Below the pieces are notes generated by a model. That model did no database searches, was not told the origin of the DNA, and worked only from the letters and a program-made list of their open reading frames with translations. Below, in pieces: positions 1 through 64,000 of a DNA stretch of 64,000 bases (positions within the stretch are counted from its first letter, which is position 1; every line of letters starts with the position of its first letter). The position numbers and the translations under genes are program-made. This stretch comes from Lampris incognitus (taxonomy: Eukaryota > Chordata > Actinopteri > Lampriformes > Lampridae), in the NCBI RefSeq assembly GCF_029633865.1, contig NC_079230.1:28956009-29020008 (forward strand), read 5' to 3'.

Positions 1-19
1 CAACATTTTGCGACAGCTT

Positions 20-181
20 TCACCGCGACGTAATTATCCCATCCAGGTGGCGGGAAATGTCGAGGTAAATCGTCTCGTTTCTCCTGGAGGACTCGAGCCC
101 CCGCTGAACCTCGTCGGTGGCGTAGTCAGCCAACAAAGCCTGCACCTCCTCGTCTGTCCGTTTCTCGGCTGATTTCTCCAT
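20..181 (-). pseudogene. Myb/SANT-like (MADF-type) domain start, 53 codons, present in every unit
   Basis: ATG at 181 and stop at 20 give 53 residues. They begin MEKSAEKRTDEEVQALLADY and continue with a charged helix containing ESSRRNETIYLDISRHL. The TDEEVQALL start, the RNE..Y turn and the IS..L helix fit the first two helices of Myb/SANT-like domains found in fish Harbinger-associated and domesticated DNA-binding proteins. The third helix is missing, so this is a broken gene or a lone first exon (a GTGAAA donor-like sequence overlaps the end). Other copies start at 2393, 4766, 7139, 9512, 11885, 14258, 16631, 19005, 21378, 23752, 26126, 28500, 30873, 33246, 35619, 37992, 40365, 42738, 45111, 47484, 49857, 52230, 54923, 57296, 59669 and 62042. 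Unit 13 has Lys for Thr at residue 37, matching the family's usual RNEK. Unit 22 changes Ser43 to Cys and unit 25 changes Tyr39 to Cys. Family assignment is from motif memory only. Confidence 0.4.
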
Positions 182-228
182 TTCGCTTGATCGAAATTAA
201 GTTTGCTACCACACAGCTTGGTTGCTGG

Positions 229-292
229 CTTATACAATTGCGCTTGTTGAACACCGAAGTAGAAGGCTGGTTGCTTCCGACGTTCAACCAAT
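229..292 (-). promoter_or_regulatory. CCAAT-like and TATA-like boxes upstream of the SANT-like ORF
   Basis: On the minus strand an ATTGG (inverted CCAAT, 292-288) lies about 55 bp before TATAAG (234-229), which is about 48 bp before the ATG at 181. The order and spacing suit a Pol II promoter for the SANT-like ORF, but each motif is short and could be chance. The rest of 182-498 shows nothing I recognise beyond repeated words of the type GTAGTTCC..TGGTGGA around 400-475, which might be ends of an old DNA transposon. Confidence 0.2.
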
Positions 293-498
293 CGGCGTCG
301 AGCCCCTCCCAGCAGGTTTTCAGGGCCGCTCAGAAGTACCGACCCCAGAGCAGGGACTAGAGACGCTCCCTTAAAAGTCCCAGTAAGAGTTCCGGTCAGG
401 GGTAGTTCCTCTAGTGGAAACACCAGCAAAGCTGCCGGCCCCCTAAAAGGTTCGGGTAGCTCCGCTGGTGGAAAATGGCCTTATGAGTTGTGTTGACA

Positions 499-666
499 GG
501 TTGCTTCACAAGGGGCGTCACTCCAGATACTGAAAGCAAAGGTTCACCTACTTTTGCCACTCACAGATGTGAAATATTGGATCATTTTGCTCAATAAATG
601 AATGAGCAAGTATCATATTTTTGTCTCATTTGTTTAATTGGGTTTTCTTCATCTACTTTTAGGACT
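499..666. mobile_element. Tc1/mariner-like transposon end fragment
   Basis: The stretch with CACTCACAGATGTG, TTGGATCATTTTGCTCAATA and TTTGTCTCATTTGTTTAATT closely matches, from memory, the end region of a widespread fish Tc1-like element. The preceding part (GATACTGAAAGCAAAGGTTC) fits the inward continuation of the same end. The outermost terminal repeat is absent: homology stops at about 666, where the SINE begins. No transposase remains. The AATAAA at 593-598 belongs to this element and is not evidence of a local gene. A copy precedes the SINE in every unit; in unit 23 it is interrupted by a LINE. Units 8, 10, 11 and 12 share a C-to-T change in it and one inserted T just upstream. Confidence 0.7.
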
Positions 667-668
667 CG

Positions 669-1043
669 TCGCCGGACCGAATCCCCGTGTTACGCCCGCC
701 TTGATTGGTGTCGCTAAAGCCACAATTGGCCGTGTGTGCGGGTGTGAAGCCGGATGTGAGTATGTGTCGAGGTGGCTGCAGTAGCGCCTCCTCTGATCGG
801 TCGGGGCGCCTGTTCGGGGGAGAGGGAGAACTGGAGGAATAGCGTGATCCTGCCACGCGCTACGTCGCCCTGGCGAAACGCCTCACTGTCAGGGGAACGA
901 AGCGGCTGGCGACTCCACATGCGTCGGAGGAGGCATGTGGTAGTCTGCAGCCCTCCCCGCAATGGCAGAGGGGATGGAGCAGAAACCGGGAGGGATCGGA
1001 AGAGTGGGGTAATTGGTCCCATATAATTGGGGAGACAAAGAGG
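669..1043 (+). mobile_element. 5'-truncated tRNA-derived fish SINE
   Basis: TCGCCGGACCGAATCCCCGT at the left edge is the B-box part of a tRNA-like head (GGTTCGAATCC type, here GGACCGAATCC); the A box is missing. The body (GCGCCTCCTCTGATCGGTCG, GGCGACTCCACATGCGTCGG, GGAGGCATGTGGTAGTCTGC) and the AATTGGGGAGA tail match a common teleost SINE as I remember it; I do not assign a database name. With no A box it should not be transcribed by Pol III by itself. Copies begin at 669, 3042, 5415, 7788, 10161, 12534, 14907, 17281, 19654, 22028, 24402, 26776, 29149, 31522, 33895, 36268, 38641, 41014, 43387, 45760, 48133, 50506, 53199, 55572, 57945, 60318 and 62691. All share the same truncation, so the SINE was in the founding unit. 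GTTACGCCCGCC in units 1-4 and 17 versus GTTACCCCCGCC elsewhere is a useful copy marker. Confidence 0.75.
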
Positions 1044-1136
1044 AACGAAACCCCGATGATGAATTAAGGGACGCAAGATCATTAACACGCCGAATGTCGT
1101 AAAGTTTGTGTTTTCCTGCCTTAACGGGAACCATAT

Positions 1137-1151
1137 TGTTTTTCTTTTGAC
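1137..1151 (-). terminator. snRNA 3' box of the U1 gene
   Basis: Minus strand GTCAAAAGAAAAACA starts 8 nt after the U1 3' end. It fits the vertebrate snRNA 3' box (GTTT-N-AAARNNAGA type), which directs Integrator-dependent 3' end formation. The same word stands at the same distance from U1 in the other units. Unit 3 has CGTTTAATC for CATTTAATC just beside it, and unit 13 changes the box start to GTTAAAAG. The 90 bp between the SINE and this box (1044-1136) contains nothing else I recognise. Confidence 0.75.
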
Positions 1152-1158
1152 ATTTAAT

Positions 1159-1322
1159 CAGGGGAGAGCGCGAACGCAGTCCCCCACTACCAGAAATTAT
1201 GCAGTCGAGATTCCCACGTTTGGGGAATTCGCACAGGTCAGCACAACCGGAGTGCAATGGTCAAGCCTCGCCGTGGGTGAACCACCTTCTTGATCATGGT
1301 GTCTTCCCTGCCAGGTAAGTAT
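1159..1322 (-). ncRNA. rnu1: U1 spliceosomal snRNA, unit 1
   Basis: A complete 164-nt U1 RNA, the core of the U1 snRNP that recognises 5' splice sites in the nucleus. The 5' end AUACUUACCUGGCAG pairs with 5' splice sites; loop II AUUGCACUCC is the U1A site; AAUUUCUGG is the Sm site; stem-loop IV with a UUCG loop closes the RNA. Compared with human U1 from memory, there are no gaps and about 15 differences (22, 33, 44, 45, 50, 61, 62, 77, 88, 89, 95, 105, 113, 130, 157). Pairs 50-89, 62-77 and 95-113 changed on both sides and keep pairing; 51-88 and 61-78 became G-U. Position 33 in the U1-70K loop is A rather than C/U. A PSE lies at -43 to -60 and a 3' box 8 nt downstream. This unit also has G18A in stem I, shared with units 3 and 5, which weakens the 18-46 pair. 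Confidence 0.95.
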
Positions 1323-1364
1323 GAACCCCAGCCATCGCACAGAGGATCTGATTCTGACACACAT

Positions 1365-1382
1365 CTATCTGTATGACGGTGC
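1365..1382 (-). promoter_or_regulatory. PSE (proximal sequence element) of the U1 gene
   Basis: Minus strand GCACCGTCATACAGATAG occupies -60 to -43 relative to the U1 start at 1322. CACCGTCAT fits the vertebrate PSE core CACCNTNAC/T, and the position is that expected for SNAPc binding at Pol II snRNA genes. There is no TATA box at -30, as expected for U1 rather than U6-type promoters. The element looks the same in every unit. Just downstream of it, CAGAATCAGATCC versus CAGAATCAGCTCC is a copy marker. Confidence 0.7.
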
Positions 1383-1430
1383 CACGGCATCAAGTAAAGC
1401 GACTGCTTTGTCCTCACAGAAATCAAGGTT

Positions 1431-1443
1431 TGTTTCTTTTAAC
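1431..1443 (-). terminator. snRNA 3' box of the U1-like paralogue
   Basis: Minus strand GTTAAAAGAAACA begins 8 nt after the 3' end of the U1-like sequence, exactly the spacing seen at the true U1 gene. It fits the 3' box consensus slightly better than the U1 one does. The flank between RNA end and box is also alignable to that of U1, so the second locus arose by duplication of a genomic segment and not from a retroposed RNA. Confidence 0.65.
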
Positions 1444-1450
1444 ATGTAAA

Positions 1451-1589
1451 CGGGGGAGAGCGCGAACGCAGTCCCCCACTACCGGAAATGATGCAGTCCA
1501 GAGTCTATAACATTTGGGGAATTGACCTTTCGCAAAGTCAGTTACCGTTGCTATGACCGTCAAGCCTTTCAGAACTATCCAGGAAGTAG
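1451..1589 (-). pseudogene. U1-like snRNA paralogue (variant or pseudogene), unit 1
   Basis: This 139-nt sequence aligns to U1 over its whole length, with deletions. The 3' half is well kept: AATTCCCCAAATG, GACTGCATCATTTCCGG with a weakened Sm-like site, and an intact stem-loop IV whose 3' strand CUCUCCCCC pairs well. The 5' half is badly altered: the end reads CUACUUCCUGGAUAG, one A short of the 5'-splice-site-pairing ACUUACCUGG; most of stem-loop I is gone; and the U1A loop AUUGCACUCC is lost. It nevertheless keeps a 3' box at the normal distance and a PSE-like element 46-62 nt upstream. Loss of splice-site pairing and protein-binding loops argues for a pseudogene; the retained signals and near-constant sequence in all units argue that it may be transcribed. 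Confidence 0.7.
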
Positions 1590-1634
1590 CCGGAAAACAC
1601 CAAAACATGAAGGAAGAAATCAGCGCATTGTGTG

Positions 1635-1651
1635 GTTAAAAGTAACAGTAG
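1635..1651 (-). promoter_or_regulatory. PSE-like element of the U1-like paralogue
   Basis: Minus strand CTACTGTTACTTTTAAC lies at -62 to -46 from the inferred start at 1589. It follows the PSE pattern (Y-N-A-C-N-N-T-N-A-C, then A/T-rich) with a few mismatches. Position is the stronger argument; the match alone would be weak. Confidence 0.4.
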
Positions 1652-2365
1652 TAATACATTAGCTATCAATAATAGCTAGTAGCAAGCTTAGCTTGGAGCA
1701 GACAGGTATTTTTGTTGATTTTGGATGGATTAAGCTGGCCATGGGGTCTGCTATACTGTGACATCTATTGACGACATTGCGCTTCTTGCGTTCTGGGTTT
1801 CGGGAAGGGAAAGAAAATGACACCCCCTCCAAACTTTTCACATATCTAGTATCCGATCTGCAGATCCCATAGGCACACCGTTTCAGCATTTTGTTGTGCG
1901 TTTGAAAGCTTGACGGACCGTTGCTAAGGTCGGATTGGACAAGCACCGTTCTGGGGAGGTACTTTGCGAAAGCTCAATTGAACTCGAGGCGTTCTAGAGG
2001 AGTGTAAAGTCTACCTCGACTGTACACAGTTACGGCTCCTGATCGGTCTAAAGTCTACGGTGAGTGAACGCTCTAGACTAATCGGAAGCCGAAAGAGCCG
2101 ATTGGAGCGTACCAGTCATAGGTCCCATATGAGACGAGCATCAAAGCTTATCAAGAGGGAGAAGAGTGGTTTTCAAAGTTTACGGCGATGTTTGTTCTTC
2201 GATGATTCGTTTGAAGGAAAGGTGTTAGCTATAGCTATTAGCGATTTTCCATAGGAACAACTACACGAACTCACAGGCTGGCGCGAATTACAAGTGGAAC
2301 TACCCCGTAGGCGCCCTGTCGAGAGTCGTGTTTCCATAGCGACGTAGGAACCGCCGGGATCATGA
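1652..2365. other. Unrecognised 0.7-kb part of the unit
   Basis: No gene, RNA or transposon that I know is visible here. Open frames on both strands are short (e.g. 64 codons at 2060-2254 plus, 95 codons at 1659-1946 minus), have no familiar motif, and several are broken in other units, for example the plus-strand frame in units 7, 9 and 10. The region holds the outer arm of the 19-nt inverted repeat, a repeated TAAAGTCTAC at 2005-2014 and 2049-2058, and the TAGCTA palindrome. Since it lies upstream of both U1-type genes, it may hold distal promoter elements. Confidence 0.6.
1660..1678. repeat. Short perfect inverted repeat, 7-bp arms
   Basis: TAGCTAT and ATAGCTA flank a 5-base loop (CAATA). 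A related 12-bp palindrome TAGCTATAGCTA lies at 2226-2237. No function can be assigned. Confidence 0.4.
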
Positions 2366-2377
2366 GTTGACGTCAAC
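2366..2377. promoter_or_regulatory. 12-bp palindrome containing a consensus CRE
   Basis: GTTGACGTCAAC is a perfect palindrome around TGACGTCA, the CREB/ATF consensus. It marks the unit boundary used here. Other copies read GTTGACGTCAGC (e.g. 9486-9497), which keeps the 8-bp core. It lies downstream of the SANT-like ORF and far upstream of the next U1 gene on the minus strand, so its target is unclear. Confidence 0.35.
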
Positions 2378-3531
2378 ATTTTGCGACAGCTTTCACCGCG
2401 ACGTAATTATCCCATCCAGGTGGCGGGAAATGTCGAGGTAAATCGTCTCGTTTCTCCTGGAGGACTCGAGCCCCCGCTGAACCTCGTCGGTGGCGTAGTC
2501 AGCCAACAAAGCCTGCACCTCCTCGTCTGTCCGTTTCTCGGCTGATTTCTCCATTTCGCTTGATCGAAATTAAGTTTGCTACCACACAGCTTGGTTGCTG
2601 GCTTATACAATTGCGCTTGTTGAACACCGAAGTAGAAGGCTGGTTGCTTCCGACGTTCAACCAATCGGCGTCGAGCCCCTCCCAGCAGGTTTTCAGGGCC
2701 GCTCAGAAGTACCGACCCCAGAGCAGGGACTAGAGACGCTCCCTTAAAAGTCCCAGTAAGAGTTCCGGTCAGGGGTAGTTCCTCTAGTGGAAACACCAGC
2801 AAAGCTGCCGGCCCCCTAAAAGGTTCGGGTAGCTCCGCTGGTGGAAAATGGCCTTATGAGTTGTGTTGACAGGTTGCTTCACAAGGGGCGTCACTCCAGA
2901 TACTGAAAGCAAAGGTTCACCTACTTTTGCCACTCACAGATGTGAAATATTGGATCATTTTGCTCAATAAATGAATGAGCAAGTATCATATTTTTGTCTC
3001 ATTTGTTTAATTGGGTTTTCTTCATCTACTTTTAGGACTCGTCGCCGGACCGAATCCCCGTGTTACGCCCGCCTTGATTGGTGTCGCTAAAGCCACAATT
3101 GGCCGTGTGTGCGGGTGTGAAGCCGGATGTGAGTATGTGTCGAGGTGGCTGCAGTAGCGCCTCCTCTGATCGGTCGGGGCGCCTGTTCGGGGGAGAGGGA
3201 GAACTGGAGGAATAGCGTGATCCTGCCACGCGCTACGTCGCCCTGGCGAAACGCCTCACTGTCAGGGGAACGAAGCGGCTGGCGACTCCACATGCGTCGG
3301 AGGAGGCATGTGGTAGTCTGCAGCCCTCCCCGCAATGGCAGAGGGGATGGAGCAGAAACCGGGAGGGATCGGAAGAGTGGGGTAATTGGTCCCATATAAT
3401 TGGGGAGACAAAGAGGAACGAAACCCCGATGATGAATTAAGGGACGCAAGATCATTAACACGCCGAATGTCGTAAAGTTTGTGTTTTCCTGCCTTAACGG
3501 GAACCATATTGTTTTTCTTTTGACATTTAAT

Positions 3532-3695
3532 CAGGGAAGAGCGCGAACGCAGTCCCCCACTACCAGAAATTATGCAGTCGAGATTCCCACGTTTGGGGAA
3601 TTCGCACAGATCAGCACAACCGGAGTGCAATGGTCAAGCCTCGCCGTGGGTGAACCACCTTCTTGATCATGGTGTCTCCCCTGCCAGGTAAGTAT
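3532..3695 (-). ncRNA. rnu1: U1 snRNA, unit 2
   Basis: Full length. Private changes from the array consensus: C86U in stem II and C159U in the 3' strand of stem-loop IV. Position 18 is the normal G, unlike units 1 and 3. Confidence 0.93.
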
Positions 3696-3823
3696 GAACC
3701 CCAGCCATCGCACAGAGGATCTGATTCTGACACACATCTATCTGTATGACGGTGCCACGGCATCAAGTAAAGCGACTGCTTTGTCCTCACAGAAATCAAG
3801 GTTTGTTTCTTTTAACATGTAAA

Positions 3824-3962
3824 CGGGGGAGAGCGCGAACGCAGTCCCCCACTACCGGAAATGATGCAGTCCAGAGTCTATAACATTTGGGGAATTGACC
3901 TTTCGCAAAGTCAGTTACCGTTGCTATGACCGTCAAGCCTTTCAGAACTATCCAGGAAGTAG
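3824..3962 (-). pseudogene. U1-like paralogue, unit 2
   Basis: Matches the unit-1 copy, with PSE-like element and 3' box in place. Confidence 0.7.
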
Positions 3963-5904
3963 CCGGAAAACACCAAAACATGAAGGAAGAAATCAGCGCA
4001 TTGTGTGGTTAAAAGTAACAGTAGTAATACATTAGCTATCAATAATAGCTAGTAGCAAGCTTAGCTTGGAGCAGACAGGTATTTTTGTTGATTTTGGATG
4101 GATTAAGCTGGCCATGGGGTCTGCTATACTGTGACATCTATTGACGACATTGCGCTTCTTGCGTTCTGGGTTTCGGGAAGGGAAAGAAAATGACACCCCC
4201 TCCAAACTTTTCACATATCTAGTATCCGATCTGCAGATCCCATAGGCACACCGTTTCAGCATTTTGTTGTGTGTTTGAAAGCTTGACGGACCGTTGCTAA
4301 GGTCGGATTGGACAAGCACCGTTCTGGGGAGGTACTTTGCGAAAGCTCAATTGAACTCGAGGCGTTCTAGAGGAGTGTAAAGTCTACCTCGACTGTACAC
4401 AGTTACGGCTCCTGATCGGTCTAAAGTCTACGGTGAGTGAACGCTCTAGACTAATCGGAAGCCGAAAGAGCCGATTGGAGCGTACCAGTCATAGGTCCCA
4501 TATGAGACGAGCATCAAAGCTTATCAAGAGGGAGAAGAGTGGTTTTCAAAGTTTACGGCGATGTTTGTTCTTCGATGATTCGTTTGAAGGAAAGGTGTTA
4601 GCTATAGCTATTAGCGATTTTCCATAGGAACAACTACACGAACTCACAGGCTGGCGCGAATTACAAGTGGAACTACCCCGTAGGCGCCCTGTCGAGAGTC
4701 GTGTTTCCATAGCGACGTAGGAACCGCCGGGATCATGAGTTGACGTCAACATTTTGCGACAGCTTTCACCGCGACGTAATTATCCCATCCAGGTGGCGGG
4801 AAATGTCGAGGTAAATCGTCTCGTTTCTCCTGGAGGACTCGAGCCCCCGCTGAACCTCGTCGGTGGCGTAGTCAGCCAACAAAGCCTGCACCTCCTCGTC
4901 TGTCCGTTTCTCGGCTGATTTCTCCATTTCGCTTGATCGAAATTAAGTTTGCTACCACACAGCTTGGTTGCTGGCTTATACAATTGCGCTTGTTGAACAC
5001 CGAAGTAGAAGGCTGGTTGCTTCCGACGTTCAACCAATCGGCGTCGAGCCCCTCCCAGCAGGTTTTCAGGGCCGCTCAGAAGTACCGACCCCAGAGCAGG
5101 GACTAGAGACGCTCCCTTAAAAGTCCCAGTAAGAGTTCCGGTCAGGGGTAGTTCCTCTAGTGGAAACACCAGCAAAGCTGCCGGCCCCCTAAAAGGTTCG
5201 GGTAGCTCCGCTGGTGGAAAATGGCCTTATGAGTTGTGTTGACAGGTTGCTTCACAAGGGGCGTCACTCCAGATACTGAAAGCAAAGGTTCACCTACTTT
5301 TGCCACTCACAGATGTGAAATATTGGATCATTTTGCTCAATAAATGAATGAGCAAGTATCATATTTTTGTCTCATTTGTTTAATTGGGTTTTCTTCATCT
5401 ACTTTTAGGACTCGTCGCCGGACCGAATCCCCGTGTTACGCCCGCCTTGATTGGTGTCGCTAAAGCCACAATTGGCCGTGTGTGCGGGTGTGAAGCCGGA
5501 TGTGAGTATGTGTCGAGGTGGCTGCAGTAGCGCCTCCTCTGATCGGTCGGGGCGCCTGTTCGGGGGAGAGGGAGAACTGGAGGAATAGCGTGATCCTGCC
5601 ACGCGCTACGTCGCCCTGGCGAAACGCCTCACTGTCAGGGGAACGAAGCGGCTGGCGACTCCACATGCGTCGGAGGAGGCATGTGGTAGTCTGCAGCCCT
5701 CCCCGCAATGGCAGAGGGGATGGAGCAGAAACCGGGAGGGATCGGAAGAGTGGGGTAATTGGTCCCATATAATTGGGGAGACAAAGAGGAACGAAACCCC
5801 GATGATGAATTAAGGGACGCAAGATCATTAACACGCCGAATGTCGTAAAGTTTGTGTTTTCCTGCCTTAACGGGAACCATATTGTTTTTCTTTTGACGTT
5901 TAAT

Positions 5905-6068
5905 CAGGGGAGAGCGCGAACGCAGTCCCCCACTACCAGAAATTATGCAGTCGAGATTCCCACGTTTGGGGAATTCGCACAGGTCAGCACAACCGGAGTG
6001 CAATGGTCAAGCCTCGCCGTGGGTGAACCACCTTCTTGATCATGGTGTCTTCCCTGCCAGGTAAGTAT
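5905..6068 (-). ncRNA. rnu1: U1 snRNA, unit 3
   Basis: Full length; carries G18A as in units 1 and 5. A private A-to-G change lies in the 3' flank between RNA end and 3' box. Confidence 0.94.
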
Positions 6069-6196
6069 GAACCCCAGCCATCGCACAGAGGATCTGATTC
6101 TGACACACATCTATCTGTATGACGGTGCCACGGCATCAAGTAAAGCGACTGCTTTGTCCTCACAGAAATCAAGGTTTGTTTCTTTTAACATGTAAA

Positions 6197-6335
6197 CGGG
6201 GGAGAGCGCGAACGCAGTCCCCCACTACCGGAAATGATGCAGTCCAGAGTCTATAACATTTGGGGAATTGACCTTTCGCAAAGTCAGTTACCGTTGCTAT
6301 GACCGTCAAGCCTTTCAGAACTATCCAGGAAGTAG
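6197..6335 (-). pseudogene. U1-like paralogue, unit 3
   Basis: Same sequence as unit 1. Confidence 0.7.
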
Positions 6336-8277
6336 CCGGAAAACACCAAAACATGAAGGAAGAAATCAGCGCATTGTGTGGTTAAAAGTAACAGTAGTAA
6401 TACATTAGCTATCAATAATAGCTAGTAGCAAGCTTAGCTTGGAGCAGACAGGTATTTTTGTTGATTTTGGATGGATTAAGCTGGCCATGGGGTCTGCTAT
6501 ACTGTGACATCTATTGACGACATTGCGCTTCTTGCGTTCTGGGTTTCGGGAAGGGAAAGAAAATGACACCCCCTCCAAACTTTTCACATATCTAGTATCC
6601 GATCTGCAGATCCCATAGGCACACCGTTTCAGCATTTTGTTGTGCGTTTGAAAGCTTGACGGACCGTTGCTAAGGTCGGATTGGACAAGCACCGTTCTGG
6701 GGAGGTACTTTGCGAAAGCTCAATTGAACTCGAGGCGTTCTAGAGGAGTGTAAAGTCTACCTCGACTGTACACAGTTACGGCTCCTGATCGGTCTAAAGT
6801 CTACGGTGAGTGAACGCTCTAGACTAATCGGAAGCCGAAAGAGCCGATTGGAGCGTACCAGTCATAGGTCCCATATGAGACGAGCATCAAAGCTTATCAA
6901 GAGGGAGAAGAGTGGTTTTCAAAGTTTACGGCGATGTTTGTTCTTCGATGATTCGTTTGAAGGAAAGGTGTTAGCTATAGCTATTAGCGATTTTCCATAG
7001 GAACAACTACACGAACTCACAGGCTGGCGCGAATTACAAGTGGAACTACCCCGTAGGCGCCCTGTCGAGAGTCGTGTTTCCATAGCGACGTAGGAACCGC
7101 CGGGATCATGAGTTGACGTCAACATTTTGCGACAGCTTTCACCGCGACGTAATTATCCCATCCAGGTGGCGGGAAATGTCGAGGTAAATCGTCTCGTTTC
7201 TCCTGGAGGACTCGAGCCCCCGCTGAACCTCGTCGGTGGCGTAGTCAGCCAACAAAGCCTGCACCTCCTCGTCTGTCCGTTTCTCGGCTGATTTCTCCAT
7301 TTCGCTTGATCGAAATTAAGTTTGCTACCACACAGCTTGGTTGCTGGCTTATACAATTGCGCTTGTTGAACACCGAAGTAGAAGGCTGGTTGCTTCCGAC
7401 GTTCAACCAATCGGCGTCGAGCCCCTCCCAGCAGGTTTTCAGGGCCGCTCAGAAGTACCGACCCCAGAGCAGGGACTAGAGACGCTCCCTTAAAAGTCCC
7501 AGTAAGAGTTCCGGTCAGGGGTAGTTCCTCTAGTGGAAACACCAGCAAAGCTGCCGGCCCCCTAAAAGGTTCGGGTAGCTCCGCTGGTGGAAAATGGCCT
7601 TATGAGTTGTGTTGACAGGTTGCTTCACAAGGGGCGTCACTCCAGATACTGAAAGCAAAGGTTCACCTACTTTTGCCACTCACAGATGTGAAATATTGGA
7701 TCATTTTGCTCAATAAATGAATGAGCAAGTATCATATTTTTGTCTCATTTGTTTAATTGGGTTTTCTTCATCTACTTTTAGGACTCGTCGCCGGACCGAA
7801 TCCCCGTGTTACGCCCGCCTTGATTGGTGTCGCTAAAGCCACAATTGGCCGTGTGTGCGGGTGTGAAGCCGGATGTGAGTATGTGTCGAGGTGGCTGCAG
7901 TAGCGCCTCCTCTGATCGGTCGGGGCGCCTGTTCGGGGGAGAGGGAGAACTGGAGGAATAGCGTGATCCTGCCACGCGCTACGTCGCCCTGGCGAAACGC
8001 CTCACTGTCAGGGGAACGAAGCGGCTGGCGACTCCACATGCGTCGGAGGAGGCATGTGGTAGTCTGCAGCCCTCCCCGCAATGGCAGAGGGGATGGAGCA
8101 GAAACCGGGAGGGATCGGAAGAGTGGGGTAATTGGTCCCATATAATTGGGGAGACAAAGAGGAACGAAACCCCGATGATGAATTAAGGGACGCAAGATCA
8201 TTAACACGCCGAATGTCGTAAAGTTTGTGTTTTCCTGCCTTAACGGGAACCATATTGTTTTTCTTTTGACATTTAAT

Positions 8278-8441
8278 CAGGGGAGAGCGCGAACGCAGTC
8301 CCCCACTACCAGAAATTATGCAGTCGAGATTCCCACGTTTGGGGAATTCGCACAGGTCAGCACAACCGGAGTGCAATGGTCAAGCCTCGCCGTGGGTGAA
8401 CCACCTTCTTGATCATGGTGTCTCCCCTGCCAGGTAAGTAT
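8278..8441 (-). ncRNA. rnu1: U1 snRNA, unit 4
   Basis: Identical to the array consensus as far as I can read; the first consensus copy in the window. Confidence 0.95.
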
Positions 8442-8569
8442 GAACCCCAGCCATCGCACAGAGGATCTGATTCTGACACACATCTATCTGTATGACGGTG
8501 CCACGGCATCAAGTAAAGCGACTGCTTTGTCCTCACAGAAATCAAGGTTTGTTTCTTTTAACATGTAAA

Positions 8570-8708
8570 CGGGGGAGAGCGCGAACGCAGTCCCCCACTA
8601 CCGGAAATGATGCAGTCCAGAGTCTATAACATTTGGGGAATTGACCTTTCGCAAAGTCAGTTACCGTTGCTATGACCGTCAAGCCTTTCAGAACTATCCA
8701 GGAAGTAG
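8570..8708 (-). pseudogene. U1-like paralogue, unit 4
   Basis: Same sequence as unit 1. Confidence 0.7.
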
Positions 8709-10650
8709 CCGGAAAACACCAAAACATGAAGGAAGAAATCAGCGCATTGTGTGGTTAAAAGTAACAGTAGTAATACATTAGCTATCAATAATAGCTAGTA
8801 GCAAGCTTAGCTTGGAGCAGACAGGTATTTTTGTTGATTTTGGATGGATTAAGCTGGCCATGGGGTCTGCTATACTGTGACATCTATTGACGACATTGCG
8901 CTTCTTGCGTTCTGGGTTTCGGGAAGGGAAAGAAAATGACACCCCCTCCAAACTTTTCACATATCTAGTATCCGATCTGCAGATCCCATAGGCACACCGT
9001 TTCAGCATTTTGTTGTGTGTTTGAAAGCTTGACGGACCGTTGCTAAGGTCGGATTGGACAAGCACCGTTCTGGGGAGGTACTTTGCGAAAGCTCAATTGA
9101 ACTCGAGGCGTTCTAGAGGAGTGTAAAGTCTACCTCGACTGTACACAGTTACGGCTCCTGATCGGTCTAAAGTCTACGGTGAGTGAACGCTCTAGACTAA
9201 TCGGAAGCCGAAAGAGCCGATTGGAGCGTACCAGTCATAGGTCCCAGATGAGACGAGCATCAAAGCTTATCAAGAGGAAGAAGAGTGGTTTTCAAAGTTT
9301 ACGGCGATGTTTGTTCTTCGATGATTCCTTTGAAGGAAAAGTGTTAGCTATAGCTATTAGCGATTTTCCATAGGAACAACTACACGAACTCACAGGCTGG
9401 CGCGAATTACAAGTGGAACTACCCCGTAGTCGCCCTGTCGAGAGTCGTGTTTCCATAGCGACGTAGGAACCGCCGGGATCATGAGTTGACGTCAGCATTT
9501 TGCGACAGCTTTCACCGCGACGTAATTATCCCATCCAGGTGGCGGGAAATGTCGAGGTAAATCGTCTCGTTTCTCCTGGAGGACTCGAGCCCCCGCTGAA
9601 CCTCGTCGGTGGCGTAGTCAGCCAACAAAGCCTGCACCTCCTCGTCTGTCCGTTTCTCGGCTGATTTCTCCATTTCGCTTGATCGAAATTAAGTTTGCTA
9701 CCACACAGCTTGGTTGCTGGCTTATACAATTGCGCTTGTTGAACACCGAAGTAGAAGGCTGGTTGCTTCCGACGTTCAACCAATCGGCGTCGAGCCCCTC
9801 CCAGCAGGTTTTCAGGGCCGCTCAGAAGTACCGACCCCAGAGCAGGGACTAGAGACGCTCCCTTAAAAGTCCCAGTAAGAGTTCCGGTCAGGGGTAGTTC
9901 CTCTAGTGGAAACACCAGCAAAGCTGCCGGCCCCCTAAAAGGTTCGGGTAGTTCCGCTGGTGGAAAATGGCCTTATGAGTTGTGTTGACAGGTTGCTTCA
10001 CAAGGGGCGTCACTCCAGATACTGAAAGCAAAGGTTCACCTACTTTTGCCACTCACAGATGTGAAATATTGGATCATTTTGCTCAATAAATGAATGAGCA
10101 AGTATCATATTTTTGTCTCATTTGTTTAATTGGGTTTTCTTCATCTACTTTTAGGACTCGTCGCCGGACCGAATCCCCGTGTTACCCCCGCCTTGATTGG
10201 TGTCGCTAAAGCCACAATTGGCCGTGTGTGCGGGTGTGAAGCCGGATGTGAGTATGTGTCGAGGTGGCTGCAGTAGCGCCTCCTCTGATCGGTCGGGGCG
10301 CCTGTTCGGGGGAGAGGGAGAACTGGAGGAATAGCGTGATCCTGCCACGCGCTACGTCGCCCTGGCGAAACGCCTCACTGTCAGGGGAACGAAGCGGCTG
10401 GCGACTCCACATGCGTCGGAGGAGGCATGTGGTAGTCTGCAGCCCTCCCCGCAATGGCAGAGGGGATGGAGCAGAAACCGGGAGGGATCGGAAGAGTGGG
10501 GTAATTGGTCCCATATAATTGGGGAGACAAAGAGGAACGAAACCCCGATGATGAATTAAGGGACGCAAGATCATTAACACGCCGAATGTCGTAAAGTTTG
10601 TGTTTTCCTGCCTTAACGGGAACCATATTGTTTTTCTTTTGACATTTAAT

Positions 10651-10814
10651 CAGGGGAGAGCGCGAACGCAGTCCCCCACTACCAGAAATTATGCAGTCGA
10701 GATTCCCACGTTTGGGGAATTCGCACAGGTCAGCACAACCGGAGTGCAATGGTCAAGCCTCGCCGTGGGTGAACCACCTTCTTGATCATGGTGTCTTCCC
10801 TGCCAGGTAAGTAT
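10651..10814 (-). ncRNA. rnu1: U1 snRNA, unit 5
   Basis: Carries G18A; last of the alternating 1-3-5 series. Confidence 0.94.
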
Positions 10815-10942
10815 GAACCCCAGCCATCGCACAGAGGAGCTGATTCTGACACACATCTATCTGTATGACGGTGCCACGGCATCAAGTAAAGCGACTGCTT
10901 TGTCCTCACAGAAATCAAGGTTTGTTTCTTTTAACATGTAAA

Positions 10943-11081
10943 CGGGGGAGAGCGCGAACGCAGTCCCCCACTACCGGAAATGATGCAGTCCAGAGTCTAT
11001 AACATTTGGGGAATTGACCTTTCGCAAAGTCAGTTACCGTTGCTATGACCGTCAAGCCTTTCAGAACTATCCAGGAAGTAG
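10943..11081 (-). pseudogene. U1-like paralogue, unit 5
   Basis: Same sequence as unit 1. Confidence 0.7.
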
Positions 11082-13023
11082 CCGGAAAACACCAAAACAT
11101 GAAGGAAGAAATCAGCGCATTGTGTGGTTAAAAGTAACAGTAGTAATACATTAGCTATCAATAATAGCTAGTAGCAAGCTTAGCTTGGAGCAGACAGGTA
11201 TTTTTGTTGATTTTGGATGGATTAAGCTGGCCATGGGGTCTGCTATACTGTGACATCTATTGACGACATTGCGCTTCTTGCGTTCTGGCTTTCGGGAAGG
11301 GAAAGAAAATGACACCCCCTCCAAACTTTTCACATGTCTAGTATCCGATCTGCAGATCCCATAGGCACACCGTTTCAGCATTTTGTTGTGCGTTTGAAAG
11401 CTTGACGGACCGTTGCTAAGGTCGGATTGGACAAGCACCGTTCTGGGGAGGTACTTTGCGAAAGCTCAATTGAACTCGAGGCGTTCTAGAGGAGTGTAAA
11501 GTCTACCTCGACTGTACACAGTTACGGCTCCTGATCGGTCAAAAGTCTACGGTGAGTGAACGCTCTAGACTAATCGGAAGCCGAAAGAGCCGATTGGAGC
11601 GTACCAGTCATAGGTCCCATATGAGACGAGCATCAAAGCTTATCAAGAGGGAGAAGAGTGGTTTTCAAAGTTTACGGCGATGTTTGTTCTTCGATGATTC
11701 GTTTGAAGGAAAGGTGTTAGCTATAGCTATTAGCGATTTTCCATAGGAACAACTACACGAACTCACAGGCTGGCGCGAATTACAAGTGGAACTACCCCGT
11801 AGTCGCCCTGTCGAGAGTCGTGTTTCCATAGCGACGTAGGAACCGCCGGGATCATGAGTTGACGTCAACATTTTGCGACAACTTTCACCGCGACGTAATT
11901 ATCCCATCCAGGTGGCGGGAAATGTCGAGGTAAATCGTCTCGTTTCTCCTGGAGGACTCGAGCCCCCGCTGAACCTCGTCGGTGGCGTAGTCAGCCAACA
12001 AAGCCTGCACCTCCTCGTCTGTCCGTTTCTCGGCTGATTTCTCCATTTCGCTTGATCGAAATTAAGTTTGCTACCACACAGCTTGGTTGCTGGCTTATAC
12101 AATTGCGCTTGTTGAACACCGAAGTAGAAGGCTGGTTGCTTCCGACGTTCAACCAATCGGCGTCGAGCCCCTCCCAGCAGGTTTTCAGGGCCGCTCAGAA
12201 GTACCGACCCCAGAGCAGGGACTAGAGACGCTCCCTTAAAAGTCCCAGTAAGAGTTCCGGTCAGGGGTAGTTCCTCTAGTGGAAACACCAGCAAAGCTGC
12301 CGGCCCCCTAAAAGGTTCGGGTAGCTCCGCTGGTGGAAAATGGCCTTATGAGTTGTGTTGACAGGTTACTTCACAAGGGGCGTCACTCCAGATACTGAAA
12401 GCAAAGGTTCACCTACTTTTGCCACTCACAGATGTGAAATATTGGATCATTTTGCTCAATAAATGAATGAGCAAGTATCATATTTTTGTCTCATTTGTTT
12501 AATTGGGTTTTCTTCATCTACTTTTAGGACTCGTCGCCGGACCGAATCCCCGTGTTACCCCCGCCTTGATTGGTGTCGCTAAAGCCACAATTGGCCGTGT
12601 GTGCGGGTGTGAAGCCGGATGTGAGTATGTGTCGAGGTGGCTGCAGTAGCGCCTCCTCTGATCGGTCGGGGCGCCTGTTCGGGGGAGAGGGAGAACTGGA
12701 GGAATAGCGTGATCCTGCCACGCGCTACGTCGCCCTGGCGAAACGCCTCACTGTCAGGGGAACGAAGCGGCTGGCGACTCCACATGCGTCGGAGGAGGCA
12801 TGTGGTAGTCTGCAGCCCTCCCCGCAATGGCAGAGGGGATGGAGCAGAAACCGGGAGGGATCGGAAGAGTGGGGTAATTGGTCCCATATAATTGGGGAGA
12901 CAAAGAGGAACGAAACCCCGATGATGAATTAAGGGACGCAAGATCATTAACACGCCGAATGTCGTAAAGTTTGTGTTTTCCTGCCTTAAGGGGAACCATA
13001 TTGTTTTTCTTTTGACATTTAAT

Positions 13024-13187
13024 CAGGGGAGAGCGCGAACGCAGTCCCCCACTATCAGAAATTATGCAGTCGAGATTCCCACGTTCGGGGAATTCGCACA
13101 GGTCAGCACAACCGGAGTGCAATGGTCAAGCCTCGCCGTGGGTGAACCATCTTCTTGATCATGGTGTCTCCCCTGCCAGGTAAGTAT
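13024..13187 (-). ncRNA. rnu1: U1 snRNA, unit 6
   Basis: Three changes shared only with unit 8: G38A next to loop I, A102G in loop III, and G133A just 3' of the Sm site. Confidence 0.93.
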
Positions 13188-13315
13188 GAACCCCAGCCAT
13201 CGCACAGAGGAGCTGATTCTGACACACATCTATCTGTATGACGGTGCCACGGCATCAAGTAAAGCGACTGCTTTGTCCTCACAGAAATCAAGGTTTGTTT
13301 CTTTTAACATGTAAA

Positions 13316-13454
13316 CGGGGGAGAGCGCGAACGCAGTCCCCCACTACCGGAAATGATGCAGTCCAGAGTCTATAACATTTGGGGAATTGACCTTTCGCAA
13401 AGTCAGTTACCGTTGCTATGACCGTCAAGCCTTTCAGAACTATCCAGGAAGTAG
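13316..13454 (-). pseudogene. U1-like paralogue, unit 6
   Basis: Same sequence as unit 1. Confidence 0.7.
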
Positions 13455-15396
13455 CCGGAAAACACCAAAACATGAAGGAAGAAATCAGCGCATTGTGTGG
13501 TTAAAAGTAACAGTAGTAATACATTAGCTATCAATAATAGCTAGTAGCAAGCTTAGCTTGGAGCAGACAGGTATTTTTGTTGATTTTGGATAGATTAAGC
13601 TGGCCATGGGGTCTGCTATACTGTGACATCTATTGACGACATTGCGCTTCTTGCGTTCTGGCTTTCGGGAAGGGAAAGAAAATGACACCCCCTCCAAACT
13701 TTTCACATATCTAGTATCCGATCTGCAGATCCCATAGGCACACCGTTTCAGCATTTTGTTGTGCGTTTGAAAGCTTGACGGACCGTTGCTAAGGTCGGAT
13801 TGGACAAGCACCGTTCTGGGGAGGTACTTTGCGAAAGCTCAATTGAACTCGAGGCGTTCTAGAGGAGTGTAAAGTCTACCTCGACTGTACACAGTTACGG
13901 CTCCTGATCGGTCTAAAGTCTACGGTGAGTGAACGCTCTAGACTAATCGGAAGCCGAAAGAGCCGATTGGAGCGTACCAGTCATAGGTCCCAGATGAGAC
14001 GAGCATCAAAGCTTATCAAGAGGAAGAAGAGTGGTTTTCAAAGTTTACGGCGATGTTTGTTCTTCGATGATTCCTTTGAAGGAAAAGTGTTAGCTATAGC
14101 TATTAGCGATTTTCCATAGGAACAACTACACGAACTCACAGGCTGGCGCGAATTACAAGTGGAACTACCCCGTAGTCGCCCTGTCGAGAGTCGTGTTTCC
14201 ATAGCGACGTAGGAACCGCCGGGATCATGAGTTGACGTCAGCATTTTGCGACAGCTTTCACCGCGACGTAATTATCCCATCCAGGTGGCGGGAAATGTCG
14301 AGGTAAATCGTCTCGTTTCTCCTGGAGGACTCGAGCCCCCGCTGAACCTCGTCGGTGGCGTAGTCAGCCAACAAAGCCTGCACCTCCTCGTCTGTCCGTT
14401 TCTCGGCTGATTTCTCCATTTCGCTTGATCGAAATTAAGTTTGCTACCACACAGCTTGGTTGCTGGCTTATACAATTGCGCTTGTTGAACACCGAAGTAG
14501 AAGGCTGGTTGCTTCCGACGTTCAACCAATCGGCGTCGAGCCCCTCCCAGCAGGTTTTCAGGGCCGCTCAGAAGTACCGACCCCAGAGCAGGGACTAGAG
14601 ACGCTCCCTTAAAAGTCCCAGTAAGAGTTCCGGTCAGGGGTAGTTCCTCTAGTGGAAACACCAGCAAAGCTGCCGGCCCCCTAAAAGGTTCGGGTAGCTC
14701 CGCTGGTGGAAAATGGCCTTATGAGTTGTGTTGACAGGTTGCTTCACAAGGGGCGTCACTCCAGATACTGAAAGCAAAGGTTCACCTACTTTTGCCACTC
14801 ACAGATGTGAAATATTGGATCATTTTGCTCAATAAATGAATGAGCAAGTATCATATTTTTGTCTCATTTGTTTAATTGGGTTTTCTTCATCTACTTTTAG
14901 GACTCGTCGCCGGACCGAATCCCCGTGTTACCCCCGCCTTGATTGGTGTCGCTAAAGCCACAATTGGCCGTGTGTGCGGGTGTGAAGCCGGATGTGAGTA
15001 TGTGTCGAGGTGGCTGCAGTAGCGCCTCCTCTGATCGGTCGGGGCGCCTGTTCGGGGGAGAGGGAGAACTGGAGGAATAGCGTGATCGTGCCACGCGCTA
15101 CGTCGCCCTGGCGAAACGCCTCACTGTCAGGGGAACGAAGCGGCTGGCGACTCCACATGCGTCGGAGGAGGCATGTGGTAGTCTGCAGCCCTCCCCGCAA
15201 TGGCAGAGGGGATGGAGCAGAAACCGGGAGGGATCGGAAGAGTGGGGTAATTGGTCCCATATAATTGGGGAGACAAAGAGGAACGAAACCCCGATGATGA
15301 ATTAAGGGACGCAAGATTATTAACACGCCGAATGTCGTAAAGTTTGTGTTTTCCTGCCTTAACGGGAACCTTATTGTTTTTCTTTTGACATTTAAT

Positions 15397-15560
15397 CAGG
15401 GGAGAGCGCGAACGCAGTCCCCCACTACCAGAAATTATGCAGTCGAGATTCCCACGTTTGGGGAATTCTTACAGGTCAGCACAACCGGAGTGCAATGGTC
15501 AAGCCTCGCCGTGGGTGAACCACCTTCTTGATCATGGTGTCTCCCCTGCCAGGTAAGTAT
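15397..15560 (-). ncRNA. rnu1: U1 snRNA, unit 7
   Basis: G91A and C92A at the base of stem II, shared only with unit 9. G91 normally pairs with C48, so the lower stem is weakened. Confidence 0.93.
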
Positions 15561-15688
15561 GAACCCCAGCCATCGCACAGAGGAGCTGATTCTGACACAC
15601 ATCTATCTGTATGACGGTGCCACGGCATCAAGTAAAGCGACTGCTTTGTCCTCACAGAAATCAAGGTTTGTTTCTTTTAACATGTAAA

Positions 15689-15827
15689 CGGGGGAGAGCG
15701 CGAACGCAGTCCCCCACTACCGGAAATGATGCAGTCCAGAGTCTATAACATTTGGGGAATTGACCTTTCGCAAAGTCAGTTACCGTTGCTATGACCGTCA
15801 AGCCTTTCAGAACTATCCAGGGAGTAG
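15689..15827 (-). pseudogene. U1-like paralogue, unit 7
   Basis: U6C at the RNA 5' end (CUACUCCCUGG), shared with units 9 and 10. Confidence 0.7.
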
Positions 15828-17770
15828 CCGGAAAACACCAAAACATGAAGAAAGAAATCAGCGCATTGTGTGGTTAAAAGTAACAGTAGTAATACATTAG
15901 CTATCAATAATAGCTAGTAGCAAGCTTAGCTTGGAGCAGACAGGTATTTTTGTTGATTTTGGATGGATTAAGCTGGCCATGGGGTCTGCTATACTGTGAC
16001 ATCTATTGACGACATTGCGCTTCTTGCGTTCTGGCTTTCGGGAAGGGAAAGAAAATGACACCCCCTCCAAACTTTTCACATATCTAGTATCCGATCTGCA
16101 GATCCCATAGGCACACCGTTTCAGCATTTTGTTGTGCGTTTGAAAGCTTGACGGACCGTTGCTAAGGTCGGATTGGACAAGCACCGTTCTGGGGAGGTAC
16201 TTTGCGAAAGCTCAATTGAACTCGAGGCGTTCTAGAGGAGTGTAAAGTCTACCTCGACTGTACACAGTTACGGCTCCTGATCGGTCTAAAGTCTACGGTG
16301 AGTGAACGCTCTAGACTAATCGGAAGCCGAAAGAGCCGATTGTAGCGTACCAGTCATAGGTCCCAGATGAGACGAGCATCAAAGCTTATCAAGAGGAAGA
16401 AGAGTGGTTTTCAAAGTTTACGGCGATGTTTGTTCTTCGATGATTCCTTTGAAGGAAAAGTGTTAGCTATAGCTATTAGCGATTTTCCATAGGAACAACT
16501 ACACGAACTCACAGGCTGGCGCGAATTACAAGTGGAACTACCCCGTAGTCGCCCTGTCGAGAGTCGTGTTTCCATAGCGACGTAGGAACCGCCGGGATCA
16601 TGAGTTGACGTCAGCATTTTGCGACAGCTTTCACCGCGACGTAATTATCCCATCCAGGTGGCGGGAAATGTCGAGGTAAATCGTCTCGTTTCTCCTGGAG
16701 GACTCGAGCCCCCGCTGAACCTCGTCGGTGGCGTAGTCAGCCAACAAAGCCTGCACCTCCTCGTCTGTCCGTTTCTCGGCTGATTTCTCCATTTCGCTTG
16801 ATCGAAATTAAGTTTGCTACCACACAGCTTGGTTGCTGGCTTATACAATTGCGCTTGTTGAACACCGAAGTAGAAGGCTGGTTGCTTCCGACGTTCAACC
16901 AATCGGCGTCGAGCCCCTCCCAGCAGGTTTTCAGGGCCGCTCAGAAGTACCGACCCCAGAGCAGGGACTAGAGACGCTCCCTTAAAAGTCCCAGTAAGAG
17001 TTCCGGTCAGGGGTAGTTCCTCTAGTGGAAACACCAGCAAAGCTGCCGGCCCCCTAAAAGGTTCGGGTAGTTCCGCTGGTGGAAAATGGCCTTATGAGTT
17101 GTGTTTGACAGGTTGCTTCACAAGGGGCGTCACTTCAGATACTGAAAGCAAAGGTTCACCTACTTTTGCCACTCACAGATGTGAAATATTGGATCATTTT
17201 GCTCAATAAATGAATGAGCAAGTATCATATTTTTGTCTCATTTGTTTAATTGGGTTTTCTTCATCTACTTTTAGGACTCGTCGCCGGACCGAATCCCCGT
17301 GTTACCCCCGCCTTGATTGGTGTCGCTAAAGCCACAATTGGCCGTGTGTGCGGGTGTGAAGCCGGATGTGAGTATGTGTCGAGGTGGCTGCAGTAGCGCC
17401 TCCTCTGATCGGTCGGGGCGCCTGTTCGGGGGAGAGGGAGAACTGGAGGAATAGCGTGATCCTGCCACGCGCTACGTCGCCCTGGCGAAACGCCTCACTG
17501 TCAGGGGAACGAAGCGGCTGGCGACTCCACATGCGTCGGAGGAGGCATGTGGTAGTCTGCAGCCCTCCCCGCAATGGCAGAGGGGATGGAGCAGAAACCG
17601 GGAGGGATCGGAAGAGTGGGGTAATTGGTCCCATATAATTGGGGAGACAAAGAGGAACGAAACCCCGATGATGAATTAAGGGACGCAAGATCATTAACAC
17701 GCCGAATGTCGTAAAGTTTGTGTTTTCCTGCCTTAAGGGGAACCATATTGTTTTTCTTTTGACATTTAAT

Positions 17771-17934
17771 CAGGGGAGAGCGCGAACGCAGTCCCCCACT
17801 ATCAGAAATTATGCAGTCGAGATTCCCACGTTCGGGGAATTCGCACAGGTCAGCACAACCGGAGTGCAATGGTCAAGCCTCGCCGTGGGTGAACCATCTT
17901 CTTGATCATGGTGTCTCCCCTGCCAGGTAAGTAT
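17771..17934 (-). ncRNA. rnu1: U1 snRNA, unit 8
   Basis: Carries the unit-6 trio G38A, A102G and G133A; part of a duplicated 4,747-bp block. Confidence 0.93.
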
Positions 17935-18062
17935 GAACCCCAGCCATCGCACAGAGGAGCTGATTCTGACACACATCTATCTGTATGACGGTGCCACGGC
18001 ATCAAGTAAAGCGACTGCTTTGTCCTCACAGAAATCAAGGTTTGTTTCTTTTAACATGTAAA

Positions 18063-18201
18063 CGGGGGAGAGCGCGAACGCAGTCCCCCACTACCGGAAA
18101 TGATGCAGTCCAGAGTCTATAACATTTGGGGAATTGACCTTTCGCAAAGTCAGTTACCGTTGCTATGACCGTCAAGCCTTTCAGAACTATCCAGGAAGTA
18201 G
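18063..18201 (-). pseudogene. U1-like paralogue, unit 8
   Basis: Same sequence as unit 1. Confidence 0.7.
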
Positions 18202-20143
18202 CCGGAAAACACCAAAACATGAAGGAAGAAATCAGCGCATTGTGTGGTTAAAAGTAACAGTAGTAATACATTAGCTATCAATAATAGCTAGTAGCAAGCT
18301 TAGCTTGGAGCAGACAGGTATTTTTGTTGATTTTGGATAGATTAAGCTGGCCATGGGGTCTGCTATACTGTGACATCTATTGACGACATTGCGCTTCTTG
18401 CGTTCTGGCTTTCGGGAAGGGAAAGAAAATGACACCCCCTCCAAACTTTTCACATATCTAGTATCCGATCTGCAGATCCCATAGGCACACCGTTTCAGCA
18501 TTTTGTTGTGCGTTTGAAAGCTTGACGGACCGTTGCTAAGGTCGGATTGGACAAGCACCGTTCTGGGGAGGTACTTTGCGAAAGCTCAATTGAACTCGAG
18601 GCGTTCTAGAGGAGTGTAAAGTCTACCTCGACTGTACACAGTTACGGCTCCTGATCGGTCTAAAGTCTACGGTGAGTGAACGCTCTAGACTAATCGGAAG
18701 CCGAAAGAGCCGATTGGAGCGTACCAGTCATAGGTCCCAGATGAGACGAGCATCAAAGCTTATCAAGAGGAAGAAGAGTGGTTTTCAAAGTTTACGGCGA
18801 TGTTTGTTCTTCGATGATTCCTTTGAAGGAAAAGTGTTAGCTATAGCTATTAGCGATTTTCCATAGGAACAACTACACGAACTCACAGGCTGGCGCGAAT
18901 TACAAGTGGAACTACCCCGTAGTCGCCCTGTCGAGAGTCGTGTTTCCATAGCGACGTAGGAACCGCCGGGATCATGAGTTGACGTCAGCATTTTGCGACA
19001 GCTTTCACCGCGACGTAATTATCCCATCCAGGTGGCGGGAAATGTCGAGGTAAATCGTCTCGTTTCTCCTGGAGGACTCGAGCCCCCGCTGAACCTCGTC
19101 GGTGGCGTAGTCAGCCAACAAAGCCTGCACCTCCTCGTCTGTCCGTTTCTCGGCTGATTTCTCCATTTCGCTTGATCGAAATTAAGTTTGCTACCACACA
19201 GCTTGGTTGCTGGCTTATACAATTGCGCTTGTTGAACACCGAAGTAGAAGGCTGGTTGCTTCCGACGTTCAACCAATCGGCGTCGAGCCCCTCCCAGCAG
19301 GTTTTCAGGGCCGCTCAGAAGTACCGACCCCAGAGCAGGGACTAGAGACGCTCCCTTAAAAGTCCCAGTAAGAGTTCCGGTCAGGGGTAGTTCCTCTAGT
19401 GGAAACACCAGCAAAGCTGCCGGCCCCCTAAAAGGTTCGGGTAGCTCCGCTGGTGGAAAATGGCCTTATGAGTTGTGTTGACAGGTTGCTTCACAAGGGG
19501 CGTCACTCCAGATACTGAAAGCAAAGGTTCACCTACTTTTGCCACTCACAGATGTGAAATATTGGATCATTTTGCTCAATAAATGAATGAGCAAGTATCA
19601 TATTTTTGTCTCATTTGTTTAATTGGGTTTTCTTCATCTACTTTTAGGACTCGTCGCCGGACCGAATCCCCGTGTTACCCCCGCCTTGATTGGTGTCGCT
19701 AAAGCCACAATTGGCCGTGTGTGCGGGTGTGAAGCCGGATGTGAGTATGTGTCGAGGTGGCTGCAGTAGCGCCTCCTCTGATCGGTCGGGGCGCCTGTTC
19801 GGGGGAGAGGGAGAACTGGAGGAATAGCGTGATCGTGCCACGCGCTACGTCGCCCTGGCGAAACGCCTCACTGTCAGGGGAACGAAGCGGCTGGCGACTC
19901 CACATGCGTCGGAGGAGGCATGTGGTAGTCTGCAGCCCTCCCCGCAATGGCAGAGGGGATGGAGCAGAAACCGGGAGGGATCGGAAGAGTGGGGTAATTG
20001 GTCCCATATAATTGGGGAGACAAAGAGGAACGAAACCCCGATGATGAATTAAGGGACGCAAGATTATTAACACGCCGAATGTCGTAAAGTTTGTGTTTTC
20101 CTGCCTTAACGGGAACCTTATTGTTTTTCTTTTGACATTTAAT

Positions 20144-20307
20144 CAGGGGAGAGCGCGAACGCAGTCCCCCACTACCAGAAATTATGCAGTCGAGATTCCC
20201 ACGTTTGGGGAATTCTTACAGGTCAGCACAACCGGAGTGCAATGGTCAAGCCTCGCCGTGGGTGAACCACCTTCTTGATCATGGTGTCTCCCCTGCCAGG
20301 TAAGTAT
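20144..20307 (-). ncRNA. rnu1: U1 snRNA, unit 9
   Basis: Carries G91A and C92A, as in unit 7. Confidence 0.93.
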
Positions 20308-20435
20308 GAACCCCAGCCATCGCACAGAGGAGCTGATTCTGACACACATCTATCTGTATGACGGTGCCACGGCATCAAGTAAAGCGACTGCTTTGTCCTC
20401 ACAGAAATCAAGGTTTGTTTCTTTTAACATGTAAA

Positions 20436-20574
20436 CGGGGGAGAGCGCGAACGCAGTCCCCCACTACCGGAAATGATGCAGTCCAGAGTCTATAACATTT
20501 GGGGAATTGACCTTTCGCAAAGTCAGTTACCGTTGCTATGACCGTCAAGCCTTTCAGAACTATCCAGGGAGTAG
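20436..20574 (-). pseudogene. U1-like paralogue, unit 9
   Basis: U6C variant, as in unit 7. Confidence 0.7.
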
Positions 20575-22517
20575 CCGGAAAACACCAAAACATGAAGAAA
20601 GAAATCAGCGCATTGTGTGGTTAAAAGTAACAGTAGTAATACATTAGCTATCAATAATAGCTAGTAGCAAGCTTAGCTTGGAGCAGACAGGTATTTTTGT
20701 TGATTTTGGATGGATTAAGCTGGCCATGGGGTCTGCTATACTGTGACATCTATTGACGACATTGCGCTTCTTGCGTTCTGGCTTTCGGGAAGGGAAAGAA
20801 AATGACACCCCCTCCAAACTTTTCACATATCTAGTATCCGATCTGCAGATCCCATAGGCACACCGTTTCAGCATTTTGTTGTGCGTTTGAAAGCTTGACG
20901 GACCGTTGCTAAGGTCGGATTGGACAAGCACCGTTCTGGGGAGGTACTTTGCGAAAGCTCAATTGAACTCGAGGCGTTCTAGAGGAGTGTAAAGTCTACC
21001 TCGACTGTACACAGTTACGGCTCCTGATCGGTCTAAAGTCTACGGTGAGTGAACGCTCTAGACTAATCGGAAGCCGAAAGAGCCGATTGTAGCGTACCAG
21101 TCATAGGTCCCAGATGAGACGAGCATCAAAGCTTATCAAGAGGAAGAAGAGTGGTTTTCAAAGTTTACGGCGATGTTTGTTCTTCGATGATTCCTTTGAA
21201 GGAAAAGTGTTAGCTATAGCTATTAGCGATTTTCCATAGGAACAACTACACGAACTCACAGGCTGGCGCGAATTACAAGTGGAACTACCCCGTAGTCGCC
21301 CTGTCGAGAGTCGTGTTTCCATAGCGACGTAGGAACCGCCGGGATCATGAGTTGACGTCAGCATTTTGCGACAGCTTTCACCGCGACGTAATTATCCCAT
21401 CCAGGTGGCGGGAAATGTCGAGGTAAATCGTCTCGTTTCTCCTGGAGGACTCGAGCCCCCGCTGAACCTCGTCGGTGGCGTAGTCAGCCAACAAAGCCTG
21501 CACCTCCTCGTCTGTCCGTTTCTCGGCTGATTTCTCCATTTCGCTTGATCGAAATTAAGTTTGCTACCACACAGCTTGGTTGCTGGCTTATACAATTGCG
21601 CTTGTTGAACACCGAAGTAGAAGGCTGGTTGCTTCCGACGTTCAACCAATCGGCGTCGAGCCCCTCCCAGCAGGTTTTCAGGGCCGCTCAGAAGTACCGA
21701 CCCCAGAGCAGGGACTAGAGACGCTCCCTTAAAAGTCCCAGTAAGAGTTCCGGTCAGGGGTAGTTCCTCTAGTGGAAACACCAGCAAAGCTGCCGGCCCC
21801 CTAAAAGGTTCGGGTAGTTCCGCTGGTGGAAAATGGCCTTATGAGTTGTGTTTGACAGGTTGCTTCACAAGGGGCGTCACTTCAGATACTGAAAGCAAAG
21901 GTTCACCTACTTTTGCCACTCACAGATGTGAAATATTGGATCATTTTGCTCAATAAATGAATGAGCAAGTATCATATTTTTGTCTCATTTGTTTAATTGG
22001 GTTTTCTTCATCTACTTTTAGGACTCGTCGCCGGACCGAATCCCCGTGTTACCCCCGCCTTGATTGGTGTCGCTAAAGCCACAATTGGCCGTGTGTGCGG
22101 GTGTGAAGCCGGATGTGAGTATGTGTCGAGGTGGCTGCAGTAGCGCCTCCTCTGATCGGTCGGGGCGCCTGTTCGGGGGAGAGGGAGAACTGGAGGAATA
22201 GCGTGATCGTGCCACGCGCTACGTCGCCCTGGCGAAACGCCTCACTGTCAGGGGAACGAAGCGGCTGGCGACTCCACATGCGTCGGAGGAGGCATGTGGT
22301 AGTCTGCAGCCCTCCCCGCAATGGCAGAGGGGATGGAGCAGAAACCGGGAGGGATCGGAAGAGTGGGGTAATTGGTCCCATATAATTGGGGAGACAAAGA
22401 GGAACGAAACCCCGATGATGAATTAAGGGACGCAAGATTATTAACACGCCGAATGTCGTAAAGTTTGTGTTTTCCTGCCTTAACGGGAACCTTATTGTTT
22501 TTCTTTTGACATTTAAT

Positions 22518-22681
22518 CAGGGGAGAGCGCGAACGCAGTCCCCCACTACCAGAAATTATGCAGTCGAGATTCCCACGTTTGGGGAATTCGCACAGGTCAG
22601 CACAACCGGAGTGCAATGGTCAAGCCTCGCCGTGGGTGAACCACCTTCTTGATCATGGTGTCTCCCCTGCCAGGTAAGTAT
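22518..22681 (-). ncRNA. rnu1: U1 snRNA, unit 10
   Basis: Array consensus within the RNA, although the flanks resemble units 7 and 9 (CCTTATTG downstream). This suggests a conversion or crossover inside the gene. Confidence 0.95.
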
Positions 22682-22809
22682 GAACCCCAGCCATCGCACA
22701 GAGGAGCTGATTCTGACACACATCTATCTGTATGACGGTGCCACGGCATCAAGTAAAGCGACTGCTTTGTCCTCACAGAAATCAAGGTTTGTTTCTTTTA
22801 ACATGTAAA

Positions 22810-22948
22810 CGGGGGAGAGCGCGAACGCAGTCCCCCACTACCGGAAATGATGCAGTCCAGAGTCTATAACATTTGGGGAATTGACCTTTCGCAAAGTCAG
22901 TTACCGTTGCTATGACCGTCAAGCCTTTCAGAACTATCCAGGGAGTAG
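22810..22948 (-). pseudogene. U1-like paralogue, unit 10
   Basis: U6C variant, as in units 7 and 9. Confidence 0.7.
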
Positions 22949-24891
22949 CCGGAAAACACCAAAACATGAAGGAAGAAATCAGCGCATTGTGTGGTTAAAA
23001 GTAACAGTAGTAATACATTAGCTATCAATAATAGCTAGTAGCAAGCTTAGCTTGGAGCAGACAGGTATTTTTGTTGATTTTGGATGGATTAAGCTGGCCA
23101 TGGGGTCTGCTATACTGTGACATCTATTGACGACATTGCGCTTCTTGCGTTCTGGCTTTCGGGAAGGGAAAGAAAATGACACCCCCTCCAAACTTTTCAC
23201 ATATCTAGTATCCGATCTGCAGATCCCATAGGCACACCGTTTCAGCATTTTGTTGTGTGTTTGAAAGCTTGACGGACCGTTGCTAAGGTCGGATTGGACA
23301 AGCACCGTTCTGGGGAGGTACTTTGCGAAAGCTCAATTGAACTCGAGGCGTTCTAGAGGAGTGTAAAGTCTACCTCGACTGTACACAGTTACGGCTCCTG
23401 ATCGGTCTAAAGTCTACGGTGAGTGAACGCTCTAGACTAATCGGAAGCCGAAAGAGCCGATTGTAGCGTACCAGTCATAGGTCCCAGATGAGACGAGCAT
23501 CAAAGCTTATCAAGAGGAAGAAGAGTGGTTTTCAAAGTTTACGGCGATGTTTGTTCTTCGATGATTCCTTTGAAGGAAAAGTGTTAGCTATAGCTATTAG
23601 CGATTTTCCATAGGAACAACTACACGAACTCACAGGCTGGCGCGAATTACAAGTGGAACTACCCCGTAGTCGCCCTGTCGAGAGTCGTGTTTCCATAGCG
23701 ACGTAGGAACCGCCGGGATCATGAGTTGACGTCAGCATTTTGCGACAGCTTTCACCGCGACGTAATTATCCCATCCAGGTGGCGGGAAATGTCGAGGTAA
23801 ATCGTCTCGTTTCTCCTGGAGGACTCGAGCCCCCGCTGAACCTCGTCGGTGGCGTAGTCAGCCAACAAAGCCTGCACCTCCTCGTCTGTCCGTTTCTCGG
23901 CTGATTTCTCCATTTCGCTTGATCGAAATTAAGTTTGCTACCACACAGCTTGGTTGCTGGCTTATACAATTGCGCTTGTTGAACACCGAAGTAGAAGGCT
24001 GGTTGCTTCCGACCTTCAACCAATCGGCGTCGAGCCCCTCCCAGCAGGTTTTCAGGGCCGCTCAGAAGTACCGACCCCAGAGCAGGGACTAGAGACGCTC
24101 CCTTAAAAGTCCCAGTAAGAGTTCCGGTCAGGGGTAGTTCCTCTAGTGGAAACACCAGCAAAGCTGCCGGCCCCCTAAAAGGTTCGGGTAGTTCCGCTGG
24201 TGGAAAATGGCCTTATGAGTTGTGTTTGACAGGTTGCTTCACAAGGGGCGTCACTTCAGATACTGAAAGCAAAGGTTCACCTACTTTTGCCACTCACAGA
24301 TGTGAAATATTGGATCATTTTGCTCAATAAATGAATGAGCAAGTATCATATTTTTGTCTCATTTGTTTAATTGGGTTTTCTTCATCTACTTTTAGGACTC
24401 GTCGCCGGACCGAATCCCCGTGTTACCCCCGCCTTGATTGGTGTCGCTAAAGCCACAATTGGCCGTGTGTGCGGGTGTGAAGCCGGATGTGAGTATGTGT
24501 CGAGGTGGCTGCAGTAGCGCCTCCTCTGATCGGTCGGGGCGCCTGTTCGGGGGAGAGGGAGAACTGGAGGAATAGCGTGATCCTGCCACGCGCTACGTCG
24601 CCCTGGCGAAACGCCTCACTGTCAGGGGAACGAAGCGGCTGGCGACTCCACATGCGTCGGAGGAGGCATGAGGTAGTCTGCAGCCCTCCGCGCAATGGCA
24701 GAGGGGATGGAGCAGAAACCGGGAGGGATCGGAAGAGTGGGGTAATTGGTCCCATATAATTGGGGAGACAAAGAGGAACGAAACCCCGATGATGAATTAA
24801 GGGACGCAAGATTATTAACACGCCGAATGTCGTAAAGTTTGTGTTTCCCTGCCTTAACGGGAACCATATTGTTTTTCTTTTGACATTTAAT

Positions 24892-25055
24892 CAGGAGAGA
24901 GCGCGAACGCAGTCCCCCACTACCAGAAATTATGCAGTCGAGATTCCCACGTTTGGGGAATTCGCACAGGTCAGCACAACCGGAGTGCAATGGTCAAGCC
25001 TCGCCGTGGGTGAACCACCTTCTTGATCATGGTGTCTCCCCTGCCAGGTAAGTAT
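24892..25055 (-). ncRNA. rnu1: U1 snRNA, unit 11
   Basis: Private C160U in the 3' strand of stem-loop IV. Confidence 0.94.
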
Positions 25056-25183
25056 GAACCCCAGCCATCGCACAGAGGACCTGATTCTGACACACATCTA
25101 TCTGTATGACGGTGCCACGGCATCAAGTAAAGCGACTGCTTTGTCCTCACAGAAATCAAGGTTTGTTTCTTTTAACATGTAAA

Positions 25184-25322
25184 CGGGGGAGAGCGCGAAC
25201 GCAGTCCCCCACTACCGGAAATGATGCAGTCCAGAGTCTATAACATTTGGGGAATTGACCTTTCGCAAAGTCAGTTACCGTTGCTATGACCGTCAAGCCT
25301 TTCAGAACTATCCAGGAAGTAG
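25184..25322 (-). pseudogene. U1-like paralogue, unit 11
   Basis: Same sequence as unit 1. Confidence 0.7.
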
Positions 25323-27265
25323 CCGGAAAACACCAAAACATGAAGGAAGAAATCAGCGCATTGTGTGGTTAAAAGTAACAGTAGTAATACATTAGCTATC
25401 AATAATAGCTAGTAGCAAGCTTAGCTTGGAGCAGACAGGTATTTTTGTTGATTTTGGATGGATTAAGCTGGCCATGGGGTCTGCTATACTGTGACATCTA
25501 TTGACGACATTGCGCTTCTTGCGTTCTGGGTTTCGGGAAGGGAAAGAAAATGACACCCCCTCCAAACTTTTCACATATCTAGTATCCGATCTGCAGATCC
25601 CATAGGCACACCGTTTCAGCATTTTGTTGTGTGTTTGAAAGCTTGACGGACCGTTGCTAAGGTCGGATTGGACAAGCACCGTTCTGGGGAGGTACTTTGC
25701 GAAAGCTCAATTGAACTCGAGGCGTTCTAGAGGAGTGTAAAGTCTACCTCGACTGTACACAGTTACGGCTCCTGATCGGTCTAAAGTCTACGGTGAGTGA
25801 ACGCTCTAGACTAATCGGAAGCCGAAAGAGCCGATTGGAGCGTACCAGTCATAGGTCCCAGATGAGACGAGCATCAAAGCTTATCAAGAGGAAGAAGAGT
25901 GGTTTTCAAAGTTTACGGCGATGTTTGTTCTTCGATGATTCCTTTGAAGGAAAAGTGTTAGCTATAGCTATTAGCGATTTTCCATAGGAACAACTACACG
26001 AACTCACAGGCTGGCGCGAATTACAAGTGGAACTACCCCGTAGTCGCCCTGTCGAGAGTCGTGTTTCCATAGCGACGTAGGAACCGCCGGGATCATGAGT
26101 TGACGTCAGCATTTTGCGACAGCTTTCACCGCGACGTAATTATCCCATCCAGGTGGCGGGAAATGTCGAGGTAAATCGTCTCGTTTCTCCTGGAGGACTC
26201 GAGCCCCCGCTGAACCTCGTCGGTGGCGTAGTCAGCCAACAAAGCCTGCACCTCCTCGTCTGTCCGTTTCTCGGCTGATTTCTCCATTTCGCTTGATCGA
26301 AATTAAGTTTGCTACCACACAGCTTGGTTGCTGGCTTATACAATTGCGCTTGTTGAACACCGAAGTAGAAGGCTGGTTGCTTCCGACCTTCAACCAATCG
26401 GCGTCGAGCCCCTCCCAGCAGGTTTTCAGGGCCGCTCAGAAGTACCGACCCCAGAGCAGGGACTAGAGACGCTCCCTTAAAAGTCCCAGTAAGAGTTCCG
26501 GTCAGGGGTAGTTCCTCTAGTGGAAACACCAGCAAAGCTGCCGGCCCCCTAAAAGGTTCGGGTAGTTCCGCTGGTGGAAAATGGCCTTATGAGTTGTGTT
26601 TGACAGGTTGCTTCACAAGGGGCGTCACTTCAGATACTGAAAGCAAAGGTTCACCTACTTTTGCCACTCACAGATGTGAAATATTGGATCATTTTGCTCA
26701 ATAAATGAATGAGCAAGTATCATATTTTTGTCTCATTTGTTTAATTGGGTTTTCTTCATCTACTTTTAGGACTCGTCGCCGGACCGAATCCCCGTGTTAC
26801 CCCCGCCTTGATTGGTGTCGCTAAAGCCACAATTGGCCGTGTGTGCGGGTGTGAAGCCGGATGTGAGTATGTGTCGAGGTGGCTGCAGTAGCGCCTCCTC
26901 TGATCGGTCGGGGCGCCTGTTCGGGGGAGAGGGAGAACTGGAGGAATAGCGTGATCCTGCCACGCGCTACGTCGCCCTGGCGAAACGCCTCACTGTCAGG
27001 GGAACGAAGCGGCTGGCGACTCCACATGCGTCGGAGGAGGCATGAGGTAGTCTGCAGCCCTCCGCGCAATGGCAGAGGGGATGGAGCAGAAACCGGGAGG
27101 GATCGGAAGAGTGGGGTAATTGGTCCCATATAATTGGGGAGACAAAGAGGAACGAAACCCCGATGATGAATTAAGGGACGCAAGATTATTAACACGCCGA
27201 ATGTCGTAAAGTTTGTGTTTCCCTGCCTTAACGGGAACCATATTGTTTTTCTTTTGACATTTAAT

Positions 27266-27429
27266 CAGGGGAGAGCGCGAACGCAGTCCCCCACTACCAG
27301 AAATTATGCAGTCGAGATTCCCACGTTTGGGGAATTCGCACAGGTCAGCACAACCGGAGTGCAATGGTCAAGCCTCGCCGTGGGTGAACCACCTTCTTGA
27401 TCATGGTGTCTCCCCTGCCAGGTAAGTAT
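27266..27429 (-). ncRNA. rnu1: U1 snRNA, unit 12
   Basis: Array consensus. The neighbouring SINE shares the GGCATGAGG marker with unit 11 only. Confidence 0.95.
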
Positions 27430-27557
27430 GAACCCCAGCCATCGCACAGAGGAGCTGATTCTGACACACATCTATCTGTATGACGGTGCCACGGCATCAA
27501 GTAAAGCGACTGCTTTGTCCTCACAGAAATCAAGGTTTGTTTCTTTTAACATGTAAA

Positions 27558-27696
27558 CGGGGGAGAGCGCGAACGCAGTCCCCCACTGCCGGAAATGATG
27601 CAGTCCAGAGTCTATAACATTTGGGGAATTGACCTTTCGCAAAGTCAGTTACCGTTGCTATGACCGTCAAGCCTTTCAGAACTATCCAGGAAGTAG
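27558..27696 (-). pseudogene. U1-like paralogue, unit 12
   Basis: Private U109C, a few bases 3' of the Sm-like site. Confidence 0.7.
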
Positions 27697-29638
27697 CCGG
27701 AAAACACCAAAACATGAAGGAAGAAATCAGCGCATTGTGTGGTTAAAAGTAACAGTAGTAATACATTAGCTATCAATAATAGCTAGTAGCAAGCTTAGCT
27801 TGGAGCAGACAGGTATTTTTGTTGATTTTGGATGGATTAAGCTGGCCATGGGGTCTGCTATACTGTGACATCTATTGACGACATTGCGCTTCTTGCGTTC
27901 TGGCTTTCGGGAAGGGAAAGAAAATGACACCCCCTCCAAACTTTTCACATATCTAGTATCCGATCTGCAGATCCCATAGGCACACCGTTTCAGCATTTTG
28001 TTGTGTGTTTGAAAGCTTGACGGACCGTTGCTAAGGTCGGATTGGACAAGCACCGTTCTGGGGAGGTACTTTGCGAAAGCTCAATTGAACTCGAGGCGTT
28101 CTAGAGGAGTGTAAAGTCTACCTCGACTGTACACAGTTACGGCTCCTGATCGGTCTAAAGTCTACGGTGAGTGAACGCTCTAGACTAATCGGAAGCCGAA
28201 AGAGCCGATTGTAGCGTACCAGTCATAGGTCCCAGATGAGACGAGCATCAAAGCTTATCAAGAGGAAGAAGAGTGGTTTTCAAAGTTTACGGCGATGTTT
28301 GTTCTTCGATGATTCCTTTGAAGGAAAAGTGTTAGCTATAGCTATTAGCGATTTTCCATAGGAACAACTACACGAACTCACAGGCTGGCGCGAATTACAA
28401 GTGGAACTACCCCGTAGTCGCCCTGTCGAGAGTCGTGTTTCCATAGCGACGTAGGAACCGCCGGGATCATGAGTTGACGTCAGCATTTTGCGACAGCTTT
28501 CACCGCGACGTAATTATCCCATCCAGGTGGCGGGAAATGTCGAGGTAAATCTTCTCGTTTCTCCTGGAGGACTCGAGCCCCCGCTGAACCTCGTCGGTGG
28601 CGTAGTCAGCCAACAAGGCCTGCACCTCCTCGTCTGTCCGTTTCTCGGCTGATTTCTCCATTTCGCTTGATCGAAATAAAGTTTGCTACCACACAGCTTG
28701 GTTGCTGGCTTATACAATTGCGCTTGTTGAACACCGAAGTAGAAGGCTGGTTGCTTCCGACGTTCAACCAATCGGCGTCGAGCCCCTCCCAGCAGGTTTT
28801 CAGGGCCGCTCAGAAGTACCGACCCCAGAGCAGGGACTAGAGACGCTCCCTTAAAAGTCCCAGTAAGAGTTCCGGTCAGGGGTAGTTCCTCTAGTGGAAA
28901 CACCAGCAAAGCTGCCGGCCCCCTAAAAGGTTCGGGTAGTTCCGCTGGTGGAAAATGGCCTTATGAGTTGTGTTGACAGGTTGCTTCACAAGGGGCGTCA
29001 CTCCAGATACTGAAAGCAAAGGTTCACCTACTTTTGCCACTCACAGATGTGAAATATTGGATCATTTTGCTCAATAAATGAATGAGCAAGTATCATATTT
29101 TTGTCTCATTTGTTTAATTGGGTTTTCTTCATCTACTTTTAGGACTCGTCGCCGGACCGAATCCCCGTGTTACCCCCGCCTTGATTGGTGTCGCTAAAGC
29201 CACAATTGGCCGTGTGTGCGGGTGTGAAGCCGGATGTGAGTATGTGTCGAGGTGGCTGCAGTAGCGCCTCCTCTGATCGGTCGGGGCGCCTGTTCGGCGG
29301 AGAGGGAGAACTGGAGGAATAGCGTGATCGTGCCACGCGCTACGTCGCCCTGGCGAAACGCCTCACTGTCAGGGGAACGAAGCGGCTGGCGACTCCACAT
29401 GCGTCGGAGGAGGCATGTGGTAGTCTGCAGCCCTCCCCGCAATGGCAGAGGGGATGGAGCAGAAACCGGGAGGGATCGGAAGAGTGGGGTAATTGGTCCC
29501 ATATAATTGGGGAGACAAAGAGGAACGAAACCCCGATGATGAATTAAGGGACGCAAGATTATTAACACGCCGAATGTCGTAAAGTTTGTGTTTTCCTGCC
29601 TTAACGGGAACCATATTGTTTTTCTTTTAACATTTAAT

Positions 29639-29802
29639 CAGGGGAGAGCGCGAACGCAGTCCCCCACTACCAGAAATTATGCAGTCGAGATTCCCACGTT
29701 TGGGGAATTCGCACAGGTCAGCACAACCGGAGTGCAATGGTCAAGCCTCGCCGTGGGTGAACCACTTTCTTGATCATGGTGTCTCCCCTGCCAGGTAAGT
29801 AT
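29639..29802 (-). ncRNA. rnu1: U1 snRNA, unit 13
   Basis: Private G37A at the foot of loop I. The 3' box starts GTTAAAAG, like that of the paralogue. The unit as a whole has many private bases. Confidence 0.93.
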
Positions 29803-29930
29803 GAACCCCAGCCATCGCACAGGGGAGCTGATTCTGACACACATCTATCTGTATGACGGTGCCACGGCATCAAGTAAAGCGACTGCTTTGTCCTCACAGA
29901 AATCAAGGTTTGTTTCTTTTAACATGTAAA

Positions 29931-30069
29931 CGGGGGAGAGCGCGAACGCAGTCCCCCACTACCGGAAATGATGCAGTCCAGAGTCTATAACATTTGGGGA
30001 ATTGACCTTTCGCAAAGTCAGTTACCGTTGCTATGACCGTCAAGCCTTTCAGAACTATCCAGGAAGTAG
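29931..30069 (-). pseudogene. U1-like paralogue, unit 13
   Basis: RNA part as in unit 1; one private change a few bases upstream of the start. Confidence 0.7.
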
Positions 30070-32011
30070 CCGGAAAATACCAAAACATGAAGGAAGAAAT
30101 CAGCGCATTGTGTGGTTAAAAGTAACAGTAGTAATACATTAGCTATCAATAATAGCTAGTAGCAAGCTTAGCTTGGAGCAGACAGGTATTTTTGTTGATT
30201 TTGGATGGATTAAGCTGGCCATGGGGTCTGCTATACTGTGACATCTATTGACGACATTGCGCTTCTTGCGTTCTGGGTTTCGGGAAGGGAAAGAAAATGA
30301 CACCCCCTCCAAACTTTTCACATATCTAGTATCCGATCTGCAGATCCCATAGGCACACCGTTTCAGCATTTTGTTGTGTGTTTGAAAGCTTGACGGACCG
30401 TTGCTAAGGTCGGATTGGACAAGCACCGTTCTGGGGAGGTACTTTGCGAAAGCTCAATTGAACTCGAGGCGTTCTAGAGGAGTGTAAAGTCTACCTCGAC
30501 TGTACACAGTTACGGCTCCTGATCGGTCAAAAGTCTACGGTGAGTGAACGCTCTAGACTAATCGGAAGCCGAAAGAGCCGATTGGAGCGTACCAGTCATA
30601 GGTCCCATATGAGACGAGCATCAAAGCTTATCAAGAGGGAGAAGAGTGGTTTTCAAAGTTTACGGCGATGTTTGTTCTTCGATGATTCGTTTGAAGGAAA
30701 GGTGTTAGCTATAGCTATTAGCGATTTTCCATAGGAACAACTACACGAACTCACAGGCTGGCGCGAATTACAAGTGGAACTACCCCGTAGTCGCCCTGTC
30801 GAGAGTCGTGTTTCCATAGCGACGTAGGAACCGCCGGGATCATGAGTTGACGTCAACATTTTGCGACAGCTTTCACCGCGACGTAATTATCCCATCCAGG
30901 TGGCGGGAAATGTCGAGGTAAATCGTCTCGTTTCTCCTGGAGGACTCGAGCCCCCGCTGAACCTCGTCGGTGGCGTAGTCAGCCAACAAAGCCTGCACCT
31001 CCTCGTCTGTCCGTTTCTCGGCTGATTTCTCCATTTCGCTTGATCGAAATTAAGTTTGCTACCACACAGCTTGGTTGCTGGCTTATACAATTGCGCTTGT
31101 TGAACACCGAAGTAGAAGGCTGGTTGCTTCCGACGTTCAACCAATCGGCGTCGAGCCCCTCCCAGCAGGTTTTCAGGGCCGCTCAGAAGTACCGACCCCA
31201 GAGCAGGGACTAGAGACGCTCCCTTAAAAGTCCCAGTAAGAGTTCCGGTCAGGGGTAGTTCCTCTAGTGGAAACACCAGCAAAGCTGCCGGCCCCCTAAA
31301 AGGTTCGGGTAGCTCCGCTGGTGGAAAATGGCCTTATGAGTTGTGTTGACAGGTTGCTTCACAAGGGGCGTCACTCCAGATACTGAAAGCAAAGGTTCAC
31401 CTACTTTTGCCACTCACAGATGTGAAATATTGGATCATTTTGCTCAATAAATGAATGAGCAAGTATCATATTTTTGTCTCATTTGTTTAATTGGGTTTTC
31501 TTCATCTACTTTTAGGACTCGTCGCCGGACCGAATCCCCGTGTTACCCCCGCCTTGATTGGTGTCGCTAAAGCCACAATTGGCCGTGTGTGCGGGTGTGA
31601 AGCCGGATGTGAGTATGTGTCGAGGTGGCTGCAGTAGCGCCTCCTCTGATCGGTCGGGGCGCCTGTTCGGGGGAGAGGGAGAACTGGAGGAATAGCGTGA
31701 TCGTGCCACGCGCTACGTCGCCCTGGCGAAACGCCTCACTGTCAGGGGAACGAAGCGGCTGGCGACTCCACATGCGTCGGAGGAGGCATGTGGTAGTCTG
31801 CAGCCCTCCCCGCAATGGCAGAGGGGATGGAGCAGAAACCGGGAGGGATCGGAAGAGTGGGGTAATTGGTCCCATATAATTGGGGAGACAAAGAGGAACG
31901 AAACCCCGATGATGAATTAAGGGACGCAAGATTATTAACACGCCGAATGTCGTAAAGTTTGTGTTTTCCTGCCTCAACGGGAACCATATTGTTTTTCTTT
32001 TGACATTTAAT

Positions 32012-32175
32012 CAGGGGAGAGCGCGAACGCAGTCCCCCACTACCAGAAATTAGGGGGTCGAGATTCCCACGTTTGGGGAATTCGCACAGGTCAGCACAAC
32101 CGGAGTGCAATGGTCAAGCCTCGCCGTGGGTGAACCACCTTCTTGATCATGGTGTCTCCCCTGCCAGGTAAGTAT
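32012..32175 (-). ncRNA. rnu1: U1 snRNA, unit 14
   Basis: Three clustered changes (U120C, G121C, A123C) in the linker just before the Sm site. This is the most altered copy near a protein-binding site. Confidence 0.92.
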
Positions 32176-32303
32176 GAACCCCAGCCATCGCACAGAGGAG
32201 CTGATTCTGACACACATCTATCTGTATGACGGTGCCACGGCATCAAGTAAAGCGACTGCTTTGTCCTCACAGAAATCAAGGTTTGTTTCTTTTAACATGT
32301 AAA

Positions 32304-32442
32304 CGGGGGAGAGCGCGAACGCAGTCCCCCACTACCGGAAATGATGCAGTCCAGAGTCTATAACATTTGGGGAATTGACCTTTCGCAAAGTCAGTTACCG
32401 TTGCTATGACCGTCAAGCCTTTCAGAACTATCCAGGAAGTAG
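32304..32442 (-). pseudogene. U1-like paralogue, unit 14
   Basis: Same sequence as unit 1. Confidence 0.7.
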
Positions 32443-34384
32443 CCGGAAAACACCAAAACATGAAGGAAGAAATCAGCGCATTGTGTGGTTAAAAGTAACA
32501 GTAGTAATACATTAGCTATCAATAATAGCTAGTAGCAAGCTTAGCTTGGAGCAGACAGGTATTTTTGTTGATTTTGGATGTATTAAGCTGGCCATGGGGT
32601 CTGCTATACTGTGACATCTATTGACGACATTGCGCTTCTTGCGTTCTGGGTTTCGGGAAGGGAAAGAAAATGACACCCCCTCCAAACTTTTCACATATCT
32701 AGTATCCGATCTGCAGATCCCATAGGCACACCGTTTCAGCATTTTGTTGTGCGTTTGAAAGCTTGACGGACCGTTGCTAAGGTCGGATTGGACAAGCACC
32801 GTTCTGGGGAGGTACTTTGCGAAAGCTCAATTGAACTCGAGGCGTTCTAGAGGAGTGTAAAGTCTACCTCGACTGTACACAGTTACGGCTCCTGATCGGT
32901 CAAAAGTCTACGGTGAGTGAACGCTCTAGACTAATCGGAAGCCGAAAGAGCCGATTGGAGCGTACCAGTCATAGGTCCCATATGAGACGAGCATCAAAGC
33001 TTATCAAGAGGGAGAAGAGTGGTTTTCAAAGTTTACGGCGATGTTTGTTCTTCGATGATTCGTTTGAAGGAAAGGTGTTAGCTATAGCTATTAGCGATTT
33101 TCCATAGGAACAACTACACGAACTCACAGGCTGGCGCGAATTACAAGCGGAACTACCCCGTAGTCGCCCTGTCGAGAGTCGTGTTTCCATAGCGACGTAG
33201 GAACCGCCGGGATCATGAGTTGACGTCAACATTTTGCGACAGCTTTCACCGCGACGTAATTATCCCATCCAGGTGGCGGGAAATGTCGAGGTAAATCGTC
33301 TCGTTTCTCCTGGAGGACTCGAGCCCCCGCTGAACCTCGTCGGTGGCGTAGTCAGCCAACAAAGCCTGCACCTCCTCGTCTGTCCGTTTCTCGGCTGATT
33401 TCTCCATTTCGCTTGATCGAAATAAAGTTTGCTACCACACAGCTTGGTTGCTGGCTTATACAATTGCGCTTGTTGAACACCGAAGTAGAAGGCTGGTTGC
33501 TTCCGACGTTCAACCAATCGGCGTCGAGCCCCTCCCAGCAGGTTTTCAGGGCCGCTCAGAAGTACCGACCCCAGAGCAGGGACTAGAGACGCTCCCTTAA
33601 AAGTCCCAGTAAGAGTTCCGGTCAGGGGTAGTTCCTCTAGTGGAAACACCAGCAAAGCTGCCGGCCCCCTAAAAGGTTCGGGTAGTTCCGCTGGTGGAAA
33701 ATGGCCTTATGAGTTGTGTTGACAGGTTGCTTCACAAGGGGCGTCACTCCAGATACTGAAAGCAAAGGTTCACCTACTTTTGCCACTCACAGATGTGAAA
33801 TATTGGATCATTTTGCTCAATAAATGAATGAGCAAGTATCATATTTTTGTCTCATTTGTTTAATTGGGTTTTCTTCATCTACTTTTAGGACTCGTCGCCG
33901 GACCGAATCCCCGTGTTACCCCCGCCTTGATTGGTGTCGCTAAAGCCACAATTGGCCGTGTGTGCGGGTGTGAAGCCGGATGTGAGTATGTGTCGAGGTG
34001 GCTGCAGTAGCGCCTCCTCTGATCGGTCGGGGCGCCTGTTCGGGGGAGAGGGAGAACTGGAGGAATAGCGTGATCCTGCCACGCGCTACGTCGCCCTGGC
34101 GAAACGCCTCACTGTCAGGGGAACGAAGCGGCTGGCGACTCCACATGCGTCGGAGGAGGCATGTGGTAGTCTGCAGCCCTCCCCGCAATGGCAGAGGGGA
34201 TGGAGCAGAAACCGGGAGGGATCGGAAGAGTGGGGTAATTGGTCCCATATAATTGGGGAGACAAAGAGGAACGAAACCCCGATGATGAATTAAGGGACGC
34301 AAGATCATTAACACGCCGAATGTCGTAAAGTTTGTGTTTTCCTGCCTTAACGGGAACCATATTGTTTTTCTTTTGACATTTAAT

Positions 34385-34548
34385 CAGGGGAGAGCGCGAA
34401 CGCAGTCCCCCACTACCAGAAATTATGCAGTCGAGATTCTCACGTTTGGGGAATTCGCACAGGTCAGCACAACCGGAGTGCAATGGTCAAGCCTCGCCGT
34501 GGGTGAACCACCTTCTTGATCATGGTGTCTCCCCTGCCAGGTAAGTAT
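34385..34548 (-). ncRNA. rnu1: U1 snRNA, unit 15
   Basis: G109A in stem III, shared only with unit 16; it breaks a G-C pair. Confidence 0.93.
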
Positions 34549-34676
34549 GAACCCCAGCCATCGCACAGAGGAGCTGATTCTGACACACATCTATCTGTAT
34601 GACGGTGCCACGGCATCAAGTAAAGCGACTGCTTTGTCCTCACAGAAATCAAGGTTTGTTTCTTTTAACATGTAAA

Positions 34677-34815
34677 CGGGGGAGAGCGCGAACGCAGTCC
34701 CCCACTACCGGAAATGATGCAGTCCAGAGTCTATAACATTTGGGGAATTGACCTTTCGCAAAGTCAGTTACCGTTGCTATGACCGTCAAGCCTTTCAGCA
34801 CTATCCAGGAAGTAG
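34677..34815 (-). pseudogene. U1-like paralogue, unit 15
   Basis: U17G, shared only with unit 16. Confidence 0.7.
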
Positions 34816-36757
34816 CCGGAAAACACCAAAACATGAAGGAAGAAATCAGCGCATTGTGTGGTTAAAAGTAACAGTAGTAATACATTAGCTATCAATAATA
34901 GCTAGTAGCAAGCTTAGCTTGGAGCAGACAGGTATTTTTGTTGATTTTGGATGGATTAAGCTGGCCATGGGGTCTGCTATACTGTGACATCTATTGACGA
35001 CATTGCGCTTCTTGCGTTCTGGCTTTCGGGAAGGGAAAGAAAATGACACCCCCTCCAAACTTTTCACATATCTAGTATCCGATCTGCAGATCCCATAGGC
35101 ACACCGTTTCAGCATTTTGTTGTGTGTTTGAAAGCTTGACGGACCGTTGCTAAGGTCGGATTGGACAAGCACCGTTCTGGGGAGGTACTTTGCGAAAGCT
35201 CAATTGAACTCGAGGCGTTCTAGAGGAGTGTAAAGTCTACCTCGACTGTACACAGTTACGGCTCCTGATCGGTCAAAAGTCTACGGTGAGTGAACGCTCT
35301 AGACTAATCGGAAGCCGAAAGAGCCGATTGGAGCGTACCAGTCATAGGTCCCATATGAGACGAGCATCAAAGCTTATCAAGAGGGAGAAGAGTGGTTTTC
35401 AAAGTTTACGGCGATGTTTGTTCTTCGATGATTCGTTTGAAGGAAAGGTGTTAGCTATAGCTATTAGCGATTTTCCATAGGAACAACTACACGAACTCAC
35501 AGGCTGGCGCGAATTACAAGTGGAACTACCCCGTAGTCGCCCTGTCGAGAGTCGTGTTTCCATAGCGACGTAGGAACCGCCGGGATCATGAGTTGACGTC
35601 AACATTTTGCGACAGCTTTCACCGCGACGTAATTATCCCATCCAGGTGGCGGGAAATGTCGAGGTAAATCGTCTCGTTTCTCCTGGAGGACTCGAGCCCC
35701 CGCTGAACCTCGTCGGTGGCGTAGTCAGCCAACAAAGCCTGCACCTCCTCGTCTGTCCGTTTCTCGGCTGATTTCTCCATTTCGCTTGATCGAAATTAAG
35801 TTTGCTACCACACAGCTTGGTTGCTGGCTTATACAATTGCGCTTGTTGAACACCGAAGTAGAAGGCTGGTTGCTTCCGACGTTCAACCAATCGGCGTCGA
35901 GCCCCTCCCAGCAGGTTTTCAGGGCCGCTCAGAAGTACCGACCCCAGAGCAGGGACTAGAGACGCTCCCTTAAAAGTCCCAGTAAGAGTTCCGGTCAGGG
36001 GTAGTTCCTCTAGTGGAAACACCAGCAAAGCTGCCGGCCCCCTAAAAGGTTCGGGTAGCTCCGCTGGTGGAAAATGGCCTTATGAGTTGTGTTGACAGGT
36101 TGCTTCACAAGGGGCGTCACTCCAGATACTGAAAGCAAAGGTTCACCTACTTTTGCCACTCACAGATGTGAAATATTGGATCATTTTGCTCAATAAATGA
36201 ATGAGCAAGTATCATATTTTTGTCTCATTTGTTTAATTGGGTTTTCTTCATCTACTTTTAGGACTCGTCGCCGGACCGAATCCCCGTGTTACCCCCGCCT
36301 TGATTGGTGTCGCTAAAGCCACAATTGGCCGTGTGTGCGGGTGTGAAGCCGGATGTGAGTATGTGTCGAGGTGGCTGCAGTAGCGCCTCCTCTGATCGGT
36401 CGGGGCGCCTGTTCGGGGGAGAGGGAGAACTGGAGGAATAGCGTGATCCTGCCACGCGCTACGTCGCCCTGGCGAAACGCCTCACTGTCAGGGGAACGAA
36501 GCGGCTGGCGACTCCACATGCGTCGGAGGAGGCATGTGGTAGTCTGCAGCCCTCCCCGCAATGGCAGAGGGGATGGAGCAGAAACCGGGAGGGATCGGAA
36601 GAGTGGGGTAATTGGTCCCATATAATTGGGGAGACAAAGAGGAACGAAACCCCGATGATGAATTAAGGGACGCAAGATCATTAACACGCCGAATGTCGTA
36701 AAGTTTGTGTTTTCCTGCCTTAACGGGAACCATATTGTTTTTCTTTTGACATTTAAT

Positions 36758-36921
36758 CAGGGGAGAGCGCGAACGCAGTCCCCCACTACCAGAAATTATG
36801 CAGTCGAGATTCTCACGTTTGGGGAATTCGCACAGGTCAGCACAACCGGAGTGCAATGGTCAAGCCTCGCCGTGGGTGAACCACCTTCTTGATCATGGTG
36901 TCTCCCCTGCCAGGTAAGTAT
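36758..36921 (-). ncRNA. rnu1: U1 snRNA, unit 16
   Basis: G109A, as in unit 15; the two units look like a recent single-unit duplication. Confidence 0.93.
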
Positions 36922-37049
36922 GAACCCCAGCCATCGCACAGAGGAGCTGATTCTGACACACATCTATCTGTATGACGGTGCCACGGCATCAAGTAAAGCG
37001 ACTGCTTTGTCCTCACAGAAATCAAGGTTTGTTTCTTTTAACATGTAAA

Positions 37050-37188
37050 CGGGGGAGAGCGCGAACGCAGTCCCCCACTACCGGAAATGATGCAGTCCAG
37101 AGTCTATAACATTTGGGGAATTGACCTTTCGCAAAGTCAGTTACCGTTGCTATGACCGTCAAGCCTTTCAGCACTATCCAGGAAGTAG
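37050..37188 (-). pseudogene. U1-like paralogue, unit 16
   Basis: U17G, as in unit 15. Confidence 0.7.
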
Positions 37189-39130
37189 CCGGAAAACACC
37201 AAAACATGAAGGAAGAAATCAGCGCATTGTGTGGTTAAAAGTAACAGTAGTAATACATTAGCTATCAATAATAGCTAGTAGCAAGCTTAGCTTGGAGCAG
37301 ACAGGTATTTTTGTTGATTTTGGATGGATTAAGCTGGCCATGGGGTCTGCTATACTGTGACATCTATTGACGACATTGCGCTTCTTGCGTTCTGGCTTTC
37401 GGGAAGGGAAAGAAAATGACACCCCCTCCAAACTTTTCACATATCTAGTATCCGATCTGCAGATCCCATAGGCACACCGTTTCAGCATTTTGTTGTGTGT
37501 TTGAAAGCTTGACGGACCGTTGCTAAGGTCGGATTGGACAAGCACCGTTCTGGGGAGGTACTTTGCGAAAGCTCAATTGAACTCGAGGCGTTCTAGAGGA
37601 GTGTAAAGTCTACCTCGACTGTACACAGTTACGGCTCCTGATCGGTCAAAAGTCTACGGTGAGTGAACGCTCTAGACTAATCGGAAGCCGAAAGAGCCGA
37701 TTGGAGCGTACCAGTCATAGGTCCCATATGAGACGAGCATCAAAGCTTATCAAGAGGGAGAAGAGTGGTTTTCAAAGTTTACGGCGATGTTTGTTCTTCG
37801 ATGATTCGTTTGAAGGAAAGGTGTTAGCTATAGCTATTAGCGATTTTCCATAGGAACAACTACACGAACTCACAGGCTGGCGCGAATTACAAGTGGAACT
37901 ACCCCGTAGTCGCCCTGTCGAGAGTCGTGTTTCCATAGCGACGTAGGAACCGCCGGGATCATGAGTTGACGTCAACATTTTGCGACAGCTTTCACCGCGA
38001 CGTAATTATCCCATCCAGGTGGCGGGAAATGTCGAGGTAAATCGTCTCGTTTCTCCTGGAGGACTCGAGCCCCCGCTGAACCTCGTCGGTGGCGTAGTCA
38101 GCCAACAAAGCCTGCACCTCCTCGTCTGTCCGTTTCTCGGCTGATTTCTCCATTTCGCTTGATCGAAATTAAGTTTGCTACCACACAGCTTGGTTGCTGG
38201 CTTATACAATTGCGCTTGTTGAACACCGAAGTAGAAGGCTGGTTGCTTCCGACGTTCAACCAATCGGCGTCGAGCCCCTCCCAGCAGGTTTTCAGGGCCG
38301 CTCAGAAGTACCGACCCCAGAGCAGGGACTAGAGACGCTCCCTTAAAAGTCCCAGTAAGAGTTCCGGTCAGGGGTAGTTCCTCTAGTGGAAACACCAGCA
38401 AAGCTGCCGGCCCCCTAAAAGGTTCGGGTAGCTCCGCTGGTGGAAAATGGCCTTATGAGTTGTGTTGACAGGTTGCTTCACAAGGGGCGTCACTCCAGAT
38501 ACTGAAAGCAAAGGTTCACCTACTTTTGCCACTCACAGATGTGAAATATTGGATCATTTTGCTCAATAAATGAATGAGCAAGTATCATATTTTTGTCTCA
38601 TTTGTTTAATTGGGTTTTCTTCATCTACTTTTAGGACTCGTCGCCGGACCGAATCCCCGTGTTACGCCCGCCTTGATTGGTGTCGCTAAAGCCACAATTG
38701 GCCGTGTGTGCGGGTGTGAAGCCGGATGTGAGTATGTGTCGAGGTGGCTGCAGTAGCGCCTCCTCTGATCGGTCGGGGCGCCTGTTCGGGGGAGAGGGAG
38801 AACTGGAGGAATAGCGTGATCCTGCCACGCGCTACGTCGCCCTGGCGAAACGCCTCACTGTCAGGGGAACGAAGCGGCTGGCGACTCCACATGCGTCGGA
38901 GGAGGCATGTGGTAGTCTGCAGCCCTCCCCGCAATGGCAGAGGGGATGGAGCAGAAACCGGGAGGGATCGGAAGAGTGGGGTAATTGGTCCCATATAATT
39001 GGGGAGACAAAGAGGAACGAAACCCCGATGATGAATTAAGGAACGCAAGATCATTAACACGCCGAATGTCGTAAAGTTTGTGTTTTCCTGCCTTAACGGG
39101 AACCATATTGTTTTTCTTTTGACATTTAAT

Positions 39131-39294
39131 CAGGGGAGAGCGCGAACGCAGTCCCCCACTACCAGAAATTATGCAGTCGAGATTCCCACGTTTGGGGAAT
39201 TCGCACAGGTCAGCACAACCGGAGTGCAATGGTCAAGCCTCGCCGTGGGTGAACCACCTTCTTGATCATGGTGTCTCCCCTGCCAGGTAAGTAT
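39131..39294 (-). ncRNA. rnu1: U1 snRNA, unit 17
   Basis: Array consensus; first of eleven successive consensus copies. Confidence 0.95.
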
Positions 39295-39422
39295 GAACCC
39301 CAGCCATCGCACAGAGGAGCTGATTCTGACACACATCTATCTGTATGACGGTGCCACGGCATCAAGTAAAGCGACTGCTTTGTCCTCACAGAAATCAAGG
39401 TTTGTTTCTTTTAACATGTAAA

Positions 39423-39561
39423 CGGGGGAGAGCGCGAACGCAGTCCCCCACTACCGGAAATGATGCAGTCCAGAGTCTATAACATTTGGGGAATTGACCT
39501 TTCGCAAAGTCAGTTACCGTTGCTATGACCGTCAAGCCTTTCAGAACTATCCAGGAAGTAG
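39423..39561 (-). pseudogene. U1-like paralogue, unit 17
   Basis: Same sequence as unit 1. Confidence 0.7.
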
Positions 39562-41503
39562 CCGGAAAACACCAAAACATGAAGGAAGAAATCAGCGCAT
39601 TGTGTGGTTAAAAGTAACAGTAGTAATACATTAGCTATCAATAATAGCTAGTAGCAAGCTTAGCTTGGAGCAGACAGGTATTTTTGTTGATTTTGGATGG
39701 ATTAAGCTGGCCATGGGGTCTGCTATACTGTGACATCTATTGACGACATTGCGCTTCTTGCGTTCTGGGTTTCGGGAAGGGAAAGAAAATGACACCCCCT
39801 CCAAACTTTTCACATATCTAGTATCCGATCTGCAGATCCCATAGGCACACCGTTTCAGCATTTTGTTGTGCGTTTGAAAGCTTGACGGACCGTTGCTAAG
39901 GTCGGATTGGACAAGCACCGTTCTGGGGAGGTACTTTGCGAAAGCTCAATTGAACTCGAGGCGTTCTAGAGGAGTGTAAAGTCTACCTCGACTGTACACA
40001 GTTACGGCTCCTGATCGGTCAAAAGTCTACGGTGAGTGAACGCTCTAGACTAATCGGAAGCCGAAAGAGCCGATTGGAGCGTACCAGTCATAGGTCCCAT
40101 ATGAGACGAGCATCAAAGCTTATCAAGAGGGAGAAGAGTGGTTTTCAAAGTTTACGGCGATGTTTGTTCTTCGATGATTCGTTTGAAGGAAAGGTGTTAG
40201 CTATAGCTATTAGCGATTTTCCATAGGAACAACTACACGAACTCACAGGCTGGCGCGAATTACAAGTGGAACTACCCCGTAGTCGCCCTGTCGAGAGTCG
40301 TGTTTCCATAGCGACGTAGGAACCGCCGGGATCATGAGTTGACGTCAGCATTTTGCGACAGCTTTCACCGCGACGTAATTATCCCATCCAGGTGGCGGGA
40401 AATGTCGAGGTAAATCGTCTCGTTTCTCCTGGAGGACTCGAGCCCCCGCTGAACCTCGTCGGTGGCGTAGTCAGCCAACAAAGCCTGCACCTCCTCGTCT
40501 GTCCGTTTCTCGGCTGATTTCTCCATTTCGCTTGATCGAAATTAAGTTTGCTACCACACAGCTTGGTTGCTGGCTTATACAATTGCGCTTGTTGAACACC
40601 GAAGTAGAAGGCTGGTTGCTTCCGACGTTCAACCAATCGGCGTCGAGCCCCTCCCAGCAGGTTTTCAGGGCCGCTCAGAAGTACCGACCCCAGAGCAGGG
40701 ACTAGAGACGCTCCCTTAAAAGTCCCAGTAAGAGTTCCGGTCAGGGGTAGTTCCTCTAGTGGAAACACCAGCAAAGCTGCCGGCCCCCTAAAAGGTTCGG
40801 GTAGTTCCGCTGGTGGAAAATGGCCTTATGAGTTGTGTTGACAGGTTGCTTCACAAGGGGCGTCACTCCAGATACTGAAAGCAAAGGTTCACCTACTTTT
40901 GCCACTCACAGATGTGAAATATTGGATCATTTTGCTCAATAAATGAATGAGCAAGTATCATATTTTTGTCTCATTTGTTTAATTGGGTTTTCTTCATCTA
41001 CTTTTAGGACTCGTCGCCGGACCGAATCCCCGTGTTACCCCCGCCTTGATTGGTGTCGCTAAAGCCACAATTGGCCGTGTGTGCGGGTGTGAAGCCGGAT
41101 GTGAGTATGTGTCGAGGTGGCTGCAGTAGCGCCTCCTCTGATCGGTCGGGGCGCCTGTTCGGGGGAGAGGGAGAACTGGAGGAATAGCGTGATCCTGCCA
41201 CGCGCTACGTCGCCCTGGCGAAACGCCTCACTGTCAGGGGAACGAAGCGGCTGGCGACTCCACATGCGTCGGAGGAGGCATGTGGTAGTCTGCAGCCCTC
41301 CCCGCAATGGCAGAGGGGATGGAGCAGAAACCGGGAGGGATCGGAAGAGTGGGGTAATTGGTCCCATATAATTGGGGAGACAAAGAGGAACGAAACCCCG
41401 ATGATGAATTAAGGGACGCAAGATTATTAACACGCCGAATGTCGTAAAGTTTGTGTTTTCCTGCCTTAACGGGAACCATATTGTTTTTCTTTTGACATTT
41501 AAT

Positions 41504-41667
41504 CAGGGGAGAGCGCGAACGCAGTCCCCCACTACCAGAAATTATGCAGTCGAGATTCCCACGTTTGGGGAATTCGCACAGGTCAGCACAACCGGAGTGC
41601 AATGGTCAAGCCTCGCCGTGGGTGAACCACCTTCTTGATCATGGTGTCTCCCCTGCCAGGTAAGTAT
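41504..41667 (-). ncRNA. rnu1: U1 snRNA, unit 18
   Basis: Consensus RNA. The promoter has GATTGTGACAC for GATTCTGACAC, shared with unit 22. Confidence 0.95.
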
Positions 41668-41795
41668 GAACCCCAGCCATCGCACAGAGGAGCTGATTGT
41701 GACACACATCTATCTGTATGACGGTGCCACGGCATCAAGTAAAGCGACTGCTTTGTCCTCACAGAAATCAAGGTTTGTTTCTTTTAACATGTAAA

Positions 41796-41934
41796 CGGGG
41801 GAGAGCGCGAACGCAGTCCCCCACTACCGGAAATGATGCAGTCCAGAGTCTATAACATTTGGGGAATTGACCTTTCGCAAAGTCAGTTACCGTTGCTATG
41901 ACCGTCAAGCCTTTCAGAACTATCCAGGAAGTAG
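41796..41934 (-). pseudogene. U1-like paralogue, unit 18
   Basis: Same sequence as unit 1. Confidence 0.7.
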
Positions 41935-43876
41935 CCGGAAAACACCAAAACATGAAGGAAGAAATCAGCGCATTGTGTGGTTAAAAGTAACAGTAGTAAT
42001 ACATTAGCTATCAATAATAGCTAGTAGCAAGCTTAGCTTGGAGCAGACAGGTATTTTTGTTGATTTTGGATGGATTAAGCTGGCCATGGGGTCTGCTATA
42101 CTGTGACATCTATTGACGACATTGCGCTTCTTGCGTTCTGGGTTTCGGGAAGGGAAAGAAAATGACACCCCCTCCAAACTTTTCACATATCTAGTATCCG
42201 ATCTGCAGATCCCATAGGCACACCGTTTCAGCATTTTGTTGTGCGTTTGAAAGCTTGACGGACCGTTGCTAAGGTCGGATTGGACAAGCACCGTTCTGGG
42301 GAGGTACTTTGCGAAAGCTCAATTGAACTCGAGGCGTTCTAGAGGAGTGTAAAGTCTACCTCGACTGTACACAGTTACGGCTCCTGATCGGTCAAAAGTC
42401 TACGGTGAGTGAACGCTCTAGACTAATCGGAAGCCGAAAGAGCCGATTGGAGCGTACCAGTCATAGGTCCCATATGAGACGAGCATCAAAGCTTATCACG
42501 AGGAAGAAGAGTGGTTTTCAAAGTTTACGGCGATGTTTGTTCTTCGATGATTCGTTTGAAGGAAAGGTGTTAGCTATAGCTATTAGCGATTTTCCATAGG
42601 AACAACTACACGAACTCACAGGCTGGCGCGAATTACAAGTGGAACTACCCCGTAGTCGCCCTGTCGAGAGTCGTGTTTCCATAGCGACGTAGGAACCGCC
42701 GGGATCATGAGTTGACGTCAACATTTTGCGACAGCTTTCACCGCGACGTAATTATCCCATCCAGGTGGCGGGAAATGTCGAGGTAAATCGTCTCGTTTCT
42801 CCTGGAGGACTCGAGCCCCCGCTGAACCTCGTCGGTGGCGTAGTCAGCCAACAAAGCCTGCACCTCCTCGTCTGTCCGTTTCTCGGCTGATTTCTCCATT
42901 TCGCTTGATCGAAATTAAGTTTGCTACCACACAGCTTGGTTGCTGGCTTATACAATTGCGCTTGTTGAACACCGAAGTAGAAGGCTGGTTGCTTCCGACG
43001 TTCAACCAATCGGCGTCGAGCCCCTCCCAGCAGGTTTTCAGGGCCGCTCAGAAGTACCGACCCCAGAGCAGGGACTAGAGACGCTCCCTTAAAAGTCCCA
43101 GTAAGAGTTCCGGTCAGGGGTAGTTCCTCTAGTGGAAACACCAGCAAAGCTGCCGGCCCCCTAAAAGGTTCGGGTAGTTCCGCTGGTGGAAAATGGCCTT
43201 ATGAGTTGTGTTGACAGGTTGCTTCACAAGGGGCGTCACTCCAGATACTGAAAGCAAAGGTTCACCTACTTTTGCCACTCACAGATGTGAAATATTGGAT
43301 CATTTTGCTCAATAAATGAATGAGCAAGTATCATATTTTTGTCTCATTTGTTTAATTGGGTTTTCTTCATCTACTTTTAGGACTCGTCGCCGGACCGAAT
43401 CCCCGTGTTACCCCCGCCTTGATTGGTGTCGCTAAAGCCACAATTGGCCGTGTGTGCGGGTGTGAAGCCGGATGTGAGTATGTGTCGAGGTGGCTGCAGT
43501 AGCGCCTCCTCTGATCGGTCGGGGCGCCTGTTCGGGGGAGAGGGAGAACTGGAGGAATAGCGTGATCCTGCCACGTGCTACGTCGCCCTGGCGAAACGCC
43601 TCACTGTCAGGGGAACGAAGCGGCTGGCGACTCCACATGCGTCGGAGGAGGCATGTGGTAGTCTGCAGCCCTCCCCGCAATGGCAGAGGGGATGGAGCAG
43701 AAACCGGGAGGGATCGGAAGAGTGGGGTAATTGGTCCCATATAATTGGGGAGACAAAGAGGAACGAAACCCCGATGATGAATTAAGGGACGCAAGATTAT
43801 TAACACGCCGAATGTCGAAAAGTTTGTGTTTTCCTGCCTTAACGGGAACCATATTGTTTTTCTTTTGACATTTAAT

Positions 43877-44040
43877 CAGGGGAGAGCGCGAACGCAGTCC
43901 CCCACTACCAGAAATTATGCAGTCGAGATTCCCACGTTTGGGGAATTCGCACAGGTCAGCACAACCGGAGTGCAATGGTCAAGCCTCGCCGTGGGTGAAC
44001 CACCTTCTTGATCATGGTGTCTCCCCTGCCAGGTAAGTAT
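43877..44040 (-). ncRNA. rnu1: U1 snRNA, unit 19
   Basis: Consensus RNA. Downstream marker GTCGAAAAG is shared with units 26 and 27. Confidence 0.95.
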
Positions 44041-44168
44041 GAACCCCAGCCATCGCACAGAGGAGCTGATTCTGACACACATCTATCTGTATGACGGTGC
44101 CACGGCATCAAGTAAAGCGACTGCTTTGTCCTCACAGAAATCAAGGTTTGTTTCTTTTAACATGTAAA

Positions 44169-44307
44169 CGGGGGAGAGCGCGAACGCAGTCCCCCACTAC
44201 CGGAAATGATGCAGTCCAGAGTCTATAACATTTGGGGAATTGACCTTTCGCAAAGTCAGTTACCGTTGCTATGACCGTCAAGCCTTTCAGAACTATCCAG
44301 GAAGTAG
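44169..44307 (-). pseudogene. U1-like paralogue, unit 19
   Basis: Same sequence as unit 1. Upstream markers GGACATGCACC and TTGTTTTGTG are shared only with unit 24. Confidence 0.7.
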
Positions 44308-46249
44308 CCGGAAAACACCAAAACATGAAGGAAGAAATCAGCGCATTGTGTGGTTAAAAGTAACAGTAGTAATACATTAGCTATCAATAATAGCTAGTAG
44401 CAAGCTTAGCTTGGAGCAGACAGGTATTTTTGTTGATTTTGGATGGATTAAGCTGGCCATGGGGTCTGCTATACTGTGACATCTATTGACGACATTGCGC
44501 TTCTTGCGTTCTGGGTTTCGGGAAGGGAAAGAAAATGACACCCCCTCCAAACTTTTCACATATCTAGTATCCGATCTGCAGATCCCATAGGCACACCGTT
44601 TCAGCATTTTGTTTTGTGTTTGAAAGCTTGACGGACCGTTGCTAAGGTCGGATTGGACATGCACCGTTCTGGGGAGGTACTTTGCGAAAGCTCAATTGAA
44701 CTCGAGGCGTTCTAGAGGAGTGTAAAGTCTACCTCGACTGTACACAGTTACGGCTCCTGATCGGTCTAAAGTCTACGGTGAGTGAACGCTCTAGACTAAT
44801 CGGAAGCCGAAAGAGCCGATTGTAGCGTACCAGTCATAGGTCCCAGATGAGACGAGCATCAAAGCTTATCAAGAGGAAGAAGAGTGGTTTTCAAAGTTTA
44901 CGGCGATGTTTGTTCTTCGATGATTCGTTTGAAGGAAAAGTGTTAGCTATAGCTATTAGCGATTTTCCATAGGAACAACTACACGAACTCACAGGCTGGC
45001 GCGAATTACAAGTGGAACTACGCCGTAGTCGCCCTGTCGAGAGTCGTGTTTCCATAGCGACGTAGGAACCGCCGGGATCATGAGTTGACGTCAGCATTTT
45101 GCGACAGCTTTCACCGCGACGTAATTATCCCATCCAGGTGACGGGAAATGTCGAGGTAAATCGTCTCGTTTCTCCTGGAGGACTCGAGCCCCCGCTGAAC
45201 CTCGTCGGTGGCGTAGTCAGCCAACAAAGCCTGCACCTCCTCGTCTGTCCGTTTCTCGGCTGATTTCTCCATTTCGCTTGATCGAAATTAAGTTTGCTAC
45301 CACACAGCTTGGTTGCTGGCTTATACAATTGCGCTTGTTGAACACCGAAGTAGAAGGCTGGTTGCTTCCGACGTTCAACCAATCGGCGTCGAGCCCCTCC
45401 CAGCAGGTTTTCAGGGCCGCTCAGAAGTACCGACCCCAGAGCAGGGACTAGAGACGCTCCCTTAAAAGTCCCAGTAAGAGTTCCGGTCAGGGGTAGTTCC
45501 TCTAGTGGAAACACCAGCAAAGCTGCCGGCCCCCTAAAAGGTTCGGGTAGTTCCGCTGGTGGAAAATGGCCTTATGAGTTGTGTTGACAGGTTGCTTCAC
45601 AAGGGGCGTCACTCCAGATACTGAAAGCAAAGGTTCACCTACTTTTGCCACTCACAGATGTGAAATATTGGATCATTTTGCTCAATAAATGAATGAGCAA
45701 GTATCATATTTTTGTCTCATTTGTTTAATTGGGTTTTCTTCATCTACTTTTAGGACTCGTCGCCGGACCGAATCCCCGTGTTACCCCCGCCTTGATTGGT
45801 GTCGCTAAAGCCACAATTGGCCGTGTGTGCGGGTGTGAAGCCGGATGTGAGTATGTGTCGAGGTGGCTGCAGTAGCGCCTCCTCTGATCGGTCGGGGCGC
45901 CTGTTCGGGGGAGAGGGAGAACTGGAGGAATAGCGTGATCCTGCCACGCGCTACGTCGCCCTGGCGAAACGCCTCACTGTCAGGGGAACGAAGCGGCTGG
46001 CGACTCCACATGCGTCGGAGGAGGCATGTGGTAGTCTGCAGCCCTCCCCGCAATGGCAGAGGGGATGGAGCAGAAACCGGGAGGGATCGGAAGAGTGGGG
46101 TAATTGGTCCCATATAATTGGGGAGACAAAGAGGAACGAAACCCCGATGATGAATTAAGGGACGCAAGATTATTAACACGCCGAATGTCGTAAAGTTTGT
46201 GTTTTCCTGCCTTAACGGGAACCATATTGTTTTTCTTTTGACATTTAAT

Positions 46250-46413
46250 CAGGGGAGAGCGCGAACGCAGTCCCCCACTACCAGAAATTATGCAGTCGAG
46301 ATTCCCACGTTTGGGGAATTCGCACAGGTCAGCACAACCGGAGTGCAATGGTCAAGCCTCGCCGTGGGTGAACCACCTTCTTGATCATGGTGTCTCCCCT
46401 GCCAGGTAAGTAT
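46250..46413 (-). ncRNA. rnu1: U1 snRNA, unit 20
   Basis: Array consensus. Confidence 0.95.
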
Positions 46414-46541
46414 GAACCCCAGCCATCGCACAGAGGAGCTGATTCTGACACACATCTATCTGTATGACGGTGCCACGGCATCAAGTAAAGCGACTGCTTT
46501 GTCCTCACAGAAATCAAGGTTTGTTTCTTTTAACATGTAAA

Positions 46542-46680
46542 CGGGGGAGAGCGCGAACGCAGTCCCCCACTACCGGAAATGATGCAGTCCAGAGTCTATA
46601 ACATTTGGGGAATTGACCTTTCGCAAAGTCAGTTACCGTTGCTATGACCGTCAAGCCTTTCAGAACTATCCAGGAAGTAG
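46542..46680 (-). pseudogene. U1-like paralogue, unit 20
   Basis: Same sequence as unit 1. Confidence 0.7.
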
Positions 46681-48622
46681 CCGGAAAACACCAAAACATG
46701 AAGGAAGAAATCAGCGCATTGTGTGGTTAAAAGTAACAGTAGTAATACATTAGCTATCAATAATAGCTAGTAGCAAGCTTAGCTTGGAGCAGACAGGTAT
46801 TTTTGTTGATTTTGGATGGATTAAGCTGGCCATGGGGTCTGCTATACTGTGACATCTATTGACGACATTGCGCTTCTTGCGTTCTGGGTTTCGGGAAGGG
46901 AAAGAAAATGACACCCCCTCCAAACTTTTCACATATCTAGTATCCGATCTGCAGATCCCATAGGCACACCGTTTCAGCATTTTGTTGTGTGTTTGAAAGC
47001 TTGACGGACCGTTGCTAAGGTCGGATTGGACAAGCACCGTTCTGGGGAGGTACTTTGCGAAAGCTCAATTGAACTCGAGGCGTTCTAGAGGAGTGTAAAG
47101 TCTACCTCGACTGTACACAGTTACGGCTCCTGATCGGTCTAAAGTCTACGGTGAGTGAACGCTCTAGACTAATCGGAAGCCGAAAGAGCCGATTGTAGCG
47201 TACCAGTCATAGGTCCCAGATGAGACGAGCATCAAAGCTTATCAAGAGGAAGAAGAGTGGTTTTCAAAGTTTACGGCGATGTTTGTTCTTCGATGATTCG
47301 TTTGAAGGAAAAGTGTTAGCTATAGCTATTAGCGATTTTCCATAGGAACAACTACACGAACTCACAGGCTGGCGCGAATTACAAGTGGAACTACGCCGTA
47401 GTCGCCCTGTCGAGAGTCGTGTTTCCATAGCGACGTAGGAACCGCCGGGATCATGAGTTGACGTCAGCATTTTGCGACAGCTTTCACCGCGACGTAATTA
47501 TCCCATCCAGGTGACGGGAAATGTCGAGGTAAATCGTCTCGTTTCTCCTGGAGGACTCGAGCCCCCGCTGAACCTCGTCGGTGGCGTAGTCAGCCAACAA
47601 AGCCTGCACCTCCTCGTCTGTCCGTTTCTCGGCTGATTTCTCCATTTCGCTTGATCGAAATTAAGTTTGCTACCACACAGCTTGGTTGCTGGCTTATACA
47701 ATTGCGCTTGTTGAACACCGAAGTAGAAGGCTGGTTGCTTCCGACGTTCAACCAATCGGCGTCGAGCCCCTCCCAGCAGGTTTTCAGGGCCGCTCAGAAG
47801 TACCGACCCCAGAGCAGGGACTAGAGACGCTCCCTTAAAAGTCCCAGTAAGAGTTCCGGTCAGGGGTAGTTCCTCTAGTGGAAACACCAGCAAAGCTGCC
47901 GGCCCCCTAAAAGGTTCGGGTAGTTCCGCTGGTGGAAAATGGCCTTATGAGTTGTGTTGACAGGTTGCTTCACAAGGGGCGTCACTCCAGATACTGAAAG
48001 CAAAGGTTCACCTACTTTTGCCACTCACAGATGTGAAATATTGGATCATTTTGCTCAATAAATGAATGAGCAAGTATCATATTTTTGTCTCATTTGTTTA
48101 ATTGGGTTTTCTTCATCTACTTTTAGGACTCGTCGCCGGACCGAATCCCCGTGTTACCCCCGCCTTGATTGGTGTCGCTAAAGCCACAATTGGCCGTGTG
48201 TGCGGGTGTGAAGCCGGATGTGAGTATGTGTCGAGGTGGCTGCAGTAGCGCCTCCTCTGATCGGTCGGGGCGCCTGTTCGGGGGAGAGGGAGAACTGGAG
48301 GAATAGCGTGATCCTGCCACGCGCTACGTCGCCCTGGCGAAACGCCTCACTGTCAGGGGAACGAAGCGGCTGGCGACTCCACATGCGTCGGAGGAGGCAT
48401 GTGGTAGTCTGCAGCCCTCCCCGCAATGGCAGAGGGGATGGAGCAGAAACCGGGAGGGATCGGAAGAGTGGGGTAATTGGTCCCATATAATTGGGGAGAC
48501 AAAGAGGAACGAAACCCCGATGATGAATTAAGGGACGCAAGATTATTAACACGCCGAATGTCGTAAAGTTTGTGTTTTCCTGCCTTAACGGGAACCATAT
48601 TGTTTTTCTTTTGACATTTAAT

Positions 48623-48786
48623 CAGGGGAGAGCGCGAACGCAGTCCCCCACTACCAGAAATTATGCAGTCGAGATTCCCACGTTTGGGGAATTCGCACAG
48701 GTCAGCACAACCGGAGTGCAATGGTCAAGCCTCGCCGTGGGTGAACCACCTTCTTGATCATGGTGTCTCCCCTGCCAGGTAAGTAT
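48623..48786 (-). ncRNA. rnu1: U1 snRNA, unit 21
   Basis: Array consensus; the unit is nearly the same as unit 20. Confidence 0.95.
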
Positions 48787-48914
48787 GAACCCCAGCCATC
48801 GCACAGAGGAGCTGATTCTGACACACATCTATCTGTATGACGGTGCCACGGCATCAAGTAAAGCGACTGCTTTGTCCTCACAGAAATCAAGGTTTGTTTC
48901 TTTTAACATGTAAA

Positions 48915-49053
48915 CGGGGGAGAGCGCGAACGCAGTCCCCCACTACCGGAAATGATGCAGTCCAGAGTCTATAACATTTGGGGAATTGACCTTTCGCAAA
49001 GTCAGTTACCGTTGCTATGACCGTCAAGCCTTTCAGAACTATCCAGGAAGTAG
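48915..49053 (-). pseudogene. U1-like paralogue, unit 21
   Basis: Same sequence as unit 1. Confidence 0.7.
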
Positions 49054-50995
49054 CCGGAAAACACCAAAACATGAAGGAAGAAATCAGCGCATTGTGTGGT
49101 TAAAAGTAACAGTAGTAATACATTAGCTATCAATAATAGCTAGTAGCAAGCTTAGCTTGGAGCAGACAGGTATTTTTGTTGATTTTGGATGGATTAAGCT
49201 GGCCATGGGGTCTGCTATACTGTGACATCTATTGACGACATTGCGCTTCTTGCGTTCTGGGTTTCGGGAAGGGAAAGAAAATGACACCCCCTCCAAACTT
49301 TTCACATATCTAGTATCCGATCTGCAGATCCCATAGGCACACCGTTTCAGCATTTTGTTGTGTGTTTGAAAGCTTGACGGACCGTTGCTAAGGTCGGATT
49401 GGACAAGCACCGTTCTGGGGAGGTACTTTGCGAAAGCTCAATTGAACTCGAGGCGTTCTAGAGGAGTGTAAAGTCTACCTCGACTGTACACAGTTACGGC
49501 TCCTGATCGGTCTAAAGTCTACGGTGAGTGAACGCTCTAGACTAATCGGAAGCCGAAAGAGCCGATTGTAGCGTACCAGTCATAGGTCCCAGATGAGACG
49601 AGCATCAAAGCTTATCAAGAGGAAGAAGAGTGGTTTTCAAAGTTTACGGCGATGTTTGTTCTTCGATGATTCGTTTGAAGGAAAAGTGTTAGCTATAGCT
49701 ATTAGCGATTTTCCATAGGAACAACTACACGAACTCACAGGCTGGCGCGAATTACAAGTGGACCTACCCCGTAGTCGCCCTGTCGAGAGTCGTGTTTCCA
49801 TAGCGACGTAGGAACCGCCGGGATCATGAGTTGACGTCAGCATTTTGCGACAGCTTTCACCGCGACGTAATTATCCCATCCAGGTGGCGGCAAATGTCGA
49901 GGTAAATCGTCTCGTTTCTCCTGGAGGACTCGAGCCCCCGCTGAACCTCGTCGGTGGCGTAGTCAGCCAACAAAGCCTGCACCTCCTCGTCTGTCCGTTT
50001 CTCGGCTGATTTCTCCATTTCGCTTGATCGAAATTAAGTTTGCTACCACACAGCTTGGTTGCTGGCTTATACAATTGCGCTTGTTGAACACCGAAGTAGA
50101 AGGCTGGTTGCTTCCGACGTTCAACCAATCGGCGTCGAGCCCCTCCCAGCAGGTTTTCAGGGCCGCTCAGAAGTACCGACCCCAGAGCAGGGACTAGAGA
50201 CGCTCCCTTAAAAGTCCCAGTAAGAGTTCCGGTCAGGGGTAGTTCCTCTAGTGGAAACACCAGCAAAGCTGCCGGCCCCCTAAAAGGTTCGGGTAGTTCC
50301 GCTGGTGGAAAATGGCCTTATGTGTTGTGTTGACAGGTTGCTTCACAAGGGGCGTCACTCCAGATACTGAAAGCAAAGGTTCACCTACTTTTGCCACTCA
50401 CAGATGTGAAATATTGGATCATTTTGCTCAATAAATGAATGAGCAAGTATCATATTTTTGTCTCATTTGTTTAATTGGGTTTTCTTCATCTACTTTTAGG
50501 ACTCGTCGCCGGACCGAATCCCCGTGTTACCCCCGCCTTGATTGGTGTCGCTAAAGCCACAATTGGCCGTGTGTGCGGGTGTGAAGCCGGATGTGAGTAT
50601 GTGTCGAGGTGGCTGCAGTAGCGCCTCCTCTGATCGGTCGGGGCGCCTGTTCGGGGGAGAGGGAGAACTGGAGGAATAGCGTGATCCTGCCACGCGCTAC
50701 GTCGCCCTGGCGAAACGCCTCACTGTCAGGGGAACGAAGCGGCTGGCGACTCCACATGCGTCGGAGGAGGCATGTGGTAGTCTGCAGCCCTCCCCGCAAT
50801 GGCAGAGGAGATGGAGCAGAAACCGGGAGGGATCGGAAGAGTGGGGTAATTGGTCCCATATAATTGGGGAGACAAAGAGGAACGAAACCCCGATGATGAA
50901 TTAAGGGACGCAAGATTATTAACACGCCGAATGTCGTAAAGTTTGTGTTTTCCTGCCTTAACGGGAACCATATTGTTTTTCTTTTGACATTTAAT

Positions 50996-51159
50996 CAGGG
51001 GAGAGCGCGAACGCAGTCCCCCACTACCAGAAATTATGCAGTCGAGATTCCCACGTTTGGGGAATTCGCACAGGTCAGCACAACCGGAGTGCAATGGTCA
51101 AGCCTCGCCGTGGGTGAACCACCTTCTTGATCATGGTGTCTCCCCTGCCAGGTAAGTAT
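50996..51159 (-). ncRNA. rnu1: U1 snRNA, unit 22
   Basis: Consensus RNA with the unit-18 promoter marker GATTGTGACAC. Confidence 0.95.
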
Positions 51160-51287
51160 GAACCCCAGCCATCGCACAGAGGAGCTGATTGTGACACACA
51201 TCTATCTGTATGACGGTGCCACGGCATCAAGTAAAGCGACTGCTTTGTCCTCACAGAAATCAAGGTTTGTTTCTTTTAACATGTAAA

Positions 51288-51426
51288 CGGGGGAGAGCGC
51301 GAACGCAGTCCCCCACTACCGGAAATGATGCAGTCCAGAGTCTATAACATTTGGGGAATTGACCTTTCGCAAAGTCAGTTACCGTTGCTATGACCGTCAA
51401 GCCTTTCAGAACTATCCAGGAAGTAG
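51288..51426 (-). pseudogene. U1-like paralogue, unit 22
   Basis: Same sequence as unit 1. Confidence 0.7.
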
Positions 51427-52841
51427 CCGGAAAACACCAAAACATGAAGGAAGAAATCAGCGCATTGTGTGGTTAAAAGTAACAGTAGTAATACATTAGC
51501 TATCAATAATAGCTAGTAGCAAGCTTAGCTTGGAGCAGACAGGTATTTTTGTTGATTTTGGATGGATTAAGCTGGCCATGGGGTCTGCTATACTGTGACA
51601 TCTATTGACGACATTGCGCTTCTTGCGTTCTGGGTTTCGGGAAGGGAAAGAAAATGACACCCCCTCCAAACTTTTCACATATCTAGTATCCGATCTGCAG
51701 ATCCCATAGGCACACCGTTTCAGCATTTTGTTGTGCGTTTGAAAGCTTGACGGACCGTTGCTAAGGTCGGATTGGACAAGCACCGTTCTGGGGAGGTACT
51801 TTGCGAAAGCTCAATTGAACTCGATGCGTTCTAGAGGAGTGTAAAGTCTACCTCGACTGTACACAGTTACGGCTCCTGATCGGTCAAAAGTCTACGGTGA
51901 GTGAACGCTCTAGACTAATCGGAAGCCGAAAGAGCCGATTGGAGCGTACCAGTCATAGGTCCCATATGAGACGAGCATCAAAGCTTATCACGAGGAAGAA
52001 GAGTGGTTTTCAAAGTTTACGGCGATGTTTGTTCTTCGATGATTCGTTTGAAGGAAAGGTGTTAGCTATAGCTATTAGCGATTTTCCATAGGAACAACTA
52101 CACGAACTCACAGGCTGGCGCGAATTACAAGTGGAACTACCCCGTAGTCGCCCTGTCGAGAGTCGTGTTTCCATAGCGACGTAGGAACCGCCGGGATCAT
52201 GAGTTGACGTCAACATTTTGCGACAGCTTTCACCGCGACGTAATTATCCCATCCAGGTGGCGGGAAATGTCGAGGTAAATCGTCTCGTTTCTCCTGGAGG
52301 ACTCGAGCCCCCGCTGAACCTCGTCGGTGGCGTAGTCAGCCAACAAAGCCTGCACCTCCTCGTCTGTCCGTTTCTCGGCTGATTTCTCCATTTCGCTTGA
52401 TCGAAATTAAGTTTGCTACCACACAGCTTGGTTGCTGGCTTATACAATTGCGCTTGTTGAACACCGAAGTAGAAGGCTGGTTGCTTCCGACGTTCAACCA
52501 ATCGGCGTCGAGCCCCTCCCAGCAGGTTTTCAGGGCCGCTCAGAAGTACCGACCCCAGAGCAGGGACTAGAGACGCTCCCTTAAAAGTCCCAGTAAGAGT
52601 TCCGGTCAGGGGTAGTTCCTCTAGTGGAAACACCAGCAAAGCTGCCGGCCCCCTAAAAGGTTCGGGTAGCTCCGCTGGTGGAAAATGGCCTTATGAGTTG
52701 TGTTGACAGGTTGCTTCACAAGGGGCGTCACTCCAGATACTGAAAGCAAAGGTTCACCTACTTTTGCCACTCACAGATGTGAAATATTGGATCATTTTGC
52801 TCAATAAATGAATGAGCAAGTATCATATTTTTGTCTCATTT

Positions 52842-52860
52842 GTTTAATTGGGTTTTCTTC
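52842..52860. repeat. Left target-site duplication of the LINE insertion
   Basis: GTTTAATTGGGTTTTCTTC is repeated exactly at 53162-53180. The first G may belong to the duplication or coincide with the last base of the LINE tail. Confidence 0.9.
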
Positions 52861-53161
52861 TTCTAGAGGGACCGCTCAGGTTGGACGGTTTGGAGACAAA
52901 GCAAGAGAGGCAAGATTGAGATGGCTTGGACATGTGTGGAGGAGAGATGCTGAGTATATTGGGAGAAGGATGCTGAATATGGAGCTGCCAGGGAAGAGGA
53001 GAAGAGGAAGGCCAAAGAGGAGGTTTATGGATGTGGTGAGGGAAGACATGCAGGTGGCTGGTGTGACAGAGGAAGACGCAGAAGACAGGAAGAAATGGAA
53101 ACGGATGATCCGCTGTGGCGACCCCTAACGGGAGCAGCCGAAAGTAGTAGTAGTAGTAGTA
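52861..53161 (+). mobile_element. 5'-truncated LINE inserted in unit 23
   Basis: 301 bp absent from all other units, flanked by a perfect 19-bp target-site duplication; 301 + 19 accounts exactly for the 320-bp excess of this unit. It contains the last part of a reverse transcriptase ORF, a short 3' UTR (GGCGACCCCTAACGGGAGCA) and a (TAG)n tail. It is typical of a severely 5'-truncated non-LTR element, probably RTE-like judging from the fish elements I remember; clade uncertain. It landed in the Tc1 fragment. The intact duplication shows that the insertion is young. Confidence 0.88.
52862..53128 (+). pseudogene. C-terminal end of a LINE reverse transcriptase protein
   Basis: About 88 codons ending in TAA at 53126-53128. 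It reads RLRWLGHVWRRDAEYIGRR, then a basic stretch PGKRRRGRPKRRFMDVVRED, and ends KKWKRMIRCGDP. The GHV.RR...GRP..R pattern is the usual C-terminal tail after the reverse transcriptase domain of many non-LTR elements. The polymerase and endonuclease parts are missing. The in-frame ATG at 52808 lies in the host Tc1 fragment and is not a real start. Confidence 0.8.
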
Positions 53162-53162
53162 G
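53143..53162 (+). repeat. (TAG)n microsatellite tail of the LINE
   Basis: About six AGT/TAG units lie between the LINE 3' UTR and the right target-site duplication. A short tandem 3' tail instead of poly(A) is common in several LINE clades. Confidence 0.85.
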
Positions 53163-53180
53163 TTTAATTGGGTTTTCTTC
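53162..53180. repeat. Right target-site duplication of the LINE insertion
   Basis: Exact copy of 52842-52860; normal Tc1 fragment sequence resumes here. Confidence 0.9.
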
Positions 53181-53688
53181 ATCTACTTTTAGGACTCGTC
53201 GCCGGACCGAATCCCCGTGTTACCCCCGCCTTGATTGGTGTCGCTAAAGCCACAATTGGCCGTGTGTGCGGGTGTGAAGCCGGATGTGAGTATGTGTCGA
53301 GGTGGCTGCAGTAGCGCCTCCTCTGATCGGTCGGGGCGCCTGTTCGGGGGAGAGGGAGAACTGGAGGAATAGCGTGATCCTGCCACGCGCTACGTCGCCC
53401 TGGCGAAACGCCTCACTGTCAGGGGAACGAAGCGGCTGGCGACTCCACATGCGTCGGAGGAGGCATGTGGTAGTCTGCAGCCCTCCCCGCAATGGCAGAG
53501 GGGATGGAGCAGAAACCGGGAGGGATCGGAAGAGTGGGGTAATTGGTCCCATATAATTGGGGAGACAAAGAGGAACGAAACCCCGATGATGAATTAAGGG
53601 ACGCAAGATCATTAACACGCCGAATGTCGTAAAGTTTGTGTTTTCCTGCCTTAACGGGAACCATATTGTTTTTCTTTTGACATTTAAT

Positions 53689-53852
53689 CAGGGGAGAGCG
53701 CGAACGCAGTCCCCCACTACCAGAAATTATGCAGTCGAGATTCCCACGTTTGGGGAATTCGCACAGGTCAGCACAACCGGAGTGCAATGGTCAAGCCTCG
53801 CCGTGGGTGAACCACCTTCTTGATCATGGTGTCTCCCCTGCCAGGTAAGTAT
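53689..53852 (-). ncRNA. rnu1: U1 snRNA, unit 23
   Basis: Consensus RNA, unaffected by the LINE, which lies about 500 bp beyond its 3' end. Confidence 0.95.
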
Positions 53853-53980
53853 GAACCCCAGCCATCGCACAGAGGAGCTGATTCTGACACACATCTATCT
53901 GTATGACGGTGCCACGGCATCAAGTAAAGCGACTGCTTTGTCCTCACAGAAATCAAGGTTTGTTTCTTTTAACATGTAAA

Positions 53981-54119
53981 CGGGGGAGAGCGCGAACGCA
54001 GTCCCCCACTACCGGAAATGATGCAGTCCAGAGTCTATAACATTTGGGGAATTGACCTTTCGCAAAGTCAGTTACCGTTGCTATGACCGTCAAGCCTTTC
54101 AGAACTATCCAGGAAGTAG
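53981..54119 (-). pseudogene. U1-like paralogue, unit 23
   Basis: Same sequence as unit 1. Confidence 0.7.
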
Positions 54120-56061
54120 CCGGAAAACACCAAAACATGAAGGAAGAAATCAGCGCATTGTGTGGTTAAAAGTAACAGTAGTAATACATTAGCTATCAAT
54201 AATAGCTAGTAGCAAGCTTAGCTTGGAGCAGACAGGTATTTTTGTTGATTTTGGATGGATTAAGCTGGCCATGGGGTCTGCTATACTGTGACATCTATTG
54301 ACGACATTGCGCTTCTTGCGTTCTGGGTTTCGGGAAGGGAAAGAAAATGACACCCCCTCCAAACTTTTCACATATCTAGTATCCGATCTGCAGATCCCAT
54401 AGGCACACCGTTTCAGCATTTTGTTGTGCGTTTGAAAGCTTGACGGACCGTTGCTAAGGTCGGATTGGACAAGCACCGTTCTGGGGAGGTACTTTGCGAA
54501 AGCTCAATTGAACTCGATGCGTTCTAGAGGAGTGTAAAGTCTACCTCGACTGTACACAGTTACGGCTCCTGATCGGTCAAAAGTCTACGGTGAGTGAACG
54601 CTCTAGACTAATCGGAAGCCGAAAGAGCCGATTGGAGCGTACCAGTCATAGGTCCCATATGAGACGAGCATCAAAGCTTATCACGAGGAAGAAGAGTGGT
54701 TTTCAAAGTTTACGGCGATGTTTGTTCTTCGATGATTCGTTTGAAGGAAAGGTGTTAGCTATAGCTATTAGCGATTTTCCATAGGAACAACTACACGAAC
54801 TCACAGGCTGGCGCGAATTACAAGCGGAACTACCCCGTAGTCGCCCTGTCGAGAGTCGTGTTTCCATAGCGACGTAGGAACCGCCGGGATCATGAGTTGA
54901 CGTCAACATTTTGCGACAGCTTTCACCGCGACGTAATTATCCCATCCAGGTGGCGGGAAATGTCGAGGTAAATCGTCTCGTTTCTCCTGGAGGACTCGAG
55001 CCCCCGCTGAACCTCGTCGGTGGCGTAGTCAGCCAACAAAGCCTGCACCTCCTCGTCTGTCCGTTTCTCGGCTGATTTCTCCATTTCGCTTGATCGAAAT
55101 TAAGTTTGCTACCACACAGCTTGGTTGCTGGCTTATACAATTGCGCTTGTTGAACACCGAAGTAGAAGGCTGGTTGCTTCCGACGTTCAACCAATCGGCG
55201 TCGAGCCCCTCCCAGCAGGTTTTCAGGGCCGCTCAGAAGTACCGACCCCAGAGCAGGGACTAGAGACGCTCCCTTAAAAGTCCCAGTAAGAGTTCCGGTC
55301 AGGGGTAGTTCCTCTAGTGGAAACACCAGCAAAGCTGCCGGCCCCCTAAAAGGTTCGGGTAGTTCCGCTGGTGGAAAATGGCCTTATGAGTTGTGTTGAC
55401 AGGTTGCTTCACAAGGGGCGTCACTCCAGATACTGAAAGCAAAGGTTCACCTACTTTTGCCACTCACAGATGTGAAATATTGGATCATTTTGCTCAATAA
55501 ATGAATGAGCAAGTATCATATTTTTGTCTCATTTGTTTAATTGGGTTTTCTTCATCTACTTTTAGGACTCGTCGCCGGACCGAATCCCCGTGTTACCCCC
55601 GCCTTGATTGGTGTCGCTAAAGCCACAATTGGCCGTGTGTGCGGGTGTGAAGCCGGATGTGAGTATGTGTCGAGGTGGCTGCAGTAGCGCCTCCTCTGAT
55701 CGGTCGGGGCGCCTGTTCGGGGGAGAGGGAGAACTGGAGGAATAGCGTGATCCTGCCACGCGCTACGTCGCCCTGGCGAAACGCCTCACTGTCAGGGGAA
55801 CGAAGCGGCTGGCGACTCCACATGCGTCGGAGGAGGCATGTGGTAGTCTGCAGCCCTCCCCGCAATGGCAGAGGGGATGGAGCAGAAACCGGGAGGGATC
55901 GGAAGAGTGGGGTAATTGGTCCCATATAATTGGGGAGACAAAGAGGAACGAAACCCCGATGATGAATTAAGGGACGCAAGATTATTAACACGCCGAATGT
56001 CGTAAAGTTTGTGTTTTCCTGCCTTAACGGGAACCATATTGTTTTTCTTTTGACATTTAAT

Positions 56062-56225
56062 CAGGGGAGAGCGCGAACGCAGTCCCCCACTACCAGAAAT
56101 TATGCAGTCGAGATTCCCACGTTTGGGGAATTCGCACAGGTCAGCACAACCGGAGTGCAATGGTCAAGCCTCGCCGTGGGTGAACCACCTTCTTGATCAT
56201 GGTGTCTCCCCTGCCAGGTAAGTAT
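56062..56225 (-). ncRNA. rnu1: U1 snRNA, unit 24
   Basis: Array consensus. Confidence 0.95.
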
Positions 56226-56353
56226 GAACCCCAGCCATCGCACAGAGGAGCTGATTCTGACACACATCTATCTGTATGACGGTGCCACGGCATCAAGTAA
56301 AGCGACTGCTTTGTCCTCACAGAAATCAAGGTTTGTTTCTTTTAACATGTAAA

Positions 56354-56492
56354 CGGGGGAGAGCGCGAACGCAGTCCCCCACTACCGGAAATGATGCAGT
56401 CCAGAGTCTATAACATTTGGGGAATTGACCTTTCGCAAAGTCAGTTACCGTTGCTATGACCGTCAAGCCTTTCAGAACTATCCAGGAAGTAG
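56354..56492 (-). pseudogene. U1-like paralogue, unit 24
   Basis: Same sequence as unit 1; upstream markers shared with unit 19. Confidence 0.7.
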
Positions 56493-58434
56493 CCGGAAAA
56501 CACCAAAACATGAAGGAAGAAATCAGCGCATTGTGTGGTTAAAAGTAACAGTAGTAATACATTAGCTATCAATAATAGCTAGTAGCAAGCTTAGCTTGGA
56601 GCAGACAGGTATTTTTGTTGATTTTGGATGGATTAAGCTGGCCATGGGGTCTGCTATACTGTGACATCTATTGACGACATTGCGCTTCTTGCGTTCTGGG
56701 TTTCGGGAAGGGAAAGAAAATGACACCCCCTCCAAACTTTTCACATATCTAGTATCCGATCTGCAGATCCCATAGGCACACCGTTTCAGCATTTTGTTTT
56801 GTGTTTGAAAGCTTGACGGACCGTTGCTAAGGTCGGATTGGACATGCACCGTTCTGGGGAGGTACTTTGCGAAAGCTCAATTGAACTCGAGGCGTTCTAG
56901 AGGAGTGTAAAGTCTACCTCGACTGTACACAGTTACGGCTCCTGATCGGTCTAAAGTCTACGGTGAGTGAACGCTCTAGACTAATCGGAAGCCGAAAGAG
57001 CCGATTGTAGCGTACCAGTCATAGGTCCCAGATGAGACGAGCATCAAAGCTTATCAAGAGGAAGAAGAGTGGTTTTCAAAGTTTACGGCGATGTTTGTTC
57101 TTCGATGATTCGTTTGAAGGAAAAGTGTTAGCTATAGCTATTAGCGATTTTCCATAGGAACAACTACACGAACTCACAGGCTGGCGCGAATTACAAGTGG
57201 AACTACGCCGTAGTCGCCCTGTCGAGAGTCGTGTTTCCATAGCGACGTAGGAACCGCCGGGATCATGAGTTGACGTCAGCATTTTGCGACAGCTTTCACC
57301 GCGACGTAATTATCCCATCCAGGTGACGGGAAATGTCGAGGCAAATCGTCTCGTTTCTCCTGGAGGACTCGAGCCCCCGCTGAACCTCGTCGGTGGCGTA
57401 GTCAGCCAACAAAGCCTGCACCTCCTCGTCTGTCCGTTTCTCGGCTGATTTCTCCATTTCGCTTGATCGAAATTAAGTTTGCTACCACACAGCTTGGTTG
57501 CTGGCTTATACAATTGCGCTTGTTGAACACCTTAGTAGAAGGCTGGTTGCTTCCGACGTTCAACCAATCGGCGTCGAGCCCCTCCCAGCAGGTTTTCAGG
57601 GCCGCTCAGAAGTACCGACCCCAGAGCAGGGACTAGAGACGCTCCCTTAAAAGTCCCAGTAAGAGTTCCGGTCAGGGGTAGTTCCTCTAGTGGAAACACC
57701 AGCAAAGCTGCCGGCCCCCTAAAAGGTTCGGGTAGTTCCGCTGGTGGAAAATGGCCTTATGAGTTGTGTTGACAGGTTGCTTCACAAGGGGCGTCACTCC
57801 AGATACTGAAAGCAAAGGTTCACCTACTTTTGCCACTCACAGATGTGAAATATTGGATCATTTTGCTCAATAAATGAATGAGCAAGTATCATATTTTTGT
57901 CTCATTTGTTTAATTGGGTTTTCTTCATCTACTTTTAGGACTCGTCGCCGGACCGAATCCCCGTGTTACCCCCGCCTTGATTGGTGTCGCTAAAGCCACA
58001 ATTGGCCGTGTGTGCGGGTGTGAAGCCGGATGTGAGTATGTGTCGAGGTGGCTGCAGTAGCGCCTCCTCTGATCGGTCGGGGCGCCTGTTCGGGGGAGAG
58101 GGAGAACTGGAGGAATAGCGTGATCCTGCCACGCGCTACGTCGCCCTGGCGAAACGCCTCACTGTCAGGGGAACGAAGCGGCTGGCGACTCCACATGCGT
58201 CGGAGGAGGCATGTGGTAGTCTGCAGCCCTCCCCGCAATGGCAGAGGGGATGGAGCAGAAACCGGGAGGGATCGGAAGAGTGGGGTAATTGGTCCCATAT
58301 AATTGGGGAGACAAAGAGGAACGAAACCCCGATGATGAATTAAGGGACGCAAGATCATTAACACGCCGAATGTCGTAAAGTTTGTGTTTTCCTGCCTTAA
58401 CGGGAACCATATTGTTTTTCTTTTGACATTTAAT

Positions 58435-58598
58435 CAGGGGAGAGCGCGAACGCAGTCCCCCACTACCAGAAATTATGCAGTCGAGATTCCCACGTTTGGG
58501 GAATTCGCACAGGTCAGCACAACCGGAGTGCAATGGTCAAGCCTCGCCGTGGGTGAACCACCTTCTTGATCATGGTGTCTCCCCTGCCAGGTAAGTAT
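58435..58598 (-). ncRNA. rnu1: U1 snRNA, unit 25
   Basis: Array consensus. Confidence 0.95.
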
Positions 58599-58726
58599 GA
58601 ACCCCAGCCATCGCACAGAGGAGCTGATTCTGACACACATCTATCTGTATGACGGTGCCACGGCATCAAGTAAAGCGACTGCTTTGTCCTCACAGAAATC
58701 AAGGTTTGTTTCTTTTAACATGTAAA

Positions 58727-58865
58727 CGGGGGAGAGCGCGAACGCAGTCCCCCACTACCGGAAATGATGCAGTCCAGAGTCTATAACATTTGGGGAATTG
58801 ACCTTTCGCAAAGTCAGTTACCGTTGCTATGACCGTCAAGCCTTTCAGAACTATCCAGGAAGTAG
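58727..58865 (-). pseudogene. U1-like paralogue, unit 25
   Basis: Same sequence as unit 1. Confidence 0.7.
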
Positions 58866-60807
58866 CCGGAAAACACCAAAACATGAAGGAAGAAATCAGC
58901 GCATTGTGTGGTTAAAAGTAACAGTAGTAATACATTAGCTATCAATAATAGCTAGTAGCAAGCTTAGCTTGGAGCAGACAGGTATTTTTGTTGATTTTGG
59001 ATGGATTAAGCTGGCCATGGGGTCTGCTATACTGTGACATCTATTGACGACATTGCGCTTCTTGCGTTCTGGGTTTCGGGAAGGGAAAGAAAATGACACC
59101 CCCTCCAAACTTTTCACATATCTAGTATCCGATCTGCAGATCCCATAGGCACACCGTTTCAGCATTTTGTTGTGCGTTTGAAAGCTTGACGGACCGTTGC
59201 TAAGGTCGGATTGGACAAGCACCGTTCTGGGGAGGTACTTTGCGAAAGCTCAATTGAACTCGAGGCGTTCTAGAGGAGTGTAAAGTCTACCTCGACTGTA
59301 CACAGTTACGGCTCCTGATCGGTCAAAAGTCTACGGTGAGTGAACGCTCTAGACTAATCGGAAGCCGAAAGAGCCGATTGGAGCGTACCAGTCATAGGTC
59401 CCATATGAGACGAGCATCAAAGCTTATCACGAGGAAGAAGAGTGGTTTTCAAAGTTTACGGCGATGTTTGTTCTTCGATGATTCGTTTGAAGGAAAGGTG
59501 TTAGCTATAGCTATTAGCGATTTTCCATAGGAACAACTACACGAACTCACAGGCTGGCGCGAATTACAAGTGGAACTACCCCGTAGTCGCCCTGTCGAGA
59601 GTCGTGTTTCCATAGCGACGTAGGAACCGCCGGGATCATGAGTTGACGTCAACATTTTGCGACAGCTTTCACCGCGACGTAATTATCCCATCCAGGTGGC
59701 GGGAAATGTCGAGGTAAATCGTCTCGTTTCTCCTGGAGGACTCGAGCCCCCGCTGAACCTCGTCGGTGGCGTAGTCAGCCAACAAAGCCTGCACCTCCTC
59801 GTCTGTCCGTTTCTCGGCTGATTTCTCCATTTCGCTTGATCGAAATTAAGTTTGCTACCACACAGCTTGGTTGCTGGCTTATACAATTGCGCTTGTTGAA
59901 CACCGAAGTAGAAGGCTGGTTGCTTCCGACGTTCAACCAATCGGCGTCGAGCCCCTCCCAGCAGGTTTTCAGGGCCGCTCAGAAGTACCGACCCCAGAGC
60001 AGGGACTAGAGACGCTCCCTTAAAAGTCCCAGTAAGAGTTCCGGTCAGGGGTAGTTCCTCTAGTGGAAACACCAGCAAAGCTGCCGGCCCCCTAAAAGGT
60101 TCGGGTAGTTCCGCTGGTGGAAAATGGCCTTATGAGTTGTGTTGACAGGTTGCTTCACAAGGGGCGTCACTCCAGATACTGAAAGCAAAGGTTCACCTAC
60201 TTTTGCCACTCACAGATGTGAAATATTGGATCATTTTGCTCAATAAATGAATGAGCAAGTATCATATTTTTGTCTCATTTGTTTAATTGGGTTTTCTTCA
60301 TCTACTTTTAGGACTCGTCGCCGGACCGAATCCCCGTGTTACCCCCGCCTTGATTGGTGTCGCTAAAGCCACAATTGGCCGTGTGTGCGGGTGTGAAGCC
60401 GGATGTGAGTATGTGTCGAGGTGGCTGCAGTAGCGCCTCCTCTGATCGGTCGGGGCGCCTGTTCGGGGGAGAGGGAGAACTGGAGGAATAGCGTGATCCT
60501 GCCACGCGCTACGTCGCCCTGGCGAAACGCCTCACTGTCAGGGGAACGAAGCGGCTGGCGACTCCACATGCGTCGGAGGAGGCATGTGGTAGTCTGCAGC
60601 CCTCCCCGCAATGGCAGAGGGGATGGAGCAGAAACCGGGAGGGATCGGAAGAGTGGGGTAATTGGTCCCATATAATTGGGGAGACAAAGAGGAACGAAAC
60701 CCCGATGATGAATTAAGGGACGCAAGATTATTAACACGCCGAATGTCGAAAAGTTTGTGTTTTCCTGCCTTAACGGGAACCATATTGTTTTTCTTTTGAC
60801 ATTTAAT

Positions 60808-60971
60808 CAGGGGAGAGCGCGAACGCAGTCCCCCACTACCAGAAATTATGCAGTCGAGATTCCCACGTTTGGGGAATTCGCACAGGTCAGCACAACCGGA
60901 GTGCAATGGTCAAGCCTCGCCGTGGGTGAACCACCTTCTTGATCATGGTGTCTCCCCTGCCAGGTAAGTAT
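60808..60971 (-). ncRNA. rnu1: U1 snRNA, unit 26
   Basis: Consensus RNA; downstream GTCGAAAAG marker as in units 19 and 27. Confidence 0.95.
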
Positions 60972-61099
60972 GAACCCCAGCCATCGCACAGAGGAGCTGA
61001 TTCTGACACACATCTATCTGTATGACGGTGCCACGGCATCAAGTAAAGCGACTGCTTTGTCCTCACAGAAATCAAGGTTTGTTTCTTTTAACATGTAAA

Positions 61100-61238
61100 C
61101 GGGGGAGAGCGCGAACGCAGTCCCCCACTACCGGAAATGATGCAGTCCAGAGTCTATAACATTTGGGGAATTGACCTTTCGCAAAGTCAGTTACCGTTGC
61201 TATGACCGTCAAGCCTTTCAGAACTATCCAGGAAGTAG
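61100..61238 (-). pseudogene. U1-like paralogue, unit 26
   Basis: Same sequence as unit 1. Confidence 0.7.
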
Positions 61239-63180
61239 CCGGAAAACACCAAAACATGAAGGAAGAAATCAGCGCATTGTGTGGTTAAAAGTAACAGTAG
61301 TAATACATTAGCTATCAATAATAGCTAGTAGCAAGCTTAGCTTGGAGCAGACAGGTATTTTTGTTGATTTTGGATGGATTAAGCTGGCCATGGGGTCTGC
61401 TATACTGTGACATCTATTGACGACATTGCGCTTCTTGCGTTCTGGGTTTCGGGAAGGGAAAGAAAATGACACCCCCTCCAAACTTTTCACATATCTAGTA
61501 TCCGATCTGCAGATCCCATAGGCACACCGTTTCAGCATTTTGTTGTGTGTTTGAAAGCTTGACGGACCGTTGCTAAGGTCGGATTGGACAAGCACCGTTC
61601 TGGGGAGGTACTTTGCGAAAGCTCAATTGAACTCGAGGCGTTCTAGAGGAGTGTAAAGTCTACCTCGACTGTACACAGTTACGGCTCCTGATCGGTCTAA
61701 AGTCTACGGGGAGTGAACGCTCTAGACTAATCGGAAGCCGAAAGAGCCGATTGTAACGTACCAGTCATAGGTCCCAGATGAGACGAGCATCAAAGCTTAT
61801 CAAGAGGAAGAAGAGTGGTTTTCAAAGTTTACGGCGATGTTTGTTCTTCGATGATTCGTTTGAAGGAAAAGTGTTAGCTATAGCTATTAGCGATTTTCCA
61901 TAGGAACAACTACACGAACTCACAGGCTGGCGCGAATTACAAGTGGAACTACCCCGTAGTCGCCCTGTCGAGAGTCGTGTTTCCATAGCGACGTAGGAAC
62001 CGCCGGGATCATGAGTTGACGTCAGCATTTTGCGACAGCTTTCACCGCGACGTAATTATCCCATCCAGGTGGCGGCAAATGTCGAGGTAAATCGTCTCGT
62101 TTCTCCTGGAGGACTCGAGCCCCCGCTGAACCTCGTCGGTGGCGTAGTCAGCCAACAAAGCCTGCACCTCCTCGTCTGTCCGTTTCTCGGCTGATTTCTC
62201 CATTTCGCTTGATCGAAATTAAGTTTGCTACCACACAGCTTGGTTGCTGGCTTATACAATTGCGCTTGTTGAACACCGAAGTAGAAGGCTGGTTGCTTCC
62301 GACGTTCAACCAATCGGCGTCGAGCCCCTCCCAGCAGGTTTTCAGGGCCGCTCAGAAGTACCGACCCCAGAGCAGGGACTAGAGACGCTCCCTTAAAAGT
62401 CCCAGTAAGAGTTCCGGTCAGGGGTAGTTCCTCTAGTGGAAACACCAGCAAAGCTGCCGGCCCCCTAAAAGGTTCGGGTAGTTCCGCTGGTGGAAAATGG
62501 CCTTATGAGTTGTGTTGACAGGTTGCTTCACAAGGGGCGTCACTCCAGATACTGAAAGCAAAGGTTCACCTACTTTTGCCACTCACAGATGTGAAATATT
62601 GGATCATTTTGCTCAATAAATGAATGAGCAAGTATCATATTTTTGTCTCATTTGTTTAATTGGGTTTTCTTCATCTACTTTTAGGACTCGTCGCCGGACC
62701 GAATCCCCGTGTTACCCCCGCCTTGATTGGTGTCGCTAAAGCCACAATTGGCCGTGTGTGCGGGTGTGAAGCCGGATGTGAGTATGTGTCGAGGTGGCTG
62801 CAGTAGCGCCTCCTCTGATCGGTCGGGGCGCCTGTTCGGGGGAGAGGGAGAACTGGAGGAATAGCGTGATCCTGCCACGCGCTACGTCGCCCTGGCGAAA
62901 CGCCTCACTGTCAGGGGAACGAAGCGGCTGGCGACTCCACATGCGTCGGAGGAGGCATGTGGTAGTCTGCAGCCCTCCCCGCAATGGCAGAGGGGATGGA
63001 GCAGAAACCGGGAGGGATCGGAAGAGTGGGGTAATTGGTCCCATATAATTGGGGAGACAAAGAGGAACGAAACCCCGATGATGAATTAAGGGACGCAAGA
63101 TTATTAACACGCCGAATGTCGAAAAGTTTGTGTTTTCCTGCCTTAACGGGAACCATATTGTTTTTCTTTTGACATTTAAT

Positions 63181-63344
63181 CAGGGGAGAGCGCGAACGCA
63201 GTCCCCCACTACCAGAAATTATGCAGTCGAGATTCCCACGTTTGGGGAATTCGCACAGGTCAGCACAACCGGAGTGCAATGGTCAAGCCTCGCCGTGGGT
63301 GAACCACCTTCTTGATCATGGTGTCTCCCCTGCCAGGTAAGTAT
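63181..63344 (-). ncRNA. rnu1: U1 snRNA, unit 27
   Basis: Consensus RNA in the last unit, which the window end cuts off 656 bp beyond the U1 start. Confidence 0.95.
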
Positions 63345-63472
63345 GAACCCCAGCCATCGCACAGAGGAGCTGATTCTGACACACATCTATCTGTATGACG
63401 GTGCCACGGCATCAAGTAAAGCGACTGCTTTGTCCTCACAGAAATCAAGGTTTGTTTCTTTTAACATGTAAA

Positions 63473-63611
63473 CGGGGGAGAGCGCGAACGCAGTCCCCCA
63501 CTACCGGAAATGATGCAGTCCAGAGTCTATAACATTTGGGGAATTGACCTTTCGCAAAGTCAGTTACCGTTGCTATGACCGTCAAGCCTTTCAGAACTAT
63601 CCAGGAAGTAG
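63473..63611 (-). pseudogene. U1-like paralogue, unit 27
   Basis: Same sequence as unit 1, with its PSE-like element still inside the window. Confidence 0.7.
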
Positions 63612-64000
63612 CCGGAAAACACCAAAACATGAAGGAAGAAATCAGCGCATTGTGTGGTTAAAAGTAACAGTAGTAATACATTAGCTATCAATAATAGCTA
63701 GTAGCAAGCTTAGCTTGGAGCAGACAGGTATTTTTGTTGATTTTGGATGGATTAAGCTGGCCATGGGGTCTGCTATACTGTGACATCTATTGACGACATT
63801 GCGCTTCTTGCGTTCTGGGTTTCGGGAAGGGAAAGAAAATGACACCCCCTCCAAACTTTTCACATATCTAGTATCCGATCTGCAGATCCCATAGGCACAC
63901 CGTTTCAGCATTTTGTTGTGTGTTTGAAAGCTTGACGGACCGTTGCTAAGGTCGGATTGGACAAGCACCGTTCTGGGGAGGTACTTTGCGAAAGCTCAAT

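Follow-up and report, generated by a model that had tools for sequence, protein, structure and literature searches.

The 64,000-nucleotide stretch of DNA analysed here (the window, C26:28956009-29020008) lies entirely within a tandem array of U1 genes that form a second class beside the ordinary U1 genes of the same genome, and in this array the gene and its immediate surroundings vary more from unit to unit than the spacer does. For convenience, we call the array type class B and the ordinary type class A, and treat them under these names as two sets. The two differ in the RNA itself, including one compensatory base pair, and in the region upstream of the gene. Judged from the gene sequences in the assembly, class B is probably a functional second class of U1, transcribed in the germ line and mutagenised by that transcription, and possibly maternal.

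An earlier sequence-only reading had proposed at least 27 copies of U1, and this number is borne out by a covariance search with Rfam RF00003, which gives 27 full-length genes (model positions 1-166) in the window, all on the minus strand. Their scores, 148-162.4 bits over the full model, are in all 27 cases above the gathering score of 69.5. The array stretch and its copies are given below, each copy being identified by its Rfam match and by alignment to the array consensus, against which the variants are stated.

1..64000 (entire window), minus strand, class-B U1 array stretch, unit 2373-2374 bp, one unit 2693 bp
1159..1322, minus strand, U1 copy 1 (the copy cited by the sequence-only reading), G18A
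3532..3695, minus strand, U1 copy 2, C86T, C159T
5905..6068, minus strand, U1 copy 3, G18A
8278..8441, minus strand, U1 copy 4, consensus
10651..10814, minus strand, U1 copy 5, G18A
13024..13187, minus strand, U1 copy 6, G38A, A102G, G133A
15397..15560, minus strand, U1 copy 7, G91A, C92A
17771..17934, minus strand, U1 copy 8, G38A, A102G, G133A
20144..20307, minus strand, U1 copy 9, G91A, C92A
22518..22681, minus strand, U1 copy 10, consensus
24892..25055, minus strand, U1 copy 11, C160T
27266..27429, minus strand, U1 copy 12, consensus
29639..29802, minus strand, U1 copy 13, G37A
32012..32175, minus strand, U1 copy 14, T120C, G121C, A123C, adjoining the Sm site; lowest score, 148 bits
34385..34548, minus strand, U1 copy 15, G109A
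36758..36921, minus strand, U1 copy 16, G109A
39131..39294, minus strand, U1 copy 17, consensus
41504..41667, minus strand, U1 copy 18, consensus
43877..44040, minus strand, U1 copy 19, consensus
46250..46413, minus strand, U1 copy 20, consensus
48623..48786, minus strand, U1 copy 21, consensus
50996..51159, minus strand, U1 copy 22, consensus
53689..53852, minus strand, U1 copy 23, consensus
56062..56225, minus strand, U1 copy 24, consensus
58435..58598, minus strand, U1 copy 25, consensus
60808..60971, minus strand, U1 copy 26, consensus
63181..63344, minus strand, U1 copy 27, consensus

The array runs past both ends of the window, from 28.938 Mb to at least 29.183 Mb on C26. Within the 184 kb that were read (30 kb to the left, the window and 90 kb to the right), 73 full class-B copies stand in tandem, the leftmost at 28938183, and the preceding 12 kb hold none. 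When the assembly (1.48 Gb, 537 contigs) was searched with a pattern covering nt 46-109 at up to 2 mismatches, 116 class-B cores were found on the reverse strand and none on the forward strand, and all 100 of the 116 places that were listed fall within the array at C26:28.938-29.183 Mb. These copy counts rest on the pattern searches and the stretches read, the family search of the assembly having scored 42 of 21760 candidates. Two U1 patterns run against viral and prokaryote contigs gave 0 matches each, and Tandem Repeats Finder (longest period 500) and a tRNA scan of the window gave nothing useful. The array consensus is matched exactly by 14 of the 27 window copies and by 32 of the 73 copies read, with 31 further copies one base off. 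The copy at 1159-1322 is not itself a consensus copy, since its G18A breaks pair 18-46, a point missed by the sequence-only reading. Between 1159 and 20307 of the window, U1 variants return in every second unit (1159 = 5905 = 10651; 13024 = 17771; 15397 = 20144), a two-unit higher-order pattern from which it would seem that amplification worked on dimers in places.

Measured against human U1, the 164-nt array consensus has exactly 15 substitutions (at 22, 33, 44, 45, 50, 61, 62, 77, 88, 89, 95, 105, 113, 130 and 157) and no indel, in agreement with the earlier estimate of about 15. Pairing was read off the Rfam structure; a single-strand fold missed the known U1 structure for both the human and the array U1 and was set aside. 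On the Rfam structure the two-sided changes reported for pairs 50-89, 62-77 and 95-113 do still pair, and 51-88 and 61-78 are now G-U, while 45 U>A, which had been overlooked, breaks pair 19-45 in the array consensus. The consensus sequences of class A and class B differ at five positions only (22, 50, 88, 89 and 105), with the human base in class A at all five. The sequence-only reading had treated all 15 substitutions as divergence of the array, and had named as evidence against itself the presence of the same 15 bases in the ordinary U1 genes of the species; on alignment to the ordinary genes of the same genome, two-thirds of them (10 of 15) are found there. These ten are normal for the species and uninformative on the array, and an array-wide divergence of 15 bases was rejected in favour of the five that are array-specific. 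The list of compensatory changes shrinks likewise: the exchange at 50-89 (G-C to C-G) and the wobble at 51-88 (G-C to G-U) belong to the array, and those at 62-77, 95-113 and 61-78 are present in class A as well. No exchange between the classes is seen at the diagnostic sites, where none of the 13 class-A genes and none of the 28 variable class-B U1 sites carries the base of the other class. With five bases of its own, one compensatory pair and no class exchange, the array is a genuine second class that bears signs of constraint.

Class B has suffered no net loss of pairing, keeping 44 of 45 pairs as class A does, compared with 45 in human U1. When five random substitutions were introduced into class A in 200,000 simulations, 6.4% showed no net pair loss, 1.5% had at least one kept double change, and 0.28% showed both together. 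Set beside these simulations, the pairing retained by class B is moderate evidence of selection on it. The selection for a functional RNA claimed by the earlier reading is thus left with signs of constraint and a single compensatory pair, a weaker case than its count of changes had suggested. Against Rfam, class B scores 162.4 bits and class A 168.4 bits. Four functional blocks are intact in the class-B consensus (5' splice-site sequence, U1-70K loop, U1A loop, Sm site), and the five class-specific changes fall outside all of them.

The ordinary genes are found on the same contig, about 18.4 Mb from the array, where 70 kb read at C26:10.44-10.51 Mb hold 13 full class-A genes, all with all five class-A bases. 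When up to 3 mismatches are allowed, the class-A core also turns up at six dispersed places (three on C22 and one each on C9, C11 and C13). At 105 the C9 copy agrees with class B, but at 50, 88 and 89 with class A. The copy at C22:37766421, with 8 differences from class A over 163 aligned positions and no PSE-like block in the 120 bp upstream (by eye), looks like a retrocopy. The 100 class-B places that were listed, from a search allowing 2 mismatches where that for class A allowed 3, include no dispersed copy, an absence that may date the array or may oppose a long abundance of its RNA in the germ line.

The flanks of the gene can be illustrated with copy 1, around which three elements are placed as follows.

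1357..1385 (about -63 to -35), minus strand, PSE-like element of copy 1; a near-identical block stands at the same place before the 13 class-A genes
1138..1158, minus strand, 3'-box-like block directly after U1, reading ATTAAATGTCAAAAGAAAAAC in sense, as in the unit at 41504
1451..1544, minus strand, relic of a decayed U1, upstream of copy 1; its Rfam match (35.5 bits, E 1.4e-6) does not reach the gathering score

The PSE-like block common to both classes reads GTGGCACCGT[G/C]AT[C/A]CAGATAGATGTGTGT, with single changes in a few class-A copies, and together with the absence of a TATA box in the class-B unit (by eye only) its place near -60 is of the Pol II type. The 3' box is presumably that, a label given from its position and the usual consensus; a similar block also follows the relic. 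Class-A copies are 97% alike over -100..-1, 75% (ungapped) over -225..-126 and 47% in the first 40 bases after U1. Near -205 they have a distal block, recognisable by eye in 12 of 13 genes and degraded in one of these, which class B does not have, although the PSE-like element is kept. Instead, at -245 to -130, at about the distance of the class-A distal block, class B has the relic with its own copy of the 3' flank; the 184 kb that were read contain 73 such partial matches of one extent, as many as there are full copies. With a relic and its 3' flank at this distance, class B looks like the survivor of an old tandem pair whose distal region was lost. The octamer does not separate the classes, being missing in both: none is found in the class-B unit even with one mismatch, and no exact form occurs within 400 bp upstream of the 13 class-A genes. 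In the case of an SPH/ZNF143-like distal element, class A reaches 11-12 of 14 near -205 in 4 of 6 copies scanned, a weak match, and class B reaches 10 of 14 at best, which leaves it with no convincing distal element.

Variation between units was scored in 72 complete units, leaving out the incomplete 73rd and dropping columns present in fewer than 80% of units, among them the 320-bp insertion of one unit, which took the alignment from 2695 to 2373 columns. Variable sites number 28 of 164 in U1 and 101 of 2209 in the remainder of the unit (odds ratio 4.3, P = 1.5e-8). Counted per 100 bp, they peak at 20-23 across the 3' half of U1 and the 100 bp that follow it, and fall to 1-2 just upstream of -40; from +165 to +264, 17 of 100 sites are variable, and from -100 to -41, which includes most of the PSE, 1 of 60. 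The best 164-bp segment away from the gene and its flanks has 15 variable sites, compared to 28 in U1. The interval -40..+264 was picked on the 27 window units, where it has 27/304 variable sites versus 48/2069, and was then applied to the 45 units outside the window, where it has 30/304 versus 44/2069 (P = 1.1e-9); for U1 alone these outside units give 16/164 versus 58/2209 (P = 2.6e-5). The variable U1 sites, 14 in the window set and 16 in the outside set, form a union of 28 with two common to both. Mutations seen in a single unit, probably the youngest, number 14/164 in U1 versus 29/2069 outside the interval, an approximately six-fold difference (P = 9e-7). The split into transition-type and transversion-type changes is 21 to 8 in U1, and 35 to 18 in the interval versus 37 to 42 outside it (P = 0.03). 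The relic in the same units serves as a control and has 3 of 117 sites variable, and over a 31-base stretch identical in both, the gene has 6 variable sites and the relic 1. Within U1, the four functional blocks named above, whose limits were set after the variable sites had been seen, have 1/39 sites variable where 6.7 are expected, versus 27/125 elsewhere (P = 0.003). At paired positions there are 17 array variants, of which 9 keep the pair, 7 break it and 1 was already unpaired; the breakage in 7 of 17 implies that single copies are expendable.

Several sources of the excess were considered and rejected. CpG decay would not produce it, as non-CpG sites are variable at 26/146 in U1 versus 92/1959, nor is the count inflated by a few multi-base events, for after collapsing to 124 events 26 are in U1 (P = 1e-7). 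Ectopic conversion from class A was also rejected: no array variant has the class-A base at a class-diagnostic site, and conversion would not explain an excess that extends into the 3' flank. Relaxed selection cannot be the cause, because the gene is more variable than the spacer.

In man, active snRNA genes are reported to be hypermutable, by up to tenfold in PMC13083260 (see also PMC12165836), and there an excess of variants is proposed as the mark of working genes as opposed to pseudogenes. The gene-centred excess seen here matches that mark, being in the transcribed unit and not in the presumably silent relic; unlike the human case, however, the variation is among the units of one tandem array in another vertebrate, with spacer and dead relic as internal controls. 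The fit suggests that the extra mutation is tied to transcription. For such mutations to be passed on, the transcription would have to occur in the germ line. Germ-line transcription would fit a supply of U1 to the oocyte but is no proof of it, as a constitutive gene is likewise active in germ cells. Alternatively, the same excess could arise from mutation linked to recombination at the gene. In the U2 array of the toadfish Halobatrachus didactylus, too, the coding part varies more than the spacer does (12 variable sites in 189 bp, pi 0.024, versus 31 in 623-631 bp, pi 0.017), although that case is U2, comes from sequences of PCR products and has a smaller effect; the accessible text mentions homogenising versus diversifying forces and names no transcription-linked cause (PMC3544641). 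Our search of the open-licence literature, which was little aimed at this question, found no report of gene-over-spacer variation in a U1 array.

The sequence of events that would best account for these observations begins with an A-like gene, as class A agrees with human U1 wherever the two classes differ. Class B would have retained the PSE-like promoter and the RNA structure, while a tandem U1 duplication decayed upstream and the distal block was lost or replaced. The 2373-bp unit would then have been amplified and homogenised to about 100 copies or more. If the copies are heavily transcribed in the germ line, as we propose, the stretch from about -40 to +264 would for that reason mutate several times faster than the spacer, with selection and homogenisation purging changes in the functional blocks. 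Class B would most probably supply extra U1 for oogenesis or early development, as the maternal-type genes of zebrafish and Xenopus do. Some observations count against this account. Dispersed class-B copies would be expected if the RNA had long been abundant in germ cells, yet the 100 listed places include none, perhaps because the array is too young to have left any; class B is without an octamer or convincing other distal element; and 7 of 17 variants at paired positions break a pair, in a class that scores below class A (162.4 vs 168.4 bits).

The array could instead be the main constitutive supply of U1, with the 13 class-A genes minor and the five differences being neutral or compensatory drift fixed by concerted evolution with no developmental role. 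We hold this to be unlikely, though a serious contender. Tandem snRNA clusters are ordinary (fish U1 clusters; Xenopus U1 with 11 to ~35 copies per chromosome), and the five changes avoid the 5' splice-site sequence, U1-70K loop, U1A loop and Sm site. The U2 genes of this genome are likewise an array and a single copy: C3:2646113-2646303 is single (194.4 bits), and at least 45 of 46 scored matches form an array at C18:20022502-20274049. However, class A hardly looks like a relic, since all 13 copies have the conserved promoter and 12 of them a distal block as well, and the lack of class exchange at diagnostic sites (0/13 class-A genes, 0/28 variable class-B sites) also speaks against a constitutive supply with drifting differences. 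Far less credible is that the array is a selfish tandem repeat carrying U1 along as a decaying passenger, even though no part of the unit varies more than U1 with its 3' flank, several variants break stems and the unit already contains a dead U1 relic. A passenger could match the variation of the spacer but not exceed it, and the functional blocks are largely spared, as are -100 to -41 with most of the PSE (1/60 variable). In addition, 32 of 73 copies equal the consensus with 31 more one base off, and the class-B changes keep pairing.

The excess in U1 might also be an artefact or the result of conversion: the array could have been mis-assembled, reads from other U1 loci could have been used in polishing it, or dispersed U1 copies could have converted it. 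Array assemblies can contain errors, and other U1 loci in the genome could donate reads or tracts. Nevertheless, we find this improbable: no array variant equals the class-A or human base where these differ, the excess enters the 3' flank (+165 to +264, 17/100) where class A is of other sequence, it is found both inside and outside the window, and the relic is spared (3/117) despite the identical 31-base stretch (gene 6, relic 1 variable sites). A functional, germ-line-transcribed class B is the reading we prefer. Whether the array goes further, being an oocyte-dedicated U1 factory that is mutagenised by its own germ-line transcription and whose load is balanced by strong concerted evolution and selection on functional blocks, is a tentative idea that we rather doubt. 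If true, the U1 in egg spliceosomes would be a mixture of variants that keeps changing, the differences among the copies of any snRNA array would be a DNA-only record of its germ-line activity, and further examples would be the U2 array of this genome and the toadfish U2 genes, with their coding part more variable than the spacer.

Developmental specialisation of class B is plausible by analogy with Xenopus and zebrafish Chr4R, and would fit both the change upstream of the gene and the indication of transcription in the germ line. Traits of a developmental U1 class that are present here are a second class with its own locus in the genome and a multicopy tandem layout. The embryonic U1 genes of Xenopus laevis are reportedly laid out in tandem. 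According to PMC4291461, which like PMC5159530 cites Forbes 1984 and Lund 1987, this frog makes an embryonic U1 isoform in its oocytes and embryos from a separate set of genes, and is like the present case in having a distinct isoform so encoded. In zebrafish, maternal-type U1 genes (also U6 and 5S) are placed in Chr4R Region-2 by PMC11075544, citing Pagano et al. 2020 (10.1101/858944). Like here, a many-copy U1 class occupies one chromosomal block with ordinary U1 elsewhere in the genome, whereas here both classes are on one contig, the tandem is a regular one of 2373 bp and the U6 cluster is on another contig (15 of 48 scored U6 matches at C21:37.44-37.93 Mb). The likeness to zebrafish is one of layout.

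Maternal and embryonic U1 classes are already known from frog and zebrafish, and class B looks like a clean further case. Its origin appears readable, leading from an ordinary gene through tandem duplication and a changed upstream region to amplification, with one class-specific compensatory pair. It is the gene-centred hypervariability that merits further pursuit. The spacer of a tandem array is a built-in control, and an assembly alone may suffice to recognise germ-line transcription, by an excess of variation within the gene; if so, the germ-line activity of arrays could be tested in any genome with resolved snRNA arrays.

Other features were observed along the way. One unit of the window has a 320-bp insertion at 52861-53180, with the repeat TTTAATTGGGTTTTCTTC on its flanks and a (GTA)n tail, which resembles a LINE 3' end and which we take to be a recent insertion in a single copy. 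At about 670-1060 of the window, and at the same place in other units, is a stretch that looks like the body and tail of a tRNA-derived fish SINE. Just beyond the left edge of the array, C26 ~28936683-28936950 looks by eye like the chromodomain end of a gypsy-type retrotransposon. The single U2 on C3 and one unit of the C18 array are identical in their first 75 bases and differ beyond, and two C18 units separated by 2.2 kb have 4 differences in 192 bases. Finally, three U3 snoRNA genes lie among the 13 class-A U1 genes, on the same strand, near 10.47-10.49 Mb on C26.

L047:4855-5069, same strand as class-A U1, U3 snoRNA gene
L049:2025-2239, same strand as class-A U1, U3 snoRNA gene
L049:5789-6003, same strand as class-A U1, U3 snoRNA gene
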